A stretch of DNA of 64,000 nt from Prevotella conceptionensis 9403948 (GTDB lineage: Bacteria > Bacteroidota > Bacteroidia > Bacteroidales > Bacteroidaceae): the NCBI RefSeq assembly GCF_000312305.1, contig NZ_HE999447.1:150442-214441 (forward strand), given 5' to 3'. Below the pieces are notes generated by a model. That model searched no databases. It was not told the origin of the DNA and saw nothing but the letters and a program-made list of their open reading frames with translations. A program made the translations under genes and the position numbers. Shown here one piece after another: positions 1-64,000 of the stretch (position 1 is the first letter of the stretch; every line of letters starts with the position of its first letter).

Positions 1-1290
1 TTAACTCATAAACTCATCAACTCAAAAGTTGTCAACTTATCAACTTAAAAGTTCATCAACTCAAAAGCTCATCAACTTAAAAAATCATCAACTCAATAAA
101 CCATCAACTCAATAAACCATCAACTCAAAAAACCTTCAACCCACAAACCCTTCAACTCAAAAAGTTAAATTATTACCTTTTATTTTACAATATCGTACAA
201 AATTTCGCTCCGTTCTAGCGAAAATATAGGCCATAAAGTAGGTAAATCGCCACTTTTTCTAGCCTTTTACGCCTTCCAGCATGTTCGTTTTTAAGAAAAA
301 AGGCTGCATTTCGCACCATTTAGCCTTTCTAGTTTGGTTATTCACTCATAAATCTTCAAGCCTGATTACCCAAATTTAGCACCCAAAACCCCACTTTTTA
401 ATACCTATTTTGTCCTTTTGGGCAGGTTTTTACCGACCACAAAAGGTTTTGTTTATTCTATTACTGTGGATGTTTATGCATATCATCTCGCATTTTGCAG
501 CATTTTGCACTGCATTTTGCACCATTTCACCTTGCGTTTAGCACCAAAACGCACTGCATTTAGCACCAAAACGCACTGCGTTTTGCGGCAAATTGCACTG
601 CGTTTTGCGGCAAATTGCAGTACATTTTGCCGCAAATAGCCCCAAATGTGGTGCAAATGGCGGCCTTTTCAAATAAATATTCATTTCGCTGCATTCACAC
701 GCTAACCCCTTTTTGCATCAAAACAAACCTTCGCGAGAATCGATTTTTTGCGGCAAAGTGGGCAATTGGTGGATAAAAAGGGTACTCATAGTGTTAAAAA
801 TCTTGCTGAAAAGGTTACAATGATTAGCGTGTTAACGAGTGGACAGGTTGGCAAGAAGACAAGTGAACAAGTGAACGAGTTAATCGTTCTTTTGCCGTTC
901 CTCTAAAAGTGCGTTTTCTCGCCATGACAATGTTCGAGTAAGCTCGACATAGTTCATTTGGCTTAACGAAAACGTTCATCTTTCATGTTCAGGCATAAAT
1001 ACGTCCATGTTGACATAAGAACATAAGAACCATGAAAAGTTCCTCTTTACTATTCCCTCTTAATATGCCACGGGAAAGATACCTTTAACTTGTAAAGAAT
1101 ATATTGAAAGAACTCCCGCCAAGTTTCCTTTTTGGGGCAAAGCCCTGTTTTGTCACAGACGAATGGGGCAGAATTTCAGATTTCATCATATATTTTTCCA
1201 ACACTTCCTTACATGAACGGGGCGTTCATCTTGTTTTTGCAGACAAAGACACAAACTCCTCTCAATCTGCAGAAAGATTAAAGGGAAAGA
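1..1290 (+). repeat. Composite intergenic repeat, copy A
   Basis: This gene-free stretch opens with a tract of AACTCATC/AACTTAAA-type short repeats (1-165, continuing off the left edge). A conserved core follows (about 166-800). Inside the core are the anchor TTCTAGCGAAAATATAGG (near 213-230), an array of ~22-nt units of the type GCATTTAGCACCAAAACGCACT (about 486-650), and a block with TTCGCGAGAATCGATTTTTT (near 731-750). The same modules, in the same order and at nearly the same length, recur at 12.96, 34.88, 44.36 and, inverted, 57.13 kb. From about 800 to 1100 the sequence is particular to this copy. The right end (1118-1275) matches a degenerate transposase 5' end on the minus strand. I see no convincing gene here. 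Confidence 0.85.
1118..1275 (-). mobile_element. Degenerate transposase 5' end at right edge of copy A
   Basis: Read on the minus strand, this segment encodes a decayed peptide containing EVLEKYMMKSEILPHSSVTK. It aligns with LDKDTIKSKILHHLSVAKRG at 56.2 kb and LGKDTIKSEILPHLFVTKRG at 13.87 kb. All three are followed, toward the outside of the element, by matching upstream sequence ending in CTCCTCTCAAT-like bases on the plus strand. The fragment covers only the first few dozen codons and is not functional. Assignment to the IS5 superfamily rests on memory of similar N-termini and is tentative. Confidence 0.6.
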
Positions 1291-1392
1291 GAATCTTATC
1301 TCCTCAATGCAAACAACGCTAAAGCCGTAACAAACTTTAACGAGAATTGTTAGATTTCCGCGCGTTGCGCGCAATATATAATAAAAAATATG

Positions 1393-1400
1393 TAATTTTG
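1393..1400 (+). promoter_or_regulatory. -7 promoter box TAATTTTG for the DUF4199 gene
   Basis: TAATTTTG matches the Bacteroidota -7 consensus TAnnTTTG. It ends six bases before the ATG at 1407, so transcription should begin at or just next to the start codon and give a leaderless mRNA. No good -33 box is visible. Confidence 0.55.
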
Positions 1401-1406
1401 CACGAC

Positions 1407-1925
1407 ATGAACTTTTTAGAATCATTGAAACAACTCAAGGCGTTTGCTCGCCAAGACGGTGCCATTTTGGCATTGGTATGGATTGTGGCCTTTCTTTTCA
1501 CCATGCGGCTACCCCAATCCATGACGGGAAATCTCCTAACCCTTTCCACACCATTCGTCGTGGCGTGGCGGTTGCGTGCGTTCCGTAACAACGCCCTTGA
1601 TGGCGAAATCTCATATCGACGCGCGCTGGCCTACTCGTGGCACACCTTCGTTTATGCCTCGCTCATCTTCGCATTGGCTCAATACCTCTATATTCGTTTC
1701 TACGACCCTGAATCGCTCATCACCATGATGCGCGATTCGATACACTCATTTAGTGCAGCTTATCAGCAAATGGGTATGAACGAAACCCAAATGCAAGAGT
1801 CGGTTAAGCTACTTGGCACACTTCAACCCATCGAGTTGGTGTTCCTTTTCTTCACCCAAAACATCTTCATTGGGCTCTTCCTCAGTCTCATTATTGCCGC
1901 ATTTGGAATGAAACATAGGAGATAA
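1407..1925 (+). CDS. DUF4199 family membrane protein
   Basis: This 172-residue integral membrane protein has about four hydrophobic segments: near residues 18-34, 44-56 and 76-92, plus a C-terminal one ending in IIAAFGMKHRR. It resembles the DUF4199 family, which in Bacteroidota is often encoded next to a polyprenyl-phosphate-type GT2 enzyme, as it is here. The molecular role is unknown. An ATG at 1347 in the same frame would add 20 residues. The start at 1407 is preferred because a -7 box lies immediately upstream and would fall inside the longer reading frame. The next gene follows about 170 bases downstream. Confidence 0.75.
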   Translation: MNFLESLKQLKAFARQDGAILALVWIVAFLFTMRLPQSMTGNLLTLSTPFVVAWRLRAFRNNALDGEISYRRALAYSWHTFVYASLIFALAQYLYIRFYDPESLITMMRDSIHSFSAAYQQMGMNETQMQESVKLLGTLQPIELVFLFFTQNIFIGLFLSLIIAAFGMKHRR

Positions 1926-2091
1926 CAAGCTTGGTTGACACTTGAAAGCAAACGGAATCAGCAATGAGAGCTGTCAAAACCATAACCATTGGCTAATTAA
2001 AGTTCCCAAAAGGTCAGACAAAACCCATCGCCGCCCCCTAATCAAGAATAAACGATTAAGAAATATAATAGATAATACAACACAAACAACA

Positions 2092-3054
2092 ATGGACATT
2101 TCTGTAGTTATACCCTTGTTCAACGAAGACGAATCGCTGCCCGAACTCTACTCATGGATTGAGCGGGTGATGAACGACAACCATTTTAGTTTCGAAGTGA
2201 TATTCGTCAACGACGGCTCTACCGACCGTTCGTGGGAGGTGATAGAAGAACTGAGCAAACAGTCCGAACACGTTCGGGGGATAAAGTTCAGGCGCAACTA
2301 TGGTAAAAGTCCCGCTCTGTTTTGCGGTTTCAAGGAGGCCAACGGCAACGTGGTTATCACCATGGATGCCGACCTACAAGACTCGCCCGACGAAATACCC
2401 GAACTCTATCGCATGATTACGGAAGAGAAATACGACCTTGTTTCGGGTTACAAACAAAAGCGATACGACCCGCTTTCTAAAACAATTCCCACCAAACTGT
2501 TCAATGCCACGGCTAGAAAAATAAGTGGGATAAAGAATCTGCACGACTTCAACTGTGGACTGAAAGCCTATCGCAAGGCCGTGGTGAAGAACATCGAAGT
2601 GTACGGTGAAATGCACCGCTACATCCCCTACCTGGCCAAGAACGCAGGCTTTGGACGCATTGGCGAGAAAGTGGTACAGCATCAAGCCCGTAAATACGGT
2701 AGTTCTAAGTTCGGTCTGAACCGTTTCTTCAATGGTTATCTAGATCTCATCACACTTTGGTTTCTCAGCAATTTCGGCAAAAAGCCCATGCACGTGTTCG
2801 GTCTTTTAGGCTCGTTGATGTTCCTTTTGGGTTTCATTGCCACTTGTCTATTGGGTGCCGACAAGCTGTATTGCCTTGCCCAAGGCATTCCTCAACGCCT
2901 GATAACCGACTCGCCCTACTTCTACCTCTCGCTAACAACGATGATGATAGGCACGCAGCTTTTCCTTGCCGGTTTCTTGGGCGACCTTATCAGCCGCAAT
3001 TCGCAAGGAAGAAACGATTACCAAATAGAGGAGGAGATAAGATGCGGAGACTGA
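2092..3054 (+). CDS. Glycosyltransferase family 2, polyprenyl-phosphate sugar transferase type
   Basis: This 320-residue enzyme resembles dolichol/undecaprenyl-phosphate mannosyl- or glucosyltransferases, which move a sugar from a nucleotide sugar onto a lipid phosphate at the inner membrane. The N-terminus MDISVVIPLFNEDESLPEL begins a GT-A fold. VNDGSTD and MDADLQDSPDE (the DXD-type metal site) are visible, and two C-terminal transmembrane segments follow. The frame is open upstream to 1942, but those extra 50 residues are lysine- and asparagine-rich and unlike the family, so the ATG at 2092 is chosen. The gene overlaps the following lipoprotein gene by 13 bases. Sugar and acceptor are not determinable from sequence. 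Confidence 0.85.
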   Translation: MDISVVIPLFNEDESLPELYSWIERVMNDNHFSFEVIFVNDGSTDRSWEVIEELSKQSEHVRGIKFRRNYGKSPALFCGFKEANGNVVITMDADLQDSPDEIPELYRMITEEKYDLVSGYKQKRYDPLSKTIPTKLFNATARKISGIKNLHDFNCGLKAYRKAVVKNIEVYGEMHRYIPYLAKNAGFGRIGEKVVQHQARKYGSSKFGLNRFFNGYLDLITLWFLSNFGKKPMHVFGLLGSLMFLLGFIATCLLGADKLYCLAQGIPQRLITDSPYFYLSLTTMMIGTQLFLAGFLGDLISRNSQGRNDYQIEEEIRCGD

Positions 3055-3533
3055 TTCCATTGCTCGTATTGGGCTCGGCCGTGCTGGCCGCATGCTCGTC
3101 GATAGACTGTCCGTACAACAATACGGTCTATTCACAATATGTACTGATGAAAGGTGGCGGCCTTAAACCAGACACCCTCACCGACACGCTAACCATTCTT
3201 ACGGCACGGCGCGACGGACAAGACACCATTATATATAATAAAGGAGTTAAGACAACAAGTTTCAGCCTGCCAATGAGCTACACGCGCGATCAAGACGCGC
3301 TGTTCTTACAGTTGAAAGATACTCTTGGCAACGTCGTGCACGATACCATCAAGGTAAATAAAACAAACACACCGCATTTCGAATCGGTAGATTGCCCCAT
3401 GTCTTATTTCCACACGATAACAGCTGTCAGTACGTCGCACCACGCCATCGATTCCATTATACTCGTCAATCCAAACGTAACATATGACACATCATCGCCA
3501 CATTTCCGCATCTATTTCAAGAGTGGCCATTAG
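3042..3533 (+). CDS. DUF6452 family lipoprotein
   Basis: This 163-residue predicted lipoprotein has a short basic hydrophobic signal ending in the lipobox LAAC (Cys about residue 18), so it is probably anchored in an envelope membrane. The rest is beta-rich with no catalytic motif I can name. It resembles DUF6452, which is usually paired with DUF6048, as here. The start lies in a GAGGAGATAAG context inside the 3' end of the GT2 gene, a 13-base overlap that suggests translational coupling. The stop overlaps the start of the next gene by about 50 bases. Function unknown. Confidence 0.75.
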   Translation: MRRLIPLLVLGSAVLAACSSIDCPYNNTVYSQYVLMKGGGLKPDTLTDTLTILTARRDGQDTIIYNKGVKTTSFSLPMSYTRDQDALFLQLKDTLGNVVHDTIKVNKTNTPHFESVDCPMSYFHTITAVSTSHHAIDSIILVNPNVTYDTSSPHFRIYFKSGH

Positions 3534-4179
3534 TGCCTTACTCGCCTTTGGCGCGTTGTCGGCCAGTGCGCAAGGATTGAAACCAAAAACCGAACGCCCC
3601 GATACAACTCGCTTTTTCCGTGGCCTTCAAGTCATGGCAGACGCAGTCGGCCCAATACAGCTGGCAGTAAGCGACTATGGACAATACGAGGCCGCCCTGC
3701 GCATAAACTTAAAAGACAAGTATTTTCCTGTGTTCGAGCTTGGCTACGGCACAGCCAATCACGAGGACGACCCCGTTACTCACGTAGTGTATAAAACCTC
3801 CGCACCATACGGCAAGGTGGGAATGGATTTCAACATCATGAAAAACAAGCACGACATTTACCGAGTTTATGTAGGGGCGAGATACGCTTTCACCTCATTT
3901 AAGTACGATGTGGCCAGCCCCGTGTTGACAGACCCCGTATGGAAAGACCCAGCCGAAATCGAGTTAAATAACATTCCAGCCTCATGCCATTGGGCAGAAC
4001 TTGTGTTCGCAGTGGATGCCAAGATATGGGGACCACTACATTTAGGATGGTCGGTGCGTTACAGACGACGCTTAGCTCACAACGATGGCGAATCGGGAAA
4101 TGTTTGGTATGTGCCAGGTTTTGGAAAAACGGGCAACTCTCGACTAGGTGGAACATTTAACATCATCATCAACTTGTAG
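3484..4179 (+). CDS. DUF6048 family outer-membrane-like protein
   Basis: This 231-residue secreted protein has a signal peptide (about residues 1-29, ending ASAQ). Alternating aromatic beta-strand patterns follow and the C-terminus is hydrophobic (GGTFNIIINL), consistent with a small beta-barrel. It resembles the DUF6048 family and sits directly after its usual partner DUF6452, overlapping it by about 50 bases. The two probably form one transcriptional unit with the upstream GT2. No enzymatic motif is seen. An envelope role is inferred from the signal and fold only. Confidence 0.75.
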   Translation: MTHHRHISASISRVAISALLAFGALSASAQGLKPKTERPDTTRFFRGLQVMADAVGPIQLAVSDYGQYEAALRINLKDKYFPVFELGYGTANHEDDPVTHVVYKTSAPYGKVGMDFNIMKNKHDIYRVYVGARYAFTSFKYDVASPVLTDPVWKDPAEIELNNIPASCHWAELVFAVDAKIWGPLHLGWSVRYRRRLAHNDGESGNVWYVPGFGKTGNSRLGGTFNIIINL

Positions 4180-4275
4180 ATGTCTTTGTCCACCTTCAAT
4201 ATAATACAAAGCAAGAAAAGTATTCCCTTTCGGTCTTTTCAGGCCGTCGACAATAAGCACTAAACAAATAAGCAA

Positions 4276-5304
4276 ATGACCACTCCCAATAGGAAACGAC
4301 GCCTGCTTTGGCAAATACCCTTTCTGCTGTTCCTCATTATTGGAACAATCTACATCATCAAACAGCAGCAAGATGCACCCTATCAACACGACAAGGGTGC
4401 AATCTTCGGTACAACGTATAGTATCATTTACCAAAGCAACGAGAATCTGAACAAGGAAATTATGGCCGCGCTCAACGAGGTAGACCAATCGATGTCTACC
4501 TTTAATAAAGGGTCTGTCATCTCCAAAATAAACCGCAACGAACAGGTACAGCCCGACAAAATGTTCGTAGACGTATTCCAATTGGCCAACAAAATATCCA
4601 TCGAAACCAATGGGGCATTCGATGTTACCGTTGCTCCTTTGGTTAACGCATGGGGGTTCGGCTTTAAAAATGGAGTCCACCCCACCCCACAAACCATTGA
4701 CAGCCTGAAACAATTCATCGGCTATCAAAAGGTTGCTTACGTTAACGAGCGAATCAAAAAGCAAGACCCACGATTGATGCTCGATTTCAGTGCCATCGCC
4801 AAAGGTTATGGCAGCGATGTTGTTGCCAACTTACTAAAACGCAAAGGCATTGAGAACTTCATGGTAGAGATTGGCGGAGAAATCGTAACACGCGGCATTA
4901 GCGAAAAGCGCCTTCCATGGAAGGTGGGCGTAACCAAGCCCACTGACGATTCGTTAAATGTAAACCAAGAGTTGCAAACCATCTTGAACGTAACGGATAA
5001 GTCTATGGCCACAAGCGGAAATTACCGCAAGTTCTATTATAAGAATGGCAAGAAATACGCCCACACCATCGATCCGAACACAGGTTATCCTGTTCAGCAC
5101 AACATTCTTTCGTCTACAGTACTAGCCAAGACCTGTGCAGAAGCCGATGCCTATGCCACGGCTTTCATGGTATTAGGGCTCGACAAGGCCAAGAAAGTAT
5201 TGGAGCAGCATCCCGAACTCATGGCATATTTTATCTATTCAGACAAGAATGGGAAAAACGCCGTTTGGTTTTCGCCATCGCTAAAAGACAAAATTCAGAA
5301 GTAA
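4276..5304 (+). CDS. apbE: FAD:protein FMN transferase (ApbE)
   Basis: ApbE proteins attach FMN covalently to Thr or Ser of redox proteins such as the NqrB/NqrC and RnfG subunits, acting on the outer face of the inner membrane. This 342-residue copy has an N-terminal membrane anchor (about residues 11-28). Family features are visible: GTTYSIIY, DQSMSTFNKGS, LDFSAIAKGYGSDVV, VEIGGEIVTRG, the HTIDPNTGYPVQ metal-binding region, and ADAYATAFMVLG. Length is normal. It starts 97 bases after the DUF6048 gene and is followed within about 10-55 bases by a Crp/Fnr regulator. The target flavoproteins are not in this window. Confidence 0.93.
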   Translation: MTTPNRKRRLLWQIPFLLFLIIGTIYIIKQQQDAPYQHDKGAIFGTTYSIIYQSNENLNKEIMAALNEVDQSMSTFNKGSVISKINRNEQVQPDKMFVDVFQLANKISIETNGAFDVTVAPLVNAWGFGFKNGVHPTPQTIDSLKQFIGYQKVAYVNERIKKQDPRLMLDFSAIAKGYGSDVVANLLKRKGIENFMVEIGGEIVTRGISEKRLPWKVGVTKPTDDSLNVNQELQTILNVTDKSMATSGNYRKFYYKNGKKYAHTIDPNTGYPVQHNILSSTVLAKTCAEADAYATAFMVLGLDKAKKVLEQHPELMAYFIYSDKNGKNAVWFSPSLKDKIQK

Positions 5305-5359
5305 GTCCTTTGTGCCCCCCGACGGCGACAATAGGGCTAATGTCAACAAGCAACAACAG

Positions 5360-6040
5360 ATGCACCGCATTCCTCTATATGGCAAACTAATGGAATTGCC
5401 CATGTTTCAAGGCATGAGCAAAGATGATTTGGCCGCAGTACTTGGTCAAACCCGATTCGACTTTGCGCAAAAGAAAGCAGGGGCAACGATAGTTAGAGCA
5501 GGAAACGAATGCACGCACCTTTATTTTTTGCTTAACGGACGGATGGAAGTGAGCGCGCAAGCCCACGATAATGGCTACGTTTTCACAGAAGAGATAGGCG
5601 CGCCCTACATTCTCCAGCCCGAAAACCTCTTCGGTATTTCCCCCCGTTACACCCGAACATTCGTTGCCAAAGCTACATGTAGCCTGCTCTTGCTAAGCAA
5701 GTCTGAGGTATTAAGACTTACAGACGACTTCATTATCTTCAAGTTCAACCTACTCAACACCATCTCCACACAAGCCCAAAAAGCCGAAAGGCTACCTTGG
5801 CGACATTGCGCCCCCAACCTCGAACACCGCATCACCCGTTTCATCACGACGCATTGTATACATCCCGCAGGCAGTAAGCTTGTGCACATCAAGATGCAGA
5901 AACTTGCAAACGAGTTGAACGACAACCGTCTAAACGTCTCGCGAGCTCTCAATGGCATGCAAAAGCAGGGGCTAATTCAACTTAAACGCGGCTGTATTGT
6001 GATACCCATGCTCGAAAAACTTGTGGCCGAATGGGGTTAG
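5360..6040 (+). CDS. Crp/Fnr family transcriptional regulator
   Basis: This regulator is about 226 residues long. Its N-terminal cyclic-nucleotide-binding-type beta-roll includes GATIVRAGNECTHLYFLLNGRM. A dimer helix and a C-terminal winged helix-turn-helix follow (QKLANELNDNRLNVSRALNGM, then QGLIQLKRGCIVI). A GTG at 5312 in the same frame would add 16 low-complexity residues; the ATG at 5360 begins right before the conserved domain and is preferred, but this is uncertain. There is no Fnr-type cysteine cluster at the N-terminus. The effector is unknown. It follows apbE closely and may share its transcript. Confidence 0.85.
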   Translation: MHRIPLYGKLMELPMFQGMSKDDLAAVLGQTRFDFAQKKAGATIVRAGNECTHLYFLLNGRMEVSAQAHDNGYVFTEEIGAPYILQPENLFGISPRYTRTFVAKATCSLLLLSKSEVLRLTDDFIIFKFNLLNTISTQAQKAERLPWRHCAPNLEHRITRFITTHCIHPAGSKLVHIKMQKLANELNDNRLNVSRALNGMQKQGLIQLKRGCIVIPMLEKLVAEWG

Positions 6041-6165
6041 CCTAGGCATGTTACCCAACATCTTCCATATCAAACACAGCCCTTCTTAACCTCCCTTCTC
6101 TTGCTATTCTGCCATTCTTACCACAAATATGCGGTAAAATGCGCGCCAAATCAAATAAAAAACCT

Positions 6166-6173
6166 TAACTTTG
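6166..6173 (+). promoter_or_regulatory. -7 promoter box TAACTTTG upstream of rsfS
   Basis: TAACTTTG matches the Bacteroidota -7 consensus and lies 29 bases before the rsfS start, giving a leader of about 25 bases. It starts the rsfS-ftsH-cdsA block. Confidence 0.65.
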
Positions 6174-6202
6174 TAGCTTAAAGCTATTACATCAACATAA
6201 GA

Positions 6203-6562
6203 ATGACAAGAACAAACAATTTGGTAAATACCATTATTAAAGGAATACAAGAGAAAAAAGGCAGCAATATCGTTGTAGCCGACTTAAAGGAAATAGAGGG
6301 TGCAATAACCAATTATTTCGTTATATGCCAAGGAAACTCGCCCACACAGGTAGAGGCCATAGCCGAATCTATCGGCGAAACCGTGCGTAAAGAACTCAAA
6401 GACAAGCCCACAAGTGCCGTTGGTCTAGGCCTAAACCAGTGGGTTGCAATGGACTTTGTGGACGTTATCGTACACGTTTTCATACCAGAGATGCGCTCTT
6501 TTTACGATCTTGAACACCTTTGGGCCGATGCCAAACTAACCCACCTCACTGACATCGACTAA
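6203..6562 (+). CDS. rsfS: Ribosomal silencing factor RsfS
   Basis: RsfS binds ribosomal protein L14 on the large subunit, blocks subunit joining, and slows translation in starvation. This 119-residue protein has the DUF143/Iojap fold pattern: GSNIVVADLKEIEGAITNYF, VICQGNSPTQVEAIA, then GLGLNQWVAMDFVDVIVHVF and the terminal RSFYDLEHLWADAK. The length is standard. It is followed 48 bases later by ftsH, an arrangement I recall as common in Bacteroidota, and has its own -7 box. Confidence 0.93.
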   Translation: MTRTNNLVNTIIKGIQEKKGSNIVVADLKEIEGAITNYFVICQGNSPTQVEAIAESIGETVRKELKDKPTSAVGLGLNQWVAMDFVDVIVHVFIPEMRSFYDLEHLWADAKLTHLTDID

Positions 6563-6610
6563 AATTGGCATGGCATTTGATGGAACGTTCGTGTCACCAA
6601 CAATTCAATT

Positions 6611-8614
6611 ATGAGCAACAAACAACCATACAACAATAAGCAACCCAAGATGCCACGTTTCAACATGAACTGGATTTACGGGTTGATCATCATCGCGTTG
6701 GGGCTTTTCTTCTTCACGGGGAAAGGCGACATGATGGCTGGAAGTGTTAAGCAAGAGGCCACATACACCAAATTTAAGGAATATGTGAACAAAGGCTACG
6801 TCAACAACGTGGTGGTAAACAGCGAGCAACGTACGCTTAAAATGTACGTTAAGCCTGCCAACCTGCGCGACGTTTTCGGAAAAGACCCGAAACAACTAGG
6901 CGAAAAACCATACGTAAGTGTACAATATGGTTCGGCCGAGGAACTTGAAAAGTACCTCACTGAAATTCAACAGGCAGGTAAAATCAAAGACTTTGCTTTC
7001 GATAACGATAAAGGCGGACACTTCACCGACATCCTTATCCAGTTCGTTCCATTCATCGCCCTCATTGCCATTTGGATTTTCATCATGCGTAGAATGGGCA
7101 GTGGCGGAGCCGGAGGGGGTTCGGGCGTGTTCAGCGTAGGCAAAAGCAAGGCCAAGATGTACGAGAAAGGAAACGAAATCGGCATCACCTTTAAAGACGT
7201 TGCCGGCCAAGAAGGAGCCAAGCAAGAGGTTCAAGAAATTGTTGAATTCCTTAAAAGTCCACAGAAATATACCGACCTCGGTGGTAAAATCCCCAAGGGC
7301 GCATTGCTCGTTGGTCCTCCGGGTACGGGTAAAACGCTTTTGGCCAAAGCCGTTGCAGGCGAAGCGGGCGTGCCTTTCTTCTCCATGAGCGGCTCCGACT
7401 TTGTCGAAATGTTCGTGGGTGTAGGTGCAAGTCGTGTTCGCGACCTTTTCCACCAAGCCAAAGAAAAATCACCCTGTATTATTTTCATCGATGAAATTGA
7501 TGCAGTGGGCCGTGCTAGGAGCAAAAATCCCTCGATGGGCGGAAACGATGAGCGCGAAAATACTCTCAACGCACTGCTTACCGAGATGGACGGATTTGGC
7601 ACAAACAGTGGTGTTATCATTCTTGCAGCCACCAACCGTGCCGACATGCTCGACAGCGCACTACTTAGAGCAGGGCGTTTCGACCGACAAATAAACGTAG
7701 ACCTGCCCGACCTGCCTGAGCGTAAGCAAATCTTTCAAGTACACCTTCGCCCCGTAAAGGTCGACTCCACCGTAGACCTCGATTTCCTCTCGCGGCAAAC
7801 TCCGGGCTTTTCAGGAGCCGACATCGCCAACGTCTGCAACGAAGCTGCTCTTATTGCAGCTCGCCATAATAGTAAATCGGTAGGCAAACAAGACTTTCTC
7901 GACGCCGTAGACCGTATTATCGGTGGATTGGAGAAGAAAACAAAGATAATGACTGCCGCCGAAAAGCGCACCATTGCCTTGCACGAGGCAGGCCACGCCA
8001 CTGTGTCTTGGTTCTGCCAACATGCCGACCCTTTGGTAAAGGTTTCTATCGTACCGCGTGGCCGAGCGTTGGGTGCAGCATGGTATCTACCCGAAGAACG
8101 CCAAATCACCACCAAAGAGCAAATGCTCGACGAAATGTGTGCACTGATGGGCGGACGTGCTGCCGAAGAATTGTTCACTGGCCATATCTCTACCGGTGCA
8201 ATGAACGACTTAGAGAGAGCCACAAAGAGTGCATACGGCATGGTGGCATACGCTGGTATGAGCGATAAGTTGCCCAACATTAGTTTCTACAACAACCAGG
8301 AATACCAATTCCAAAAGCCATATTCTGAAACAACGGCGAAAGTTATCGACGACGAAGTGATGAAGATGGTAAACGAGCAGTACGACCGTGCGAAGAAAAT
8401 ACTTCAAGAAAACAGCTACGGTCACAACAAGTTGGCCGACCTGCTCATCTCTCGCGAAGTTATTTTCGCCGAAGACGTAGAAGAGATTTTCGGTAAACGA
8501 CCTTGGGTTAGCCGCTCCGAAGAAATCATTGAAGACAATACACCGAAGTTGGAAGACATGCCCGACGAGGTGAAAGCGGCCGAGGAAGAACACCGCAGGT
8601 CGCGTGGACTTTAA
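6611..8614 (+). CDS. ftsH: ATP-dependent zinc metalloprotease FtsH
   Basis: FtsH is a hexameric membrane AAA+ protease that degrades misfolded and regulatory membrane and cytosolic proteins. This 667-residue copy has transmembrane helices near residues 14-34 and 137-158 around a periplasmic domain. A glycine-rich linker follows, then Walker A GPPGTGKT (235-242), Walker [12 protein letters not shown], the second region of homology with [21 protein letters not shown]-type arginine fingers, and the zinc site HEAGH (about 458-462). All key residues are present and length is normal. It lies between rsfS and cdsA on the same strand. Confidence 0.97.
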
Positions 8615-8799
8615 CCCATAACATGCTGTCGCCATCCGCCTATCTTACTTACAAGGCAGGCAGATGGCGATACGCTGTTACCACTTTCCACATTACGCCA
8701 ACACGCAAAAACACGTTCAACCGCCCACACAAAATGCCGAGGATGCCACAACGCACCTCCATCAGTTACCATTATATAACGACGAAAAAAGAGAAGACA

Positions 8800-9663
8800 A
8801 TGACTCCTAAAATTAAGAATTTGATTGCACGAACCATAACAGGTGTTCTTTTTGTAGCCATCATGGTTACTTGTTTCTTGCGCCCATTGAGCATGGTGTT
8901 TGTTTTTGCACTCATAACGTCGCTCAGCCTTTGGGAATACGCAGGGTTAGTTAACGAGAACAAGGGCACTAGCGTTAACCGATTCATATCAACCGTTGCC
9001 GGCACATACCTTTTCTTGGCCGTTGCAGGCGTCAACAGCGGGTTCATTGCCACCAATGCCGTGTTCGTTCCTTATCTCCTAACCATCGTTTATCTTTTCG
9101 TCAGCGAACTTTACACCAAAGCTAACGACCCCATCAACAATTGGGCATACACCATGTTGGGGCAGATGTACATCGCCCTACCCCTCTCAATGATAAACGT
9201 GTTGGCGTTCAGGCAAGCCGACAACCAAATTTACTTTTACCATCTCCTTCCCCTTAGTGTGTTTATCTTCCTTTGGACCAACGACACTGGTGCCTATTGT
9301 TCTGGTTCGCTCTTCGGCAAACACAAGCTTTTCCCACGCATTTCGCCTGCCAAGAGTTGGGAAGGCAGCATCGGCGGAGGCATTCTCGTGCTCCTAGTAG
9401 CCGGTCTTATCGGCTATTTGGAAACACAATCCACAGCTCCCACAAACCTCACCATCCCCCAATGGTTAGGCTTAGGACTTGTAGTGGTGGTGTTCGGCAC
9501 GTGGGGCGACCTTGTTGAGTCGCTCTTCAAACGCACACTCGGCATCAAAGACAGCGGCAACATCCTGCCTGGCCATGGTGGAATGCTCGACCGTTTCGAT
9601 TCCTCATTCATAGCCATACCCGCCTCTGTGGTATATCTCTATTCATTAACACTATTTCAATAA
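8800..9663 (+). CDS. cdsA: Phosphatidate cytidylyltransferase
   Basis: CdsA makes CDP-diacylglycerol from phosphatidate and CTP, the branch point for bacterial phospholipids, in the inner membrane. This 287-residue protein is almost entirely transmembrane. Near the C-terminus it carries the family signature SLFKRTLGIKDSGNILPGHG followed by GMLDRFDS. The frame is open upstream to 8623 but those residues are hydrophilic and family-unlike; the ATG at 8800 begins just before the first membrane helix and follows an AGAAGA stretch. It sits 185 bases after ftsH and 47 bases before mtaB. Confidence 0.93.
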   Translation: MTPKIKNLIARTITGVLFVAIMVTCFLRPLSMVFVFALITSLSLWEYAGLVNENKGTSVNRFISTVAGTYLFLAVAGVNSGFIATNAVFVPYLLTIVYLFVSELYTKANDPINNWAYTMLGQMYIALPLSMINVLAFRQADNQIYFYHLLPLSVFIFLWTNDTGAYCSGSLFGKHKLFPRISPAKSWEGSIGGGILVLLVAGLIGYLETQSTAPTNLTIPQWLGLGLVVVVFGTWGDLVESLFKRTLGIKDSGNILPGHGGMLDRFDSSFIAIPASVVYLYSLTLFQ

Positions 9664-9710
9664 CATCGTAGAGAACGTCTCAGCATTGTGCGTTCTCTCA
9701 CATACATAAT

Positions 9711-11051
9711 ATGATAGACAGTTCAGCTTTTCAGGGTAAAACGGCTGCTTACTACACATTAGGTTGCAAATTAAACTTTTCGGAAACCTCCACTTTTGGG
9801 CAAATGCTCCAAGACATGGGCGTTACAACCGCCAACGAAGGCGAGCCTGCCGACATTTGCCTCATCAATACCTGCTCGGTTACCGAAGTGGCCGACCACA
9901 AATGTAGGCAGATTATCCACCGCATGGTGCGCGAAAACCCAGGAGCCTTTGTGGTTGTAACGGGATGTTACGCCCAACTTGAATCCGAAAAGGTTAGTGC
10001 CATCGAAGGTGTAGACCTCGTTTTAGGCAGCAACGAAAAGGCCAACCTCATACAATATCTTAACGATGCTTGGGCCGACGGGCAACACGGAAAGGCTTTA
10101 CACCGTCATTTCTCGGTGAACACCAAAGACATCAAGACCTTTGCCCCCAGTTGCAGCCGTGGCAACCGAACGCGTTATTTCCTTAAAGTGCAAGACGGGT
10201 GCGACTATTTCTGCACCTATTGCACCATTCCCTTCGCACGAGGTTTTTCCCGAAACCCCTCCATAGCATCGCTTGTTCAGCAAGCACGCGATGCCGCCAA
10301 CGACGGTGGAAAGGAAATTGTGCTAACAGGCGTAAACATTGGCGAGTTCAAGGGCGGAGGAAACGAACGCTTTATCGACCTTGTCAAGGCTCTCGACCAA
10401 GTTGAAGGCATACAGCGTTTCCGCATCAGCAGCATTGAACCCAACTTGCTTACCGACGAGCTTATCGACTATTGCGCATCCAGCAGAGCCTTCATGCCCC
10501 ACTTCCACATACCCTTACAAAGTGGCAGCGACGAGGTTTTAAAACTGATGCAACGCCGATACGACACTGCCCTTTTTGCCCACAAGGTACAACTCATCAA
10601 GCAACGAATACCCAATGCCTTTATAGGTGTAGACGTCATGGTAGGCTCTCGTGGCGAAGAACCAGCCTATTTCGAAGAATGCTACGACTTCCTAAAATCG
10701 TTAGACATCAGCCAGTTGCATGTTTTCCCTTACAGCGAACGTCCAGGAACGGCTGCCCTTCGCATTCCCTACGTAGTTAACGATGCCGAGAAACGCCGCC
10801 GCAGCAAACTGCTTTTAGAACTCTCCGACGAGAAATTGGAAACCTTTTATGCCTCGCAGATTGGCTCACAAAGCCTAGTTCTCTTTGAGAAGGCGGCCAA
10901 AGGCAAGGCTATGCACGGCTTTACCCCCAATTATGTGCGCGTTGAATTGCCAGCCTCGCTAGCCAAAGACGAATTTGACAACCAACTGTTACCCGTTAGG
11001 TTAACCCAATTCAACCATAACAAGAGTGCCATAAAGGTAGAACTTATATAA
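9711..11051 (+). CDS. mtaB: tRNA t6A37 methylthiotransferase MtaB
   Basis: MtaB converts t6A37 to ms2t6A37 in ANN-decoding tRNAs using radical SAM chemistry and two Fe-S clusters. This 446-residue protein has the N-terminal methylthiotransferase domain (YTLGCKLNFSET, NTCSVT, TGCYAQ give three cluster cysteines). The radical-SAM motif C-x3-C-x2-C follows in DGCDYFCTYCTIPFARG (Cys 164, 168, 171). Next come IPLQSGSDEVLKLMQRRY and a C-terminal TRAM-like segment ending in VRLTQFNHNKSAIKVELI. CKLN and the overall length favour MtaB over MiaB. It is followed 23 bases later by a GT2 reading frame. Confidence 0.9.
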   Translation: MIDSSAFQGKTAAYYTLGCKLNFSETSTFGQMLQDMGVTTANEGEPADICLINTCSVTEVADHKCRQIIHRMVRENPGAFVVVTGCYAQLESEKVSAIEGVDLVLGSNEKANLIQYLNDAWADGQHGKALHRHFSVNTKDIKTFAPSCSRGNRTRYFLKVQDGCDYFCTYCTIPFARGFSRNPSIASLVQQARDAANDGGKEIVLTGVNIGEFKGGGNERFIDLVKALDQVEGIQRFRISSIEPNLLTDELIDYCASSRAFMPHFHIPLQSGSDEVLKLMQRRYDTALFAHKVQLIKQRIPNAFIGVDVMVGSRGEEPAYFEECYDFLKSLDISQLHVFPYSERPGTAALRIPYVVNDAEKRRRSKLLLELSDEKLETFYASQIGSQSLVLFEKAAKGKAMHGFTPNYVRVELPASLAKDEFDNQLLPVRLTQFNHNKSAIKVELI

Positions 11052-11074
11052 CATCTTCAACATAAAATTGAGTC

Positions 11075-12101
11075 ATGCACAAGGTAGCAATCGTTATTCT
11101 GAACTGGAATGGGCAGTCAATGCTTGCCCAATATCTGCCTTCCGTTATGCGCCATTCGCGTAACGATGCAGCGGTTTATGTTGCCGACAACGCCTCTACC
11201 GACAACTCATTAGCCTATCTCGCCCAACATTTTCCCCATTGTCAAACCATCGCCTTGGAAAAGAATTGGGGATTTGCCGAAGGCTACAACAAAGCTTTGG
11301 CACAAATAGATGCCGAATACTACGTGTTGCTCAATTCTGATGTTGAAGTTACCCACCAATGGCTTACGCCGCTCATCGAAGAGATGGACGCCCACCCCGA
11401 CATAGCAGCCTGCCAACCCAAACTTTTGGCCATGCACGACAGGGAATCGTTTGAATATGCCGGTGCGTCGGGCGGTTTCATCGACAGCTTGGGCTATCCC
11501 TATTGCCGCGGTAGAATATTCGAACACGTTAGAAAAAGACGAAGGACAATACGACTATCGCCAAGAAATACATTGGGCCACAGGAGCCTGTCTCATGGTG
11601 CGAGCCAAAGACTATTGGGCCGTAGGCGGCCTTGACGCGCGTTTCTTTGCCCACAACGAAGAGATTGACCTCTGCTGGCGACTAAGACTCAGAGGAAAAA
11701 GGATATTCTGCATACCCGAAAGCACGGTTTACCACGTAGGTGGCGGCACGCTCCCCAAGGTAAACCCAATGAAAACCTACCTCAACTTTCGCAACAATCT
11801 AACCATGCTTTACAAGAACCTTGCCCCTTCACAGATGCGCAAGGTTATGGTTTGGCGACTATTCTTAGACTATGTTGCGGCCTTCCAGACTCTCGTTTTC
11901 AACAGAAACTGGGGTGACTTCAAGGCCATTATCAAGGCGCGCCGCGACTTCAACAAATGGAAACACAGCTTTGACACCGCCAGAAAAGAAATACAAAGCA
12001 CCAAAACTATACACACCGAAAACCCCAATAGCCCTTTCTCCATCCTGTGGAAGTATTATGTAATGGGCAAGCACACTTTCCATGCACTACCACAAAAGTA
12101 A
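11075..12101 (+). pseudogene. Glycosyltransferase family 2 gene with a +1 frameshift
   Basis: Two overlapping frames together make one complete GT2 of the rhamnosyltransferase/WbbL type, about 342 residues. The first frame (from 11075) holds MHKVAIVILNWNGQ, VADNASTDNS, NWGFAEGYNKAL and NSDVEV. The second (to 12101) holds WATGACLMVRAKDYWAVGGL, FFAHNEEIDLCWRLRLRG and a C-terminal acceptor region. Homology switches frame around 11522-11530, where one extra C in GAACACG breaks IFE-TLEKDEG. Without that base the join is smooth. Either the gene is a recent pseudogene, the base is a sequencing error, or the frame is slippery. Both halves are otherwise well preserved. Confidence 0.8.
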
Positions 12102-12560
12102 GCAAAGGTCTTCCCCCGCAACAGCTGCAAGGGCGTGGAAAACACCCCATACTTGCTATTATCCCCCTGTTCCACAACACCTTTCCCACAACATTTGCAA
12201 TAGTATGGCCAGCAACCCATACTTGCCTTTGCATTCCATTCTCCCCTACCCTCCCACAACCAATCCTGGTCAGCAATCAGCCAAATCAAGTACACACAAT
12301 TCTACATTAGGCCGGCACTTGGTTAAACCGCTTGCAGCCTTTACTCTGTTCGGTAACTCCTTTCGCCAACTGCCGCACAACAAAAACTTTCTGCTGTGGG
12401 TAAATCCAAACCTGCTGTTTCTTCCATCTGATAACGACTTGCGGATACCCACTTCACCTCATTGAAGACACATGAAAACCAGACGAAGGCCACATCCTAA
12501 ACCTCACAAAGATAAGGACGATTTTGTTATTCTAGCATCAAACTTGTCATGGGTGGCTTA
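12102..12560. other. Gene-free stretch between the GT2 gene and repeat copy B
   Basis: This C-rich, T-poor stretch carries two imperfect copies of CCCATACTTGC (near 12146 and 12218). Short frames on both strands here have no recognisable domain and no nearby promoter box. I see no RNA gene. Confidence 0.5.
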
Positions 12561-12648
12561 ATGTTTCTATAACTTAAGAAGAGTTAGTTGTCTTTGTGAT
12601 GTCAACACAAAAATAAACACTACTCTCGTATACGAAATGCAGAACTAA
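12561..12648 (+). mobile_element. Transposase-derived left inverted end of copy B
   Basis: The sequence runs from TAATGTTTCTATAA through TGTCTTTGTGATG (a -7-like box) to CTCTCGTATACGAAATGCAG. It aligns with the region upstream of and across the start codon of the transposase remnant at 56.1-56.2 kb, and is inverted with respect to 13870-13974. No reading frame survives. Confidence 0.6.
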
Positions 12649-13717
12649 TCAACCCCTCTGACCTATATACTCACGAAAGCCTAACTACTCTCGAATACTT
12701 CAACTCAGCAACTCACAAACTCATCAACTTGCAAACCTATCAACTCAAAGAAACATCAATTCAAGAAATCATCAACTCATCTGCTAATAAATTCATCAAC
12801 TCAAAAACTCAGCAACTCAACAACTTAAAAACGCTGAAAATCGGCAACTTAAAAACTCAGAAACTCAAAAACCCAGAAACTTATTACCTTAAAACTCAAA
12901 AATCATAAGCAGCTCATCTTAAAAGCTCCAAAACACACAAGCTTATCAACTCACCAACACAAAGTTTAAAATATTTCTTTTATTTTACAACATCGCTCTA
13001 TTTTTCATTCCATTCTAGCGCAAAATTAGGCTATAAAGTAGGCAAATATCCACTTTTTGTAACCTTCCACACCTCTTATTTTGTCTATCTGTGAGAACAA
13101 AACCTGCATTTTGCACCATTTAGCCTTTCTAATTTGGATGCCAGCTCGTAATTTTCCAAGCCCAATTACCCACTTTTTAACCACTAAACCCCACTTTTTA
13201 GCAACCATTTTGCCCTTTTTAGCCATGTTTTTGATGGGTTTAAAAGGTTTTGTTTATACCATTGCCGTGTATATTTATGCTTTTCGTCTCGCATTTAGCA
13301 CCATTTTACCTTGCGTTTAGCAGCAAAACACCTTGCATTTTGCACCAAAACGCACTGCATTTTGCATCAAAACGCACTGCATTTAGCGGCATATTGCACT
13401 GTGTTTAGCACCAAAATGCAACGTATTTAGCAGCAAATGGCAAAACAAATGGTACAAATGACGGTTATTGTAAATAAAAATTCATTTTGTTGCATTCACA
13501 GGCTAACTCCTATTTACATCGAAACAAACCCTCGCGAGAATCGATTTTTTGCGGCGAGGTTGGAGATTGGTTGGCAAAAAGGGCACTAATAATGTTAAAA
13601 TTCTTACCGAAAATTATACAAAAAAGATATATCGCATACAGCACGCAGAGGAAAATGGCACGGAAAACACATACGCGTGCTGCCGCCAACGCGTGCGGTT
13701 GCAGGGATACTGCTCTT

Positions 13718-13974
13718 GGCCAACGGAGGCTGCATCGAGGAAAAGCAGAAGTTATTTGCCATTGACTACCAGTTTTCCAACTTGTAGAGAAATGTATGGA
13801 ATGACTTCTGCAAGGTCACATTTTGAGTCCCAACCACGTTTTGTCACAAACAAATGAGGCAGAATTTCAGATTTTATCGTATCTTTGCCCAGTAATACAT
13901 GAGCGGGGCGTTTATCTTGGCTTAACTGCACAAAGACAATGAACTCCTCTCAATTTATAGAAACATTAAAAGTC
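13718..13974 (-). mobile_element. Transposase-derived right inverted end of copy B
   Basis: On the minus strand, reading inward from 13974, the segment begins GACTTTTAATGTTTCTATAA. It passes a TGTCTTTG box and then a decayed coding stretch with LGKDTIKSEILPHLFVTKRG. A part shared with copies C and E follows, ending near GGCCAACGGAGGC on the plus strand. Frameshifts and stops show it is not functional. Confidence 0.65.
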
Positions 13975-14147
13975 AGGGCGTCTCCAATATGGAGACCAGC
14001 CCCACGCCGCTAATAGTAAAATCTCTTTCAAGAATCATTCGCCGAACATTTTTGTTAAGACACAACCTTGTATTGGTGAGCCTATAATGAACCAGGGAAT
14101 AAGAGCATTAAATTAACAATCATACGGATAGCTAAATTGTATTAATT

Positions 14148-15440
14148 ATGAACAGAAACATTCTTTTAGTTGGCCTGCTTTTTGCATTTGTGCCAACAAG
14201 TATCTTTGCTCAAAAGCAGCGTTCGCAAGCATTCAGAGATAAGTACACTCTTAAAGAGGCTGTTATCCTTAGTAGGCACAACATACGTGCACCACTTTCT
14301 ACAAAGGGAAGTTTGTTGGAACAAGTTACTACGCATCCTTGGTTCAAATGGACAGCAGGAGCCAGCGAACTAACAACTCGTGGGGGCGCATTGGAAAATC
14401 AGTTCGGCCTCTATTTCCGCAAATGGTCAGTAGATGCTGGTCTTTTCAAAGAGAACGCCACACCATCCCGCAACGAGGTAATCGTTTACGCCAACAGTAT
14501 GCAGCGTTGTATTGCAACAGCCAATTATTTTACAACGGCACTCTTCCCTGTGGCCGACGTTCCTGTAAACCATCGTTTCGTACCAAGCAAGATGGACCCC
14601 ATCTTCTTCCCACAACTTACCAAGTCGAGCAAGTCGTTCAGGGCACAAGCCATGAAAGAGATTGCCGCCATGGGTGGAAAGAAAGGTATCTTAGGTATTA
14701 ATGAAGGTTTGAAGGAAAGCTACGAAATTACAGCCAAGGTTCTCGACTTGAAGGATTCGCCTGCATGCAAGGAAAAGAATTTGTGCGCTTTCGACAACTA
14801 CAACACTCAGCTTATTCTCGACAAAGGTGATGAACCACGCATGAAAGGTTCTTTGAAAGATGCCACTACCTGCTCGGATGCGCTTATCCTGCAATTCTAT
14901 GAAGAACCAGATGCCAAGAAAGCTGCCTTCGGACACGACATTACCCTCGACGATTGGACAAAGATTTCTAAGATTAAAGACGTTTACGGCGACGTGCTCT
15001 TCACAGCACCCGTAGTCGCTGTCAATGTGGCCCATCCACTTCTCGTCTACATGCGCGACGAACTAATGGATAAAGACCGCAAGCTGGCTTTCCTCTGTGG
15101 TCACGACTCTAACATTGCATCAGTAACTGCCGCTTTGGAAGTTGAACCATACGACCTACCCAATTCGATTGAGAAGAAAACGCCCATTGGCTGCAAGCTT
15201 GTTGTCGAAAAGTTTGAAGGAAAAGACGGAAAAATGTATTGCGACATCAACCTTACCTACCAGTCGACCGAACAGTTACGGCACATTGCGATGCTTAGTC
15301 TCGACAATCCCCCACAGATTTTCTCGCTTTCATTGAAAGGATTGCAGAAAAATGCAGACGGACTGTATCTGCTTAAAGATGTAGAGGGAAGATTTATGAA
15401 GGCCATTCGTGCCTACGACAAGATTGAGGACGAGCTTTAA
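14148..15440 (+). CDS. Secreted histidine-type (acid) phosphatase
   Basis: This 430-residue periplasmic or exported phosphomonoesterase belongs to the histidine acid phosphatase (branch 2) family. It has a signal peptide (residues 1-21, ending IFA). The nucleophile motif is RHNIRAP (43-49), where RHGxRxP is usual, and the proton-donor motif is CGHDSN (His about 319). The Asn in place of Gly in RHG is unusual but leaves the catalytic His and Arg residues in place. It is followed 23 bases later by a porin of the phosphate-selective type, suggesting that the pair releases and takes up phosphate or a phosphorylated sugar or inositol. Substrate is not determinable. Confidence 0.85.
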   Translation: MNRNILLVGLLFAFVPTSIFAQKQRSQAFRDKYTLKEAVILSRHNIRAPLSTKGSLLEQVTTHPWFKWTAGASELTTRGGALENQFGLYFRKWSVDAGLFKENATPSRNEVIVYANSMQRCIATANYFTTALFPVADVPVNHRFVPSKMDPIFFPQLTKSSKSFRAQAMKEIAAMGGKKGILGINEGLKESYEITAKVLDLKDSPACKEKNLCAFDNYNTQLILDKGDEPRMKGSLKDATTCSDALILQFYEEPDAKKAAFGHDITLDDWTKISKIKDVYGDVLFTAPVVAVNVAHPLLVYMRDELMDKDRKLAFLCGHDSNIASVTAALEVEPYDLPNSIEKKTPIGCKLVVEKFEGKDGKMYCDINLTYQSTEQLRHIAMLSLDNPPQIFSLSLKGLQKNADGLYLLKDVEGRFMKAIRAYDKIEDEL

Positions 15441-15463
15441 AAGGCTCCTTAGATTTAAGAAAC

Positions 15464-16633
15464 ATGAACAAGAAACTATTGCTTGCATTTGCTGCCAGCC
15501 TTTACATGGGGGCCGCAAGTGCACAAGAAAAGCTAGAAATTAAGGTTACGGGGCGCGCCCTCTTTGATGCAGCAACTTACACCCAAAACGCCCAAGCAAA
15601 GAGCGAAGACGGCAAGATGAACGAGGGTGTTGGCATTAGGGACATGCGCGTTGGCTTAAAAGCCACCTACGGCAAGTGGTATTTCCGTGGAGATGTTTCA
15701 TACTCCAACAATAAAGTGTCCTTGAAAGATGTGTACTTACAATACAGTTTCAACGAGAACAACTTCTTGCGTGCCGGTCACTACACCGCACCATTCGGAC
15801 TTTCGTCGGCTTATAGCTCGGCCAAGAAAGAGTATATGGACGAGCCTGAAGGCAACATCTACCAGCCGGGACGTCGCATTGGTGTGATGCACACCATTGC
15901 CAACCACAACCTGTGGCTACAATATGGTGCATTTGCCGACAACTCGGCCCTAACAACCAGCACAGATAAGTCTGGTCCGCAGGGCTACACGGTTTCTGGA
16001 AGGTTTGTCTATCGCCCCATCATGACCGATGCAGGCGGTTTCCATGTTGGTTTCAGTGGCATGCACGTTAAGGCAGAGGCCGTAAAGGAAGGCGAACATG
16101 CCCACATAAAATACGACAAGAAGTACCTAACAGCAGTAGACAAGCGTACTGCCACGGCTATTGACATTACTGATGCACGCTGGGAAAACAAGTTCACAGC
16201 CGAGTTTCAAGGCATTTGGCACAACTACCAACTTAGCAGCCAATACTATTGGTCGCATATCAACCGCGACGAAAACAAAAGCTACAATACAGATGGTTTC
16301 TACGTTTCAGCACGTGGCATCATCATCAACCCGGCAGACTACAAGTATAACTATGCGTGCTCTGGAGTTGACAATCCTGCCGACAAGAACCTTGAATTGA
16401 TGTTAGGCTTTGGGTATCTGAACTTGAAGGATGCAAAAGCATTGGCCGATGCTCCAATAGCTGGCATGGCCAAGGCTGGTCGCATGTCCGACCTTAGTGC
16501 TGGTCTTTCTTTCTTCTGGAACAAATATGTCACCTTGCGCCTGAACTATCACTACATACATTCGCACACATGGAATCAACCCACTGCTAAGGTTGTGAAT
16601 GTAGTACAGATGCGTGTTCAGTATATGTTCTAA
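15464..16633 (+). CDS. Phosphate-selective-porin-type outer membrane protein
   Basis: This 389-residue protein has a signal peptide (about 1-20, ending ASA). Its beta-strand pattern matches the OprP/OprO-like porin family in Bacteroidota: GIRDMRVGLKATYGKWYFRG, LKDVYLQYSF, FLRAGHYTAPFGL, and C-terminal strands ending in VQMRVQYMF with a terminal Phe typical of barrel assembly. It probably forms an outer-membrane channel. It is directly downstream of the histidine phosphatase and ends before a strong terminator hairpin, so the two genes form a small operon. Confidence 0.82.
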   Translation: MNKKLLLAFAASLYMGAASAQEKLEIKVTGRALFDAATYTQNAQAKSEDGKMNEGVGIRDMRVGLKATYGKWYFRGDVSYSNNKVSLKDVYLQYSFNENNFLRAGHYTAPFGLSSAYSSAKKEYMDEPEGNIYQPGRRIGVMHTIANHNLWLQYGAFADNSALTTSTDKSGPQGYTVSGRFVYRPIMTDAGGFHVGFSGMHVKAEAVKEGEHAHIKYDKKYLTAVDKRTATAIDITDARWENKFTAEFQGIWHNYQLSSQYYWSHINRDENKSYNTDGFYVSARGIIINPADYKYNYACSGVDNPADKNLELMLGFGYLNLKDAKALADAPIAGMAKAGRMSDLSAGLSFFWNKYVTLRLNYHYIHSHTWNQPTAKVVNVVQMRVQYMF

Positions 16634-16692
16634 TTACATAGTTTTAAGATCAGAAACATACAAAGTACGGTTCTCGTACAACTAAGCTAGAT

Positions 16693-16734
16693 TACGCCAG
16701 CTACCGCATAATGGCAGCTGGCGTATCGTTTTTT
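16693..16734 (+). terminator. Rho-independent terminator after the porin gene
   Basis: TACGCCAGCT (16693-16702) pairs with AGCTGGCGTA (16716-16725), followed by CG and a run of six T. It ends the phosphatase-porin operon. Confidence 0.85.
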
Positions 16735-16810
16735 CATCAGCAGGCCTATACAAATACAAAGGTTTAAATTCCATCGACAAACAATACATCGCGCATAGAA
16801 AACGACAAAA

Positions 16811-16850
16811 TAATAAGAGAGGTTACACAGCTTGTGTACCTCTCTTATTA
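16811..16850 (-). terminator. Terminator downstream of the minus-strand ORF
   Basis: TAATAAGAGAGGT (16811-16823) pairs with ACCTCTCTTATTA (16838-16850). On the minus strand it is followed by a T-rich stretch. It probably ends the ORF at 16872-17414 and could act in both directions. Confidence 0.7.
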
Positions 16851-16871
16851 TTATCCGCTCTACTTACAGAA

Positions 16872-17414
16872 TTAATCCATATAGAATTGAACAGGGATAT
16901 TGGCCGTCAAAGGCGAATGAGATTTCTTAACGGGAGCGTTTGTACAAACCTGCGGAATAATGCCATTGGTAGGCAAGAAACCGTTTGGCAGATCCTTACG
17001 GTAAAGTACATCTTTGCGATAATGAGCCTCCGCTCCTTCGGCAATGCTCATACCAAGCATTCCACTTCGCCAGTCCCCATCGTTGTCCACCTCGTTCATC
17101 ACATCCACAAGTTCAGCACAATCAGATGGGATAGCAACTTTTCCCGCTTGCATATCTTGCAACTGTTTAATCACGCGTTGCATCCACGCTTCGTTGCATT
17201 GATGCGCTTTGTCTACGGCAACGATGGTAATCGCATGGTAAGCCTCCTCTCCTTTGTGGCCAGGTTTGTACAGTTCTGATTGTGCCGCTACAACTCCACG
17301 ATACACAATTGGCCCCTCACAATACTTTCTTCTCCACTTGTCTTTGCCAAACCAAGGTGCCTTTCCGGCAACAGCCTTGAAAAATTCGCTATCGACACTG
17401 CGGGGTGTCTTCAT
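16872..17414 (-). CDS. Hypothetical protein, possibly 5'-truncated
   Basis: I do not recognise this 180-residue reading frame. It is hydrophilic, has no signal peptide or membrane segment, and contains GPIVYRGVVAAQSELYKPGH and NEVDNDGDWRSGMLGMSIAE; it ends with HSPLTANIPVQFYMD. The frame stays open for 28 further codons upstream of the ATG, to a TAA at 17499-17501. Those codons (with NGHENCTNLSKLEPYMKTPR across the ATG) look as protein-like as the rest but contain no start, so the gene may have lost its 5' end or use a rare start. A perfect 20-bp palindrome lies just upstream. A terminator follows the stop. Confidence 0.55.
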   Translation of the reverse strand: MKTPRSVDSEFFKAVAGKAPWFGKDKWRRKYCEGPIVYRGVVAAQSELYKPGHKGEEAYHAITIVAVDKAHQCNEAWMQRVIKQLQDMQAGKVAIPSDCAELVDVMNEVDNDGDWRSGMLGMSIAEGAEAHYRKDVLYRKDLPNGFLPTNGIIPQVCTNAPVKKSHSPLTANIPVQFYMD

Positions 17415-17517
17415 ATAAGGTTCAAGCTTGGAGAGATTGGTACAATTCTCATGGCCATTTCGTATTTCCTCCTGCGTAGTACTCCTTGGATGCTTAAATT
17501 ACCAAAACATCACCCAC

Positions 17518-17564
17518 TTACAACGAACGCCCGATTGCTATTAACAATCGGGCGTTCGTTGTAA
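17518..17564 (-). terminator. Perfect 20-bp inverted repeat after the acyl-CoA synthetase genes
   Basis: TTACAACGAACGCCCGATTG (17518-17537) and its exact reverse complement (17545-17564) flank a seven-base loop. It lies 18 bases after the stop of the minus-strand synthetase gene. There is no T-run on either side, so it may act as a strong hairpin terminator, as an mRNA 3'-end stabiliser, or as a protein-binding palindrome. Confidence 0.6.
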
Positions 17565-17582
17565 GTACAGCGTTCTTTCGCC

Positions 17583-19247
17583 TTATCTTTGATACTTAAA
17601 GCGTTTGATACTCTTCTTAGGCGTTTTCTCAAATTCTTCTGCATGGATTTCAATACTTGACAACTTACTATACGCAGGCAATATAGCGTTTAGTTGTTGA
17701 CGGTTCTGTTCCATCAGGTTCACAAGGTCGTCGTTGTTCAATCCCAGGTTCTTAGCCTCATCAAAGTCGGGGAACACTAGGCCAACAAGCTTGTCGCCGT
17801 CTTGTACCACCACACTTTCAGTAACCATCGTCATCGAATTGAGCTTGTCTTCTATCTCCTCCGGATAAATGTTTTGTCCATTCGACCCAAGGAGCATATT
17901 CTTAGAACGACCTTTGATAAACACATTGCATTCGGCATCCATCAATCCGAGGTCGCCCGTGTGGTACCAACCATCCTTATCAAGCGTTTCGCGTGTTGCC
18001 TCCTCATTCTTATAGTAACCCAACATCACGTTCAAGCCACGCGCCAAAATTTCGCCAGGTACGTTTTGTGGGTCGTGACTATCTATTTTCACCTCCATGT
18101 GAACCACAGCTTTGCCGCACGACGTGGGGACAAAGTCCTTATAATCTGCATAAGTGATGATGGGTGCACATTCTGTTGCGCCATAACCAACAGTAAAGGG
18201 CAAGTCGATGCGTGTGAGGAAAGTCTCAACTTCGCGGTTGAACGCCGCTCCGCCAATGATAATCTCATAGAATTCACCACCAAAAGCCGCCGCTACTTGT
18301 TCTTTAATCTTTTGGTTTATCTTCTTGTTTATCACAGGCATATTAAGCAACAAGCGCATCTTGTTGTTCTGTATCTTTGGGAAAACACGTTTCCTAATAA
18401 TCTTTTCGATAACCAATGGCACGGCAATAATCACCTTGGGCTTAATCTCGGCGAACGCTTGAGCGATGATGGCAGGACTAGGCATGCGATTAAGATAATA
18501 GATGTGGCATCCACAACAGAACTCGAAAATAAACTCGAATGCCATGCCATACATGTGGGCCATAGGCAGAATGCTGATAATGTGGGCACCCGGCGACACA
18601 TGCGGACCTAGCACGCCCATGGCGAAGTCTAAGTTACTCCACAGTGCGCGGTAGGGAATCATCACACCTTTCGAAAAACCTGTGGTGCCGCTTGTGTAGT
18701 TGATAAGCGCCAGTTCGTCGGGGTTCTCCTCTATATAATAGTTCACATGCTCTTTACGGAAGTATTTTGGGTACTTCTTTCCGAACATTTCATTAAGATG
18801 TTCGCGTGCGTAAGTAAGCTTATCGGTACGCGAAAGCACCAACGAATAGTCGGGAATGTAGATGATACCCTCAAGTGCGGGCATCTTGGTAGCGTCTATC
18901 GTAGTGGCCACCACATCGCCCACAAAGAGCAACTTGGCCTCCGAATGGTTCACGATGTTGTGCATTTGGTCGGCGGTAAACTCGTGTAGCACGGGTACGG
19001 CCACCGCTCCATAGGTGAGCGTTGCCAAAAAGGCCACTGCCCAGTTAGTGCTATTGCGCCCTGCAAGGGCAATCTTGTCGCCCTTTACTACCCCGCTGTT
19101 TTCGAAGAGAATGTGCAATTTCTCTATTTTGCGCGCCACATCATGGTATTGTAGCGTTTGCCCTTTGAAGTCGGTCAGCGCATCAAGGTCCCAATGGTCT
19201 ATGATGCTCTTCTGAACACAGGCATTAAAGCTAGGTATCTTTTCCAT
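17583..19247 (-). CDS. AMP-dependent acyl-CoA synthetase, copy 1
   Basis: This 554-residue adenylate-forming enzyme resembles long-chain fatty acid-CoA ligases, which activate a carboxylic acid with ATP and transfer it to CoA. Visible motifs are the P-loop-like YTSGTTGFSKGVM, VGYGATECAPIITYADY, the hinge region GWYHTGDLGLMDAECNVFIKG-type stretch, and the catalytic Lys in KTPKKSIKRFKYQR near the C-terminus. It is downstream of a same-length paralog on the same strand, separated by 81 bases, and presumably arose by tandem duplication. The substrate is unknown. Confidence 0.88.
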   Translation of the reverse strand: MEKIPSFNACVQKSIIDHWDLDALTDFKGQTLQYHDVARKIEKLHILFENSGVVKGDKIALAGRNSTNWAVAFLATLTYGAVAVPVLHEFTADQMHNIVNHSEAKLLFVGDVVATTIDATKMPALEGIIYIPDYSLVLSRTDKLTYAREHLNEMFGKKYPKYFRKEHVNYYIEENPDELALINYTSGTTGFSKGVMIPYRALWSNLDFAMGVLGPHVSPGAHIISILPMAHMYGMAFEFIFEFCCGCHIYYLNRMPSPAIIAQAFAEIKPKVIIAVPLVIEKIIRKRVFPKIQNNKMRLLLNMPVINKKINQKIKEQVAAAFGGEFYEIIIGGAAFNREVETFLTRIDLPFTVGYGATECAPIITYADYKDFVPTSCGKAVVHMEVKIDSHDPQNVPGEILARGLNVMLGYYKNEEATRETLDKDGWYHTGDLGLMDAECNVFIKGRSKNMLLGSNGQNIYPEEIEDKLNSMTMVTESVVVQDGDKLVGLVFPDFDEAKNLGLNNDDLVNLMEQNRQQLNAILPAYSKLSSIEIHAEEFEKTPKKSIKRFKYQR

Positions 19248-19328
19248 ATCTTGTTTGCTTTTAAACGTTATACTTGGTTTTGGTGCTAACCTTTAACCGC
19301 TATTCTCTGTTTATCGTTCTTTATTATA

Positions 19329-20993
19329 TCACACGTTTTGGTAAAGGTAGCGTTTTATGCTACGCTTGGGGGTTTTCTCAAACTCTGTGTCGTGCAACTT
19401 AATGGCCGACAGCTTGCAGTAAGTGGGCAAGATGGTGTTCAACTCGTGTCGGTTCTGTTCCATGATGGCCTCCAACTCTTCGGGCGAGAGGTCGAGCGAT
19501 GCAACTTCTTCCATTTCGGGGTACACCAACCCCACTAGTTTATCGCCCTTTTGTACCACAAGACTCTCGTTAACCAAGGTCATCGAGTTGAGTTTATCCT
19601 CAATTTCCTCCGGAAATACGTTCTGTCCATTCGATGCCAGCAGCATATTCTTAATCCGCCCGCGTATATAGATGTGTCCATCGGGGCTCATCGTAGCCAA
19701 GTCGCCCGTGTGATACCATCCGTCTTTATCTAATACTTGCCTCGTTGCCTCCTCGTTTTTATAGTAACCCTGCATCACATTGATGCCGCGCGCCACGATT
19801 TCGCCTGGAACATTTAGCGGGTCGTTGCTCGCAATCTTTACCTCAACGTGTCGAACAGGCATGCCACACGAACCTGCAGCAAACAGACTTTGGTCGGTAA
19901 AGGTTAATACGGGTGCGGTTTCGGTGGTGCCATACACCACCGTGATGGGGAAACCAATATCTGAAAGAAAGTCTTCTATCTCCTTATTAAGACTTGCTCC
20001 GCCCACAATCACTTCGTAAACGTTTCCTCCGAAGAGATCGCGAACCATTTGGCAAAGGCTGCTTTTCACCTTTTTACCTATCACAGGCATGCTGGTGAGC
20101 AACTTAATGCGGTTGTTTTGTACCTGTGGAAATATCTTCTTGCGTATAATTTTGTCTACCATAAGCGGCACTGCCGAAACGATAGCGGGCTTTACTTCGG
20201 CCATAGCTTCAACAATGAGCGAGGGCGAAGGTTGGCGTGTAAGGAAGTGGTTGTGCGCTCCAACGCAGATAGCCAATAAAAACTCGAACATCTGCCCGTA
20301 CATATGAGCCATAGGCAATATGCTCAATATATTACTTCCTGCTGGTACGTGCGGTGCCAACTCGTGCATCACAAAGTCGAGATTACCCCACAACGCCCTA
20401 TATGGCAGCATTACACCCTTGGAAAAACCCGTTGTTCCACTGGTGTAATTGATGATGGCCAGCTCTCCGGCTTGGTCACAATGGTAAGCCACATGCTCCT
20501 TACGGAAGAACTTGGGATATTTTTTACCGAATAACTCGTTAAGGTGTTCGCGCGCAAACGACAGCTTTTCCGACTTGCACTCGCGCAACGAGAAATCGGG
20601 AAGGTAAACAATGGCCTCGACAACTGGCATCGGCTCCATCGTTAGATTTGGTGCAACAACATCGCCCACAAAGAGCAACTTCGACTCCGAGTGGTTAACA
20701 ATGTTATAAATCTGTTCGGGCGTAAACTCGCTTTGCACAGGAACAACAACCGCACCGTAAGTGATAATGGCCAAATAAGCCACTGCCCAGTGCGCACTAT
20801 TTCGTCCGCAAAGTGCAATCTTGTCACCTTTCACGATGCCGCCACTTTCGAACAGTATGTGTAACTTCTCTATTTTACGTGCCACATCGTGGTATTGTAG
20901 CGTTTTCCCTTTATAGTCGGTAAGGGCATTAAGGTTCCAATGGTCCTTGATGCTCTTCTCGATATAAGCATTAAAGCTAGGTATTTGTTTCAT
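19329..20993 (-). CDS. AMP-dependent acyl-CoA synthetase, copy 2
   Basis: This is the upstream partner of the pair, also exactly 554 residues, and begins MKQIPSFNAYIEKSIKDHW against MEKIPSFNACVQKSIIDHW in copy 1. Adenylation motifs are intact: YTSGTTGFSKGVM, VVYGTTETAPVLTF, GWYHTGDLATM, and the C-terminal KTPKRSIKRYLY. The paralogs differ most in the middle, around the region that shapes the acyl pocket (LAICVGAHNHFLTRQ against FEFCCGCHIYYLNRM), so they may take different acids. A promoter with good -33 and -7 boxes precedes it, and copy 1 is probably on the same transcript. Confidence 0.88.
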   Translation of the reverse strand: MKQIPSFNAYIEKSIKDHWNLNALTDYKGKTLQYHDVARKIEKLHILFESGGIVKGDKIALCGRNSAHWAVAYLAIITYGAVVVPVQSEFTPEQIYNIVNHSESKLLFVGDVVAPNLTMEPMPVVEAIVYLPDFSLRECKSEKLSFAREHLNELFGKKYPKFFRKEHVAYHCDQAGELAIINYTSGTTGFSKGVMLPYRALWGNLDFVMHELAPHVPAGSNILSILPMAHMYGQMFEFLLAICVGAHNHFLTRQPSPSLIVEAMAEVKPAIVSAVPLMVDKIIRKKIFPQVQNNRIKLLTSMPVIGKKVKSSLCQMVRDLFGGNVYEVIVGGASLNKEIEDFLSDIGFPITVVYGTTETAPVLTFTDQSLFAAGSCGMPVRHVEVKIASNDPLNVPGEIVARGINVMQGYYKNEEATRQVLDKDGWYHTGDLATMSPDGHIYIRGRIKNMLLASNGQNVFPEEIEDKLNSMTLVNESLVVQKGDKLVGLVYPEMEEVASLDLSPEELEAIMEQNRHELNTILPTYCKLSAIKLHDTEFEKTPKRSIKRYLYQNV

Positions 20994-21016
20994 TGCACAT
21001 ATTTCTTAATCTTGTG

Positions 21017-21048
21017 CAAAGATACAACGTTGTTTGCACATTCCCAAA
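21017..21048 (-). promoter_or_regulatory. Promoter of the acyl-CoA synthetase pair
   Basis: Read on the minus strand, TTTG (21048-21045) and TATCTTTG (21024-21017) are separated by 20 bases, matching the Bacteroidota -33/-7 arrangement. The leader before the ATG at 20993 would be short, under about 20 bases. Confidence 0.75.
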
Positions 21049-21165
21049 ACTTCTGTGCAATTTGTGGTTTAATATAGTAAAATCCTCTGCCGCAACTCGT
21101 TGTTTCTGTGTGTTACACTCTTATACGAACGACAGTGCAAGCATCATTTTAGTGTTATGCCAAGC

Positions 21166-21672
21166 CTATATCCTTTCGCTTAACAATTCAATAAGTTCGT
21201 CGCGCCTTTCACAACTGAACACATGTATGCGGTTAGGCGTATGCACCACCACCATTTGGTCGCCGTTTTTTACGTATGCCCGATACCTACCCAAGTTGCG
21301 ATTATAAAACAAGCCATAATGGCCAAAGAAGAACGAGATACCCCAAAGGCGCAAGTCCAGCCCTATTTCGTCTTTGGTTTCTACCTTGGTGATGGTGTTT
21401 AGCGGTATTCGCACCTTACCTATTTGGCGATGAATAACAAGTGTGGAATCGTTTAACGTTACTTTGCGTATCTGTATACAAAAGGCATAGAGCACCACAA
21501 AGACACAAGCGGCGAAGATAAGTAGATAGGTAAAGAAACGGGCCGAACCGAAATCGCTACGAACCATTCCGCCCATGCAAGCCATAAAGGCACCGTGCAT
21601 AAGCACCATACCTATAATGGTGGTTACAAGTATGAACTTTGAGTAGGGCGAACGAAATGTGGATGTATTCAT
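21166..21672 (-). CDS. Bacterial PH-domain membrane protein
   Basis: This 168-residue protein has two membrane helices (about residues 15-33 and 43-65). A cytosolic bacterial PH-like domain follows, with TLVIHRQIGKVRIPLNTITK and the usual KNGDQMVVVHTPNRIHVFSC strand pattern. The frame extends upstream to 21729, which would overlap the ABC-F gene; the ATG at 21672 (MNTSTFRSPYSKF) is preferred because it comes just before the first helix. Function is unknown. It lies 46 bases after the ABC-F gene on the same strand. Confidence 0.72.
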   Translation of the reverse strand: MNTSTFRSPYSKFILVTTIIGMVLMHGAFMACMGGMVRSDFGSARFFTYLLIFAACVFVVLYAFCIQIRKVTLNDSTLVIHRQIGKVRIPLNTITKVETKDEIGLDLRLWGISFFFGHYGLFYNRNLGRYRAYVKNGDQMVVVHTPNRIHVFSCERRDELIELLSERI

Positions 21673-21718
21673 TTTTATGATGCGTTTTGTTTTATTTGGG
21701 ATGTGTTGGACAACCGGT

Positions 21719-23494
21719 TTAAATCTCACTCAGCTCTAACCAGCGCATGCTCTTCTCGTCCAATTCATCTTTCAGCATGGGCAAGCGTTTGCTTTTCTCC
21801 GTTATTTCGGCCACCGATAATGTGCCACTAGAAAGTTGCGCCTCTATTTCGGCTTGTTCGGTTTCAAGCGCAGCAATGTCTTTTTCCAACTGCTCAAACT
21901 CCGTTTTCTCCTTATAAGTTAGTTTGCGCTTGGTTTCGTTGCGATAGGCAGGTTTCTCTTTCTTCTCAACAGGCACTACCTTACTTTCTGCTTGGGATGA
22001 CAATTGGCTCCACTGGCGATACTGGGTATAGTTGCCAGGGAAGTCTTGTACCTCTCCCCCACCCTTAAACACCAAGAGATGGTCTACCACCTTATCCATG
22101 AAATAGCGGTCGTGGCTCACAATGATAACGCAGCCTGGGAAGTCTTGCAGATATTCTTCAAGCACTTGCAGCGTCTTAATGTCCAAGTCGTTGGTAGGTT
22201 CGTCTAGTACAAGGAAGTTGGGATTGCGCATCAGCACCGTGCAAAGGTACAATTTTCGTTTCTCGCCACCACTCAACTTATATACATAGTTATACTGTTC
22301 TTCGGGCGAAAACATAAAATGCTGCAAGAATTGAGATGCCGAAAGATGTCGGCCACTGCCCAAATCAATATATTCGGCAATGTCGGTAACAACGTCTATC
22401 ACCTTTTTTTGTTCGTCAAACTTCAATCCTTCTTGCGAGAAATAGCCAAAACGAACGGTTTCGCCGATGTCGAAACGTCCGCCATCGGGTTGCACCTCGC
22501 CAAGCAACATCTTAATGAACGTAGACTTTCCCGTACCGTTATTGCCCACGATACCCATCTTCTCGAAACGCGCGAAGTTGTAGTAAAAGTCGTGAAGGAT
22601 AACTTTTTCGGGCGACCACGCTTTGGAAACATACTGGCATTCGAATATTTTAGAGCCAATATAAACATTGCTGCTTTTAAGGCGCACTTGCCTTTCTTCA
22701 ATGCGTTGCTTGGCCTTGGCCTCCAATTCGTAAAACGCATCTTCGCGATACTTTGCCTTATGCCCGCGCGCCTGTGGCTGTCGGCGCATCCAGTCCAGTT
22801 CGCGCCGATACAAGTTGTTGGCATGTTGCACCTCGGCACGCGCGTTGTCTAGTCGTGCTTGCCGCTTTTCCAAGTAATAGGCATAGTTTCCCTGATAGGT
22901 GTAGATGGTGTTATTGTCCAGTTCTACAATCAAGTTGCACACGCGGTCCAGAAAATATCGGTCGTGTGTAACCATGAGCAAGGTTTTGTTTCCTCGCGAA
23001 AGAAACCCTTCCAACCACTCAATCATCTCCAAATCAAGGTGGTTGGTGGGTTCGTCTAGTATCAGGAAGTCGGGTTCGGTAATAAGCGTGTTTGCCAAAG
23101 CCACGCGCTTTTGCTGTCCGCCACTAAGCTCTCCCATGGGCTGGTTCAAGTCGGCAATTTTCAGTTGCGTAAGTACCTGCTTGGCTTTAAGCACTTTTTC
23201 TTCGTCGCCATGATGGTTGAAACAGGCATCAAGCACGGTTTCTTTAGGGTCGAACGTGGGCGATTGCACCAAGCATGCCACGCGTAAGCCATTGCGATAG
23301 ATAACCTCGCCGCCGTCTTTACCCTCTTCGCCCATCAGTATCGACAACAAAGTAGACTTCCCTGTCCCATTTTGGGCAATTAGTCCTACGCGTTGTCCCT
23401 CGGCAATTGAGAACGAAATGTTTTCAAACAGCACCTTCGCACCAAATCTCTTGGTGAGGTTCTGCACGTCTAGCACAGGTTTGGGGTTTGCCAT
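21719..23494 (-). CDS. ABC-F family ATPase, Uup-like
   Basis: This soluble protein of 591 residues carries two ABC cassettes and no membrane domain. ABC-F proteins bind the ribosomal E site or act in ribosome assembly or DNA-junction maintenance. Cassette 1 has NGTGKST and LSGGQQKRVALA with DEPTNHLD; cassette 2 has NNGTGKST, LSGGEKRKLYLC and DEPTNDLD. The linker RRELDWMRRQPQARGHKAKY and a C-terminal coiled coil (about 520-591) are features of the Uup subgroup rather than of antibiotic-resistance ABC-Fs. It overlaps nothing and starts six bases after the stop of the GTPase gene yihA. Confidence 0.9.
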   Translation of the reverse strand: MANPKPVLDVQNLTKRFGAKVLFENISFSIAEGQRVGLIAQNGTGKSTLLSILMGEEGKDGGEVIYRNGLRVACLVQSPTFDPKETVLDACFNHHGDEEKVLKAKQVLTQLKIADLNQPMGELSGGQQKRVALANTLITEPDFLILDEPTNHLDLEMIEWLEGFLSRGNKTLLMVTHDRYFLDRVCNLIVELDNNTIYTYQGNYAYYLEKRQARLDNARAEVQHANNLYRRELDWMRRQPQARGHKAKYREDAFYELEAKAKQRIEERQVRLKSSNVYIGSKIFECQYVSKAWSPEKVILHDFYYNFARFEKMGIVGNNGTGKSTFIKMLLGEVQPDGGRFDIGETVRFGYFSQEGLKFDEQKKVIDVVTDIAEYIDLGSGRHLSASQFLQHFMFSPEEQYNYVYKLSGGEKRKLYLCTVLMRNPNFLVLDEPTNDLDIKTLQVLEEYLQDFPGCVIIVSHDRYFMDKVVDHLLVFKGGGEVQDFPGNYTQYRQWSQLSSQAESKVVPVEKKEKPAYRNETKRKLTYKEKTEFEQLEKDIAALETEQAEIEAQLSSGTLSVAEITEKSKRLPMLKDELDEKSMRWLELSEI

Positions 23495-23499
23495 AAGCT

Positions 23500-24105
23500 T
23501 TATTGGGCCTCTATATTCTTGTTTATTTCGTCGATGTAGTTAAGCAGTTCTTCGCGTCCGATGCGCTTTTCCGAGCTGGTTATGAAGTAAGGTGGCAGTT
23601 CTTCCCACGAGTCTTCCAACTGTTTCATCCACTTCTCGGCATTCTGTTTGGCCTTTACCAGGCCCAGCTTGTCGGCCTTAGTAAACACAATTGTAAAGGG
23701 AACGCCACTTTCACCAAGCCAATCAATGAACTCGCGATCTATCTTTTGCTGCTCGTGCCTGATGTCGATTAACACAAAGAGGTTTACCAACTGTTCGCGT
23801 TGAAGGATGTAGCTAGAAATCATTTGTTGCAGTTTCTGCTGCACGGTTTTAGACCTCTTGGCAAATCCATAGCCAGGAAGGTCCACCAAATACCACGAAT
23901 CGTTGATGATAAAATGGTTTATAAGTAGCGTTTTGCCAGGTGTGGCCGATGTTTTGGCCAAGCCCTTGTGGTTGCAAAGCATGTTTATGAGGCTCGACTT
24001 GCCCACGTTTGAGCGGCCGATAAAGGCATATTCTATCTTGTTGTCTGTGGGACAAAGCCCTATCGAGGGGGCTGAAAGGGTGAAAGCCGACTTCTTGATG
24101 TCCAT
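23500..24105 (-). CDS. yihA: Ribosome biogenesis GTP-binding protein YihA/EngB
   Basis: This TRAFAC GTPase of 201 residues is needed for late assembly of the large ribosomal subunit. Motifs are G1 [10 protein letters not shown]2 TSATPGKT, G3 DLPGYGFA, G4 TKADK, and the family sequence [21 protein letters not shown] longer frame reaches 24195, but the extra 30 residues do not fit the family, and the ATG at 24105 ([14 protein letters not shown]) gives a normal length. It is the first gene of a minus-strand unit with the ABC-F ATPase. Confidence 0.94.
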
Positions 24106-24420
24106 AAGTTCCGTAATTTTGTACCTTATATATATAGGGTGATAAAAGTTCGTGGGCGCGTTACCCCCTGCAAACAGCAAAAGGACGTATCCCAAACATC
24201 TATAAATGGCATTGTATCAGCACACGACGCCCGCCTTAACAACTGCCATATTCCATTGCAAAGTTAGTGAAAACAATTGGTTTTCTTGCTTTTTAAGGTA
24301 AGAAAACATGATGCGAACGGGTATCAAACAGCTACCGTATGGCACTAGGGTATAGACGCGTCTGTAACTAACGATAGATAAAAACAATATGATATACATT
24401 GGGGATTAAGAATAAATGCC

Positions 24421-24428
24421 TAACTTTG
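24421..24428 (+). promoter_or_regulatory. -7 promoter box TAACTTTG
   Basis: TAACTTTG lies 20 bases before the ATG at 24449, with an ATTG sequence (24398-24401) at -33 distance. Its position inside the longer frame starting at 24416 argues for the ATG at 24449. Confidence 0.6.
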
Positions 24429-24448
24429 AAGAAATAAATCATGCAGAT

Positions 24449-24640
24449 ATGACCGTACAATATATCATCATCGCCGCCATTATAGCCACCGCCATTGGCT
24501 ATGCGGCCTATAAAATATACGAAACAATTAGCAACACAAACAGCCCTTGCGGGGGTTGCAAGGGCTGTTCTATGGGTGAACAGCAGCCTGAAAACGACCT
24601 GCCAGACAAGAAAAAACCTACTTGCGACCACAAAATGTAG
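24449..24640 (+). CDS. FeoB-associated Cys-rich membrane protein
   Basis: This 63-residue protein has one N-terminal membrane helix (VQYIIIAAIIATAIGYAAYK). A short cytosolic tail with the cysteine cluster CGGCKGCSM follows, and the end carries another cysteine (TCDHKM). This matches the FeoB-associated Cys-rich family, usually encoded with feoAB and thought to assist ferrous iron uptake. No feoA or feoB is in this window, so this copy is an orphan here. The start is set by the promoter box at 24421; the ATG at 24416 would precede the transcription start. Confidence 0.75.
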   Translation: MTVQYIIIAAIIATAIGYAAYKIYETISNTNSPCGGCKGCSMGEQQPENDLPDKKKPTCDHKM

Positions 24641-24646
24641 AAAACA

Positions 24647-24678
24647 TTTGGTGTTCCGAATAATTATCTATACCTTTG
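24647..24678 (+). promoter_or_regulatory. Promoter of tRNA-Cys
   Basis: TTTG (24647-24650) and TACCTTTG (24671-24678) are 20 bases apart, a strong Bacteroidota promoter, 18 bases before the mature tRNA 5' end. Confidence 0.75.
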
Positions 24679-24696
24679 CATCGCATTTAACAAAAG

Positions 24697-24770
24697 GGTA
24701 CCTTGGCCGATCGGTTAGGTAACGGTCTGCAAAACCGTGTAGGGCAGTTCGACTCTGCCAGGTACCTCCA
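24697..24770 (+). tRNA. tRNA-Cys (anticodon GCA)
   Basis: The 74-nt sequence folds as a cloverleaf. The acceptor stem pairs GGTACCT with AGGTACC. The anticodon loop CTGCAAA presents GCA, and the T arm contains GGCAGTTCGACTCTGCC. The discriminator base is U73, the expected cysteine identity element, and CCA is encoded. It has its own promoter and a terminator. Confidence 0.96.
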
Positions 24771-24776
24771 CAAAGT

Positions 24777-24808
24777 GGGAAAGTTCTTCATTGAACTTTC
24801 CCGTTTTA
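24777..24808 (+). terminator. Terminator after tRNA-Cys
   Basis: GGGAAAGTTC (24777-24786) pairs perfectly with GAACTTTCCC (24793-24802) across a six-base loop, followed by GTTTTATTTT. Confidence 0.9.
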
Positions 24809-25213
24809 TTTTGATTTTAATTTACCCGATTGGCATTATTAAGGCTCAGCGGAAGATTATTAACGAAGTAATGCTTTGTTGAGCCATTTATAGCAGGTTG
24901 TAAGATTAGTGATATTGGCTCAACAATCAAACAAAATCAGCACAGGCCAAAATGTCCGATTTGGTTTAAAACACAAGTCAAAATAAATTTCCAAAGGAAA
25001 CCTTAAACCGGAATCGGTTATTACGTATTTTCAAAAGCAAAGTTCTAGGAAGTTCTTCATTTATTATTTGAAATACGACCGGCGAGCTAACTCTTTGCGC
25101 GTGTTCAGCGTTTTCTTCAGCAAAATGAAAACGATTTATATAATAACCGATTTGGGTTACACATCAATTTGTCTTGGCTTTTAGTATTTTGGCCTATGGG
25201 TCAGAATCATCGC
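24809..25213. other. Gene-free stretch with nested inverted repeats
   Basis: No reading frame, promoter or RNA gene is recognisable. Two inverted repeats are visible. TTGTTGAGCCA (24876-24886) pairs with TGGCTCAACAA (24916-24926). AATCGGTTATTA (25012-25023) pairs with TAATAACCGATT (25141-25152). They could be remains of a small mobile element or part of a structured transcript. Confidence 0.5.
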
Positions 25214-25260
25214 AACAAAAACAGGTCTTGCACGCCTTTTAAGTAACGTACAAAACCTGT
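25214..25260 (-). terminator. Terminator downstream of the glycogen phosphorylase gene
   Basis: ACAGGTCTTGCACG (25221-25234) pairs with CGTACAAAACCTGT (25247-25260) with two mismatches. On the minus strand it is followed by a run of T (TTTTTGTTG). Confidence 0.7.
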
Positions 25261-25307
25261 CTTTGGTATCGTTTAAAGAGCCACTAGGGGCACTTTAAGT
25301 ATCAAGC

Positions 25308-27869
25308 TTAGTCTAACCACTTCACGTAAGCGAAGTCTTGGCGATGCGGCAGAAGGTCGTTCTTGGGGTACATCCTCACACAACTTCTGTACGTACCTGC
25401 GTTAGAAGGCTCAATCTCGGCCTCGAAGGTGAAGAGATTGCCCTCGCGCTTAATCATCTTAAATTGATGCGTGCTGTACACTTCGCGTTCAGAATCGTTT
25501 TGTTCGTTATTCAGCGAAACAAGTTCCAGCCCTACGGCATCATCCAAACCTTGCTCGTCGATAACATAGCGTATCTTGTACTTCATACCCGTTTCGCCTC
25601 CGTTCTCCAAGAACGAAGTTTCCTTCGAAACCACGTGGATGCCATCCCAGCGCTCGGCAACGGCCTCTTTCCACAGCGAAATCTTCTTGGCCAATTCGTT
25701 GTTGTTGGCCAACAACTCGGCAGAACGCTTTGCCTGACGGTTATAGAACTTGTCGAAGTAGTCGTCGAGTTGACGTTTCATCGTGTAGTGAGGTGCGATA
25801 GTGGCAATCGAATTCTTGATAACTTGAATCCACTTCTCGCTATACCCCTTCTTGTTCTTCTTATAGTACATCGGGATAATCTCGTTTTCGAGCAATCCGT
25901 AGATGGTAGCTGCGTCGAGTTTATCTTGATACTCTTGGTTTTGATAGGTGCGTTTCTCGTCCAAAGCCCATCCTGCGCCTTCGCGATAGCCTTCAACCCA
26001 CCATCCGTCTAGTACGGAGAGGTTTACTACACCGTTTAGTTCGGCCTTCTCGCCCGAAGTTCCCGATGCCTCCAAAGGACGTGTGGGCGTGTTCATCCAA
26101 ATGTCTACACCAGATACCAAGCGACGAGCCAACTGCATGTCGTAGTCTTCCAAGAAAATAATTTTGCCCAAGAACTCTGGTCGCTGGCTTATCTCGAAAA
26201 TACGCTTAATAAGGCCTTGACCTGCGCCATCGGCGGGGTGGGCCTTACCAGAGAAGAAGAAGAGTACGGGATGTTCGGGGTCGTTAACAATCTTAGACAA
26301 GCGTTCAATGTCGGTAAAGAGCAAGTGAGCACGTTTGTAAGTGGCGAAACGACGGCAGAAACCAATCATCAATGCGTTGGGATTGATGCGTTCGAGCAGC
26401 GAAACAACACGTGAAGGGTCGCCTTGGTTTTTGAGCCAAGTCTCGGTAAACATCTCGCGGATAAAGCGAACAAGCTTGTTTTTCAACGCCATGCGCGTGT
26501 TCCAAATTTCCTCGTCGTCTACATTATAGATGCCATGCCAAATCTTTTCGTTGCTTTGGTCGGACATGAACGACGGATCGAAGTACTTATCGTAAAGCTT
26601 ACGCCATTCGGTAGCGGTCCAAGTGGGCAGGTGAACGCCATTGGTTACATAGCCCACGTGGTTTTCTTCGGGGTAATAGCCTTTCCAAATGGGGGCAAAC
26701 ATCTTTTGGCTAACCCATCCGTGCAGGCGACTAACGCCGTTAACCTCTTGGCAAGTGTTGCAAGCGAACACCGACATACAGAATCTTTCATCGTGGTTAT
26801 TGGGGTTTTCGCGGCCCATACCGATAAACTCGTCCCACGAAATGCCCAGGCGTGAGGGATAGCCACCCATGTACTTGCCGAACAAATTCTCATCGAAATA
26901 GTCGTGTCCAGCAGGTACGGGCGTGTGAACGGTGTAGAGTGAAGAGGCGCGAACCAGCTCCATCGCCTCGTTGAAAGACATACCTCCATCAACGTAATCG
27001 CACAACCGTTGCAGGTTACACAGTGCGGCATGACCCTCGTTGCAGTGATAAATCTGCTTTTTGATACCCAGTTTCTTCAACGTTAAGATACCACCCATAC
27101 CCAAAAGAATTTCTTGTTTAAGGCGGTTTTCGTTGTCGCCGCCATATAGGGCATGCGTAATGGGGCGGTCGTATTCAGAGTTCAGCTCGTTATCCGTGTC
27201 TAGCAGGTATAGGCTAATGCGCCCAACGTTCATGCGCCACACGTAAGCGTGAACCATGTAGTTCCTATAAGGAACGTCTACAACCACGGGATTGCCGTTC
27301 TCGTCTAGCTGTCTAACCAGCGGAAGTGAGTTAAAGTTCTGTGCGTCGTAGTTGGCAATCTGCTGTCCGTCCATGCTCAACGACTGCTTGAAGTAGCCAT
27401 ATCTGTACAAGAAACCAACGGCACACATGTCGACATTGCTGTCTGATGCCTCTTTAAGGTAGTCGCCGGCGAGCATACCCAAGCCGCCCGAATAGATTTT
27501 CACCACTTGGTTGATGCCGTATTCCATGCTGAAATAGGCCACCGAGGGGCGTTTGCTATCGGGTTTTACATCCATATACTTGCGGAACATGGCGTACACG
27601 TCCTTCACTTTCTTCATCAGGGCCTTGTCCTTCACGATTTCTTCCTTACGGTCGTAGCTCAATCGTTCGAGCAACATCACGGGGTTGTGTCCCACTTTCT
27701 CGTAAAGCGTTTCGTCGAGGCTCTTCCACATGTTGCGTGCCTCATAGTTCCAAGCCCACCACATGTTGTGCGCAAGCTCGTCCAGACATTTCAGTTCTTC
27801 CGGCAGTCGCGACTTAATGGAAAGCTCTTTCCATACCGGATCATTTGAATAATCGGCTTTAATCTTCAT
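25308..27869 (-). CDS. glgP: Alpha-glucan (glycogen) phosphorylase
   Basis: This GT35-type phosphorylase of 853 residues releases glucose 1-phosphate from alpha-1,4-glucans using pyridoxal phosphate. It starts with the DUF3417-type N-terminal domain ([20 protein letters not shown]). It contains [16 protein letters not shown] and AYFSMEYG, and ends the catalytic part with [19 protein letters not shown], where the Lys corresponds to the PLP-linked region. This is the shorter alpha-glucan phosphorylase subfamily rather than the classic glycogen phosphorylase. It lies 39 bases downstream of glycogen synthase on the same strand, so synthesis and breakdown of glycogen are encoded together. Confidence 0.92.
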
Positions 27870-27908
27870 AATTTCAGTTCAATTATTGAATAATGTTGTT
27901 TCTTCTTA

Positions 27909-29576
27909 TTATTTTGTTCGTTCTTCCGCTTTTCTCAACGCAATGTCGTAAGCGTCTTCGTAATAGGCGATGAACTTTCTCCAAAGGGCTTTCTTCGAAA
28001 GGTTTCTTGCCTTTTCCCTTGCTTTCGCCACCTGTGTCTTGGTCAACAAGGCATAGTTTGCAACCGCATCCCTTATCTCATCGGCCACTTCGTGGTAGTT
28101 ATAATCGGTGCGATGCACAACCTTCACGCCGTTTTCAAGGCTGTTTTCTGCCTTTTCGTCGGCCAAAACATGTTGTGCCCAGATGCCAAACCCAGCCAAA
28201 TCGGTAGTAATGCAAGGTATGGAGAAAGCCACAGCTTCGAGAGGCGTGTAACCCCAAGGCTCATAATACGAGGGGTAAACGCAGAGATCGTTACCAAGGA
28301 TGAGGTCGTAATAAGGCATATTGAAGATACCATCGTTGCCGTTGAGGTAGCAAGGAACGAAAATTATCTTTACCTTATCCTGCTTGTTGTTCGCAAAATC
28401 CAACGAACGCATCATCGACAAGGCCTTGTCTTGGTCCATGTTATGCAGCCAATGGGTGAGCATGGGACATTGTAGGGGTGTGTCGAAAGTGGTATTGGCC
28501 TTTGCTTTCAGGCGTTCGGCGAGGTCTTGGCGTGCGTTTCCCACCCAAGCGGGCACATCTATAAAGGCCACAACCTTCTTGTTCAGCCGTTCGTCGAAAC
28601 GCAAACGGTTCATGGCATCAATAAAAACGTCGATGCCTTTATTTCTAAATTCGTATCGTCCACTAGTAGAAACGATGAGTGTATCGTCGTCGAAGGTGTC
28701 GCCCGTAAGACAATTAGCCACGCGTAACAATTCAGCACGTGCATGTTTTCGCTTGCTTGTGAAGGCATTAGACTTCGGAACAAAGTCGTCTTCAAATCCA
28801 TTTGGCAGCACCACATCAACCTCTTTGTCCAGTAGTTCGCGGCATTCGTTGGCCGTGATGTCGCTAACGGTGGTGAAACAGTCAACGTTCCATGCCGTTT
28901 GTTTCTCTATCGAATGCTTGCTTTGCATGTTTAATTCGTCGGCCATTTGGTCTCCGTTGTAGGCAAACAGATATTCGTAGAGGGGCTTGTTGTTGCCGGC
29001 AATACTTCGTCCGATGCTTGTTGCATGGGTTGTAAATATGGTTGCAACCGCTGGAAGGTGCTTTCTTACGTACAACAGGCCCAATCCGGCCATCCATTCG
29101 TTACCATGATACACCACTTTTTCGTTCTTTCCTACCTGGCAATGGCAGAAACTCTCTACCACTTTGGCCGCTGCATACGAGAACATCGACGCCTCGTCGT
29201 AATCTCCATAGCCGTGCAAACTGTCCACTTGGAAGTCTTCCCACAGCTCCGTATATATTTTATCTTTCTCTGAAAAGAAGGGTTGAAAGTCTACCAACAC
29301 AGCAACAGGCGAGCCAGGAACATCCCAACGGCCCACCTTAACGTTCAAACCATCCGTCCGAGCTTGCTTTACCCAATCGGCATAAAGGCTATTCACTTCC
29401 TGAAAACCCGTGTTCTCTCCATTCAAGAGCGGGCCTACGAAGATTATCCTGTCGGGCATTACCGCCTGTAAAGTCCGTGCCCGTGTAGAAAGAACCGTGT
29501 AAATCCCGCCAACCTTGTTACATACTTCCCAACTTGATTCTAGAATATAGTCGGGGAATAGCTTTTTTCTATTCAT
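27909..29576 (-). CDS. Glycogen synthase, eukaryote-type GT3
   Basis: This 555-residue enzyme resembles the GT3 glycogen synthases of animals and fungi rather than bacterial ADP-glucose GT5 enzymes. The N-terminus has ILESSWEVCNKVGGIYTVLS, and later come VYHGNEWMAGLGLLY, TTHATSIGRSIAGN, PNGFEDDFVP and the C-terminal YPSYYEPWGYTPLEAVAFSIP with the paired catalytic glutamates. By family analogy it probably uses UDP-glucose. Bacteroidota commonly carry this type. It heads a two-gene unit with glgP and has a -7 box just upstream. No branching enzyme is in the window. Confidence 0.88.
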   Translation of the reverse strand: MNRKKLFPDYILESSWEVCNKVGGIYTVLSTRARTLQAVMPDRIIFVGPLLNGENTGFQEVNSLYADWVKQARTDGLNVKVGRWDVPGSPVAVLVDFQPFFSEKDKIYTELWEDFQVDSLHGYGDYDEASMFSYAAAKVVESFCHCQVGKNEKVVYHGNEWMAGLGLLYVRKHLPAVATIFTTHATSIGRSIAGNNKPLYEYLFAYNGDQMADELNMQSKHSIEKQTAWNVDCFTTVSDITANECRELLDKEVDVVLPNGFEDDFVPKSNAFTSKRKHARAELLRVANCLTGDTFDDDTLIVSTSGRYEFRNKGIDVFIDAMNRLRFDERLNKKVVAFIDVPAWVGNARQDLAERLKAKANTTFDTPLQCPMLTHWLHNMDQDKALSMMRSLDFANNKQDKVKIIFVPCYLNGNDGIFNMPYYDLILGNDLCVYPSYYEPWGYTPLEAVAFSIPCITTDLAGFGIWAQHVLADEKAENSLENGVKVVHRTDYNYHEVADEIRDAVANYALLTKTQVAKAREKARNLSKKALWRKFIAYYEDAYDIALRKAEERTK

Positions 29577-29598
29577 TTATATATATAAAATATTGTTG

Positions 29599-29630
29599 CA
29601 AAGATAGCATAATTTTTAGACAACGCCCAA
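29599..29630 (-). promoter_or_regulatory. Promoter of the glycogen synthase-phosphorylase operon
   Basis: On the minus strand TTGG (29630-29627) and TATCTTTG (29606-29599) are 20 bases apart. The start codon is 23 bases downstream of the -7 box. Confidence 0.65.
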
Positions 29631-29804
29631 GTTATAGTTCATTAATTTGCTAAAAGGTGGTATATACTTGATTTAGATTGGGTGGGCAAATGCACATTAG
29701 TGCTTGTGTTAAAAAGCCCACAACTGGGATGTATTCGGCCTCCTTTATATTCAAAATGCGCATATAAACAAGGTGCTAGAACCTGCCGATACAAGCCACA
29801 CTCC

Positions 29805-30446
29805 TTACAACTGATTGCACAAGTCGGCGAAACTGGCATGCAAATAGTTGGGGATAATCACCTTAGTATATTGATTTATCACCTCAACGGAGTTTGAAGT
29901 GGCCAGTCCCACAAGCGGCATACCAGCCGACTTAACAGATTTAAAGCCACTAGTACTATCTTCGAAAGCCACACACTCGGTGGGCCTCACCCCGAAATAG
30001 CTTGCTCCAAGCAGATAGCAATAGGGGTCGGGCTTGCTTTTGGCAAAGTCTTCGGCCGTGAAAACGTGGTCGAAAAGTGCCTTAAAGTTGGGATGTTGGT
30101 CATAAACCTGCTGCATTTTTTCTTTGTTGCTGCTGGTAACAACGGCCGTATTAACTTTAAGCTGATGCAATTGGGCAATGAAATCCTCAAAACCAAGTAC
30201 ATACTCAAACTGCATATTGCGCTCGAATGTGTTAAGTTCTGCCGTTATTTTATTCTGCAAATCGGGTTTGTCAGCAAAGTAACGCTCGTAAATCCATGTC
30301 AACGTTTGTCCTTTAATGCTGGTGGCCAATTGGGGTTCGTTGGGATAATGGCGTGCGAACACGGTGCTCCAAAACGCTGTATACTGTGGTTCTGTGTCGA
30401 AAACAACACCATCCAAATCAAAAAGAGCTGCTTTTTTGTAACTCAT
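29805..30446 (-). CDS. HAD family hydrolase, beta-phosphoglucomutase-like
   Basis: This 213-residue phosphatase/phosphomutase has the HAD subfamily I fold. Motif I is FDLDGVVFDTE (nucleophile Asp10, acid Asp12), motif II is VVTSSN, motif III is KSKPDPYCYL, and motif IV is AFEDSTSGFKS. The helical cap lies between motifs I and II. It resembles beta-phosphoglucomutases and sugar-phosphate phosphatases; the exact substrate cannot be read from the sequence. It is encoded near glycogen genes but with a gap of about 230 bases and separate transcription likely. Confidence 0.85.
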   Translation of the reverse strand: MSYKKAALFDLDGVVFDTEPQYTAFWSTVFARHYPNEPQLATSIKGQTLTWIYERYFADKPDLQNKITAELNTFERNMQFEYVLGFEDFIAQLHQLKVNTAVVTSSNKEKMQQVYDQHPNFKALFDHVFTAEDFAKSKPDPYCYLLGASYFGVRPTECVAFEDSTSGFKSVKSAGMPLVGLATSNSVEVINQYTKVIIPNYLHASFADLCNQL

Positions 30447-30545
30447 ATTCTCTATGTTTTAAAGGAAAATCCATCATATCATCCTACACGTGGCCTGGTG
30501 CGATGTCATTGCAAACAAAGCCATAAAGCCTGCCCTACCCTTTCT

Positions 30546-31409
30546 TTACTTGCGAACATACATGCCGGCATTTAGGTTTGCGATAAATTTTTCGCCCTCT
30601 TCAAACCCCTCTTCGTAAAGCATTTCCAGCTTGTTCGTGTCTTTTTCAATTCTGCCCACATCCATAGGGCGTTGCGGACGAATACAAACTATTCGCCCTT
30701 CGCGCTCCAAATCTTCGGCCAATTGCAGCTGTGCGTTGTACACTTCAAGTCTTCTGCTTAGTGCAACCCTCAGTCGCGGATACTTCTTATATATAAAATT
30801 AGGTATCTTATGGTCTTTTCCCGTAGCCCTAAACCCATAGTTGCGTGTCATCACCACCACATTAAAGTCGTGTCCTGTGTCGATAGCTCGTTGCACGGGT
30901 ATGCTGTCTACGATACCGCCGTCAAGCATGGGAATGCCGTCTACCTCTACAATTTTACAAACAAAGGGTAAACTGCTCGATGCCCTAACCACATCAAGCG
31001 CGCGTTGCTTGTCGTTTTTCTCCGTCAGGTACATGGCACCACCAGTCAAGCAGTTGGTAGTAACCATTTCGAATGTTGTTCGATTGCTGAAATAAGCATC
31101 GTAATCGAAAGGCAATAGCTCATTGGGAAACTTGTCGTACAGCAAGTCTTGGTCGAATATACAACCTTGCGTAACCAAGTGGCGTAATCCCAAATAATCG
31201 TAACGGGCCAGAAAGTCGATATTCGAAAGTCTTGCCCTTCTTGGTTGCCAGCTCATATACGACATGCCGTTGCAGGCTCCGGCGGACACTGCAACAACAT
31301 AATTAAATCGCAAGCCATGTTTCATAAAAGCGTCTAAAACACCGCTGGTAAACACCCCGCGCATGCCTCCGCCTTCAAGAACTAAGCCCGTATTTGCCCC
31401 TATTTGCAT
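30546..31409 (-). CDS. Patatin-like phospholipase family protein
   Basis: This 287-residue protein resembles bacterial patatin-like serine hydrolases. The oxyanion loop is GGGMRG, the nucleophile elbow is AVSAGA, and the dyad Asp sits in LDGGIVDSIPV. The elbow normally reads GxSxG; here the first Gly is Ala, though Ser and following Gly are kept. Related Escherichia coli YjjU-type proteins are poorly characterised. It has its own -7 box and is divergent from the Xaa-Pro peptidase gene. Confidence 0.85.
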   Translation of the reverse strand: MQIGANTGLVLEGGGMRGVFTSGVLDAFMKHGLRFNYVVAVSAGACNGMSYMSWQPRRARLSNIDFLARYDYLGLRHLVTQGCIFDQDLLYDKFPNELLPFDYDAYFSNRTTFEMVTTNCLTGGAMYLTEKNDKQRALDVVRASSSLPFVCKIVEVDGIPMLDGGIVDSIPVQRAIDTGHDFNVVVMTRNYGFRATGKDHKIPNFIYKKYPRLRVALSRRLEVYNAQLQLAEDLEREGRIVCIRPQRPMDVGRIEKDTNKLEMLYEEGFEEGEKFIANLNAGMYVRK

Positions 31410-31431
31410 AAAACACTTTAAATTTTAGGGG

Positions 31432-31439
31432 CAAAGTTA
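31432..31439 (-). promoter_or_regulatory. -7 promoter box of the patatin-like gene
   Basis: TAACTTTG on the minus strand, 22 bases before the ATG at 31409. It lies back to back with the plus-strand box at 31462. Confidence 0.65.
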
Positions 31440-31461
31440 ATAAAACATGCTCATTTTTTCA

Positions 31462-31469
31462 TATCTTTG
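31462..31469 (+). promoter_or_regulatory. -7 promoter box of the Xaa-Pro peptidase gene
   Basis: TATCTTTG lies 27 bases before the ATG at 31497 and forms a divergent pair with the minus-strand box at 31432-31439. Confidence 0.7.
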
Positions 31470-31496
31470 CGTACAAATGTTTTAAAACTAATTATC

Positions 31497-32900
31497 ATGT
31501 TCAGCAAGGAAACTTACATCCGTAGGCGTACCGAACTTAAAAAGTTGGTACAAAGTGGTGTGATTGTCATTTTTGGCAACAACGAATCACCATGCAATTT
31601 TCCCAACAATGGATACTATCCATTCCGTCAAGACTCGTCGTTCCTCTACTATTTCGGCGTACAACGCGATGGACTTGTTGGAGTAATCGACATTGACAAC
31701 AACGTCGACACACTCATTGGCGACGACATCGACATTGACGACATCGTGTGGTATGGGTCGGTTGACAGTGTAAAAGACTTGGCCGCGCAGGTGGGCGTAG
31801 AACATTCGGCCCCTATGAAACACCTCAAAACCGTTTGCCACGATGCCATTAAGCAAAAACGGAAGATACATTTCTTGCCTCCCTATCGGCACGACATCAA
31901 GTTGCAGATATTCGATCTCCTAGGCATTCACCCCAACCAACAAAAGGATGCTGCCTCTATGCAACTTATCAATGCCGTGGTGAAAATGCGTTCGGTAAAA
32001 GAAGACCAAGAGATTGAAGAACTAGAAAGGGCCTCTGAGATTGGTTACCTGATGCACACCACAGCCATGAAACTGATAAAGCCCGGCGTAACAGAGAAGT
32101 ATGTGGCAGGACAAGTCAGCGGAATTGCCGGCTCGTACGGTGCAATGGTAAGTTTCCCGACAATCTTTTCGCAACACGGAGAAATTATGCACGGCAATCC
32201 TTCGATGGCCGTACTAGAAGAAGGCAGGCTGGCCTTGTGCGATTGCGGTGCCGAAACGATTAACAACTACTGTTCGGACAACACGCGTACAATGCCCGTT
32301 AGCGGCAAGTTCACACAACGCCAATTGGAGATATACACCATCGTTGAGGCTTGCCACGACCATGCGCTCGAGCTTTCTAAACCCGGCGTAAAGTATTACG
32401 ATGTGCACATGGGTGTTTGCCGCATGATGACCGAACGCCTGAAAGAGCTGGGACTAATGAAGGGCGACACCGACGAGGCGTTGGCAGCTGGCGCACATGC
32501 CATGTTCCTGCCCCACGGACTTGGACACATGATGGGCATGGACGTGCACGACATGGAGGCCTTAGACCAAAAATATGTTGGCTACGACGACGAAATACAG
32601 CCTTCTACCCAATTCGGCACCTCGGCCCTGCGCATGGCACGCCGCTTGGAAAAGGGATTTGTGGTTACAGATGAACCAGGAATATACTTCATTCCCGACC
32701 TTATCGACGATTGGCGAGCCAAAGGACACTGCAAAGACTTCCTTAACTTCGACCTCATCGAAACTTACAAAGACTTCGGCGGCATCAGATTGGAAGACGA
32801 TGTGCTGATAACCGACAATGGTTGCCGCATGCTTGGCAAGCAAATCATACCCTACCACCCCAAAGACGTGGAAGAGTATATGGCCAAACACCGCGTGTAA
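31497..32900 (+). CDS. pepP: Xaa-Pro aminopeptidase (aminopeptidase P family, M24B)
   Basis: This cytosolic metallopeptidase of 467 residues removes N-terminal residues preceding proline. The N-terminal creatinase-like domain is followed by the pita-bread catalytic domain. Metal ligands are visible in DCGAETINNYCSDNTRT (two Asp), PHGLGHMMGMDVHD (His), TDEPGIYFIP (Glu) and GGIRLEDDVLIT (Glu). A frame extending to 31467 would start beside the -7 box at 31462-31469; the ATG at 31497 is therefore chosen. A possible terminator hairpin follows. Confidence 0.92.
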   Translation: MFSKETYIRRRTELKKLVQSGVIVIFGNNESPCNFPNNGYYPFRQDSSFLYYFGVQRDGLVGVIDIDNNVDTLIGDDIDIDDIVWYGSVDSVKDLAAQVGVEHSAPMKHLKTVCHDAIKQKRKIHFLPPYRHDIKLQIFDLLGIHPNQQKDAASMQLINAVVKMRSVKEDQEIEELERASEIGYLMHTTAMKLIKPGVTEKYVAGQVSGIAGSYGAMVSFPTIFSQHGEIMHGNPSMAVLEEGRLALCDCGAETINNYCSDNTRTMPVSGKFTQRQLEIYTIVEACHDHALELSKPGVKYYDVHMGVCRMMTERLKELGLMKGDTDEALAAGAHAMFLPHGLGHMMGMDVHDMEALDQKYVGYDDEIQPSTQFGTSALRMARRLEKGFVVTDEPGIYFIPDLIDDWRAKGHCKDFLNFDLIETYKDFGGIRLEDDVLITDNGCRMLGKQIIPYHPKDVEEYMAKHRV

Positions 32901-32922
32901 GAACTACGCCAATGCCAGCAAC

Positions 32923-32975
32923 GCCGGCACACACCTAAAAGGATGCCCACACGGGGGTGCGCCCTTGTGTGCGGC
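32923..32975 (+). terminator. Possible terminator after pepP
   Basis: GCCGGCACACA (32923-32933) and TGTGTGCGGC (32966-32975) can pair with one bulge, enclosing a GC-rich loop. Only a weak T-stretch follows (ATCTCTTTAT). Confidence 0.45.
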
Positions 32976-33169
32976 ATCTCTTTATAAGGGCAGGCCAATG
33001 TCTTCGCTTATGCAACACAACTTCAAGCATGCAAACAGCAAATAGTGGCAGCCCCGAACAAACATGGCCGCATTTACAATGCCCACAACATAACAAACAA
33101 ACCTACCGCGAAAGCGGTTAAGAACATGGTTTCAATTAACAATTTAAATATTTAAAAACAAGCAGAACA

Positions 33170-34384
33170 ATGAAAAAAGTATTCTTCGCTGTACTTGTTG
33201 CGCTCACTGCTACAGGTTTGAACGCTAAGACTCCTAAGACAAAAACCACCCCTACTAGGAGCAAACCCGTGTTTACGGTGGTAAAGGAGAACAAAATTAC
33301 CAGTATCAAAGACCAAAACCGCAGTGGAACGTGCTGGGACTACGCCACGATGAGTTTCATCGAGAGCGAAATCCTACGCAAGTCGGACAAGACCTACAAC
33401 CTCAGCGAAATGTTTATCGCGAGCAAAAACTACATGGATCGTGCTGTTAAGGCTGTTAGAATGCACGGCGACGTGTCGTTCGCACAAGGCGGTAGCTTTG
33501 ACGACCCCATCCACGTTATCAGGCAACACGGTATCGTTCCCGAAGAAGCAATGGCTTTGCCTGGCACAATGACAGGCGACTCGTTGGCCAACTTCGGCGA
33601 GTTTTTTAGTGTGATGTCGCCTTATGTGTCTGCCGTTGCTACAAGCAAGGCCAAGAAACTTTCTCCTGCATGGAAAAAGGGCTTGCAAGGCATTCTCGAT
33701 GCGTACCTAGGCAAATGCCCTGAAAACTTCACTTACGAAGGAAAGAGCTACACGCCGCAATCGTTCGCAGAGAGTCTAGGCCTTGATTGGGACGATTATA
33801 TCACCTTCACCAGCTACACCCACCATCCCTGGTACTCCAAATTTGCCGTAGAGGTGCAAGACAACTGGCGTTGGGCACAAAGCTATAACGTACCTATCGA
33901 AGACCTTACCCGCATTATCGACAATGCCATCATGAACGGCTACACCATTGGTTGGGGCGGCGACGTTACCGAAGATGGTTTCACTCGCAAAGGTTTGGGT
34001 ATTGCTATCGATGCCAAGAAGGTGCGTTCGATGGCTGGAACAGATGCCGACCGCTGGTTTAAGCTTTCGCAAGACGAGAAGAAACACCGCTACGACTCGC
34101 TGGGCGTAAACGTTCCCGAACTTGTTCCCACACAAGCACTTCGCCAAGAGGCTTACGACAACTGGGAAACAACCGACGACCATGGCATGCACATCTTTGG
34201 CATTGCTAAGGACCAGAACGGAAAAGAATACTATATGGTGAAGAACTCGTGGGGTAAGTATGGCGACTATAAGGGCATTTGGTACATGACCAAGGCTTAC
34301 GTTGCCCTCAAAACGATGGACTTCATGGTAAATAAGAACGCCGTTCCTGCCGACTTGTTGCAGAAGATTGGCTTGTCGAAGTAA
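33170..34384 (+). CDS. Secreted C1 family cysteine peptidase (bleomycin hydrolase/aminopeptidase C-like)
   Basis: This 404-residue papain-fold peptidase has a signal peptide (about 1-19, ending LNAK), so unlike cytosolic PepC it is exported. The catalytic residues are all visible: Gln and Cys in KDQNRSGTCWDYA (Cys55), His in DDHGMHIFGIA (His341), and Asn in VKNSWGKYGDY (about 358). Such secreted aminopeptidase C-like enzymes are common in oral and gut Bacteroidota and fit a peptide-using metabolism together with the neighbouring Xaa-Pro peptidase. No clear -7 box was found upstream. A strong terminator follows. Confidence 0.88.
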   Translation: MKKVFFAVLVALTATGLNAKTPKTKTTPTRSKPVFTVVKENKITSIKDQNRSGTCWDYATMSFIESEILRKSDKTYNLSEMFIASKNYMDRAVKAVRMHGDVSFAQGGSFDDPIHVIRQHGIVPEEAMALPGTMTGDSLANFGEFFSVMSPYVSAVATSKAKKLSPAWKKGLQGILDAYLGKCPENFTYEGKSYTPQSFAESLGLDWDDYITFTSYTHHPWYSKFAVEVQDNWRWAQSYNVPIEDLTRIIDNAIMNGYTIGWGGDVTEDGFTRKGLGIAIDAKKVRSMAGTDADRWFKLSQDEKKHRYDSLGVNVPELVPTQALRQEAYDNWETTDDHGMHIFGIAKDQNGKEYYMVKNSWGKYGDYKGIWYMTKAYVALKTMDFMVNKNAVPADLLQKIGLSK

Positions 34385-34421
34385 TTCGAGAATAAAGGTA
34401 CATTTACCTTTCCTAGTAAAC

Positions 34422-34477
34422 AATCGTCTAGGTTGGGCTTGAAACATTTTCTTCTTGCCCGCCCTAGACGATTTTTT
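34422..34477 (+). terminator. Terminator after the C1 peptidase gene
   Basis: AATCGTCTAGG (34422-34432) pairs with CCTAGACGATT (34463-34473), followed by a T-run. Confidence 0.85.
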
Positions 34478-34597
34478 GTGCGCCAACAGATGGTGCATAC
34501 AACATTGTGCATCGCTTAAAGAAACAAACAGCCAATATCTCATCTGTTTTTTAGGCAGACTATCTTCCGCCTATCGGCGCATTACACAGAGCAAAGC

Positions 34598-34700
34598 CGT
34601 CTTGACTTTTAATATTTCTGTAAATCGAAAGGAGTTTGCTATCTTTGTGATGCCAACATAAGATAAACACTCCTCCCAGATACAAAGTGCAGAACAAATC
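34598..34700 (+). mobile_element. Transposase-derived left end of copy C
   Basis: The sequence from CGTCTTGACTTTTAATATTT through GCTATCTTTGTGATG to CAAAGTGCAGAAC aligns with 56112-56210 (GTCTCGACTTTTATTGTTT ... TTATCTTTGTGATG ... CGAAGTACTGGAC), which holds the start of a degenerate transposase, and with the left end of copy B. The start codon and frame are lost. Confidence 0.6.
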
Positions 34701-35633
34701 AATTCACGGGCTTATAAACTCGCGAAAGCCCAACAACTTCCAAATACAGCAACTCATCAAATGACAAACTCAAAAACTCATCAACTCAAAAACTTATAAA
34801 CTCACACACTCATCAACTTATAAACTCACACACTCATCAACTTACAAAGTCATCAACTCAAAAGCTCATCAACTCAAAAACTTAAATTATTTCCTTTTTG
34901 TTTTACAAAACCTCTTAAATTTTCACTCCGTTCTAGCGAAAATATAGGCTATAAAGTAGTTAAATTGGTACTCTTTCTTGTTTTTCAGGCCTTCCAATAT
35001 GTTCGTTTTTAAGAAAAAGACCTGCATTTTGCACCATTTAGTCTTTCTAGATTGGTCGTTGACTCATAATTTTTCATGCCCAAATACCCACTTTTAGACC
35101 CTAAAACCCCACTTTTTAACGGTCATTTTGCCCTTTTGCACCATGTTTTTGATGGTTCGAAGAGGTTTTGTCCGTACCATTGCAGTGTATTTTTATGCAC
35201 ACTATTACACATTTAGCAGCATTTTAGCTTGCGTTTTGCACCATTTTGCACGGCGTTTTGCACCATTTTACCTTGCATTTAGCACCGAAACGCACTCCAT
35301 TTTGCACCAAAACGCACTCTATTTTGCACCAAAACGCACCCTATTTTGCAGCAAATAGCCCCGAAAATGGTGTAAATGACGGTTCTTTGAAATAAATATT
35401 CATTTTGCCTGCATACACATACTAACCCTTTTTGCATCAAAACCAACCTTCACGAGAATCGATTTTTTGCAGCAAGGTGGGCGATTGGTGAACGAAAATG
35501 GCACTCATAATGTTAAATTTCTTACCAAAAACCAGACAAAAATACTTATACTGCGTACACGCGCGCGTGCATCGACACCTAATGTACGTACGCTTACAAT
35601 CGCCAGCGCAAGGGGTTGCAGGGCATGCAGCCC

Positions 35634-35715
35634 ACGGCCAACGGAGGCAGCATCATGGAAACGCAGAAGTAATCTGCCATCGACAGTCAGTTTTCTGGCT
35701 TGTAGTTTTCCAACT
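35634..35715 (-). mobile_element. Distal transposase-derived segment of copy C
   Basis: On the minus strand this reads CTACAAGCCAGAAAACTGAC then TGTCGATGGCAGATTACTTC, matching 56310-56345. It corresponds to the transposase region that would encode a YKxKTGCRWQ-like stretch. It is decayed and lacks the 5' part present in copy B. Confidence 0.5.
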
Positions 35716-35904
35716 CGGTAACTTTGTTAACCAGGTTACTTCCTACCTCATCAACTCGTTAACTTTATGGTTGAATGAAAGTAAACATACCTAAATACCC
35801 CCGAAACGTGCGCGAACCAGCCGACGTAAAGAACCTATCACAATGCGATGAGACAGCGGATAAGGACATATTTGAGCGGCACATAAAGCACGAAAAACAT
35901 TATT

Positions 35905-35929
35905 TCGTGCTAAAATCGTGCTAAAATCG
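35905..35929. repeat. Short tandem direct repeat TCGTGCTAAAA
   Basis: TCGTGCTAAAA occurs twice in a row followed by TCGT, about 35 bases upstream of the -7 box of the next gene. It could be an operator or chance. Confidence 0.4.
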
Positions 35930-35962
35930 TTTGTCCGTGCAATGGGTTCACACACTTTTTAC

Positions 35963-35970
35963 TATATTTG
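35963..35970 (+). promoter_or_regulatory. -7 promoter box TATATTTG
   Basis: TATATTTG lies 23 bases before the ATG at 35994 and matches TAnnTTTG. A clear -33 box at the usual spacing is not seen. Confidence 0.55.
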
Positions 35971-35993
35971 TATCTGCAAAAGACGAAAAAGAC

Positions 35994-37397
35994 ATGGTCC
36001 TACCACAAGAATTTACCGCTTATACAAGGGCGCTTATGGGCAACGAACTGTACGAAAAGTTGCTTGCCGCACTAGAAGGAGAGCCTCCTGTGAGCCTCAG
36101 ATTGAACCCGTTTAAGACGAAAAACGGCGAAACCGAGGTGTGTAACGCGGACGAAGGCGTGGCATGGACTGACTATGGTTATTACCTTTCGGGACGTCCA
36201 AACTTTACGTTCGACCCGCTTTTTCACGCAGGCACCTATTATGTACAAGAGGCATCGTCGATGTTTGTGGCGTGGATAGTGAAACAATTGGTACACTCGC
36301 CCATCACGATGCTCGACCTTTGTGCGGCTCCAGGTGGTAAATCTACGGCTTTGAGAAGTGTTCTTCCACAAGGAAGTCTGCTGTTTTGCAACGAACCCAT
36401 AACGCAAAGGGCGAGCATCTTGGCAGAAAACGTGCAGAAGTTTGGCCATCCCGACATGGTGGTGAGCAGCAATTTCGCAGCCGACTACCGCAAAAGCGGC
36501 TTGCAATTTGATGCCATCCTAGCCGATGTGCCCTGCTCTGGCGAGGGTATGTTCAGAAAAGATGCAGGGGCAATTGCCGAGTGGAGCGAAACAAATGTGG
36601 AACACTGTTGGCGATTGCAGCGCGAGATAATTGCCGATATCTGGCCTTGTCTAAAACCTGGCGGACTGCTTATATACTCTACTTGCACCTTCAACGACAA
36701 GGAAAACGAACGCAATGTGGAGTGGATTGCACAAGAATTTGATGCTGATTTCGACCTGCCGCCCATCCCTTCTGCATGGAACATCACGGGGAGCATCGGT
36801 TCGGACATTCCTGCATGCAGGTTTATTCCAGGCATATCTAAGGGCGAAGGGCTCTTCTTATGTGTGCTTAGGAAGAGGTACGAGCATGGTATGGTACACG
36901 ATGAGCGGAAAAAGCGTTCCTCAAAAAGCATGACAACAAAGGTAAGCTTGCCCGAAATGCCACAGTGGTTAAACGCAGATTTGGCGTTCGACACACGCCA
37001 AATAAACGGCAACATCCACGCCATACCCTGTCAATGGACAAGTCTGTTAGACAAGGCTAGTGCAACATTGCGCATTGTTCATGCAGGAGTTGCGCTGGCT
37101 ACACCAAAGGGAAAAGACCTAGTTCCACACCCTGCGCTCGCCCACTCCATTGCTCTTAACAGCAGCGCATTTTGCAAATGCGAGTTGGATTACGCCTCGG
37201 CTATCGCCTTTTTGCGCCGCGAGACCATCACTTTACATGCAGATACACCCCGTGGATACGTGTTAGTTACCCATCAAGGCATGCCACTGGGCTTTGTAAA
37301 GAACATCGGTAACCGTGCCAACAACCTCTATCCGCAAGAGTGGCGCATAAAAAGCACGCACATTCCACAACCACAACAGATTATAAAGTTAAAATGA
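35994..37397 (+). CDS. RsmB/NOP family rRNA cytosine-C5 methyltransferase, RsmF-like
   Basis: This 467-residue SAM-dependent enzyme makes m5C in rRNA. The N-terminal part (VSLRLNPFK) precedes the Rossmann domain with [20 protein letters not shown] (SAM site), the catalytic [14 protein letters not shown], and the second cysteine motif [18 protein letters not shown]-terminal RNA-binding extension of about 150 residues is like that of RsmF (YebU). The frame is open to 35931, but the promoter box at 35963 lies within that extension, so the start at 35994 is used. The stop overlaps the thyA start by four bases (ATGA). Confidence 0.88.
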
Positions 37398-38188
37398 AAC
37401 AATATCTAGACTTGCTTCAACGCATCGTGAACGAAGGCACACGCAAGGAAGACCGCACCGGAACAGGAACGCTAAGCGTTTTTGGACACCAGATGCGCTT
37501 TAACCTCGAAGAGGGTTTTCCGTTGCTAACCACGAAGAAACTACACCTCAAATCCATCATCCACGAGTTGTTGTGGTTTCTTAAAGGAGACACTAACGTA
37601 AAGTATCTGCAAGAAAATGGCGTGAGGATTTGGAACGAGTGGGCCGACGAGAACGGGGAACTGGGTCCTGTTTATGGCCATCAGTGGCGGTCGTGGCCCG
37701 ACTATAACGGCGGACATATCGACCAGATACAAGACATTGTGAACGCCTTGAAGAACAATCCCGACTCTCGACGGATGATTGTCAGTGCGTGGAACGTGGC
37801 CGAAGTAGACCAAATGGCACTCCCACCCTGCCATTGCCTGTTCCAATTTTATGTGGCCAATGGCAAGCTAAGCTTGCAATTGTACCAACGTTCGGCCGAT
37901 ACTTTCCTCGGCGTGCCCTTTAATATTGCCTCGTATGCTCTGCTAACGATGATGATGGCACAAGTTAGCGGGCTGAAACCAGGCGACTTTATCCACACCA
38001 CAGGCGACACGCATCTTTACCTAAACCACTTGGAACAGGCCAAAGAGCAGCTGAAACGCACTCCGCGTACATTGCCGAGGATGGTGATTAACCCCAATGT
38101 GACCAGCATTTTCGACTTTAAATACGACGACTTTACCCTCGAAGGCTACGACCCCTTGCCGCACATCAAGGCCGAAGTGTCGGTGTAG
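37394..38188 (+). CDS. thyA: Thymidylate synthase
   Basis: ThyA converts dUMP to dTMP using methylene-tetrahydrofolate and yields dihydrofolate. The protein is 264 residues, the same length as the Escherichia coli enzyme, and the catalytic cysteine is at position 146 in [11 protein letters not shown]. Other motifs are [47 protein letters not shown] and the C-terminal [12 protein letters not shown]. It overlaps the upstream methyltransferase by four bases and is 20 bases from folA, which recycles its dihydrofolate product. Confidence 0.97.
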
Positions 38189-38208
38189 CCCCCTAACATA
38201 ATAAGGAC

Positions 38209-38709
38209 ATGCAGATAAACATCATCGCAGCCGTGGCCCGAAACAGAGCCATAGGCCATCAAAACAAACTTATATATTGGTTGCCCAACGACCTAAAACG
38301 CTTTAAGGCACTTACCACTGGGCACACCATCATCATGGGGCGAAACACCTTTCTGTCACTTCCCAAGGGCGCATTGCCCAATAGGCGCAATGTGGTGTTG
38401 AGTAGCACACAGTCTGTTTTTGCGGGTTGCGAGCACTTCTCTTCGCTATCCGATGCGTTACAAAGTTGTGCACCCGACGAAGACGTATATATAATAGGTG
38501 GCGCAATGCTTTACAACGAGGCCATTAACATTGCCGACAAGCTGCTTTTAACCGAGGTTGACGACACGCCCAATGTGGCCGACGCCTTTTTTCCCAACTA
38601 TGACGGATGGAAAGAAACGGCACGCGAATGCCACGAAAAGGACGAAAAGCATGCCTTTAACTATTGTTTCGCCGACTACGAACGCACAACTACGCCCTCT
38701 CGTGGCTAA
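38209..38709 (+). CDS. folA: Dihydrofolate reductase
   Basis: FolA reduces dihydrofolate to tetrahydrofolate with NADPH. This 166-residue protein shows INIIAAVARNRAIGHQNKLIYWLPNDLKRFK-type N-terminal features (in pieces: IIAAVARNRAIGHQ, LPNDLKRFK), GHTIIMGRNTF, and IIGGAMLYNEAI. Length is normal. It directly follows thyA. Its last 46 bases overlap an upstream extension of the next frame, but that extension is unlikely to be used. Confidence 0.95.
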   Translation: MQINIIAAVARNRAIGHQNKLIYWLPNDLKRFKALTTGHTIIMGRNTFLSLPKGALPNRRNVVLSSTQSVFAGCEHFSSLSDALQSCAPDEDVYIIGGAMLYNEAINIADKLLLTEVDDTPNVADAFFPNYDGWKETARECHEKDEKHAFNYCFADYERTTTPSRG

Positions 38710-38744
38710 ATATAACACCTAAAATTACACCGATACACAAACGT

Positions 38745-39464
38745 ATGATTATAAAGTTATGTGGCATGCAACATGCCGACGACATCAAAGCAGCCGCGCA
38801 ATTAGGCATTAACCTTCTTGGTTTCGACTTCATTCCCAAAAGTCCGAGATATGTAAGAATGATTTCATCGCAAGCTGGCATCATTCCCGATTTCAGCGAA
38901 GAGCGACTTCGCGCCCTCAAAAAGCCCAATACGCCTCACCAACAGCCGCCCGTAAAAATCGGCCGTGTGGGTGTTTTTGCCGATGATATGCCGCAAAACA
39001 TCGTTACGCGCGTTTATAACTACGAACTCGACTATGTGCAACTTAACGGCGATGAACCTGCCGTTACACTCGAAAACCTGCGTCGTAGCATCGACCCAGA
39101 CATTAGGAAGGGCATTAAAATCATCAAAAGAATAGCCGTCGACACACAAGCCGACCTTGCTAAGGCCACAGAATACGAGGGAAAAGCAGACTTGTTGCTG
39201 TTTCATATCACGGCGAAAGAAACCGAATTACAAGCCACTAGCGACGACAATTCGCCACTGAACCAGCTGCTTTCGGCTTACCACGGCTCTACACCTTTCT
39301 TAATAAGCAAGCCCAACGCCCCTTTCGACACCTTATTAATTAAGAGTATCACTCATCCACAGTTCGCAGGGATAAACCTTGATACGCAATTCGAATTGGA
39401 ACCAGGCAAGAAAGACATGGAACAATTGCAGAAGTATGTTGAAGCGGTTAAAGCCATTAAGTAA
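38745..39464 (+). CDS. TrpF-like protein with altered active site
   Basis: This 239-residue protein is clearly related to phosphoribosylanthranilate isomerase: KLCGMQHADDI (catalytic Cys kept), FIPKSPRYV, GRVGVFAD and VQLNGDEP are present, and the end AGINLDTQFELEPGKKDMEQ matches the family terminus. However, the general-acid Asp expected after strand 5 is replaced (LLLFH instead of LLFD). The Gly-Gly-x-Gly phosphate loop is gone (ITAKETELQATSDDNS), and the second glycine loop is lost (PFLISKPNAP instead of LLSGG). It may no longer isomerise PRA. It ends directly before trpG; trpA, B, C, D and E are not here. Start chosen at the family-typical MIIKLCGM. Confidence 0.75.
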   Translation: MIIKLCGMQHADDIKAAAQLGINLLGFDFIPKSPRYVRMISSQAGIIPDFSEERLRALKKPNTPHQQPPVKIGRVGVFADDMPQNIVTRVYNYELDYVQLNGDEPAVTLENLRRSIDPDIRKGIKIIKRIAVDTQADLAKATEYEGKADLLLFHITAKETELQATSDDNSPLNQLLSAYHGSTPFLISKPNAPFDTLLIKSITHPQFAGINLDTQFELEPGKKDMEQLQKYVEAVKAIK

Positions 39465-39503
39465 ATGTGTGCACAACAAACGCAACAACCCATAAGTACA
39501 ACC

Positions 39504-40070
39504 ATGAATGTTGCAATTATCGACAACTACGACTCGTTCACGTTTAATCTAGTGCACCTCATTGCAAGCCTAGGAGCAAACGTAACGGTATTGAAGAACG
39601 ACGACTTTGAGCTTGCCGCCCTCGAACACTACGATAAGATTGTGCTTAGTCCAGGACCAGGACTTCCTCCGGAGGCTGGAAAGACAATGGATGTGATAAG
39701 AACTTATGCCGAAACCAAACCCATTTTGGGCGTATGTCTAGGCCATCAAGCCATAGCGCAAGCCTATGGTTGTAAGCTAACTCACCTTTCGGAGGTTTGC
39801 CACGGACAGTCAACCCGAGGTTTGAACCTTGGTAACGACCCTATCTTTGAGGGATTGCCCACAGAAGTACTGATGGGCAGATACCATAGCTGGGTGGTGG
39901 AACGCGAAAGCGTGAGCAGCCCGCTGGAAATAACCGCCATAAGTTCCGCAGGAGAAGTGATGGGCATCCGACATAAACAACTTAGACTGCATGGCATACA
40001 GTTTCATCCTGAGAGTATTTTAACACCCAATGGCAAAACAATAATGAATAATTGGTTGCATAAAGGTTAG
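39504..40070 (+). CDS. Anthranilate/aminodeoxychorismate synthase glutamine amidotransferase component
   Basis: This class I amidotransferase of 188 residues supplies ammonia from glutamine to TrpE or PabB. The triad and motifs are intact: NYDSFTFNLVH, SPGPGLPPEAG, GVCLGHQAIA (nucleophile Cys), and GIQFHPESILTPNG (His, Glu). An ATG at 39465 abutting the upstream stop would add 13 unlike residues; the start MNVAIIDNYDSF is preferred. With thyA and folA upstream and no tryptophan genes around, a folate role (PabA) or a shared TrpG/PabA role is plausible, but sequence alone does not decide. Confidence 0.88.
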   Translation: MNVAIIDNYDSFTFNLVHLIASLGANVTVLKNDDFELAALEHYDKIVLSPGPGLPPEAGKTMDVIRTYAETKPILGVCLGHQAIAQAYGCKLTHLSEVCHGQSTRGLNLGNDPIFEGLPTEVLMGRYHSWVVERESVSSPLEITAISSAGEVMGIRHKQLRLHGIQFHPESILTPNGKTIMNNWLHKG

Positions 40071-40243
40071 GCAAAAACATCGAACAACAAGTTAATTACA
40101 AATAATAACCATTTACATAACAACGAATTACGCGCATAAGATAAAGCTATTGTGTACCAATTAGCACTGCAAGTACAAACCTTATTTTATAAGAAAATGT
40201 ATATTTAGTACTTAAAAATTAGGTGTTTTATAAAATAAAATCA

Positions 40244-40251
40244 TACCTTTG
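40244..40251 (+). promoter_or_regulatory. -7 promoter box TACCTTTG
   Basis: TACCTTTG lies about 104 bases before the sulfatase start, in a 284-bp gap after trpG. The long leader includes a short frame of 13 codons from ATG 40271 that I would not call a gene. Confidence 0.6.
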
Positions 40252-40354
40252 TAAGAGAAAAAAGGACTTTATGAATACCACGAGCCCCATTATCATGACA
40301 ACCAAACACTAAAACAGCCTTTAAAATGGAGCAGATGGTATCGGAACCTTAAGC

Positions 40355-42231
40355 TTGCCAGAACTTATGACGAGAAAACAACGACACTACAAATGGCACC
40401 TTGTTGGAAATGTAATTCTAAACATGGTCATGTTTACCGCTATCTCGGTAATCCTTAAACCTGTATTCATGTTTTACAACCACAGTGCCTTTAAGGATTG
40501 TAACTTTACAGATTATCTTGCAGTAATTTGGCATGGCCTTCCAATGGACGTATCTGTGGCTGGCTATTTCACAATCATTCCAGCTCTGCTTGCCCTTATC
40601 TCCATTTGGTTGCACCCTGCCCTTATTCGCATTCTGCACAGAACGTATTTGGCCCTTGCCTCGTTTTTAATCAGTATCGTTTATTGCACAGATGCCGTGC
40701 TATACGGCTTTTGGCAGTTCAGGATAGACTCCACACCGTTTTTCTACTTTCTCAGTTCGCCCAAAGATGCGCTGCATCAGTGCCCATCTGGTGGGTACTG
40801 TTGGGCGTTGTGGTGGTGTTGCTGCTCACTGCCGTGTTGTTCTTCATTCTATGCAAGACCATAGGCACGTTCCCCGAAAGCAAAGGCATCGCCAAAGATA
40901 GGCTTATCGCATCGGGCGTAATGGTTGTTGTGCTTGCCTTGCTGTTCGTTCCCATACGCGGAAGTCTGGGAACATCCACGATGAATCTTGGACGTGTATA
41001 TTACAGCGAGAACCAAAAGCTAAATCACGCCGCCATCAATCCCTGTTTCAGCCTGCTCAGTTCGTTGATGAACGACGAAGACACCAAAGACCAATACCGC
41101 TTTATGGCTGCCGACGAAGCCAACAAGTTGTTTTCGCAAATCACCGATAAGACAAAGCAAGGGGGAACAGATGCGGTTTTTAAGTTACTCAACACCAACA
41201 GGCCCAACATTGTGATGGTGGTGCTAGAAAGCTTTTCGGCACACATCATGAAAAGCATGGGAGGAACGGCTAACGTGGCCGTGAACATGGACAAATGGGC
41301 TAACGAAGGCGTACTGTTCACCAACTTCTACGCCAACAGTTTCAGAACCGACCGCGGATTGGCAGCCATCTTAGCCGGTTATCCTGCCCAACCCACGATG
41401 AGCATCATGAAGTATCCCAACAAAACAGGCAACATGCCCATGTTTCCACAAAAGTTAAAGAAGGCGGGATACCAGCTAAAATACTATTATGGCGGCGATG
41501 CCGACTTCACCAACATGCGTTCGTTTGTAACAACAGCGGGCTTTGAAGACCTCGTTTCGGATGCCGACTTCCCCATTAAGCTGCGGCTTAGCAAATGGGG
41601 AGTGCCCGACCAATACGTATTCGACCGCGCATTGGCCGACATCAAGAGCCAAGCACCCAACGCAACACACCTCAGCGTGATACAAACAAGCAGCAGCCAC
41701 GAACCGTATGACGTGCCCTTTAAGAAACTGAACAACAAGATACTGAATGCATTTGCCTATACAGACAACTGCCTAGGCAAGTTCGTAGCCGCCTTAAAGA
41801 AGTTGCCGTCGTGGAAAAACACGCTCGTTGTGCTTGTTCCCGACCATCAAGGATGCTACCCCGAAGACATGGATAACTATTCGCCACAACGTTATCACAT
41901 CCCATTGCTTTTGCTTGGCGGCGCACTTAAAGCCAAAGGCCCCATCACCACGCTTGGTTCGCAAGCCGACATTGCAGCAACCTTGCTGTCGCAGCTAGGC
42001 TTTTCGTACAGCGAATTTACGTTCAGCAAAGACATGCTCAACCCCAACGTACCCCATTTTGCCTTCGCAACCGTACCCAACGCGTTCATGATGAAGACAA
42101 CCGACAACACCGTGTTCTACAATTGCGAAACAAATAAAACCATTTTGGACAACGGAAAGACGCCAGGAAAGAACCTGCCCTACGGCAAAGCCTACTTGCA
42201 GAAGCTTTACGACGACATTTCCAACCGCTAA
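40355..42231 (+). pseudogene. LTA-synthase-like sulfatase with a -1 frameshift
   Basis: Two frames join into one membrane sulfatase of about 625 residues resembling lipoteichoic acid synthase/phosphoglycerol transferase enzymes of Gram-negatives. Frame 1 (from 40355) encodes four membrane helices up to FYFLSSPKDAL; frame 2 (to 42231) continues with SVPIWWVLLGVVVVLLL, then the catalytic domain with VVLESFSAH, ANSFRTDRGL (nucleophile Thr), TSSSHEPYDVPF and LVPDHQGCY. The break is at 40774, where GCGCTGCATCAG lacks one G compared with the GCG-CTG-GCA-TCA needed for the conserved reading. Either a recent mutation or a sequencing error. The catalytic residues are intact. Confidence 0.8.
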
Positions 42232-42240
42232 CAACATTAG

Positions 42241-42906
42241 ATGATAAAGACGCTCAACGACTTAGATGCAGCCTTGCTGCTATGGATTAACAGTTTCCAC
42301 TCGCCTTTCTTCGACCAGTTTATGAACCTCGTCTCAGGAAAATGGGTGTGGGTTCCCATGTACGTGGGCATCTTTATTGTGCTAGCCATGCGCCTTGGCT
42401 TTAAGCCCAAGCTTGTTGCAATACTGGCAACCATCGGTATTGCGCTTTTCTTTTCCGACTTTGTTTGCGCCGAAGTCATCCGCCCAATCTTTAATCGCCC
42501 CCGCCCAACCCAATTGGGAAGTGGCATTAGTCACCTCGTTCACATTGTAGACAACTATCGTGGTGGCGATTACGGATTTCCCTCTTGCCACGCATCCAAC
42601 TCGTTTATGCTCGCCACTACGGCCACCCTACTCTTCCGCAACAAGATTTTATCTGCGTTCTTTTTCCTCTGGGCAATTGCCCTGTGTTATAGCAGAGCCT
42701 ACTTAGGCGTTCATTATCCTGGCGACCTACTTGCAGGAGCCATATGGGGCACCATCGTTGCCTTTGCGCTTTATGCCCTTGTAAACCGCTACTACACGCT
42801 TACCGAAGTTAAAACGGCCAAACACACCCAGCTTATCTCCATCGTGGGGGCATTAACCTTCGTGCTTTTAGCCATCGTTTCGGCCGTACAAACCTGTGTG
42901 GCATAA
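42241..42906 (+). CDS. PAP2 family membrane phosphatase
   Basis: This 221-residue protein has about six membrane helices and the three PAP2 motifs: a K/R-x6-RP-like region in EVIRPIFNRPRPTQLGSG, the PSCHASNS motif (catalytic His), and SRAYLGVHYPGDLLAG. Likely substrates are lipid phosphates such as undecaprenyl pyrophosphate or phosphatidylglycerophosphate, on the periplasmic side. It lies nine bases after the sulfatase gene, suggesting a shared transcript and possibly shared work on phosphoglycerol or lipid-carrier metabolism. Confidence 0.88.
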   Translation: MIKTLNDLDAALLLWINSFHSPFFDQFMNLVSGKWVWVPMYVGIFIVLAMRLGFKPKLVAILATIGIALFFSDFVCAEVIRPIFNRPRPTQLGSGISHLVHIVDNYRGGDYGFPSCHASNSFMLATTATLLFRNKILSAFFFLWAIALCYSRAYLGVHYPGDLLAGAIWGTIVAFALYALVNRYYTLTEVKTAKHTQLISIVGALTFVLLAIVSAVQTCVA

Positions 42907-43024
42907 CACGCAGACAACCGTCAACGACCGCATATTAGCCCCTTATCACATGGGCAAAACAACCAATAGCGCATACTTTACCCCACAAAGTACAACCAAT
43001 AAAGCCAAAACAAGTGAGCCTTTG

Positions 43025-43055
43025 TTTGCGTTGTCAATCTTTTTAAGTACATTTG
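43025..43055 (+). promoter_or_regulatory. Promoter of the nucleotidyltransferase gene
   Basis: TTTG (43025-43028) and TACATTTG (43048-43055) are 19 bases apart, 27 bases before the start codon at 43083. Confidence 0.75.
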
Positions 43056-43082
43056 CAGATACAATAACATAACAGGTAAACA

Positions 43083-43994
43083 ATGAAACCAACACTTTTA
43101 CTACTCGCCGCAGGCATGGGAAGCCGCTATGGTGGGTTGAAACAACTCGATGGTCTTGGCCCTAATGGTGAAACCATCATGGACTATTCCATCTACGATG
43201 CCATCAAGGCGGGGTTCGGAAAGATTGTCTTTGTTATTCGCAAAGACTTTGAGAAAGACTTCAAAGAGAAGATACTGTCTAAGTACGAGGGTCATATCCC
43301 TGCCGAATTGGTATTCCAAAGCTTAGACGCACTGCCCGAAGGGTTCGCCGTTCCCGAAGGAAGAGAGAAACCCTGGGGTACAAACCACGCCGTAATGATG
43401 GCCAAAGACGTTATCAAAGAGCCGTTCTGCGTTATCAACTGCGACGACTTTTACAACCGCGACTCGTTCATGGTGATTGGCAAGTTCCTTAGCGAACTAC
43501 CCGACAATGCGAAGAACGCTTACGCTATGGTGGGTTTCCGCGTTGGAAACACGCTTAGCGAGAACGGAACAGTGGCTCGCGGCGTTTGCTCGACAGACGA
43601 AAACGAACTGCTTACCACTGTGGTTGAGCGTACCGAGATTATGCGCGTAGACGGTAAGGTGTGCTATAAGGACGAGCAAGGACAATGGGTAGCCATTGCA
43701 GACAATACGCCCGTATCAATGAATATGTGGGGATTTACTCCCGACTACTTCGATTATAGCGAGGCTTATTTTAAGGAATTCTTGTCTGATGAGAAGAACC
43801 GAACCAACCTGAAAGCCGAGTTCTTCATTCCATTGATGGTCAACAAGCTTGTTAACGACAAGACGGCCACCGTGAAAGTGCTTGACACCACCAGCAAATG
43901 GTTTGGCGTTACCTATTCGGCCGACCGCGAAGGAACGGTTGAACGCATACAATCGCTCATTAACGAAGGCGTATATCCTGCCAAACTGTTCTAA
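43083..43994 (+). CDS. Sugar-phosphate nucleotidyltransferase family protein
   Basis: This 303-residue protein has the GT-A-like nucleotidyltransferase fold. The N-terminal LLLAAGMGSRYGGLKQLDGL is the nucleotide-binding signature, and CVINCDDFYNRDSF carries the metal-binding Asp. It resembles uncharacterised nucleotidyltransferases of Bacteroidota that may activate a sugar or alditol phosphate with NTP. Substrate unknown. It is monocistronic: own promoter, then a strong terminator. Confidence 0.85.
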   Translation: MKPTLLLLAAGMGSRYGGLKQLDGLGPNGETIMDYSIYDAIKAGFGKIVFVIRKDFEKDFKEKILSKYEGHIPAELVFQSLDALPEGFAVPEGREKPWGTNHAVMMAKDVIKEPFCVINCDDFYNRDSFMVIGKFLSELPDNAKNAYAMVGFRVGNTLSENGTVARGVCSTDENELLTTVVERTEIMRVDGKVCYKDEQGQWVAIADNTPVSMNMWGFTPDYFDYSEAYFKEFLSDEKNRTNLKAEFFIPLMVNKLVNDKTATVKVLDTTSKWFGVTYSADREGTVERIQSLINEGVYPAKLF

Positions 43995-44019
43995 GGCAGG
44001 TTCAAAAAGATAAAAGACA

Positions 44020-44076
44020 AGTGGTAGTCTATTGCGTGCTCAGCTATGCGCATAATAGGCTACCACTACTTTTTTG
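44020..44076 (+). terminator. Terminator after the nucleotidyltransferase gene
   Basis: AGTGGTAGTCTATT (44020-44033) pairs with AATAGGCTACCACT (44054-44067, one G-U pair), followed by AC and a six-base T-run. Confidence 0.85.
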
Positions 44077-44149
44077 CATGGGGCTTAGCGAGTACGAAAA
44101 CATTTATAGCCACAATATTCCGTGTATAGCAGGATTGCAATCTCAAAAA

Positions 44150-44993
44150 AGAACTGCCTCACGAACTTAAAAAATCACAACACACCAACTTAAAAAATCA
44201 TCAAGCAACAAACTCACAATCCTAAGTACTCACCAACTTAAAAGACATGAACTAACAAACTTACAACTCTAACAACACATCAACTTAAAAACTTACGAAC
44301 TAACAAACTTACGAACTAACGAACTTAAAACCTCATGAACTGAGATACTCAAAAACTTAAAATCTTACATAATACTTTACAAAACACACTCTCCTACACA
44401 TTCTATTCTAGCGAAAACAGAGCCCTCTAACCAGACAATTAGATGCTAAATTCCGCCAAATCCGTTTCCTTATTAGTCAATTATTGAGCATGTCGGTTGC
44501 ATTTAGCATCATTTTGCCTTTCTAGTTTGGTTGCCAGCTCGTAATTTTTCAAGCCCAAATACTCGCTTTTGACCCCTAAAAACCTACTTTTTAACACCTA
44601 TTTTGCCCATTTTAGTCATATTTTTAATGGCTCGAAAGAGTTTTGTTTATACCATTTCAATGGATATTTATGCTTTTCGGCTCGCATTTAGCAGTATTTT
44701 ACCTTGCATTTGGCACCAAAACGCATTGCATTTAGCACCAAAACGCGCTGCATTTAGCACCAAAACGCACTGCGTTTAGCTGCATATTGCACGCCATTTA
44801 GCAGCAAAACGCACTACATTTTGCAGCAAATAGCCCAAAATCTGGTGCAGATGGCGGTTCTTTGAAATAAATATTCATTTTGCCTTATGCACAAGCTACC
44901 CCCATTTTGCATCAAAACAAACCTTCGCGAGAATCGATTATTTGCGGCAAGGTAGGCGATTGGTGAACGGAAAGGGCACTCACAATGTTAAAA
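44150..44993 (+). repeat. Composite intergenic repeat, copy D
   Basis: A degenerate tract of ACTTAAAAAATCATCAAC-type units (about 44150-44359) is followed by the conserved core from 44360 (TTCTAGCGAAAAC near 44405), the ~22-nt array with GCATTTAGCACCAAAACGC units (about 44690-44840), and the TTCGCGAGAATCGATTATTT block ending at ATGTTAAA near 44993. Neither end carries the transposase-derived sequence seen in B and E, and downstream the sequence diverges within 20 bases. The core is about 634 bp. Between 44994 and 45126 nothing is recognised. Confidence 0.82.
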
Positions 44994-45126
44994 TTTGTAC
45001 TAAAATTTGTACAAATTCGGGGGACGTCTGCATCATCTTGATGCTATCCAAAAACATAAAGGACATAAGAAATAAGGCCTAACGCTGATGTGCAAAAGGC
45101 ATAAAGGCGGCTAGTAGGATGATGGC

Positions 45127-45732
45127 TTAATCCTTATCTGCATACAACGATGCTGCCCTAACACGCGAAAGGGTTTCGGGGGTCATCTGCAAATAGCTGG
45201 CCACATACACCAATGGGGCACGCAAAACTACTTGTGGCGACTGCTTACAAAGTTTCAGATAACGGTCTTGAGCCGTTTCAAAACGCAACATGTCGGCATG
45301 CACTTGCGAGATAATGAGACTCTCCTCCAAAATCTTTCTGTACAATATCTGAATGTTTACGTTGTGCAACGCCACCTCTTCCAACCTATGCTTAGGCATG
45401 GCATAGACGAGCGTAGGTTCGAGCGCTTCCAGTTGTAAGTAAGTGGGTTTCTCCTTAAAAAGGCTTTCGATACACATCACGATAGTATGTTCCACCCCGA
45501 TATGCTCGGTAAGTTCCTTACCATTCTTAAAGTAGAATTGGCGAGTAAGGCCGCGCTCCACATAATATATATGTTCGCAAACGTCGCCCTCTTTGAGAAT
45601 GATTTCCCCCTTGGCAAACTTCATCGGCACCAAGACGCTCTCTAAGATGTCGAGTTCGTCGTGAGTCATGGTGCTATACTTTCGCGCCAACTCGCGAGCA
45701 ATGTCGCGTGTTGTGTTGTTGAGTTCTTTCAT
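45127..45732 (-). CDS. Crp/Fnr family transcriptional regulator
   Basis: This 201-residue regulator has an N-terminal cyclic-nucleotide-binding-type domain (KFAKGEIILKEGDVCEHIYY). A long helix follows, then a short C-terminal helix-turn-helix with APLVYVASYLQMTPETLSRV. It belongs to the small Bacteroidota Crp/Fnr subgroup with a compact DNA-binding end. It lacks cysteine clusters for Fe-S sensing. It follows lepA by 32 bases on the same strand and is probably cotranscribed. Targets unknown. Confidence 0.85.
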   Translation of the reverse strand: MKELNNTTRDIARELARKYSTMTHDELDILESVLVPMKFAKGEIILKEGDVCEHIYYVERGLTRQFYFKNGKELTEHIGVEHTIVMCIESLFKEKPTYLQLEALEPTLVYAMPKHRLEEVALHNVNIQILYRKILEESLIISQVHADMLRFETAQDRYLKLCKQSPQVVLRAPLVYVASYLQMTPETLSRVRAASLYADKD

Positions 45733-45764
45733 GTCTCCACTCCTTTCTTCTCTCTTGCAGCGGT

Positions 45765-47546
45765 TTAGTCGAGTTTCAGCACGGCCAAGAAAGCCTTTTG
45801 CGGAACTTCCACGTTTCCAATCTGCTTCATACGTTTCTTTCCTTTCTTCTGTTTCTCAAGTAGCTTACGCTTTCTACTAACGTCGCCTCCATAACATTTG
45901 GCCGTTACGTCTTTTCTTAGGCACTTCACCGTTTCGCGTGCTACAATCTTCGCACCGATGGCGGCCTGTATGGCGATGTCGAATTGCTGTCTGGGTATAA
46001 GTTCTTTCAGCTTTTCGCACATTCGACGACCAAAGGTCGTGGCATTGTCGAAGTGGGTAAGCGTAGACAAGGCATCAACGGCCTCGCCGTTCAACAAGAT
46101 GTCGAGTTTCACCAATCGCGAAGGCCTAAAACAATCGACATGGTAGTCGAACGAGGCGTAACCCTTGGAAATAGACTTCAACTTATCGTAGAAGTCGATA
46201 ACGATTTCGCCCAAAGGCAGCATGAAATGCAGTTCAACGCGATTGCCGCTAACATATTCTTGGTTGATAAGTTCGCCTCGCTTATCCATGCAAAGTTTCA
46301 TTATCGGCCCAATATAGTTAACGTTGGTAATGATAGACGCCCTGATGTAGGGTTCTTCTATATGGTCTATCATCGTTGGGTCGGGCAATCCCGAAGGGTT
46401 ATGCACCTCGCGTTCGTTGCCCATCTTATCGTACACCATGTACGAAACGTTGGGCACCGTGGTGATGACATCCATGTTAAACTCGCGGTCTAGTCGCTCT
46501 TGTATAATCTCCATGTGCAGCAATCCCAAGAAACCGCACCTAAAACCAAAGCCCAAAGCCACCGACGATTCAGGCGAGAACGTCAGCGAGGCATCGTTCA
46601 GTTGCAGTTTTTCGAGCGATGCACGCAGGTTTTCGTATTCGGAAGGCTCAATGGGATAGACACCTGCAAACACCATTGGCTTTACTTCTTGAAAGCCTTC
46701 TATGGCCTGTTGGCATGCTTTGTCGCGATGGGTAATGGTATCTCCCACCTTCACTTCCTTGGCATCTTTTATTCCGCTGATGATGTAGCCCACCTCACCG
46801 GTATGCAACTCTTGCTTGGGCACCATATCCATTTTAAGCACGCCCACTTCATCGGCCGCATACTCCATGCCTGTATTGAAAAACTTCACGTTGTCGCCTT
46901 TGCGTATAACGCCATTCAACACCTTGAAGTAGGCTATAATTCCACGGAAGGAATTAAACACCGAGTCGAAGATAAGCGCCTGCAAAGGAGCATTATCGTC
47001 GCCTGTGGGATGTGGCACCCTTTGCACAACGGCTTGAAGGATGTCTTCAACGCCCTCGCCCGTCTTACCCGATGCGCGTATGATGTCGGCCTTATCGCAA
47101 CCCAGCAGTTCAACAATCTCGTCTTCAACTTCTTCTGGCATGGCGCTGGGCATGTCCACCTTGTTGATGATGGGAATAATCTCCAAATTGTGTTCGATGG
47201 CCATATAGAGGTTCGAGATGGTTTGCGCTTGTACGCCTTGTGTTGCGTCTACAACGAGCAACGCCCCTTCGCAGGCGGCGATACTGCGTGAAACCTCATA
47301 AGAAAAATCCACGTGTCCCGGGGTGTCGATGAGGTTAAGCACATAGTTTTGTCCCTCGTGCTGGTATCCCATCTGTATGGCGTGGCTCTTAATGGTTATG
47401 CCGCGCTCTTTTTCCAAGTCCATATCGTCGAGCATTTGCCCGCCTGTAACTTGAATAGTTTTGGTAAATTCCAGCATACGGTCGGCCAAAGTAGACTTTC
47501 CGTGGTCAATGTGTGCGATGATGCAGAAGTTTCTTATATGGTTCAT
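45765..47546 (-). CDS. lepA: Elongation factor 4 (LepA)
   Basis: LepA is a ribosome-bound translational GTPase implicated in initiation or back-translocation under stress. The 593-residue protein has intact GTPase motifs: AHIDHGKST, the switch [23 protein letters not shown] with the catalytic His, and NKVD. It ends with the LepA-specific C-terminal domain ([33 protein letters not shown]). All features and the length are canonical, in contrast to the EF-G paralog at the end of the window. A -7 box lies 30 bases upstream of its start. Confidence 0.97.
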
Positions 47547-47575
47547 TCTTGGAAAAGAAGATTTATTTTTAACGG

Positions 47576-47583
47576 CAAAGTTA
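47576..47583 (-). promoter_or_regulatory. -7 promoter box of lepA
   Basis: TAACTTTG on the minus strand, 29 bases before the lepA start. It is divergent from the box at 47638. Confidence 0.65.
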
Positions 47584-47637
47584 AGTATTTTAATTGGGAT
47601 TTTATTGCTTACGCCTATAATTTTGGCAAATAATAGC

Positions 47638-47645
47638 TACCTTTG
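47638..47645 (+). promoter_or_regulatory. -7 promoter box of the lipoprotein gene
   Basis: TACCTTTG lies 18 bases before the start codon at 47664. No -33 box at standard spacing is evident. Confidence 0.6.
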
Positions 47646-47663
47646 TACTAAAATAAAGAAACG

Positions 47664-48056
47664 ATGAGAAAGATATACATCTTATTATTGGGTGCGGCGA
47701 TGCTTACCGCATGCCACGAAAGCTTAGAAAAACGGGCAGAAAGAGAGGCTAAAGAGTACACGGCTAAGTATTGTCCCACGCCCGTAACCAACTATACGCG
47801 CACAGACAGCGTGGTGTTTTACCCCGAAACAAAGACCTATCACTATTATTGTTCGTTTGTAGACAAGATGGACGATGCCGCCATCATCGACAAGAACAGG
47901 CAGTATATAGACGACATGCTGCTTAAATCTATTATCGAATCAACGAGTTTGAAACCATATAAAGAGGCAGGTTTTACCTTTGCCTACACCTGCCATTCGG
48001 ATAAAGAGCCACAAAAGGTGCTGTTTGAAACGAAGTATACCAAGAAAAGGTATTAA
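47664..48056 (+). CDS. Hypothetical lipoprotein
   Basis: This 130-residue protein has a lipoprotein signal (MRKIYILLLGAAMLTAC, Cys17). The mature part is acidic and charged near the start (EKRAEREAKEYTAKY) and then beta-rich (VVFYPETKTYHYYCSFVD, GFTFAYTCHS). Two further cysteine-containing stretches could form a disulfide. I do not recognise the family and suggest no function. It is monocistronic between a -7 box and a strong terminator. Confidence 0.75.
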   Translation: MRKIYILLLGAAMLTACHESLEKRAEREAKEYTAKYCPTPVTNYTRTDSVVFYPETKTYHYYCSFVDKMDDAAIIDKNRQYIDDMLLKSIIESTSLKPYKEAGFTFAYTCHSDKEPQKVLFETKYTKKRY

Positions 48057-48061
48057 CTAAC

Positions 48062-48098
48062 AGTTGGGCCAACAAGCACTTATCTTGTTGGCCCAATT
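48062..48098 (+). terminator. Terminator after the lipoprotein gene
   Basis: TTGGGCCAACAAG (48064-48076) pairs perfectly with CTTGTTGGCCCAA (48084-48096). No long T-run follows. Confidence 0.8.
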
Positions 48099-48203
48099 GC
48101 TTACCTGCTGTGCAAGGTGTGGGTATCTTTGCAATACAATAAAATATCTTTGATGGTGTTTTGTCTTATTTTTATCCATGAAACAAGGGTGAAACACAGC
48201 TGG

Positions 48204-49001
48204 TTAATCATTATTCAAGGCCGAAAGCAATATCTTTTCGGCATTCTCCACGCGTTCGCTTGTTGGGCTGTCAATGTGGTCGAGCGTATAGTTCAGACCC
48301 AATTTCTGCCATTTGTAGGCTCCCATCGAATGATAAGGCAACACCTCTATGCGCTTTACGTTGTGCAAGGTCTTGATAAAGTCGCGCAGACCATATAGAT
48401 AATCGTCGTTGTCGGTGATGCTAGGAACAAGCACGTGGCGTATCCACACGGGTGTTTGGATTTGCGAAAGGTAGCTGGCGCAATCCAACACGTTGGTGTT
48501 GTCCCACCCTGTTAGCTTTTTATGCTCTTGGTTATCTATGTGTTTGAGGTCGAGCAGCACCAGATCGGTGAGGCTCATCAGCTTAGTAAACTTAGAGAAA
48601 AAGGGTTCTTGGCGTGTAAAAGGCTGTGCAGCCGTGTCAAGACAAGTGTTTATGCCTAGTGCTTTTGCCTTTTCGAAGAGTTCGAGCATAAAGTCTATTT
48701 GCAGCAGAGCCTCTCCCCCGCTCACCGTTATGCCGCCTTCCTTACCCCAATAGGGGCGAAAGCGTAACGCCTGCTGCAAAAGTTCGTCGGCCGAACGCAT
48801 GTCGGTAGATTTCATTGCCCACGTGTCGGGATTGTGACAATAACGGCAACGCATCTTGCATCCACTTAAAAAGATGATGAAACGAATGCCTGGCCCATCT
48901 ACCGAACCAAACGATTCGATGGAATGGACGTAAGCTTTACGTGGCATGGCCTCGCTGCTTGCGTTCGTGTTGACAGGAAGAAACGTGTTATTGTTATCCA
49001 T
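48204..49001 (-). CDS. pflA: Pyruvate formate-lyase activating enzyme
   Basis: PflA is a radical-SAM enzyme that installs the glycyl radical on PflB under anaerobic conditions. This 265-residue protein has the C-x3-C-x2-C cluster motif GCKMRCRYCHNPD (Cys48, 52, 55). SAM-binding features follow (GITVSGGEALLQIDF, LDTAAQPF, LDLKHID). The N-terminus (SIESFGSVDGPGIRFIIFLSG) is typical. It is downstream of pflB on the same strand, with a hairpin between them that may reduce its expression. Confidence 0.95.
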   Translation of the reverse strand: MDNNNTFLPVNTNASSEAMPRKAYVHSIESFGSVDGPGIRFIIFLSGCKMRCRYCHNPDTWAMKSTDMRSADELLQQALRFRPYWGKEGGITVSGGEALLQIDFMLELFEKAKALGINTCLDTAAQPFTRQEPFFSKFTKLMSLTDLVLLDLKHIDNQEHKKLTGWDNTNVLDCASYLSQIQTPVWIRHVLVPSITDNDDYLYGLRDFIKTLHNVKRIEVLPYHSMGAYKWQKLGLNYTLDHIDSPTSERVENAEKILLSALNND

Positions 49002-49088
49002 TATTTATTCTGCCGGGCATTATATAGCCCTCTTTATTGTTGTTCGCTAAGTGCTGATGTGATAAAATGGTGAACGGCGTTAGAAGAA

Positions 49089-49119
49089 AGTCCCTCCACG
49101 AAACAGCGCGGAGGGACTT
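49089..49119 (-). terminator. Hairpin between pflB and pflA
   Basis: AAGTCCCTCC (49089-49098) pairs with GGAGGGACTT (49110-49119). On the minus strand it follows the pflB stop and precedes a CTTTCTTCT stretch. It is likely a terminator with partial read-through, giving less activase than lyase. Confidence 0.75.
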
Positions 49120-49147
49120 ATATATATGGCTGTAATGCCAAGTCTTT

Positions 49148-51397
49148 TTATGCCAGTTTGCTGTGAGCCTGACGTGCAATAACGTCGAGTTGCTGCTCTT
49201 TGGTCAAGTCGATGAACTTAACGGCATATCCACTTACACGGATGGTGAAGTTGGCATACTCTTCTTTCTCAGGATGTTCCATGCAATCGATGAGTTTCTC
49301 AACGCCAAACACGTTCACATTAAGATGGTGTGCGCCTTGGTCGAAGTAGCCGTCCATCACGCCAACAAGCGTATTTACGCGCTCCTCTTCATTGTGACCG
49401 AGTGTGCTGGGGGCGATAGTCTGCGTATTAGAGATACCATCGAGTGCATATTCGTACGGAAGTTTGGCCACCGAATTAAGCGATGCCAGCAATCCGTTCT
49501 TCTCTGCGCCATACGAAGGATTAGCACCTGGTGCCAAAGGAGCACCCTCGGGGCGGCCGTCGGGCATGTTGCTGGTGAACTTACCATAAACAACGTTCGA
49601 AGTAATGGTAAGGATACTAGTGGTGGGTTCTGAGTTGCGATAGGTTTGGTGCTTACGAATCATATTCATGAACGTCTTCAACAGCCACACGGCGATGTCG
49701 TCGGCACGGTCGTCGTCGTTACCATAGCGTGGGAAATCGCCCACCGTTTCGAACTTAACAGGGAAGCCTGTGTCATCGCGAACGATGTTAACCTTGGCGT
49801 ATTTGATGGCGCAAATGGAGTCGACCACATGACTAAAGCCTGCAATACCTGTTGCGAATGTGCGGCGAACATCTGTATCTATCAATGCCAATTCTGCTGC
49901 CTCGTAGAAGTATTTATCGTGCATGTAGTGGATAAGGTTAAGTGTGTTGACATAAACGCCAACCAACCATTCCATCATATCCATAAATCGGGGCATGAAT
50001 TCTTCGTAAGTTACCACGTCGCCAAGTATCGGACGGAGCACAGGACCGCATTGTTCGCGGGTTTTAGAGTCGACACCGCCGCTGATAGCGTAGGTTAGAC
50101 ACTTGGCCAAGTTGGCACGAGCGCCAAAGAACTGCATCTCCTTACCCGTCTGTGTGGCCGAAACGCAACAACAGATGGAATAATCGTCGCCCCAAATAGG
50201 CCGCATAACGTCGTCGTTCTCGTATTGAATGGAGCTTGTTTTCACCGAAATTCTCGATGCATAACGCTTAAAGCCTTCGGGTAAGCGCGAACAATAGAGC
50301 ACCGTGAGGTTGGGTTCGGGCGATGGTCCCATGTTTTCGAGGGTATGAAGGAAACGGAAATCGCTCTTCGTAACCATCGAACGGCCGTCTTGTCCCATAC
50401 CAGCCACTTCGAGCGTTGCCCAAACGGGGTCGCCAGAGAAAAGCTGATTGTAAGCAGGAATACGGGCAAACTTCACCATACGGAACTTCATCACAAGGTG
50501 ATCGATTAGTTCTTGCGCCTCGGCCTCGGTGAGTGTGCCTTCGTTAAAGTCTCTTTGGATATATATATCGAGGAAAGTGGAGATGCGTCCAACAGACATT
50601 GCCGCACCATTTTGCGTTTTAATGGCACCAAGATAGCCAAAGTAAAGCCATTGCACGGCCTCGCGAGCGTTGTTGGCAGGTTTAGAAATGTCGTAACCGT
50701 AAATCTCGGCCATTTCTTTCAATTCTTTCAATGCCTTAATTTGCATTGAAATCTCTTCGCGCAAACGTATGATATCCTCGGTCATAACGCCGCAACCACA
50801 GTTGCGTTTGTCTTTCTCCTTCTCGTCGATAAGGAAGTCTACACCATAAAGCGCAACACGACGATAGTCGCCAACGATACGCCCACGACCATAAGTGTCG
50901 GGTAAACCCGTAAGAATGTGATTGTGGCGAACGAGTTTCATCTCGTCTGTATAAGCATCAAAAACGCCGTCGTTGTGTGTTTTACAGTACTTCGTGAATA
51001 TCTCGTGCAGTTTTTCAGATGGTTTATAGCCATAAGTGGTGCAAGCCTGCTCGGCCATGTGGATGCCGCCATAAGGCATAAAGGCACGCTTGAGGGGCTT
51101 GTCGGTTTGTATGCCTACAACCTTTTCGAGGCTTTTAGTGTTCTCGCCGATGTAGCCTGGGCCGTAAGCCGTCATCCCAGACACCACTTCGGTCTCCATA
51201 TCCAAGACGCCTCCCTTGGCGCGTTCTTCTTTTTGAAGGGCTTGGAGCATATCCCAAAGCTTATTGGTGGCGTCAGTTGGTTCGGCCAGAAAACTCTCGT
51301 CGCCATCGTAAGCGGTGTAGTTGTTCTGTATGAATTCACGCATGTTGACTTCATCAAGCCATTTCTTGCCTGTGAAGCCTCTCCATTCTTGTCTCAT
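49148..51397 (-). CDS. pflB: Formate C-acetyltransferase (pyruvate formate-lyase)
   Basis: PflB splits pyruvate and CoA into acetyl-CoA and formate in anaerobic metabolism. The 749-residue protein has the thiyl active site in [20 protein letters not shown] (canonical ACCVS-type pair), [16 protein letters not shown] near the N-terminus, and the glycyl-radical loop RVSGYAV with the radical Gly at about 723. All catalytic features are intact. A -7 box lies about 85 bases upstream, and the 470-bp upstream gap is unusually long for this window. pflA follows; no focA transporter is present. Confidence 0.96.
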
Positions 51398-51480
51398 TTT
51401 TGTTCAATGTTTGTTTGACATAATGTGCCGTAACGCACAAAAACATAGCTGAATATCTGCTCAATAGCTGATTTCGGATG

Positions 51481-51488
51481 CAAAGTTA
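51481..51488 (-). promoter_or_regulatory. -7 promoter box of pflB
   Basis: TAACTTTG on the minus strand, 83 bases before the pflB start. A TTTG (51508-51505) lies 16 bases upstream, closer than the usual 20. Confidence 0.55.
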
Positions 51489-51558
51489 CATCGAAAAACA
51501 GTACCAAACAATACTAATTTATGGGTATTTTGCATTAATTACAAAACAAAGAGTGCGT

Positions 51559-51768
51559 GCCTATCTCCCTATCAGCCAATAAGTAAAGAACAAAATAACA
51601 CCAAAAAGAACATTTACCCGAACGCTTTATGCGAAAACATCATAAACTGATGGACAAAAGTAAGCACATATAACGTAAGAGCAAAAAAAGAGATAGGCAG
51701 CGAAATGAACGTAATTGACGATACGACAGGAAGGAACAAACGGTTAAAATAGCAAAAAGGAGATAGGC
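51559..51768. repeat. Three copies of GGAGATAGGC upstream of pflB
   Basis: GCCTATCTCC (51559-51568, inverted), GAGATAGGC (51690-51698) and GGAGATAGGC (51759-51768) lie in the gap between the amylase and pflB genes. The last two are preceded by AGCAAAAA, making direct repeats of about 18 bases. They could be binding sites for a pfl regulator or vestiges of duplication. Nothing else is seen in this gap. Confidence 0.4.
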
Positions 51769-51775
51769 TGGTAGC

Positions 51776-51810
51776 CAAACGAAACCAAACTAACAATTGG
51801 GTTTCGTTTG
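51776..51810 (-). terminator. Hairpin after the amylase fusion gene
   Basis: CAAACGAAACC (51776-51786) pairs perfectly with GGTTTCGTTTG (51800-51810). There is no clear T-run on the minus strand. It lies 57 bases after the stop. Confidence 0.6.
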
Positions 51811-51866
51811 ACAACCAACCTAATATGGTATAAGCACAGCCCTAAGCCGCTGCCGACGGATGTGGC

Positions 51867-54017
51867 CTACACCAACTTGAAACGAACGCGGAAAGTACGT
51901 GTCGTTTCGTCCCAATTGGTACCCAATAGCACGAATTTGCCAATCTGCCCCGTAGAACGCACGTGCTTGCCTATGCAGGGACAAGCATCGAAATCGCCTA
52001 TTCTAACAATACGCACCATGTTTGAATAGTCGTCGGGCACGCGCGACAGGTCGATACCTTCGGGTAAGTCGTACCTATCTACAAGTTCGTAGGTAACCGG
52101 GAGGTCCTCTTCTATCAGCTCGTTCATGCGCCGTTCTATCTCCTTTTCGTCTTGTCGCGTAGGTTTTCTATCAAGCGTATAGCTTATCTTGCTCTTCTTC
52201 CGCTCTACGTGCGCATTGGTTGAACGTCCGCAATCGAACATTCTAATCATCACTTGGTTAAGTAGATGTTCGGCCGTATGCGCAGGTGGGAACTCGTCCT
52301 TATTGTGCGTGCACAGCAATAGTTCGTCGTCTTTCATCTTAGTGTTAAACTTAAAAATTCTTCCGTTAAATGGAGCGAGTGTCATTGAGATGTTTCCATC
52401 GCGGCCGAGGTTCTCAATGGTTGTTTCGCCAGTGAGCAAATCTATCGCGCCAAAGTGTCCTTCGGGCAGTTGCAGATAATCAAACGCGTGCCCAGGGATA
52501 TTTACTTGCACGCTATTGCTTTCGCCAGAGAAGTTAACCACCACCAAAAGCAATTCGTCTTGCCATTTTCTTAGGAAGGCAAAATGCCGTGCTGGATTGA
52601 AATGGTCTGACTGCGGATTAACGTACATCAGGTCGAAGAAAAGACCTTTACCAATAGCCGACTCACCACGCGCAATGCGAAGGATGTGCTGATACTGGGC
52701 ATAAATCTCGTTTTCTTGTGCAGAAAGCTTTTCGCGGTCGAAGTAACCACGATAAAGAGAGCCAACCGTCCAATAGTCGAAGATGGTTGTGCGCCCATCT
52801 ATACCGCTAAACCCTTCGTTGTCCATGCCTGGTTCGCCAAACTCTTGGCCTGCATATATCAGCATGGGGTTGCGTTGCATCAAGGCCGACACGATAAGGG
52901 CAGGTATCGCCCGCTGGGCATCGCCGCAGAAAAAGGGACTTGCAATGCGCTGTTCGTCGTGGTTTTCAAGGAAGTAAAGCATGTGCTTACCAATATCGTC
53001 GAGCGATTGCCACTGATAAGTGATGGCTGCCGCATGGCTTTCTTGGCGCACAATGCTCTTCATACAATCGTACATACCCACCTTATCATAAAGGTAATCA
53101 AAGCCCGACTGCACATAAGCGCGGTATTGGTAGGGGTCGTAAACTTCGCCAATGACGATAGTTTGCGGATAATTTTCCTTTAATATGCCCGTGGCGTATT
53201 GCCAAAAGGCTGTTGGAACCATTTCAACCATGTCGCAACGGAAACCATCCACGCCCGCATCTGCCCAAAACAAAAGAATGTCTACCATCTTTTTCCAAGT
53301 GTTGGGCACAGGAACAAAATGCTCGCTACGCCCAGCAGCATTGCAATAGTCTACACCATAGTTCAGCTTAATGGTTTCGTACCAGTCGTTAATGCCAGGG
53401 TGATTGTCGAAACGATCGTTGCCTGTGGCCTTTGCAGGCTGTTCATGATAGGTGTTTCCTGCGCTATCGGTAAGCGAAATGGAGGGTCCGAACGGCTTTC
53501 CCCAACAATAATAAAAGTTATTGTTAGTGGAAAAATGCAGGCTGGTATCGTCGTTTTCACCTAAGTCGGCCACGCCATTCGGCCTGCAAACCGACTTATA
53601 TTCTCGTGCAACATGGTTGGGTACAAAATCAACGATTACCTTCATGCCGCACTTGTGCACCCTTTGCACCAATGCCTTGAACTCTTCTAACCGATGTTCA
53701 ACGTCTACGGCCAAGTCGGGCGAGACGTCGTAGTAGTCGGTAATGGCGTAAGGCGAGCCGGCCTTACCCTTCACTATAACACTGTGTTGCGTGGGAATGC
53801 CGTACTCAGAATAGTCTGTTTGCGATGCGTGACGGATAATTCCCGTAAACCAAATGTGGCTAATGCCCAACTTGCGGATGCGTTGCAGGGCTTGTTCGTC
53901 GAAGTCGTTCATCTTCCCACAGCCATTTTCGGCAATCGTTCCCCACCTTTTGTTAGTGAGGTTGCGATTGCCGAAAAGCCGTGGAAACACCTGATATATG
54001 ATAATCTTGTTGTTCAC
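51867..54017 (-). CDS. GH13 alpha-amylase fused to an alanyl-tRNA-editing (AlaX-like) domain
   Basis: The 716-residue frame has two unrelated parts. Residues 1 to about 560 are a GH13 glucanohydrolase: VDFVPNHVAREY, DGFRCDMVEMV (nucleophile Asp), VIGEVYD (acid/base Glu), ENHDEQR (third Asp), then a beta-domain ending FNGRIFKFNTK. It lacks a signal peptide, so it is probably cytosolic and acts on glycogen or maltodextrins. Residues 561-716 begin MKDDELLLCTHNKDEFPPAH and resemble a freestanding AlaX-type deacylase, with HTAEH (His580, His584) and CPCIGKH (Cys/His) zinc motifs. The Met at the junction was probably once a separate start. The GTG start at 54017 is the only reasonable one. fabD is 53 bases upstream. 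Confidence 0.8.
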   Translation of the reverse strand: MNNKIIIYQVFPRLFGNRNLTNKRWGTIAENGCGKMNDFDEQALQRIRKLGISHIWFTGIIRHASQTDYSEYGIPTQHSVIVKGKAGSPYAITDYYDVSPDLAVDVEHRLEEFKALVQRVHKCGMKVIVDFVPNHVAREYKSVCRPNGVADLGENDDTSLHFSTNNNFYYCWGKPFGPSISLTDSAGNTYHEQPAKATGNDRFDNHPGINDWYETIKLNYGVDYCNAAGRSEHFVPVPNTWKKMVDILLFWADAGVDGFRCDMVEMVPTAFWQYATGILKENYPQTIVIGEVYDPYQYRAYVQSGFDYLYDKVGMYDCMKSIVRQESHAAAITYQWQSLDDIGKHMLYFLENHDEQRIASPFFCGDAQRAIPALIVSALMQRNPMLIYAGQEFGEPGMDNEGFSGIDGRTTIFDYWTVGSLYRGYFDREKLSAQENEIYAQYQHILRIARGESAIGKGLFFDLMYVNPQSDHFNPARHFAFLRKWQDELLLVVVNFSGESNSVQVNIPGHAFDYLQLPEGHFGAIDLLTGETTIENLGRDGNISMTLAPFNGRIFKFNTKMKDDELLLCTHNKDEFPPAHTAEHLLNQVMIRMFDCGRSTNAHVERKKSKISYTLDRKPTRQDEKEIERRMNELIEEDLPVTYELVDRYDLPEGIDLSRVPDDYSNMVRIVRIGDFDACPCIGKHVRSTGQIGKFVLLGTNWDETTRTFRVRFKLV

Positions 54018-54070
54018 GATGGTGTGTTTATTCCAAAGGTGGTGCGCAGAAAGGCGCTCCCAAGTAATGA

Positions 54071-54958
54071 TTATTCTATGCCGTGTGCAGCAACAGCCTT
54101 GTCTATGCGACCAATCATGCCCTGCAAGGCCTTACCTGGACCGCATTCGGTGAAGTCGTTGGCACCGTCTTTTATCATGTTTTGCACGCTAGAAGTCCAT
54201 CTTACCGAGCTGGTAAGCTGTGCTATGAGGTTCTTCTTAATCTCTTCGGGTGCAGTGTGAGCCAGTCCGTCAACGTTTTGGTAAACGGGACACTTTGGTT
54301 CAGCAAACGTAGTGTTCTCAATGGCAGTCTGCAATTCGTCTTTTGCTGGCTGCATCAAGGGCGAATGGAAGGCTCCCCCCACCTTCAAGGGCAACGCACG
54401 TTTTGCACCAGCCTCTTTAAGCAGTTCGCAAGCTTGGTTTACGGCACCAATATTACCGGAAATAACAAGCTGTCCGGGACAGTTGTAGTTGGCAGCAACC
54501 ACCACGTTGCCCGTTGTGCTTACCTGTTGGCAAACCTTTTCCACCGTTTCATCGTCCAAACCAACGATGGCGGCCATTGTTCCGGGAGCCACTTCGCAAG
54601 CCTTTTGCATGGCCATTGCACGGGCATAAACCAAGCGTAAGCCATCTTCAAAGCTCAACGCGCCTGCTGCTACGAGTGCAGAAAACTCGCCCAAGCTATG
54701 TCCGGCAACCATTGATGGGGTAAATTCGTCGCCCAAACAAAGGGCCGAAATAACGCTGTGCAAGAACACAGCAGGCTGAGTTATCTTTGTTTCTTTAAGT
54801 TGCTCATCAGTTCCGTTGAACATTATGTCCGTGATACTATAACCAAGGATTTCGTTGGCCTTATCAAACAGTTCCTTTGCCAAAGGCTTTGAGTCGTACA
54901 GGTCTTTACCCATACCCGCAAATTGTGCTCCCTGACCAGGGAAAACGTATGCTTTCAT
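54071..54958 (-). CDS. fabD: Malonyl-CoA:ACP transacylase
   Basis: FabD loads malonate onto acyl carrier protein for fatty acid synthesis. The 295-residue protein has VFPGQGAQFAGMGKDL, GHSLGEFSALVAAG (nucleophile Ser), GGAFHSPLMQPA (catalytic His) and the C-terminal TECGPGKALQGM. Length and motifs are normal. It has a strong promoter and is followed 53 bases later by the GH13-AlaX gene, probably on the same transcript. Confidence 0.96.
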   Translation of the reverse strand: MKAYVFPGQGAQFAGMGKDLYDSKPLAKELFDKANEILGYSITDIMFNGTDEQLKETKITQPAVFLHSVISALCLGDEFTPSMVAGHSLGEFSALVAAGALSFEDGLRLVYARAMAMQKACEVAPGTMAAIVGLDDETVEKVCQQVSTTGNVVVAANYNCPGQLVISGNIGAVNQACELLKEAGAKRALPLKVGGAFHSPLMQPAKDELQTAIENTTFAEPKCPVYQNVDGLAHTAPEEIKKNLIAQLTSSVRWTSSVQNMIKDGANDFTECGPGKALQGMIGRIDKAVAAHGIE

Positions 54959-55000
54959 ACCGAATTTAATTTGTTGTTGTAATTGATTTTAACTATTATG

Positions 55001-55032
55001 CAAAATTAATACTTTTCTTCCAACTCTGCAAA
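55001..55032 (-). promoter_or_regulatory. Promoter of fabD
   Basis: On the minus strand TTTG (55032-55029) and TAATTTTG (55008-55001) are exactly 20 bases apart, 42 bases before the fabD start. Confidence 0.8.
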
Positions 55033-55315
55033 TAATCGCCGCCCTATACTTATTTGCTCACTGCAAATGCTGTACATTATTCCATTACACACATTTAACC
55101 ACAATCAGTTCATTAGAAAAAAACGCTTTGATTTTGCCAAAGGAAATACTGAACAGGCGCAAAGCGTCAACTCGCAAGTCGTATTCCAAATAATAAAGAA
55201 GGATGTTCATAACACGTTGCTTTTGAAAATCTGTAATGAACCGATTTCGGTTTAATAAAATGCAACCGAGCATATAGGGTTTCCAAACTCGTTGTCTTCT
55301 TGACAACAAAACACC
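55033..55315. other. Gene-free stretch between fabD and an orphan ORF
   Basis: The sequence is AT-rich. Short frames on both strands lack any recognisable domain. I see no RNA gene, repeat or terminator. Confidence 0.5.
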
Positions 55316-55942
55316 TTATACACCTGCAAGGTTTGGATTATCATTTAGTTCGCTTACGGCGATATTTTGAGGAACAAACTTTGCTCGATTATGAATCATG
55401 AAATTACCTGACTTACCATTATAGTTTACAGCAGCATCAGGAAATGCAACCAGATTGTTCTCTGGCTTAGGTGAAATTTCTCTTGTTCCATCGGGTAAGG
55501 TGTAATACCAATATACTTTCTGTCCTATTTTCTTTAGAATAGCATACACCTTATTCTTCCATGCCCTTTCTTCTTTGTCTACTATCTTATACGAATCGGC
55601 TATCCTGCCATGCTGCAAACAACCTTCTACATTTCTATCAGGTGCTGAACGTAAGAATTGCATTTGAGCTCGGCCTAGTTGGAAAAAGTGGTAATATCCG
55701 CTACGCATTTTGTAACACTTGCTCAATTCTCCCTTACTAATCATGTCAAGATTGACTATTGAGAAGATATCACTATCCAATCTCGTTACATCGGTAACTA
55801 AGCGCTCGTCTATACACGCTTCAAAAGAGGGCTTTACATCCAAAAAGTATATATTAGGATTAAAAACTCTCAAGGCCTTACAAAACATCTTTTCGTCTGT
55901 TGTTGTCATAAACAACTGACAATCTCTGACCTTTTCCATCAT
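55316..55942 (-). CDS. Hypothetical protein, possibly 5'-truncated, next to a transposase remnant
   Basis: I do not recognise this 208-residue frame. It is soluble, lacks a signal peptide, and has an aromatic-rich middle (KVYWYYTLPDGTREISPKP). It is more AT-rich than its neighbours. The frame is open for 39 codons upstream of the ATG, to a TAG at 56060-56062. Those codons (including GSDHCGFRHAPIGLCATKYE) contain no ATG or GTG, so an original 5' end may have been lost when the adjacent transposase/repeat element arrived. No promoter box is visible. It may be a genomic-island remnant. Confidence 0.5.
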   Translation of the reverse strand: MMEKVRDCQLFMTTTDEKMFCKALRVFNPNIYFLDVKPSFEACIDERLVTDVTRLDSDIFSIVNLDMISKGELSKCYKMRSGYYHFFQLGRAQMQFLRSAPDRNVEGCLQHGRIADSYKIVDKEERAWKNKVYAILKKIGQKVYWYYTLPDGTREISPKPENNLVAFPDAAVNYNGKSGNFMIHNRAKFVPQNIAVSELNDNPNLAGV

Positions 55943-56109
55943 TAATGGTGTTAATGGTTGGATAACTCCCTCATATTTAGTCGCACATAAACCAATGGGG
56001 GCATGTCGAAAACCACAGTGATCACTGCCCTCGGTAGAACAGCGGACACGATGTCGCTGCTATTGCACATTGTTTATCTCCTTATTGTCCAAAACTTTTT
56101 TACAATGAA

Positions 56110-56420
56110 GTTGTCTCGACTTTTATTGTTTATACGAATTGAGAGGAGTATATTATCTTTGTGATGCAAAACCAAAACAAACACCCCTCTCATGCACGAA
56201 GTACTGGACAAAGATACGATAAAATCCAAAATTCTGCACCATTTGTCTGTGGCTAAACGTGGTTATGTCTCAAAAATGACCTGATGGAAGTCATTCTATA
56301 CATTCTCTACAAGCCCAAAAACCGGCTGTCGATGGCAGATGACTTCTGCGTTTCCATGATACTGTTTCCGTTGGCCATGAGCAGTATGTCCTACAACTAC
56401 TCGCGCTGGCGGTCGTAAGC
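56110..56420 (+). pseudogene. Degenerate IS5-type transposase 5' fragment
   Basis: This is the best preserved of the transposase-derived ends. An upstream region GTCTCGACTTTTATTGTTT (56112-56130) and a TTATCTTTG box precede ATG 56192. A 30-codon frame beginning MHEVLDKDTIKSKIL and containing SVAKRGYVSK ends in TGA at 56282-56284. The next frame continues with LMEVILYILYKPK, then TGCRWQM after another shift. Such an N-terminus resembles IS5-superfamily transposases of Bacteroidota, an inference from memory. Everything after about 56420 is unrecognisable. It forms the right end of inverted repeat copy E and matches the ends of copies A, B and C. Confidence 0.65.
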
Positions 56421-57345
56421 GTACGTGCTTTCTGTGCCGTTGCCCATGCGCGCGTACTTAGCACAACCGCTTTTGTCTAGTTTTATGTAATAAATTTAAC
56501 ATTATAAGTGCCCTTTTCGTCCACCAACCGCTCACCTTGCCGCGAAAAATCGATTCTCGCGAAGGTTGGTTTTGACGTAAAGGGGGGTTAGCTTGTGCAT
56601 ACGGTAAAATGAATATTTATTTCAAAGAACCGCCATTTGCACCAGTTCTTAGGCTATTTGCAGCAAAATGAAGTGCAATATGCCGCAAAACGCAGTGCAT
56701 TTTGGTGCTAAACGCAGTGCGTTTTGGTGCTAAATGCAATGCGTTTTGGTGCAAAATGCAGTGTGTTTTGGTGCTAAACGCAAGCTAAAAAGCTGCTAAA
56801 TGCGCAATGATACGCATAAATATACACCACAATGGTATAAACAAAACCTTATAGAACCATTAAAAACAAGACCGGAAAGGGCGAAAATGTAGTTAAAAAG
56901 TAGGATTTTAGGGTCTAAAAGTGGGTAATTGGGCTTGAAAAATTACGAGCCGGCAACCAAACTAGAAAGGCTAAATGGTGCAAAATGCAGCTATTTTTCT
57001 TAATAACGGACACATCAGAAGACGTGAATGGCTAGAAATAGTGGCTATTTACCTACTTTTTTACCTTAATTTTCGCTAGAACTGAGTGGAAATTAGAACA
57101 CTATTGTAAAATAAAAATAATATTTTTAAGTTGATGAGTTGATGGGTTGGGGTGGGTTTGAGTAGATGAGTTAGTGAGCTCTTGAGTTGATGAGTATTTG
57201 AGTTTACGAGTTTTTGAGTTGATGAGTTAATGAGTTAATGAGTTATGAGCTTGTGGGGTTGATGAACTTGGGGGTTGAAGAGTTGATGAGCTTGTCTGGG
57301 TTGGTGAATTGATGAGCTTGCGGGTTTGTGGGTTGAGCAGAATTT
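56110..57345 (-). repeat. Composite intergenic repeat, copy E (inverted)
   Basis: This is the same element as A-D but on the opposite strand. From high to low coordinates: a short-period tract (GAGTTGATGAGTTTTTGAGTT-like, 57345-57129); the core (57128-56494) with CGCTAGAACTGAG near 57071-57083 corresponding to the TTCTAGCG anchor; the array of ~22-nt units read here as GCAGTGCGTTTTGGTGC (about 56790-56650); the AATCGATTCTCGCGAAGG block (56549-56566); and a distal part joined to the transposase fragment at 56110-56420. The core is about 635 bp. From 57346 to 57408 nothing is recognised. Confidence 0.85.
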
Positions 57346-57408
57346 CGTTCAATATCTCAAAATTACACATCCCACCTTATTAGTCTGATGCCTAGATGTA
57401 GAAGGCAT

Positions 57409-57448
57409 AAAAACAGAAACCCCGACTGACCTTTGGCCAATCGGGGTT
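57409..57448 (-). terminator. Terminator of the rpsF-rpsR-rplI operon
   Basis: AACCCCGA (57418-57425) pairs with TCGGGGTT (57441-57448). On the minus strand it is followed by CTGTTTTT. It lies about 30 bases after the rplI stop. Confidence 0.85.
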
Positions 57449-57475
57449 CATATAGATTTGCTTTACAGTGCAAAA

Positions 57476-58015
57476 TTATTCTGCTGCGGGAGTTTCCTCT
57501 ACTTCGGCGTTGGGGGTTTCCTCAACAACCTCAGCTACGACCGTTTCTTCTACTGCGGGTGTTTCAACCACTGCGTTTTCGGCAACAACCTTAACAGGAA
57601 CAACTATTTCCACTTCTTTATGGAAGTGAACAACAGCCTCGAAATCGCCAACACGCTTTATATCGCGCATGGTGATAATCTTCCTGTCTACCTCGATGCC
57701 TTGTTTCTTCAATTCTTCGGCAACGGTGGCTGCGTTAACCGAGCCGTATGTTGCGCCAGTTGCAGAAACCTTGGCCTCGATAACAAGTGCCACGCCTTCT
57801 AGTGCTTTCGCCTTCTTTTCGGCCTCGGCCTTGATGGCAGCAAGCTTGTGAGCCTGTTGTTTCAAGTTCTCGGCGAGAACCTTCTTAGCCGACTCGGAGG
57901 CAATAACGGCCTTACCCGTAGGGATGAGATAGTTACGGCCATAGCCGCTTTTTACGTTTACAATATCGTTCTTATAACCTAGTCCGATAATGTCTTCTTT
58001 GAGTATTAATTCCAT
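57476..58015 (-). CDS. rplI: 50S ribosomal protein L9 with acidic C-terminal extension
   Basis: L9 binds 23S rRNA near the L1 stalk and helps frame maintenance. The N-terminal domain is canonical: MELILKEDIIGLGYKNDIVN, KSGYGRNYLIPTGKA, then the long helix and the C-terminal domain with VHFHKEVEIVVPVKV. The usual length is about 148 residues; this one is 179, with roughly 35 extra residues made almost only of E, V, A, T and P (such as EETVVAEVVEETPNAE). The tail looks disordered and acidic. The gene ends the rpsF-rpsR-rplI operon. Confidence 0.95.
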   Translation of the reverse strand: MELILKEDIIGLGYKNDIVNVKSGYGRNYLIPTGKAVIASESAKKVLAENLKQQAHKLAAIKAEAEKKAKALEGVALVIEAKVSATGATYGSVNAATVAEELKKQGIEVDRKIITMRDIKRVGDFEAVVHFHKEVEIVVPVKVVAENAVVETPAVEETVVAEVVEETPNAEVEETPAAE

Positions 58016-58031
58016 TCTGTTCCTCCTCTCG

Positions 58032-58301
58032 TTATTTCATCAAATCGGTTACATAAGGAAGCAACGCTATTTGGCGTGCGCGCTTGATGGCTTGTGCCAC
58101 GCGGCGTTGGTATTTGAGCGAAGTGCCTGTGATGCGACGGGGCAAAATCTTTCCCTGCTCGTTAAGGAACTTCTTGAGGAACTCGGGATCCTTGTAGTCG
58201 ATGTATTTGATACCGCTCTTCTTGAAACGGCAATATTTCTTCTTTTTGGTATCCACCGAGGGTGGGGTCAAATAGCGAATTTCTGATTGTTTGTCTGCCA
58301 T
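58032..58301 (-). CDS. rpsR: 30S ribosomal protein S18
   Basis: S18 pairs with S6 on the platform of the small subunit. The 89-residue protein has [40 protein letters not shown] and [20 protein letters not shown], all canonical. It is the middle gene of the operon, two bases after rpsF and 16 bases before rplI. Confidence 0.97.
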
Positions 58302-58303
58302 GT

Positions 58304-58651
58304 TTAAGCCTCCTCTAATTTTTTAGTCCACTTGTGCTTTCTCTTCTCGGCGTATTGTACAGCGTACTTGTCGAGTTTCACTACCATGTGACGGATAACT
58401 TTCTCGTCACGACGATAGCCTGTTTCGAGCGATTTAATCACTTCTGGCTCGGCCTTGAACTCCAACAGACAATAGAAGCCTGTTGATTTCTTCTGAATAG
58501 CATAAGCCATTTTTTTCAATCCCCAGGCCTCTTCGTTCACAATCTCGGCACCTTTATCGGTGAGGAGTTTCTTGAATTTAGCGACCGTTTCCTTCATCTG
58601 TTCATCAGACAAAACGGGAGTCAAAATGAAAACGGTTTCGTATTGATTCAT
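58304..58651 (-). CDS. rpsF: 30S ribosomal protein S6
   Basis: S6 forms a heterodimer with S18 on the small subunit. The 115-residue protein has [17 protein letters not shown], the ALKK-type [20 protein letters not shown], and [20 protein letters not shown]. Length is normal. It is the first gene of the operon and has a strong promoter with a leader of about 40 bases. Confidence 0.96.
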
Positions 58652-58694
58652 ACTGAAAATGTAATTAATAAATGTTATTTTGCAAATTGCGGTG

Positions 58695-58726
58695 CAAAGG
58701 TATTGATTTTTATTGATTTAACCAAA
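58695..58726 (-). promoter_or_regulatory. Promoter of the rpsF operon
   Basis: On the minus strand TTTG (58726-58723) and TACCTTTG (58702-58695) are exactly 20 bases apart. It overlaps face to face with the plus-strand box at 58736-58743. Confidence 0.8.
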
Positions 58727-58735
58727 CCTTTTTTG

Positions 58736-58743
58736 TAATTTTG
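58736..58743 (+). promoter_or_regulatory. -7 promoter box of the small membrane protein gene
   Basis: TAATTTTG lies 19 bases before the ATG at 58763, only 9 bases from the -33 box of the divergent rpsF promoter, so the two promoters overlap. Confidence 0.65.
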
Positions 58744-58762
58744 TCTTCACATTAGATTGATT

Positions 58763-58942
58763 ATGAGGAAATTTTATCCATATATCGGCCTTGCGTTGGT
58801 CTGCATGGGCGTTATTATATTTATCGTTAGCTACTTTGCCAAGTGGACGCACAGCAACCTTCCGCTCTTTGTAGGACTGGTTTCGGTGGTTTGCGGTGCC
58901 GTGCTACATGTTGTTTGGCAAAAGAAGTCGAGCGAATATTAA
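58763..58942 (+). CDS. Small two-helix membrane protein
   Basis: This 59-residue protein has two hydrophobic helices (YIGLALVCMGVIIFIVSYF and LFVGLVSVVCGAVLHVVW) joined by a short polar loop and a lysine-rich tail. A TTG two codons upstream could also serve as start, but the ATG at 58763 is preferred. I believe similar small proteins occur in other Bacteroidota, without known function. It has its own -7 box and a hairpin after the stop. Confidence 0.7.
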   Translation: MRKFYPYIGLALVCMGVIIFIVSYFAKWTHSNLPLFVGLVSVVCGAVLHVVWQKKSSEY

Positions 58943-58980
58943 ACCTGCATCACATACGATGGGTTTAAAGCATACGCGTC

Positions 58981-59014
58981 AACGGGGCACTGGCAGATTT
59001 GCCAAGCACCCCGT
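58981..59014 (+). terminator. Hairpin after the small membrane protein gene
   Basis: AACGGGGCACTGGCA pairs with TGCCAAGCACCCCGTT with a small internal mismatch, followed by AAAATGG. It may end transcription from both sides. Confidence 0.6.
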
Positions 59015-59049
59015 TAAAATGGAAAGCTAAGGTTAATTAAGTTACCTAA

Positions 59050-59210
59050 GTTTTTGAGTTATTGAGTTTGTGAGTTATGAGTTTACACGCCATCTCCTAT
59101 TCTCCCCAAAATTAAAAGCTTACGAACTTATAATTGCAGAAGAACTTGAGAGCTTAAAAACTCATGAACTAGCTAGCCCACGAACCAACGAACTCAGAAA
59201 CTTTTTAGTT
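59050..59210. repeat. Detached fragment of the short-period repeat tract
   Basis: A stretch of TTTTTGAGTTATTGAGTTTG units on one side (59050-59081) and ACTTGAGAGCTTAAAAACTC / ACGAACTTATAATT units on the other (about 59120-59210) resembles two tract pieces in opposite orientation, without core or minisatellite. It may be a remnant of a deleted composite element. Confidence 0.55.
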
Positions 59211-59216
59211 TATAGC

Positions 59217-59915
59217 CTACTCCACATCAGGTGTTATCAGCTTATAACCCTTACCGTGGATGTTGATGATTTCGATGTCTTCATCGTCCTTCAAATGCTT
59301 ACGCAATTTCGTGATATACACGTCCATTGAGCGAGCATTGAAATAATTGTCGTCTATCCAAATGGTTTTCAGTGCGAAGTCACGCTGCAAAATCTCGTTG
59401 GCGTGCGAACAAAGCAGTGCCAACAACTCATTTTCCTTGGTGGTAAGCTTGGTTTGCTTGCCGCCAATGGTAAGCAGTTGTTTCTGCGTGTCGAACAAGA
59501 ACTTGCCTATATGATATAAGGTATTTTCCTTATTCTTCTTTCCGCGAACGCGGCGCAGTATGGCCTCTACACGGAAAACCAACTCTTCCATCGAGAAAGG
59601 CTTGGTGATATAGTCGTCTGCTCCAATCTTGAAACCTTCCAGGATGTCTTCTTTCAGCGTCTTGGCCGTTAAGAAAACAATGGGGATTTCAGAGTTAGCT
59701 TGCCTTATCTCCTGTGCTAATGTAAAGCCATCCTTTTTAGGCATCATCACATCTAGCACACAAATATCAAACTTCGTTTTCAAAAAGGCCTTGTAGCCAG
59801 CCTCGCCGTCAGGACAAAGTTCAGCCATATAGCCCTTAGCCTGCAAGTACTCGCGAAGCAACATTCCCAAATTCTCATCGTCCTCGCATAACAGGATTTT
59901 CAATTTCTCGTCCAT
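59217..59915 (-). CDS. rprY: Response regulator RprY-like (OmpR family)
   Basis: This 232-residue DNA-binding response regulator has a receiver domain with the phospho-acceptor Asp55 in FDICVLDVMMPKKDG and the conserved FLTAKTL and YITKPFSMEEL (Lys). An OmpR/PhoB winged helix follows, with TTKENELLALLCSHANEILQ and SMDVYITKLRKHLK. The organisation matches RprY of Bacteroides fragilis, the partner of RprX. It follows the histidine kinase gene by five bases, so both are cotranscribed. Confidence 0.88.
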   Translation of the reverse strand: MDEKLKILLCEDDENLGMLLREYLQAKGYMAELCPDGEAGYKAFLKTKFDICVLDVMMPKKDGFTLAQEIRQANSEIPIVFLTAKTLKEDILEGFKIGADDYITKPFSMEELVFRVEAILRRVRGKKNKENTLYHIGKFLFDTQKQLLTIGGKQTKLTTKENELLALLCSHANEILQRDFALKTIWIDDNYFNARSMDVYITKLRKHLKDDEDIEIINIHGKGYKLITPDVE

Positions 59916-59920
59916 AATCT

Positions 59921-61480
59921 TTAATCTTTTATTATTGGTAATTTTATCGTAAACGTTGTTCCTTTGCCGTATTCGCTCTCTACGGAAATCTCACCTTTGT
60001 GTACGTCTATTATCTTTTTTACGTAAGCGAGCCCCAGTCCGAAACCTTTTACATTGTGAAGGTTGCCTGTATGAACACGGAAGAACTTCTCAAACACTTT
60101 CTTTAAATTATCTTTCTTTATGCCGATACCCGTATCTCGCACCGAAAGGTAAAGGTGGTCATCATCGTTCCATGTACGAAGGTATATGTCCAGTGGGCCA
60201 TCGGGTTTCTTATACTTCACTGCATTGTCCATCAAGTTGAAGATGGCGTTTTGGAAGTGCATTTCATCTACATAGATGGTAGAGTCTATCGCCTCTATTT
60301 CTGTGTATATCTTACCACCCGTATGCTCAACTCTTAGGGTGAACGTGTGTGCAATATTCTCGACCATTTCGTTGAGGTCGAGTTGTTTCATGTTGAAGAT
60401 GGCTTTCTTCTTGTCGAAGAGCGACATCTGCAAAACCTTCTCAACAAGGAACCGTAAGCGTTTCGACTCGTCGTTTATAACGCCCCCCAGGTGTTTCATC
60501 ATGCTCTCGCTCTTGGTAACGCTGGTATCGTTCAGCATTTGGGCGGCAAGCGAAATGCTGCTGATGGGCGTCTTCAACTCGTGCGTCATGTTGTTGATAA
60601 AGTCGTTTCGCATCTCGGTGTACCGTTTCTGGCGGAAGATAACCACGATGGTGAAGATGAAAGTGACAAGCAACACCAATGTGAATATAACCGAGGGGAT
60701 AACAAAACGCACGCTTGAATAAATGTAGCTGTTCATGTCGGGGAAGTGTATCTTCACCAATCCCATTTTAGAGGCGGGGTCGTTTCTGAACAACACCTGC
60801 GAGTAAGAATAGTCTTCGCCCTCTTCCGAATAGTCAGAACAGCGATAAATTTCTCTACCATCGGGCGTTGACACCGTGAAATGGTATTGCAGGTTTATGC
60901 CGTTGCTCATCAATTCGTTTTTAAGGTCTTGATCTAGCGACTTGAAGTTGATGCGCTCTTTCAGCGGACGCTCAGATGCCGAATAAAGAATGGTGTACAC
61001 CACCTCGTCTAACAGCGCGCGTTGGTAAACATACCTGTTCTTAACCACCTCTTGCATGGCTTTCGATGCTTCGGAGAGCGAGTTCTTGTCGCTCCTCAAA
61101 ATCATGGCCTTTGGCATTTGCGAGGGTTTGGTTGTAATGGTTTTCAGTTCGAAAGCCGTGTACATCATGCCGCCCTTGTCGCCAAGCGACAATTGGTGCG
61201 AACGCTGGTAAGAGCCGTCGGGCAAACCGTTTCGCCCACTAGCACTATCGTTTTGAAGTGCCTTATGCTCGGTTTCGTTAATGTCTTTTTCAAGATAGCG
61301 AAGCGTTTCGTTAAGTTCCATGTTACGCGACGCTTGATATAAAGCTCGATTTACAGACTCATCAAACTGCTCCTTCTTCATGTCCGCCATCTCCTGAATA
61401 TACTTCAGCTGTACGAACAGAAGAGCAAGGAAAGAAGTTCCCATTATGATTGCTATTGTCCAAATCGTTCTTTTCTTCAT
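59921..61480 (-). CDS. rprX: Sensor histidine kinase RprX-like
   Basis: This 519-residue membrane kinase has two transmembrane helices (about residues 6-24 and 265-290). A periplasmic sensor domain of about 240 residues lies between them. The phospho-acceptor is in MTHELKTPISSISLAAQM, and the catalytic domain has NAIFNLMDNAVKY (N box), RDTGIGIKK (G1), and GFGLGLAYVKKI (G2). It resembles RprX of Bacteroides fragilis. A frame 12 residues longer exists, but the -7 box lies directly before the ATG at 61480, so that start is used. It sits upstream of rprY. Confidence 0.88.
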   Translation of the reverse strand: MKKRTIWTIAIIMGTSFLALLFVQLKYIQEMADMKKEQFDESVNRALYQASRNMELNETLRYLEKDINETEHKALQNDSASGRNGLPDGSYQRSHQLSLGDKGGMMYTAFELKTITTKPSQMPKAMILRSDKNSLSEASKAMQEVVKNRYVYQRALLDEVVYTILYSASERPLKERINFKSLDQDLKNELMSNGINLQYHFTVSTPDGREIYRCSDYSEEGEDYSYSQVLFRNDPASKMGLVKIHFPDMNSYIYSSVRFVIPSVIFTLVLLVTFIFTIVVIFRQKRYTEMRNDFINNMTHELKTPISSISLAAQMLNDTSVTKSESMMKHLGGVINDESKRLRFLVEKVLQMSLFDKKKAIFNMKQLDLNEMVENIAHTFTLRVEHTGGKIYTEIEAIDSTIYVDEMHFQNAIFNLMDNAVKYKKPDGPLDIYLRTWNDDDHLYLSVRDTGIGIKKDNLKKVFEKFFRVHTGNLHNVKGFGLGLAYVKKIIDVHKGEISVESEYGKGTTFTIKLPIIKD

Positions 61481-61486
61481 ATTTGC

Positions 61487-61494
61487 AAAATTAA
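61487..61494 (-). promoter_or_regulatory. -7 promoter box of rprXY
   Basis: TAATTTTG on the minus strand ends only six bases before the ATG at 61480, with GTTG (61518-61515) at 20-base spacing as a possible -33 box. Transcription from this promoter should yield a leaderless message. Confidence 0.6.
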
Positions 61495-61639
61495 CAGGGC
61501 AAACGAGATAACACAACTCGAATGTTAAAAACGTTTCCCATTTTCAAATACGTTAACGAAAAAGCCAGTGTGTATGCGAATATAGGCAATTAACTCTCAG
61601 TGCTTTCCTGGTAAAAAGGCGTTTTTCGAATGGTATCAA

Positions 61640-61672
61640 TCCCCGACAGCCACATACGATGGCTGCCAGGGA
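61640..61672 (-). terminator. Hairpin after the EF-G2 gene
   Basis: TCCCCGACAGCCA (61640-61652) pairs with TGGCTGCCAGGGA (61660-61672) with two mismatches. It lies 28 bases after the stop of the minus-strand gene. Confidence 0.7.
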
Positions 61673-61699
61673 CTTAATTAATGATAAACCTAAACAAAT

Positions 61700-63862
61700 T
61701 TACTCTTCTTCATTAGCCAGCTCGGCCTCGTGTTCCTTAATAAGCTCTTGCTGTATTTCGTTCGGAACAAGCTCATAGCTAGCAAACTTAGTGGTGAACG
61801 ATGCGCGGCCGCCTGTAAGCGAGCTCAACGAGATAGAATAGTTAGACAGTTCCTTCAAAGGAATCTTAGCCATCAGCTTTTGGTATCCAGCCTCGCTGTC
61901 CATTCCCATTATCAATGCGCGTCTACCTTGCAAGTCGCTCATCACGTCGCCCATGAAATCGTCTGGAACGTACACTTCCAAGTCGTAAATGGGTTCGAGA
62001 ATCTTTGGTCCTGCTGCCTTAAACGCGTCAGAGAAGGCGCGACGTGCAGCCAACATGAACGAAAGTTCGTTTGAATCTACGGGGTGCATCTTGCCATCAT
62101 ACACGATAACACGTACGTCTCGCGCATAGCTGCCCGTTAACGGACCATGTTCCATACAGTCCATGATGCCTTTCAGTATTGCCGGCATGAAACGTGCATC
62201 AATGGCTCCACCAACAACCGAGTTGATAAACACCAGCTTGCCTCCCCACTCCAACGGCAATTCTTCTTTGCCCTTGATATTCATCTTCACATCCTGGCCA
62301 TTCAACTTATAGGTTGTTGGGTCGGGCATGCCTTCTGCATAAGGCTCGATAATGAGATGAACTTCACCAAATTGCCCTGCACCACCACTCTGTTTCTTGT
62401 GGCGATACTCTGCGCTAGCCGACTTGGTGATGGTCTCACGATAAGGAATTTTCGGTTCACCGAATTTCACTTGCAGTTTCTCGTTGTTTTCCAGTCGCCA
62501 TTTGAGGGTTCTTAAATGGAACTCGCCTTGACCATGTACGATGGTTTGTCGCAACTCCTTGCTTTGCTCCACCACCCATGTTGGGTCTTCCTGGTGCATT
62601 CTAAGCAAGGCAGCCATCAACTTCTCGGTGTCTTGCGTGTTAACGGCCTTTATTGAGCGCGAATATTTTGAATTGGGGTATTTGATAAAATCGAACTTAT
62701 TGTCGCAATCCTTAGCGTTGAGGGTGTTACCAGTCTTTACGTCTTTAAGTTTAACGGTACATCCGATGTCGCCTGCATTCAGTTTGTCTACGGGTATGCG
62801 GTTTGCGCCAGCACAAGCGTAAAGTTGTCCGATACGTTCTTTCGAACCGCGGTCGGCGTTCGTCATGTCGTCGCCCACCTTTACGCACCCGCTCATCACC
62901 TTGAAATAAGACACTTCGCCGATGTGCGGTTCCATTCCCGTTTTAAAGAAGTAAATGGAGGTAGGTCCTTCCGCTGCAGGTGTTATTTCTTCACCGCGAG
63001 TATTGTGCAGTTTGGGCATCTCGCTTACGAACGGAACCACATTACCCAAGAACTCCATAAGTCTACGCACACCCATGTCTTTGCCTGCGCACACGCAGAA
63101 TACGGGGAAAATGCTGCGCGTTACAAGACCTTTGCGAATGCCTTCACGCAGTTCGTCTTCGGTAAGCGTTTCGCTTTCGAAGAACTTCTCCATCAGTCCT
63201 TCGTCGTTCTCGGCTGCTGCCTCAACCAATATCTTATTCAAAGCCGTAGCCTTTTCCATTTCTTCAGCAGGAATGTCTTCCACCTTTGGCGAGCCTCCCT
63301 CAGCGTTCCACGAATATTTTTTCATGGTAAGCACGTCGATGATGGCATTAAAGCCTGGCCCTGTTTGCGTTGGATACTGAATTTGCACACATTTCTCGCC
63401 ATAGATATCCTTCATGGTCGAGATGATATTATCGAAGTCGCACTTCTCTGAATCCAGCTGGTTGATAAGGAAGATAACAGGTTTCTTGAGTTTTTCCGTA
63501 TATCTGAAATTGTTTTGTGTTCCCACTTCGGGACCGTATTGCCCGTTAATCAGGATAACGGCCTCGTCTGTAACGTTCAGCGCGGTTATTGCTCCGCTCA
63601 CAAAATCGTCAGCTCCGGGACAGTCGATGATGTTCAGCTTTTTGTTGTTCCACTCTACATGGAATATTGTCGGGAAGACCGAGTAGCCATATTCCTGTTC
63701 AACGGGGAAATAATCGCTCACCGTGTTCTTTGCTTCCACCGAGCCACGGCGCTTGATTACACCACTACCAAAAAGCATTGCCTCGGCAAGAGTGGTCTTG
63801 CCGGAACCCGCACTGCCCACTAGGGCAATGTTCTTAATTTCGTTCGTCTGATAAACCCTCAT
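61700..63862 (-). CDS. fusA2: EF-G paralog (EF-G2/FusA2 type) lacking the catalytic histidine
   Basis: This 720-residue protein has the five-domain layout of EF-G but a diverged GTPase domain. G1 is GSAGSGKTT (16-24) instead of the usual AHIDAGKTT; switch I lacks the RGITI motif (EYGYSVFPTIFHVEW); G3 is DCPGADDF (80-87), so the catalytic His of DTPGHVDF is Ala84; G4 is NQLD. Domains III-V are well conserved (HGQGEFHLRTLKW, YRETITKSASAEYRHKKQSG, GSYARDVRV). In Bacteroides thetaiotaomicron an EF-G2 has been reported to support translocation without GTP hydrolysis; this protein fits that group. No fusA1 is here to compare. Confidence 0.85.
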   Translation of the reverse strand: MRVYQTNEIKNIALVGSAGSGKTTLAEAMLFGSGVIKRRGSVEAKNTVSDYFPVEQEYGYSVFPTIFHVEWNNKKLNIIDCPGADDFVSGAITALNVTDEAVILINGQYGPEVGTQNNFRYTEKLKKPVIFLINQLDSEKCDFDNIISTMKDIYGEKCVQIQYPTQTGPGFNAIIDVLTMKKYSWNAEGGSPKVEDIPAEEMEKATALNKILVEAAAENDEGLMEKFFESETLTEDELREGIRKGLVTRSIFPVFCVCAGKDMGVRRLMEFLGNVVPFVSEMPKLHNTRGEEITPAAEGPTSIYFFKTGMEPHIGEVSYFKVMSGCVKVGDDMTNADRGSKERIGQLYACAGANRIPVDKLNAGDIGCTVKLKDVKTGNTLNAKDCDNKFDFIKYPNSKYSRSIKAVNTQDTEKLMAALLRMHQEDPTWVVEQSKELRQTIVHGQGEFHLRTLKWRLENNEKLQVKFGEPKIPYRETITKSASAEYRHKKQSGGAGQFGEVHLIIEPYAEGMPDPTTYKLNGQDVKMNIKGKEELPLEWGGKLVFINSVVGGAIDARFMPAILKGIMDCMEHGPLTGSYARDVRVIVYDGKMHPVDSNELSFMLAARRAFSDAFKAAGPKILEPIYDLEVYVPDDFMGDVMSDLQGRRALIMGMDSEAGYQKLMAKIPLKELSNYSISLSSLTGGRASFTTKFASYELVPNEIQQELIKEHEAELANEEE

Positions 63863-64000
63863 ATCAAAAGATTTAAAGTGTTAGTAATCTCACGTTTCAT
63901 GGAGAAAAGCATCGTTGCCTTTTCCGCCGTCTAAGATAGGTATTTTATACCACCCCACCAAAACATCACATAAAAAGTGTACAGAATTTAAAACATTTTA
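63863..64000. other. Upstream region of the EF-G2 gene, right edge of the window
   Basis: No clear TAnnTTTG box on the minus strand and no reading frame are seen. The window ends before any neighbouring gene. Confidence 0.4.

Follow-up and report, generated by a model that had tools for sequence, protein, structure and literature searches.

A probable decayed IS5-family transposon of Prevotella conceptionensis with a satellite and a 656-bp non-coding core between two inverted IS ends

The window, that is, the whole stretch of 64,000 nucleotides of Prevotella conceptionensis 9403948 that was analysed, carries copies A to E of a dispersed repeat. Copy B occupies positions 12540-13985, between an ORF ending at 12101, which was named glycosyltransferase-like by eye, and an ORF starting at 14148. 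Its left end (12540-12648, plus strand), aligned to the left-end consensus of the family, consists of a degenerate terminal inverted repeat (TIR) and some 106 bp with homology to an insertion sequence (IS) at its 5′ end. It is followed on the plus strand by a satellite (12649-12965) of 8-bp units of the CAACTCAT/AACTCAAA type, as judged by eye, by a non-coding core (12966-13620), and by a variable, G+C-richer spacer (13621-13752), in which comparison of copies revealed no common reading frame. The right end (13753-13985, minus strand) was identified by alignment to the right-end consensus as the TIR, the 5′ leader and a decayed transposase N-terminus of the same IS, in inverted orientation. 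The core is 655 bp long here, 656 bp being the commonest length, and extends from TTAAA..TTTTACA to AATGTTAAA..TATACA, with the same bounds as in copies without detected IS ends. Within it, an array of 22-bp units of the GCATTTAGCACCAAAACGCACT type (13291-13441, plus strand) was delimited from the sequence, the consensus and 22-bp indels between copies, and the most conserved block, TCGCGAGAATCGATTTTTTGCGGC (13532-13555, plus strand), from the motif count in the genome and from column conservation. The 14-mer TAATGTTTCTATAA, by which the initial annotation had recognised two inverted ends, was present at both places and read inward at each. The decayed transposase N-terminus that it had placed on the right side, LGKDTIKSEILPHLFVTKRG, was also recovered (peptide read by eye from the DNA). 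The inverted ends were thus confirmed, and the exact bounds of 12561 and 13974 had to be moved outward: because the ends of the family start with GAAGTCGTCTTGAC, the true left end lies 21 bases further out (12540, degenerate) and the right end 11 bases further out (13985).

Copy A (165-1297, plus strand) comprises the core at 165-819 and a right IS end that reaches 1297; its left end was not found in the window. Copy C (34593-35538, plus strand) starts with the left IS end at 34593, its core extends to about 35538, and a further IS remnant lies on the right. Copy E (56107-57155, minus strand) has the core at 56474-57155 and an IS end at 56107. The matching fragments previously reported at copies A, C and E are IS-end remnants. 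Copy D (44334-45013, plus strand) consists of the core, with an extrapolated start, and no IS remnant was detected to its left or right. The 8-bp CAACTCA-type satellite lies to the left of the core, and in some copies something like its reverse complement lies to the right (829-880 in the window; L248, L250 and L254), so that in these copies the satellites face each other across the core.

A search of the genome with the DUF4096 profile gave four places, three of which have the 5′ end described above (L071, L074 and L080). The full 276-aa transposase frame was found in two IS copies, and the frame of L080 was broken near the N-terminus. The intact IS is about 920 bp long (920 bp in L071). In L071, the TIRs match at 17 of 18 bases (GAAGTC..), with TTT on both sides; of the three copies with this 5′ end, L074 and L080 had no matching flanks. 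The transposase scored 113.2 bits with the NCBIfam IS5 model NF033580 (cut-off 110), 49.6 with PF13340 (cut-off 34.3) and 35.8 with PF01609 (cut-off 23). The nearest annotated proteins of the plasmid collection were mostly labelled as ISBf6 family and shared about 61% of their amino acids with the query along 99% of its length. Judged by these scores, the parent is a member of the IS5 family with a predicted IS5-type DDE transposase. This agrees with the IS5-type assignment in the initial annotation, and a complete IS with these ends, the presence of which had been proposed as a check, exists in the same genome. ISBf6, itself of the IS5 family, provides the closest annotated transposases; it is nevertheless a separate IS, and the likeness is at the protein level. 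A strong hairpin ending at the start codon was predicted in the IS leader (z = -5.7). Leader hairpins in other ISs guard against transcription from outside, and by analogy this one was taken as a putative guard of the same kind.

The ends of the family start 17 bases before the 14-mer, with GAAGTCGTCTTGACTTTTAATATTTCTATAAATTGAGAGGAG. In a weight matrix of 83 ends, conservation started abruptly at the first G of GAAGTC, and the bases outside were mainly A/T-biased. The 23-mer TTTTAATRTTTCTATAAATTGAG, with at most three mismatches, was found at 108 sites of the genome, compared to 0 for the reversed control. The left-end consensus (57 ends) was identical to the IS 5′ end at 89 of 106 positions and the right-end consensus (41 ends) at 207 of 234 positions. 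As both consensuses match the 5′ end at length and each matches the 3′ end over 18 bases only, the element reads as two outward-facing IS 5′ ends around a cargo. Two alternatives had been offered, namely spread by means of the ends of an IS5-type element and a fusion in which two inverted IS remnants enclose a repeat cargo, and for the family these matches speak for the fusion. The right end holds about 50 codons of the transposase. This N-terminal fragment is all that the interior contains of it: a functional transposase gene is absent, and no frame is kept in the spacer. In some copies, an end was closer to the intact IS, and L086 has an extra outer end of this type, with ATT on both outer sides. 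The two-ended units had a median length of 1325 bp (quartiles 1222 and 1430; 31 copies), and an IS remnant was present on one side only in 35 of 114 copies from this genome (17 left and 18 right).

Exact 3-bp duplications flanked 15 of the 31 two-ended copies, compared to 1.9 expected and a maximum of 8 in 1000 shuffles, and no excess was observed among the 31 for lengths of 1, 2 and 4-9 bp. The set consisted of 29 copies from this genome and 2 from the sister species. All 15 duplications were in this genome, and both sister-species copies were among the 16 without one. One end was weakly scored (7-13 bits) in four of the 31 copies, three of which had the 3-bp duplication. The target duplications expected earlier were thus found for the family; copy B itself has none, since ATC precedes 12540 and AAT follows 13985 (by eye).

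Empty sites were sought in Hoylesella shahii DSM 15611 and Hoylesella loescheii DSM 19665. Four 20-kb regions (L135, L136, L137 and L191) and positions 7000-26000 of the window were compared with both species, and all copies obtained from this genome with the sister stretches obtained. One clean empty site was found in H. loescheii, with 117 bp in place of 123 bp plus a 1221-bp element here (C3:309274-310494); base-exact restoration cannot be read there because the intergenic stretch has diverged. H. shahii has this element, on two contigs that both end inside it. At most of the loci compared, H. loescheii resembles this genome more than H. shahii does, and since the closer relative is without the insertion and H. 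shahii has it, gain, loss and exchange are indistinguishable at this site. At a less clean site (L027), 1.6 kb here corresponds to about 30 bp in H. loescheii; the alignment resumes 4 bases past the IS end, and the left end is decayed. The L136 locus was not cleanly empty, as the sister species have other sequence there (about 4.1 kb and about 170 bp), and the remaining loci compared were not clean or not comparable. Empty alleles, for which a search in sister strains had been suggested as a further check, are therefore available for the family at these two sites in H. loescheii, neither of which is copy B.

Of the two genes that flank copy B, each was located on a separate contig in H. shahii, and a search of H. 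loescheii did not reveal the right-hand one; the two were not adjacent in the sister-species stretches matched. For these reasons, and because it has no duplication, the insertion of copy B is inferred from the family. Recombination or decay at copy B is likely. Given how the two neighbouring genes are distributed in the sister species, a rearrangement may have ended at copy B or close to it (between 12101 and 14148).

Two further observations were made. A 1763-bp two-ended copy in L138 lies inside a satellite of the CTCAAAAACT type, with ACT on both sides, which makes a nested insertion probable; in L017, a locus that overlaps L138, this region contains a run of N. A short intergenic block (AAAAAAGACCGGGTGCATCACTGCAGCCGGCCCCC..), located at L136:2702-2790 and at the corresponding positions of L184 and L185, has hardly changed between the three species, although the intergenic DNA next to it diverges, and could be a terminator or a leader.

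The 24-base core motif TCGCGAGAATCGATTTTTTGCGGC, with at most three mismatches, occurs at 210 sites in this genome, 30 in H. shahii and 2 in H. loescheii, with 0 for the reversed control in each; copies with more than three mismatches escape this count, and positions were given for 100 of the 210. The copy number rests on the motif because the search of the own genome scored the best 40 of 335 candidates. Within the genus, the search covered 398 genomes, taken evenly from a larger group, and two candidates were scored per genome. The core was matched in 11 of them, over at least 600 bases in this genome, H. shahii and H. loescheii, and over 31-65 bases in the other 8 with the two candidates scored in each. 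A search with the whole element gave a match over 96 bases in one of these 8, G016, within the 22-bp array. As two candidates per genome were scored in a sample of genomes, longer matches may exist elsewhere in these genomes or in members of the genus outside the sample. Intergenic arrays of CAAAACG/TTTTG-type units, repeated about every 22 bp (by eye), occur in other genomes of the genus without the rest of the core, at about 1350-1750 of loci L098, L108 (G263), L034 and L036 (G016). The core had no match in the phage and plasmid collections, nor the exact core 24-mer in viral contigs, and a phage or plasmid origin of the core was rejected on this basis.

Altogether, 114 distinct copies from this genome were examined. 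They were drawn via the IS ends and via the motif, and a copy was kept if a single BLAST match covered 450 or more of the 680 bases of the core. Copies with long runs of N and duplicates were left out of a 53-copy consensus, 3 of 133 rows with N out of the larger alignment, and 1 of 133 out of the tree set. The orientation of neighbouring genes could be called for 70 of the 114 copies (43 tandem, 16 convergent and 11 divergent), and no rule of orientation to genes was seen among them.

The core was 654-657 bp long in 83 of 111 aligned copies (656 bp in 47), and about 20 others were off by about 22 or 44 bp. It contains about seven of the 22-bp units as well as the near-invariant block; in the 53 copies, selected independently of the block, each column of a 20-bp stretch of it was conserved at 90% or more. 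A similar satellite abuts the core in many copies. The variability of the core showed no 3-base periodicity, the frame that follows it breaks early in most copies, and the consensus peptide of this frame had no family match over the cut-off. A coding core was therefore rejected. RNA folding of 40 of the 111 rows predicted one 7-pair plus-strand hairpin inside the near-invariant block, which does not allow covariation to be judged, and a weaker minus-strand structure at 181-300 of the reversed consensus (-5.7 compared to -0.9 in column shuffles). A few further low-energy windows exceeded the shuffles by tiny margins. No Rfam family passed its gathering score in positions 12500-14050 of the window and in 8 loci, where weak sub-threshold miRNA matches were the only ones. 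With so little conserved fold and no family over the threshold, a structured RNA was also rejected.

The core has kept its length better than the IS relic has. With both measured in the same copies, the relic had 2.4, 4.3 or 5.7 times as many indels per kb as the core under three gap scorings. Net length had changed in 25 of 34 relics (234 bp) compared to 6 of 34 core pieces of 234 bp from the same copies under two scorings, and in 28 relics compared to 6 core pieces of 38 under the third. Relic and core were each aligned to their own consensus, and both were kept only if mostly alignable; 10 of the 44 copies with a located right end were dropped (6 under the third scoring), mostly with a relic aligned over fewer than 190 bases. 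The substitution levels were similar, at 13-14% in the core and 15-19% in the relic, so recency alone is insufficient to account for the indel contrast. Rates among core sites were uneven (gamma shape 0.83).

The share of copies without an IS remnant was taken from motif-fetched copies only, as the set of 114 was drawn partly through the IS ends. Among 56 distinct copies fetched in this way, 31 had no IS remnant and 25 had one. Absence was judged in a left flank of 786 bp or more and a right flank of 1370 bp or more; the known left arms measure up to 828 bp (median 263) and the right arms up to 907 bp (median 368). Copies without detected ends stop sharply at the common core boundaries, and in 33 such copies no clear target duplication was seen there. 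Terminal branches were longer in copies without any IS remnant than in copies with one (median 0.159 compared to 0.110, p = 6e-6). The core tree required 23 changes of IS-remnant state, compared to a mean of 30.9 in 500 shuffles, none of which was as low, and the two kinds were mixed on it. The mixing is no proof that the IS ends decayed, and it is compatible with independent movement of the core.

Copy B is very probably a decayed, non-autonomous IS5-family transposon, MITE-like and about 1.2-1.4 kb long, in which two inverted copies of one IS 5′ end (106 and 234 bp) enclose a satellite and the 656-bp non-coding core. In the mechanism that we propose, the transposase of the intact IS would act in trans on the ends of the element, as the shared ends suggest. 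The IS ends would then have decayed while the core was kept, which is the simplest reading of the copies without IS sequence, older by branch length. It is most improbable that the family arose from two unrelated IS insertions flanking an older repeat by chance, with no composite unit. The missing duplication at copy B and the one-sided remnants in 35 of 114 copies would fit such an origin; the similar lengths of the two-ended units, the identical 3-bp flanks of 15 of the 31, the 5′ ends facing outward in both consensuses and the absence of the whole unit at the empty site contradict it. Chance insertion is possible for single decayed copies, and the composite unit is supported for the family. 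A repeat that spreads on its own, bounded by TTAAA..TTTTACA and AATGTTAAA..TACA, and was secondarily captured by IS ends seems rather unlikely as an account of the core. Such independence would explain why 31 of the 56 motif-fetched copies have no remnant and why the boundaries are sharp and common to copies without detected ends. It would also suit the flanks of L227, L234, L216 and L243, dissimilar to those of any other copy compared, and the resemblance of the two core ends to each other as direct repeats (by eye). However, the core boundaries in the 33 copies have no clear target duplication, the copies without a remnant are the older ones by terminal branch length and are mixed among the others, and the search for empty sites gave no core-only case, as the single candidate, L245, carries a truncated IS end (by eye).

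For the core within the composite transposon, a bolder reading, which we regard as less likely than not, is that it is a host-retained, length-constrained non-coding module, present about 200 times per genome, spread by the IS5-type element and outliving its ends. Such a module would be a novel type of intergenic repeat in bacteria, architectural or regulatory in role, in which the 22-bp units are phased and the near-invariant 20 bp form a putative protein site. The alternative that the core is passive filler, whose length was kept through base composition, chance or the way the copies were collected and not through function, is conceivable but doubtful. It gains from the lack of a kept reading frame, of an Rfam match over the threshold and of much conserved RNA fold, and from the BLAST-span filter, which disfavours large core indels. 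The indel contrast is moreover alignment-dependent, being 7.7-fold if the spacer beyond the 234 bases of IS homology is let into the relic and 2.4- to 5.7-fold otherwise. Filler is, on the other hand, difficult to reconcile with the similar substitution levels of core and relic, with a net length change hardly sensitive to gap scoring, with the uneven site rates and with the conservation of the 20-bp block in copies selected independently of it.

Comparing the core with the IS relic inside one copy provides an internal control by which spread can be told from retention. Provided that every one of the 210 sites marks a copy of 0.66-1.3 kb, the repeat would make up about 3-7% of the genome. The two motif sites of H. 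loescheii, although its genes are mostly 85-90% identical, point to a lineage-specific difference. Should the host-retained module be real, the related arrays of 22-bp units in other members of the genus would point to a wider system, and should the core really be selected, its partner protein would be a direct experimental target.

In the literature on Prevotella and Hoylesella repeats, MITEs and IS5, no description of this repeat was found among the matches listed, as judged by titles and the openings of abstracts. Mobile insertion cassettes have IS ends around DNA other than a transposase gene. The element described here shares this layout with them; in contrast, its cargo is non-coding and both of its ends are the same 5′ end. 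Correia, ERIC and other high-copy intergenic repeats, which in certain species exceed 100 copies per genome and some of which contain known regulatory sites, are similar in their dispersed, intergenic, non-coding copies (PMC10969869). The family has the hallmarks of a MITE, namely TIRs in common with an autonomous element of the genome, a duplication of fixed length, no transposase gene and an empty allele. The size limits given for MITEs are 50-500 bp (PMC10969869) and 50-1000 bp (PMC4596501), and the unit of 1.2-1.4 kb with its 656-bp core is larger than the 50-500 bp of the review (PMC10969869). "MITE-like" is the safer word because the median of 1325 bp exceeds these limits. The BrickBuilt MITE of Porphyromonas gingivalis has 19 copies, three of which are without both leader and tail (PMC4596501). 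Like the present family, it is an intergenic Bacteroidales MITE with IS5-family TIRs and a short-period tandem repeat, of 23 nt, between leader and tail (PMC4596501). It differs in copy number (19 compared to 210 core motifs), in having no transposase remnant, compared to an inverted transposase N-terminus here, and in duplications of varying length, compared to 3 bp here (PMC4596501). Its 23-nt unit and GAGACCTT-type TIR also differ, by eye, from the 22-bp unit and GAAGTC TIR found here, and the 656-bp core is a feature of the present family, the systems being compared by description (PMC4596501). BrickBuilt is the nearest described element that we found (PMC4596501); the transposon part of the present family is a variation on a known sort, and the core is the part that deserves follow-up.
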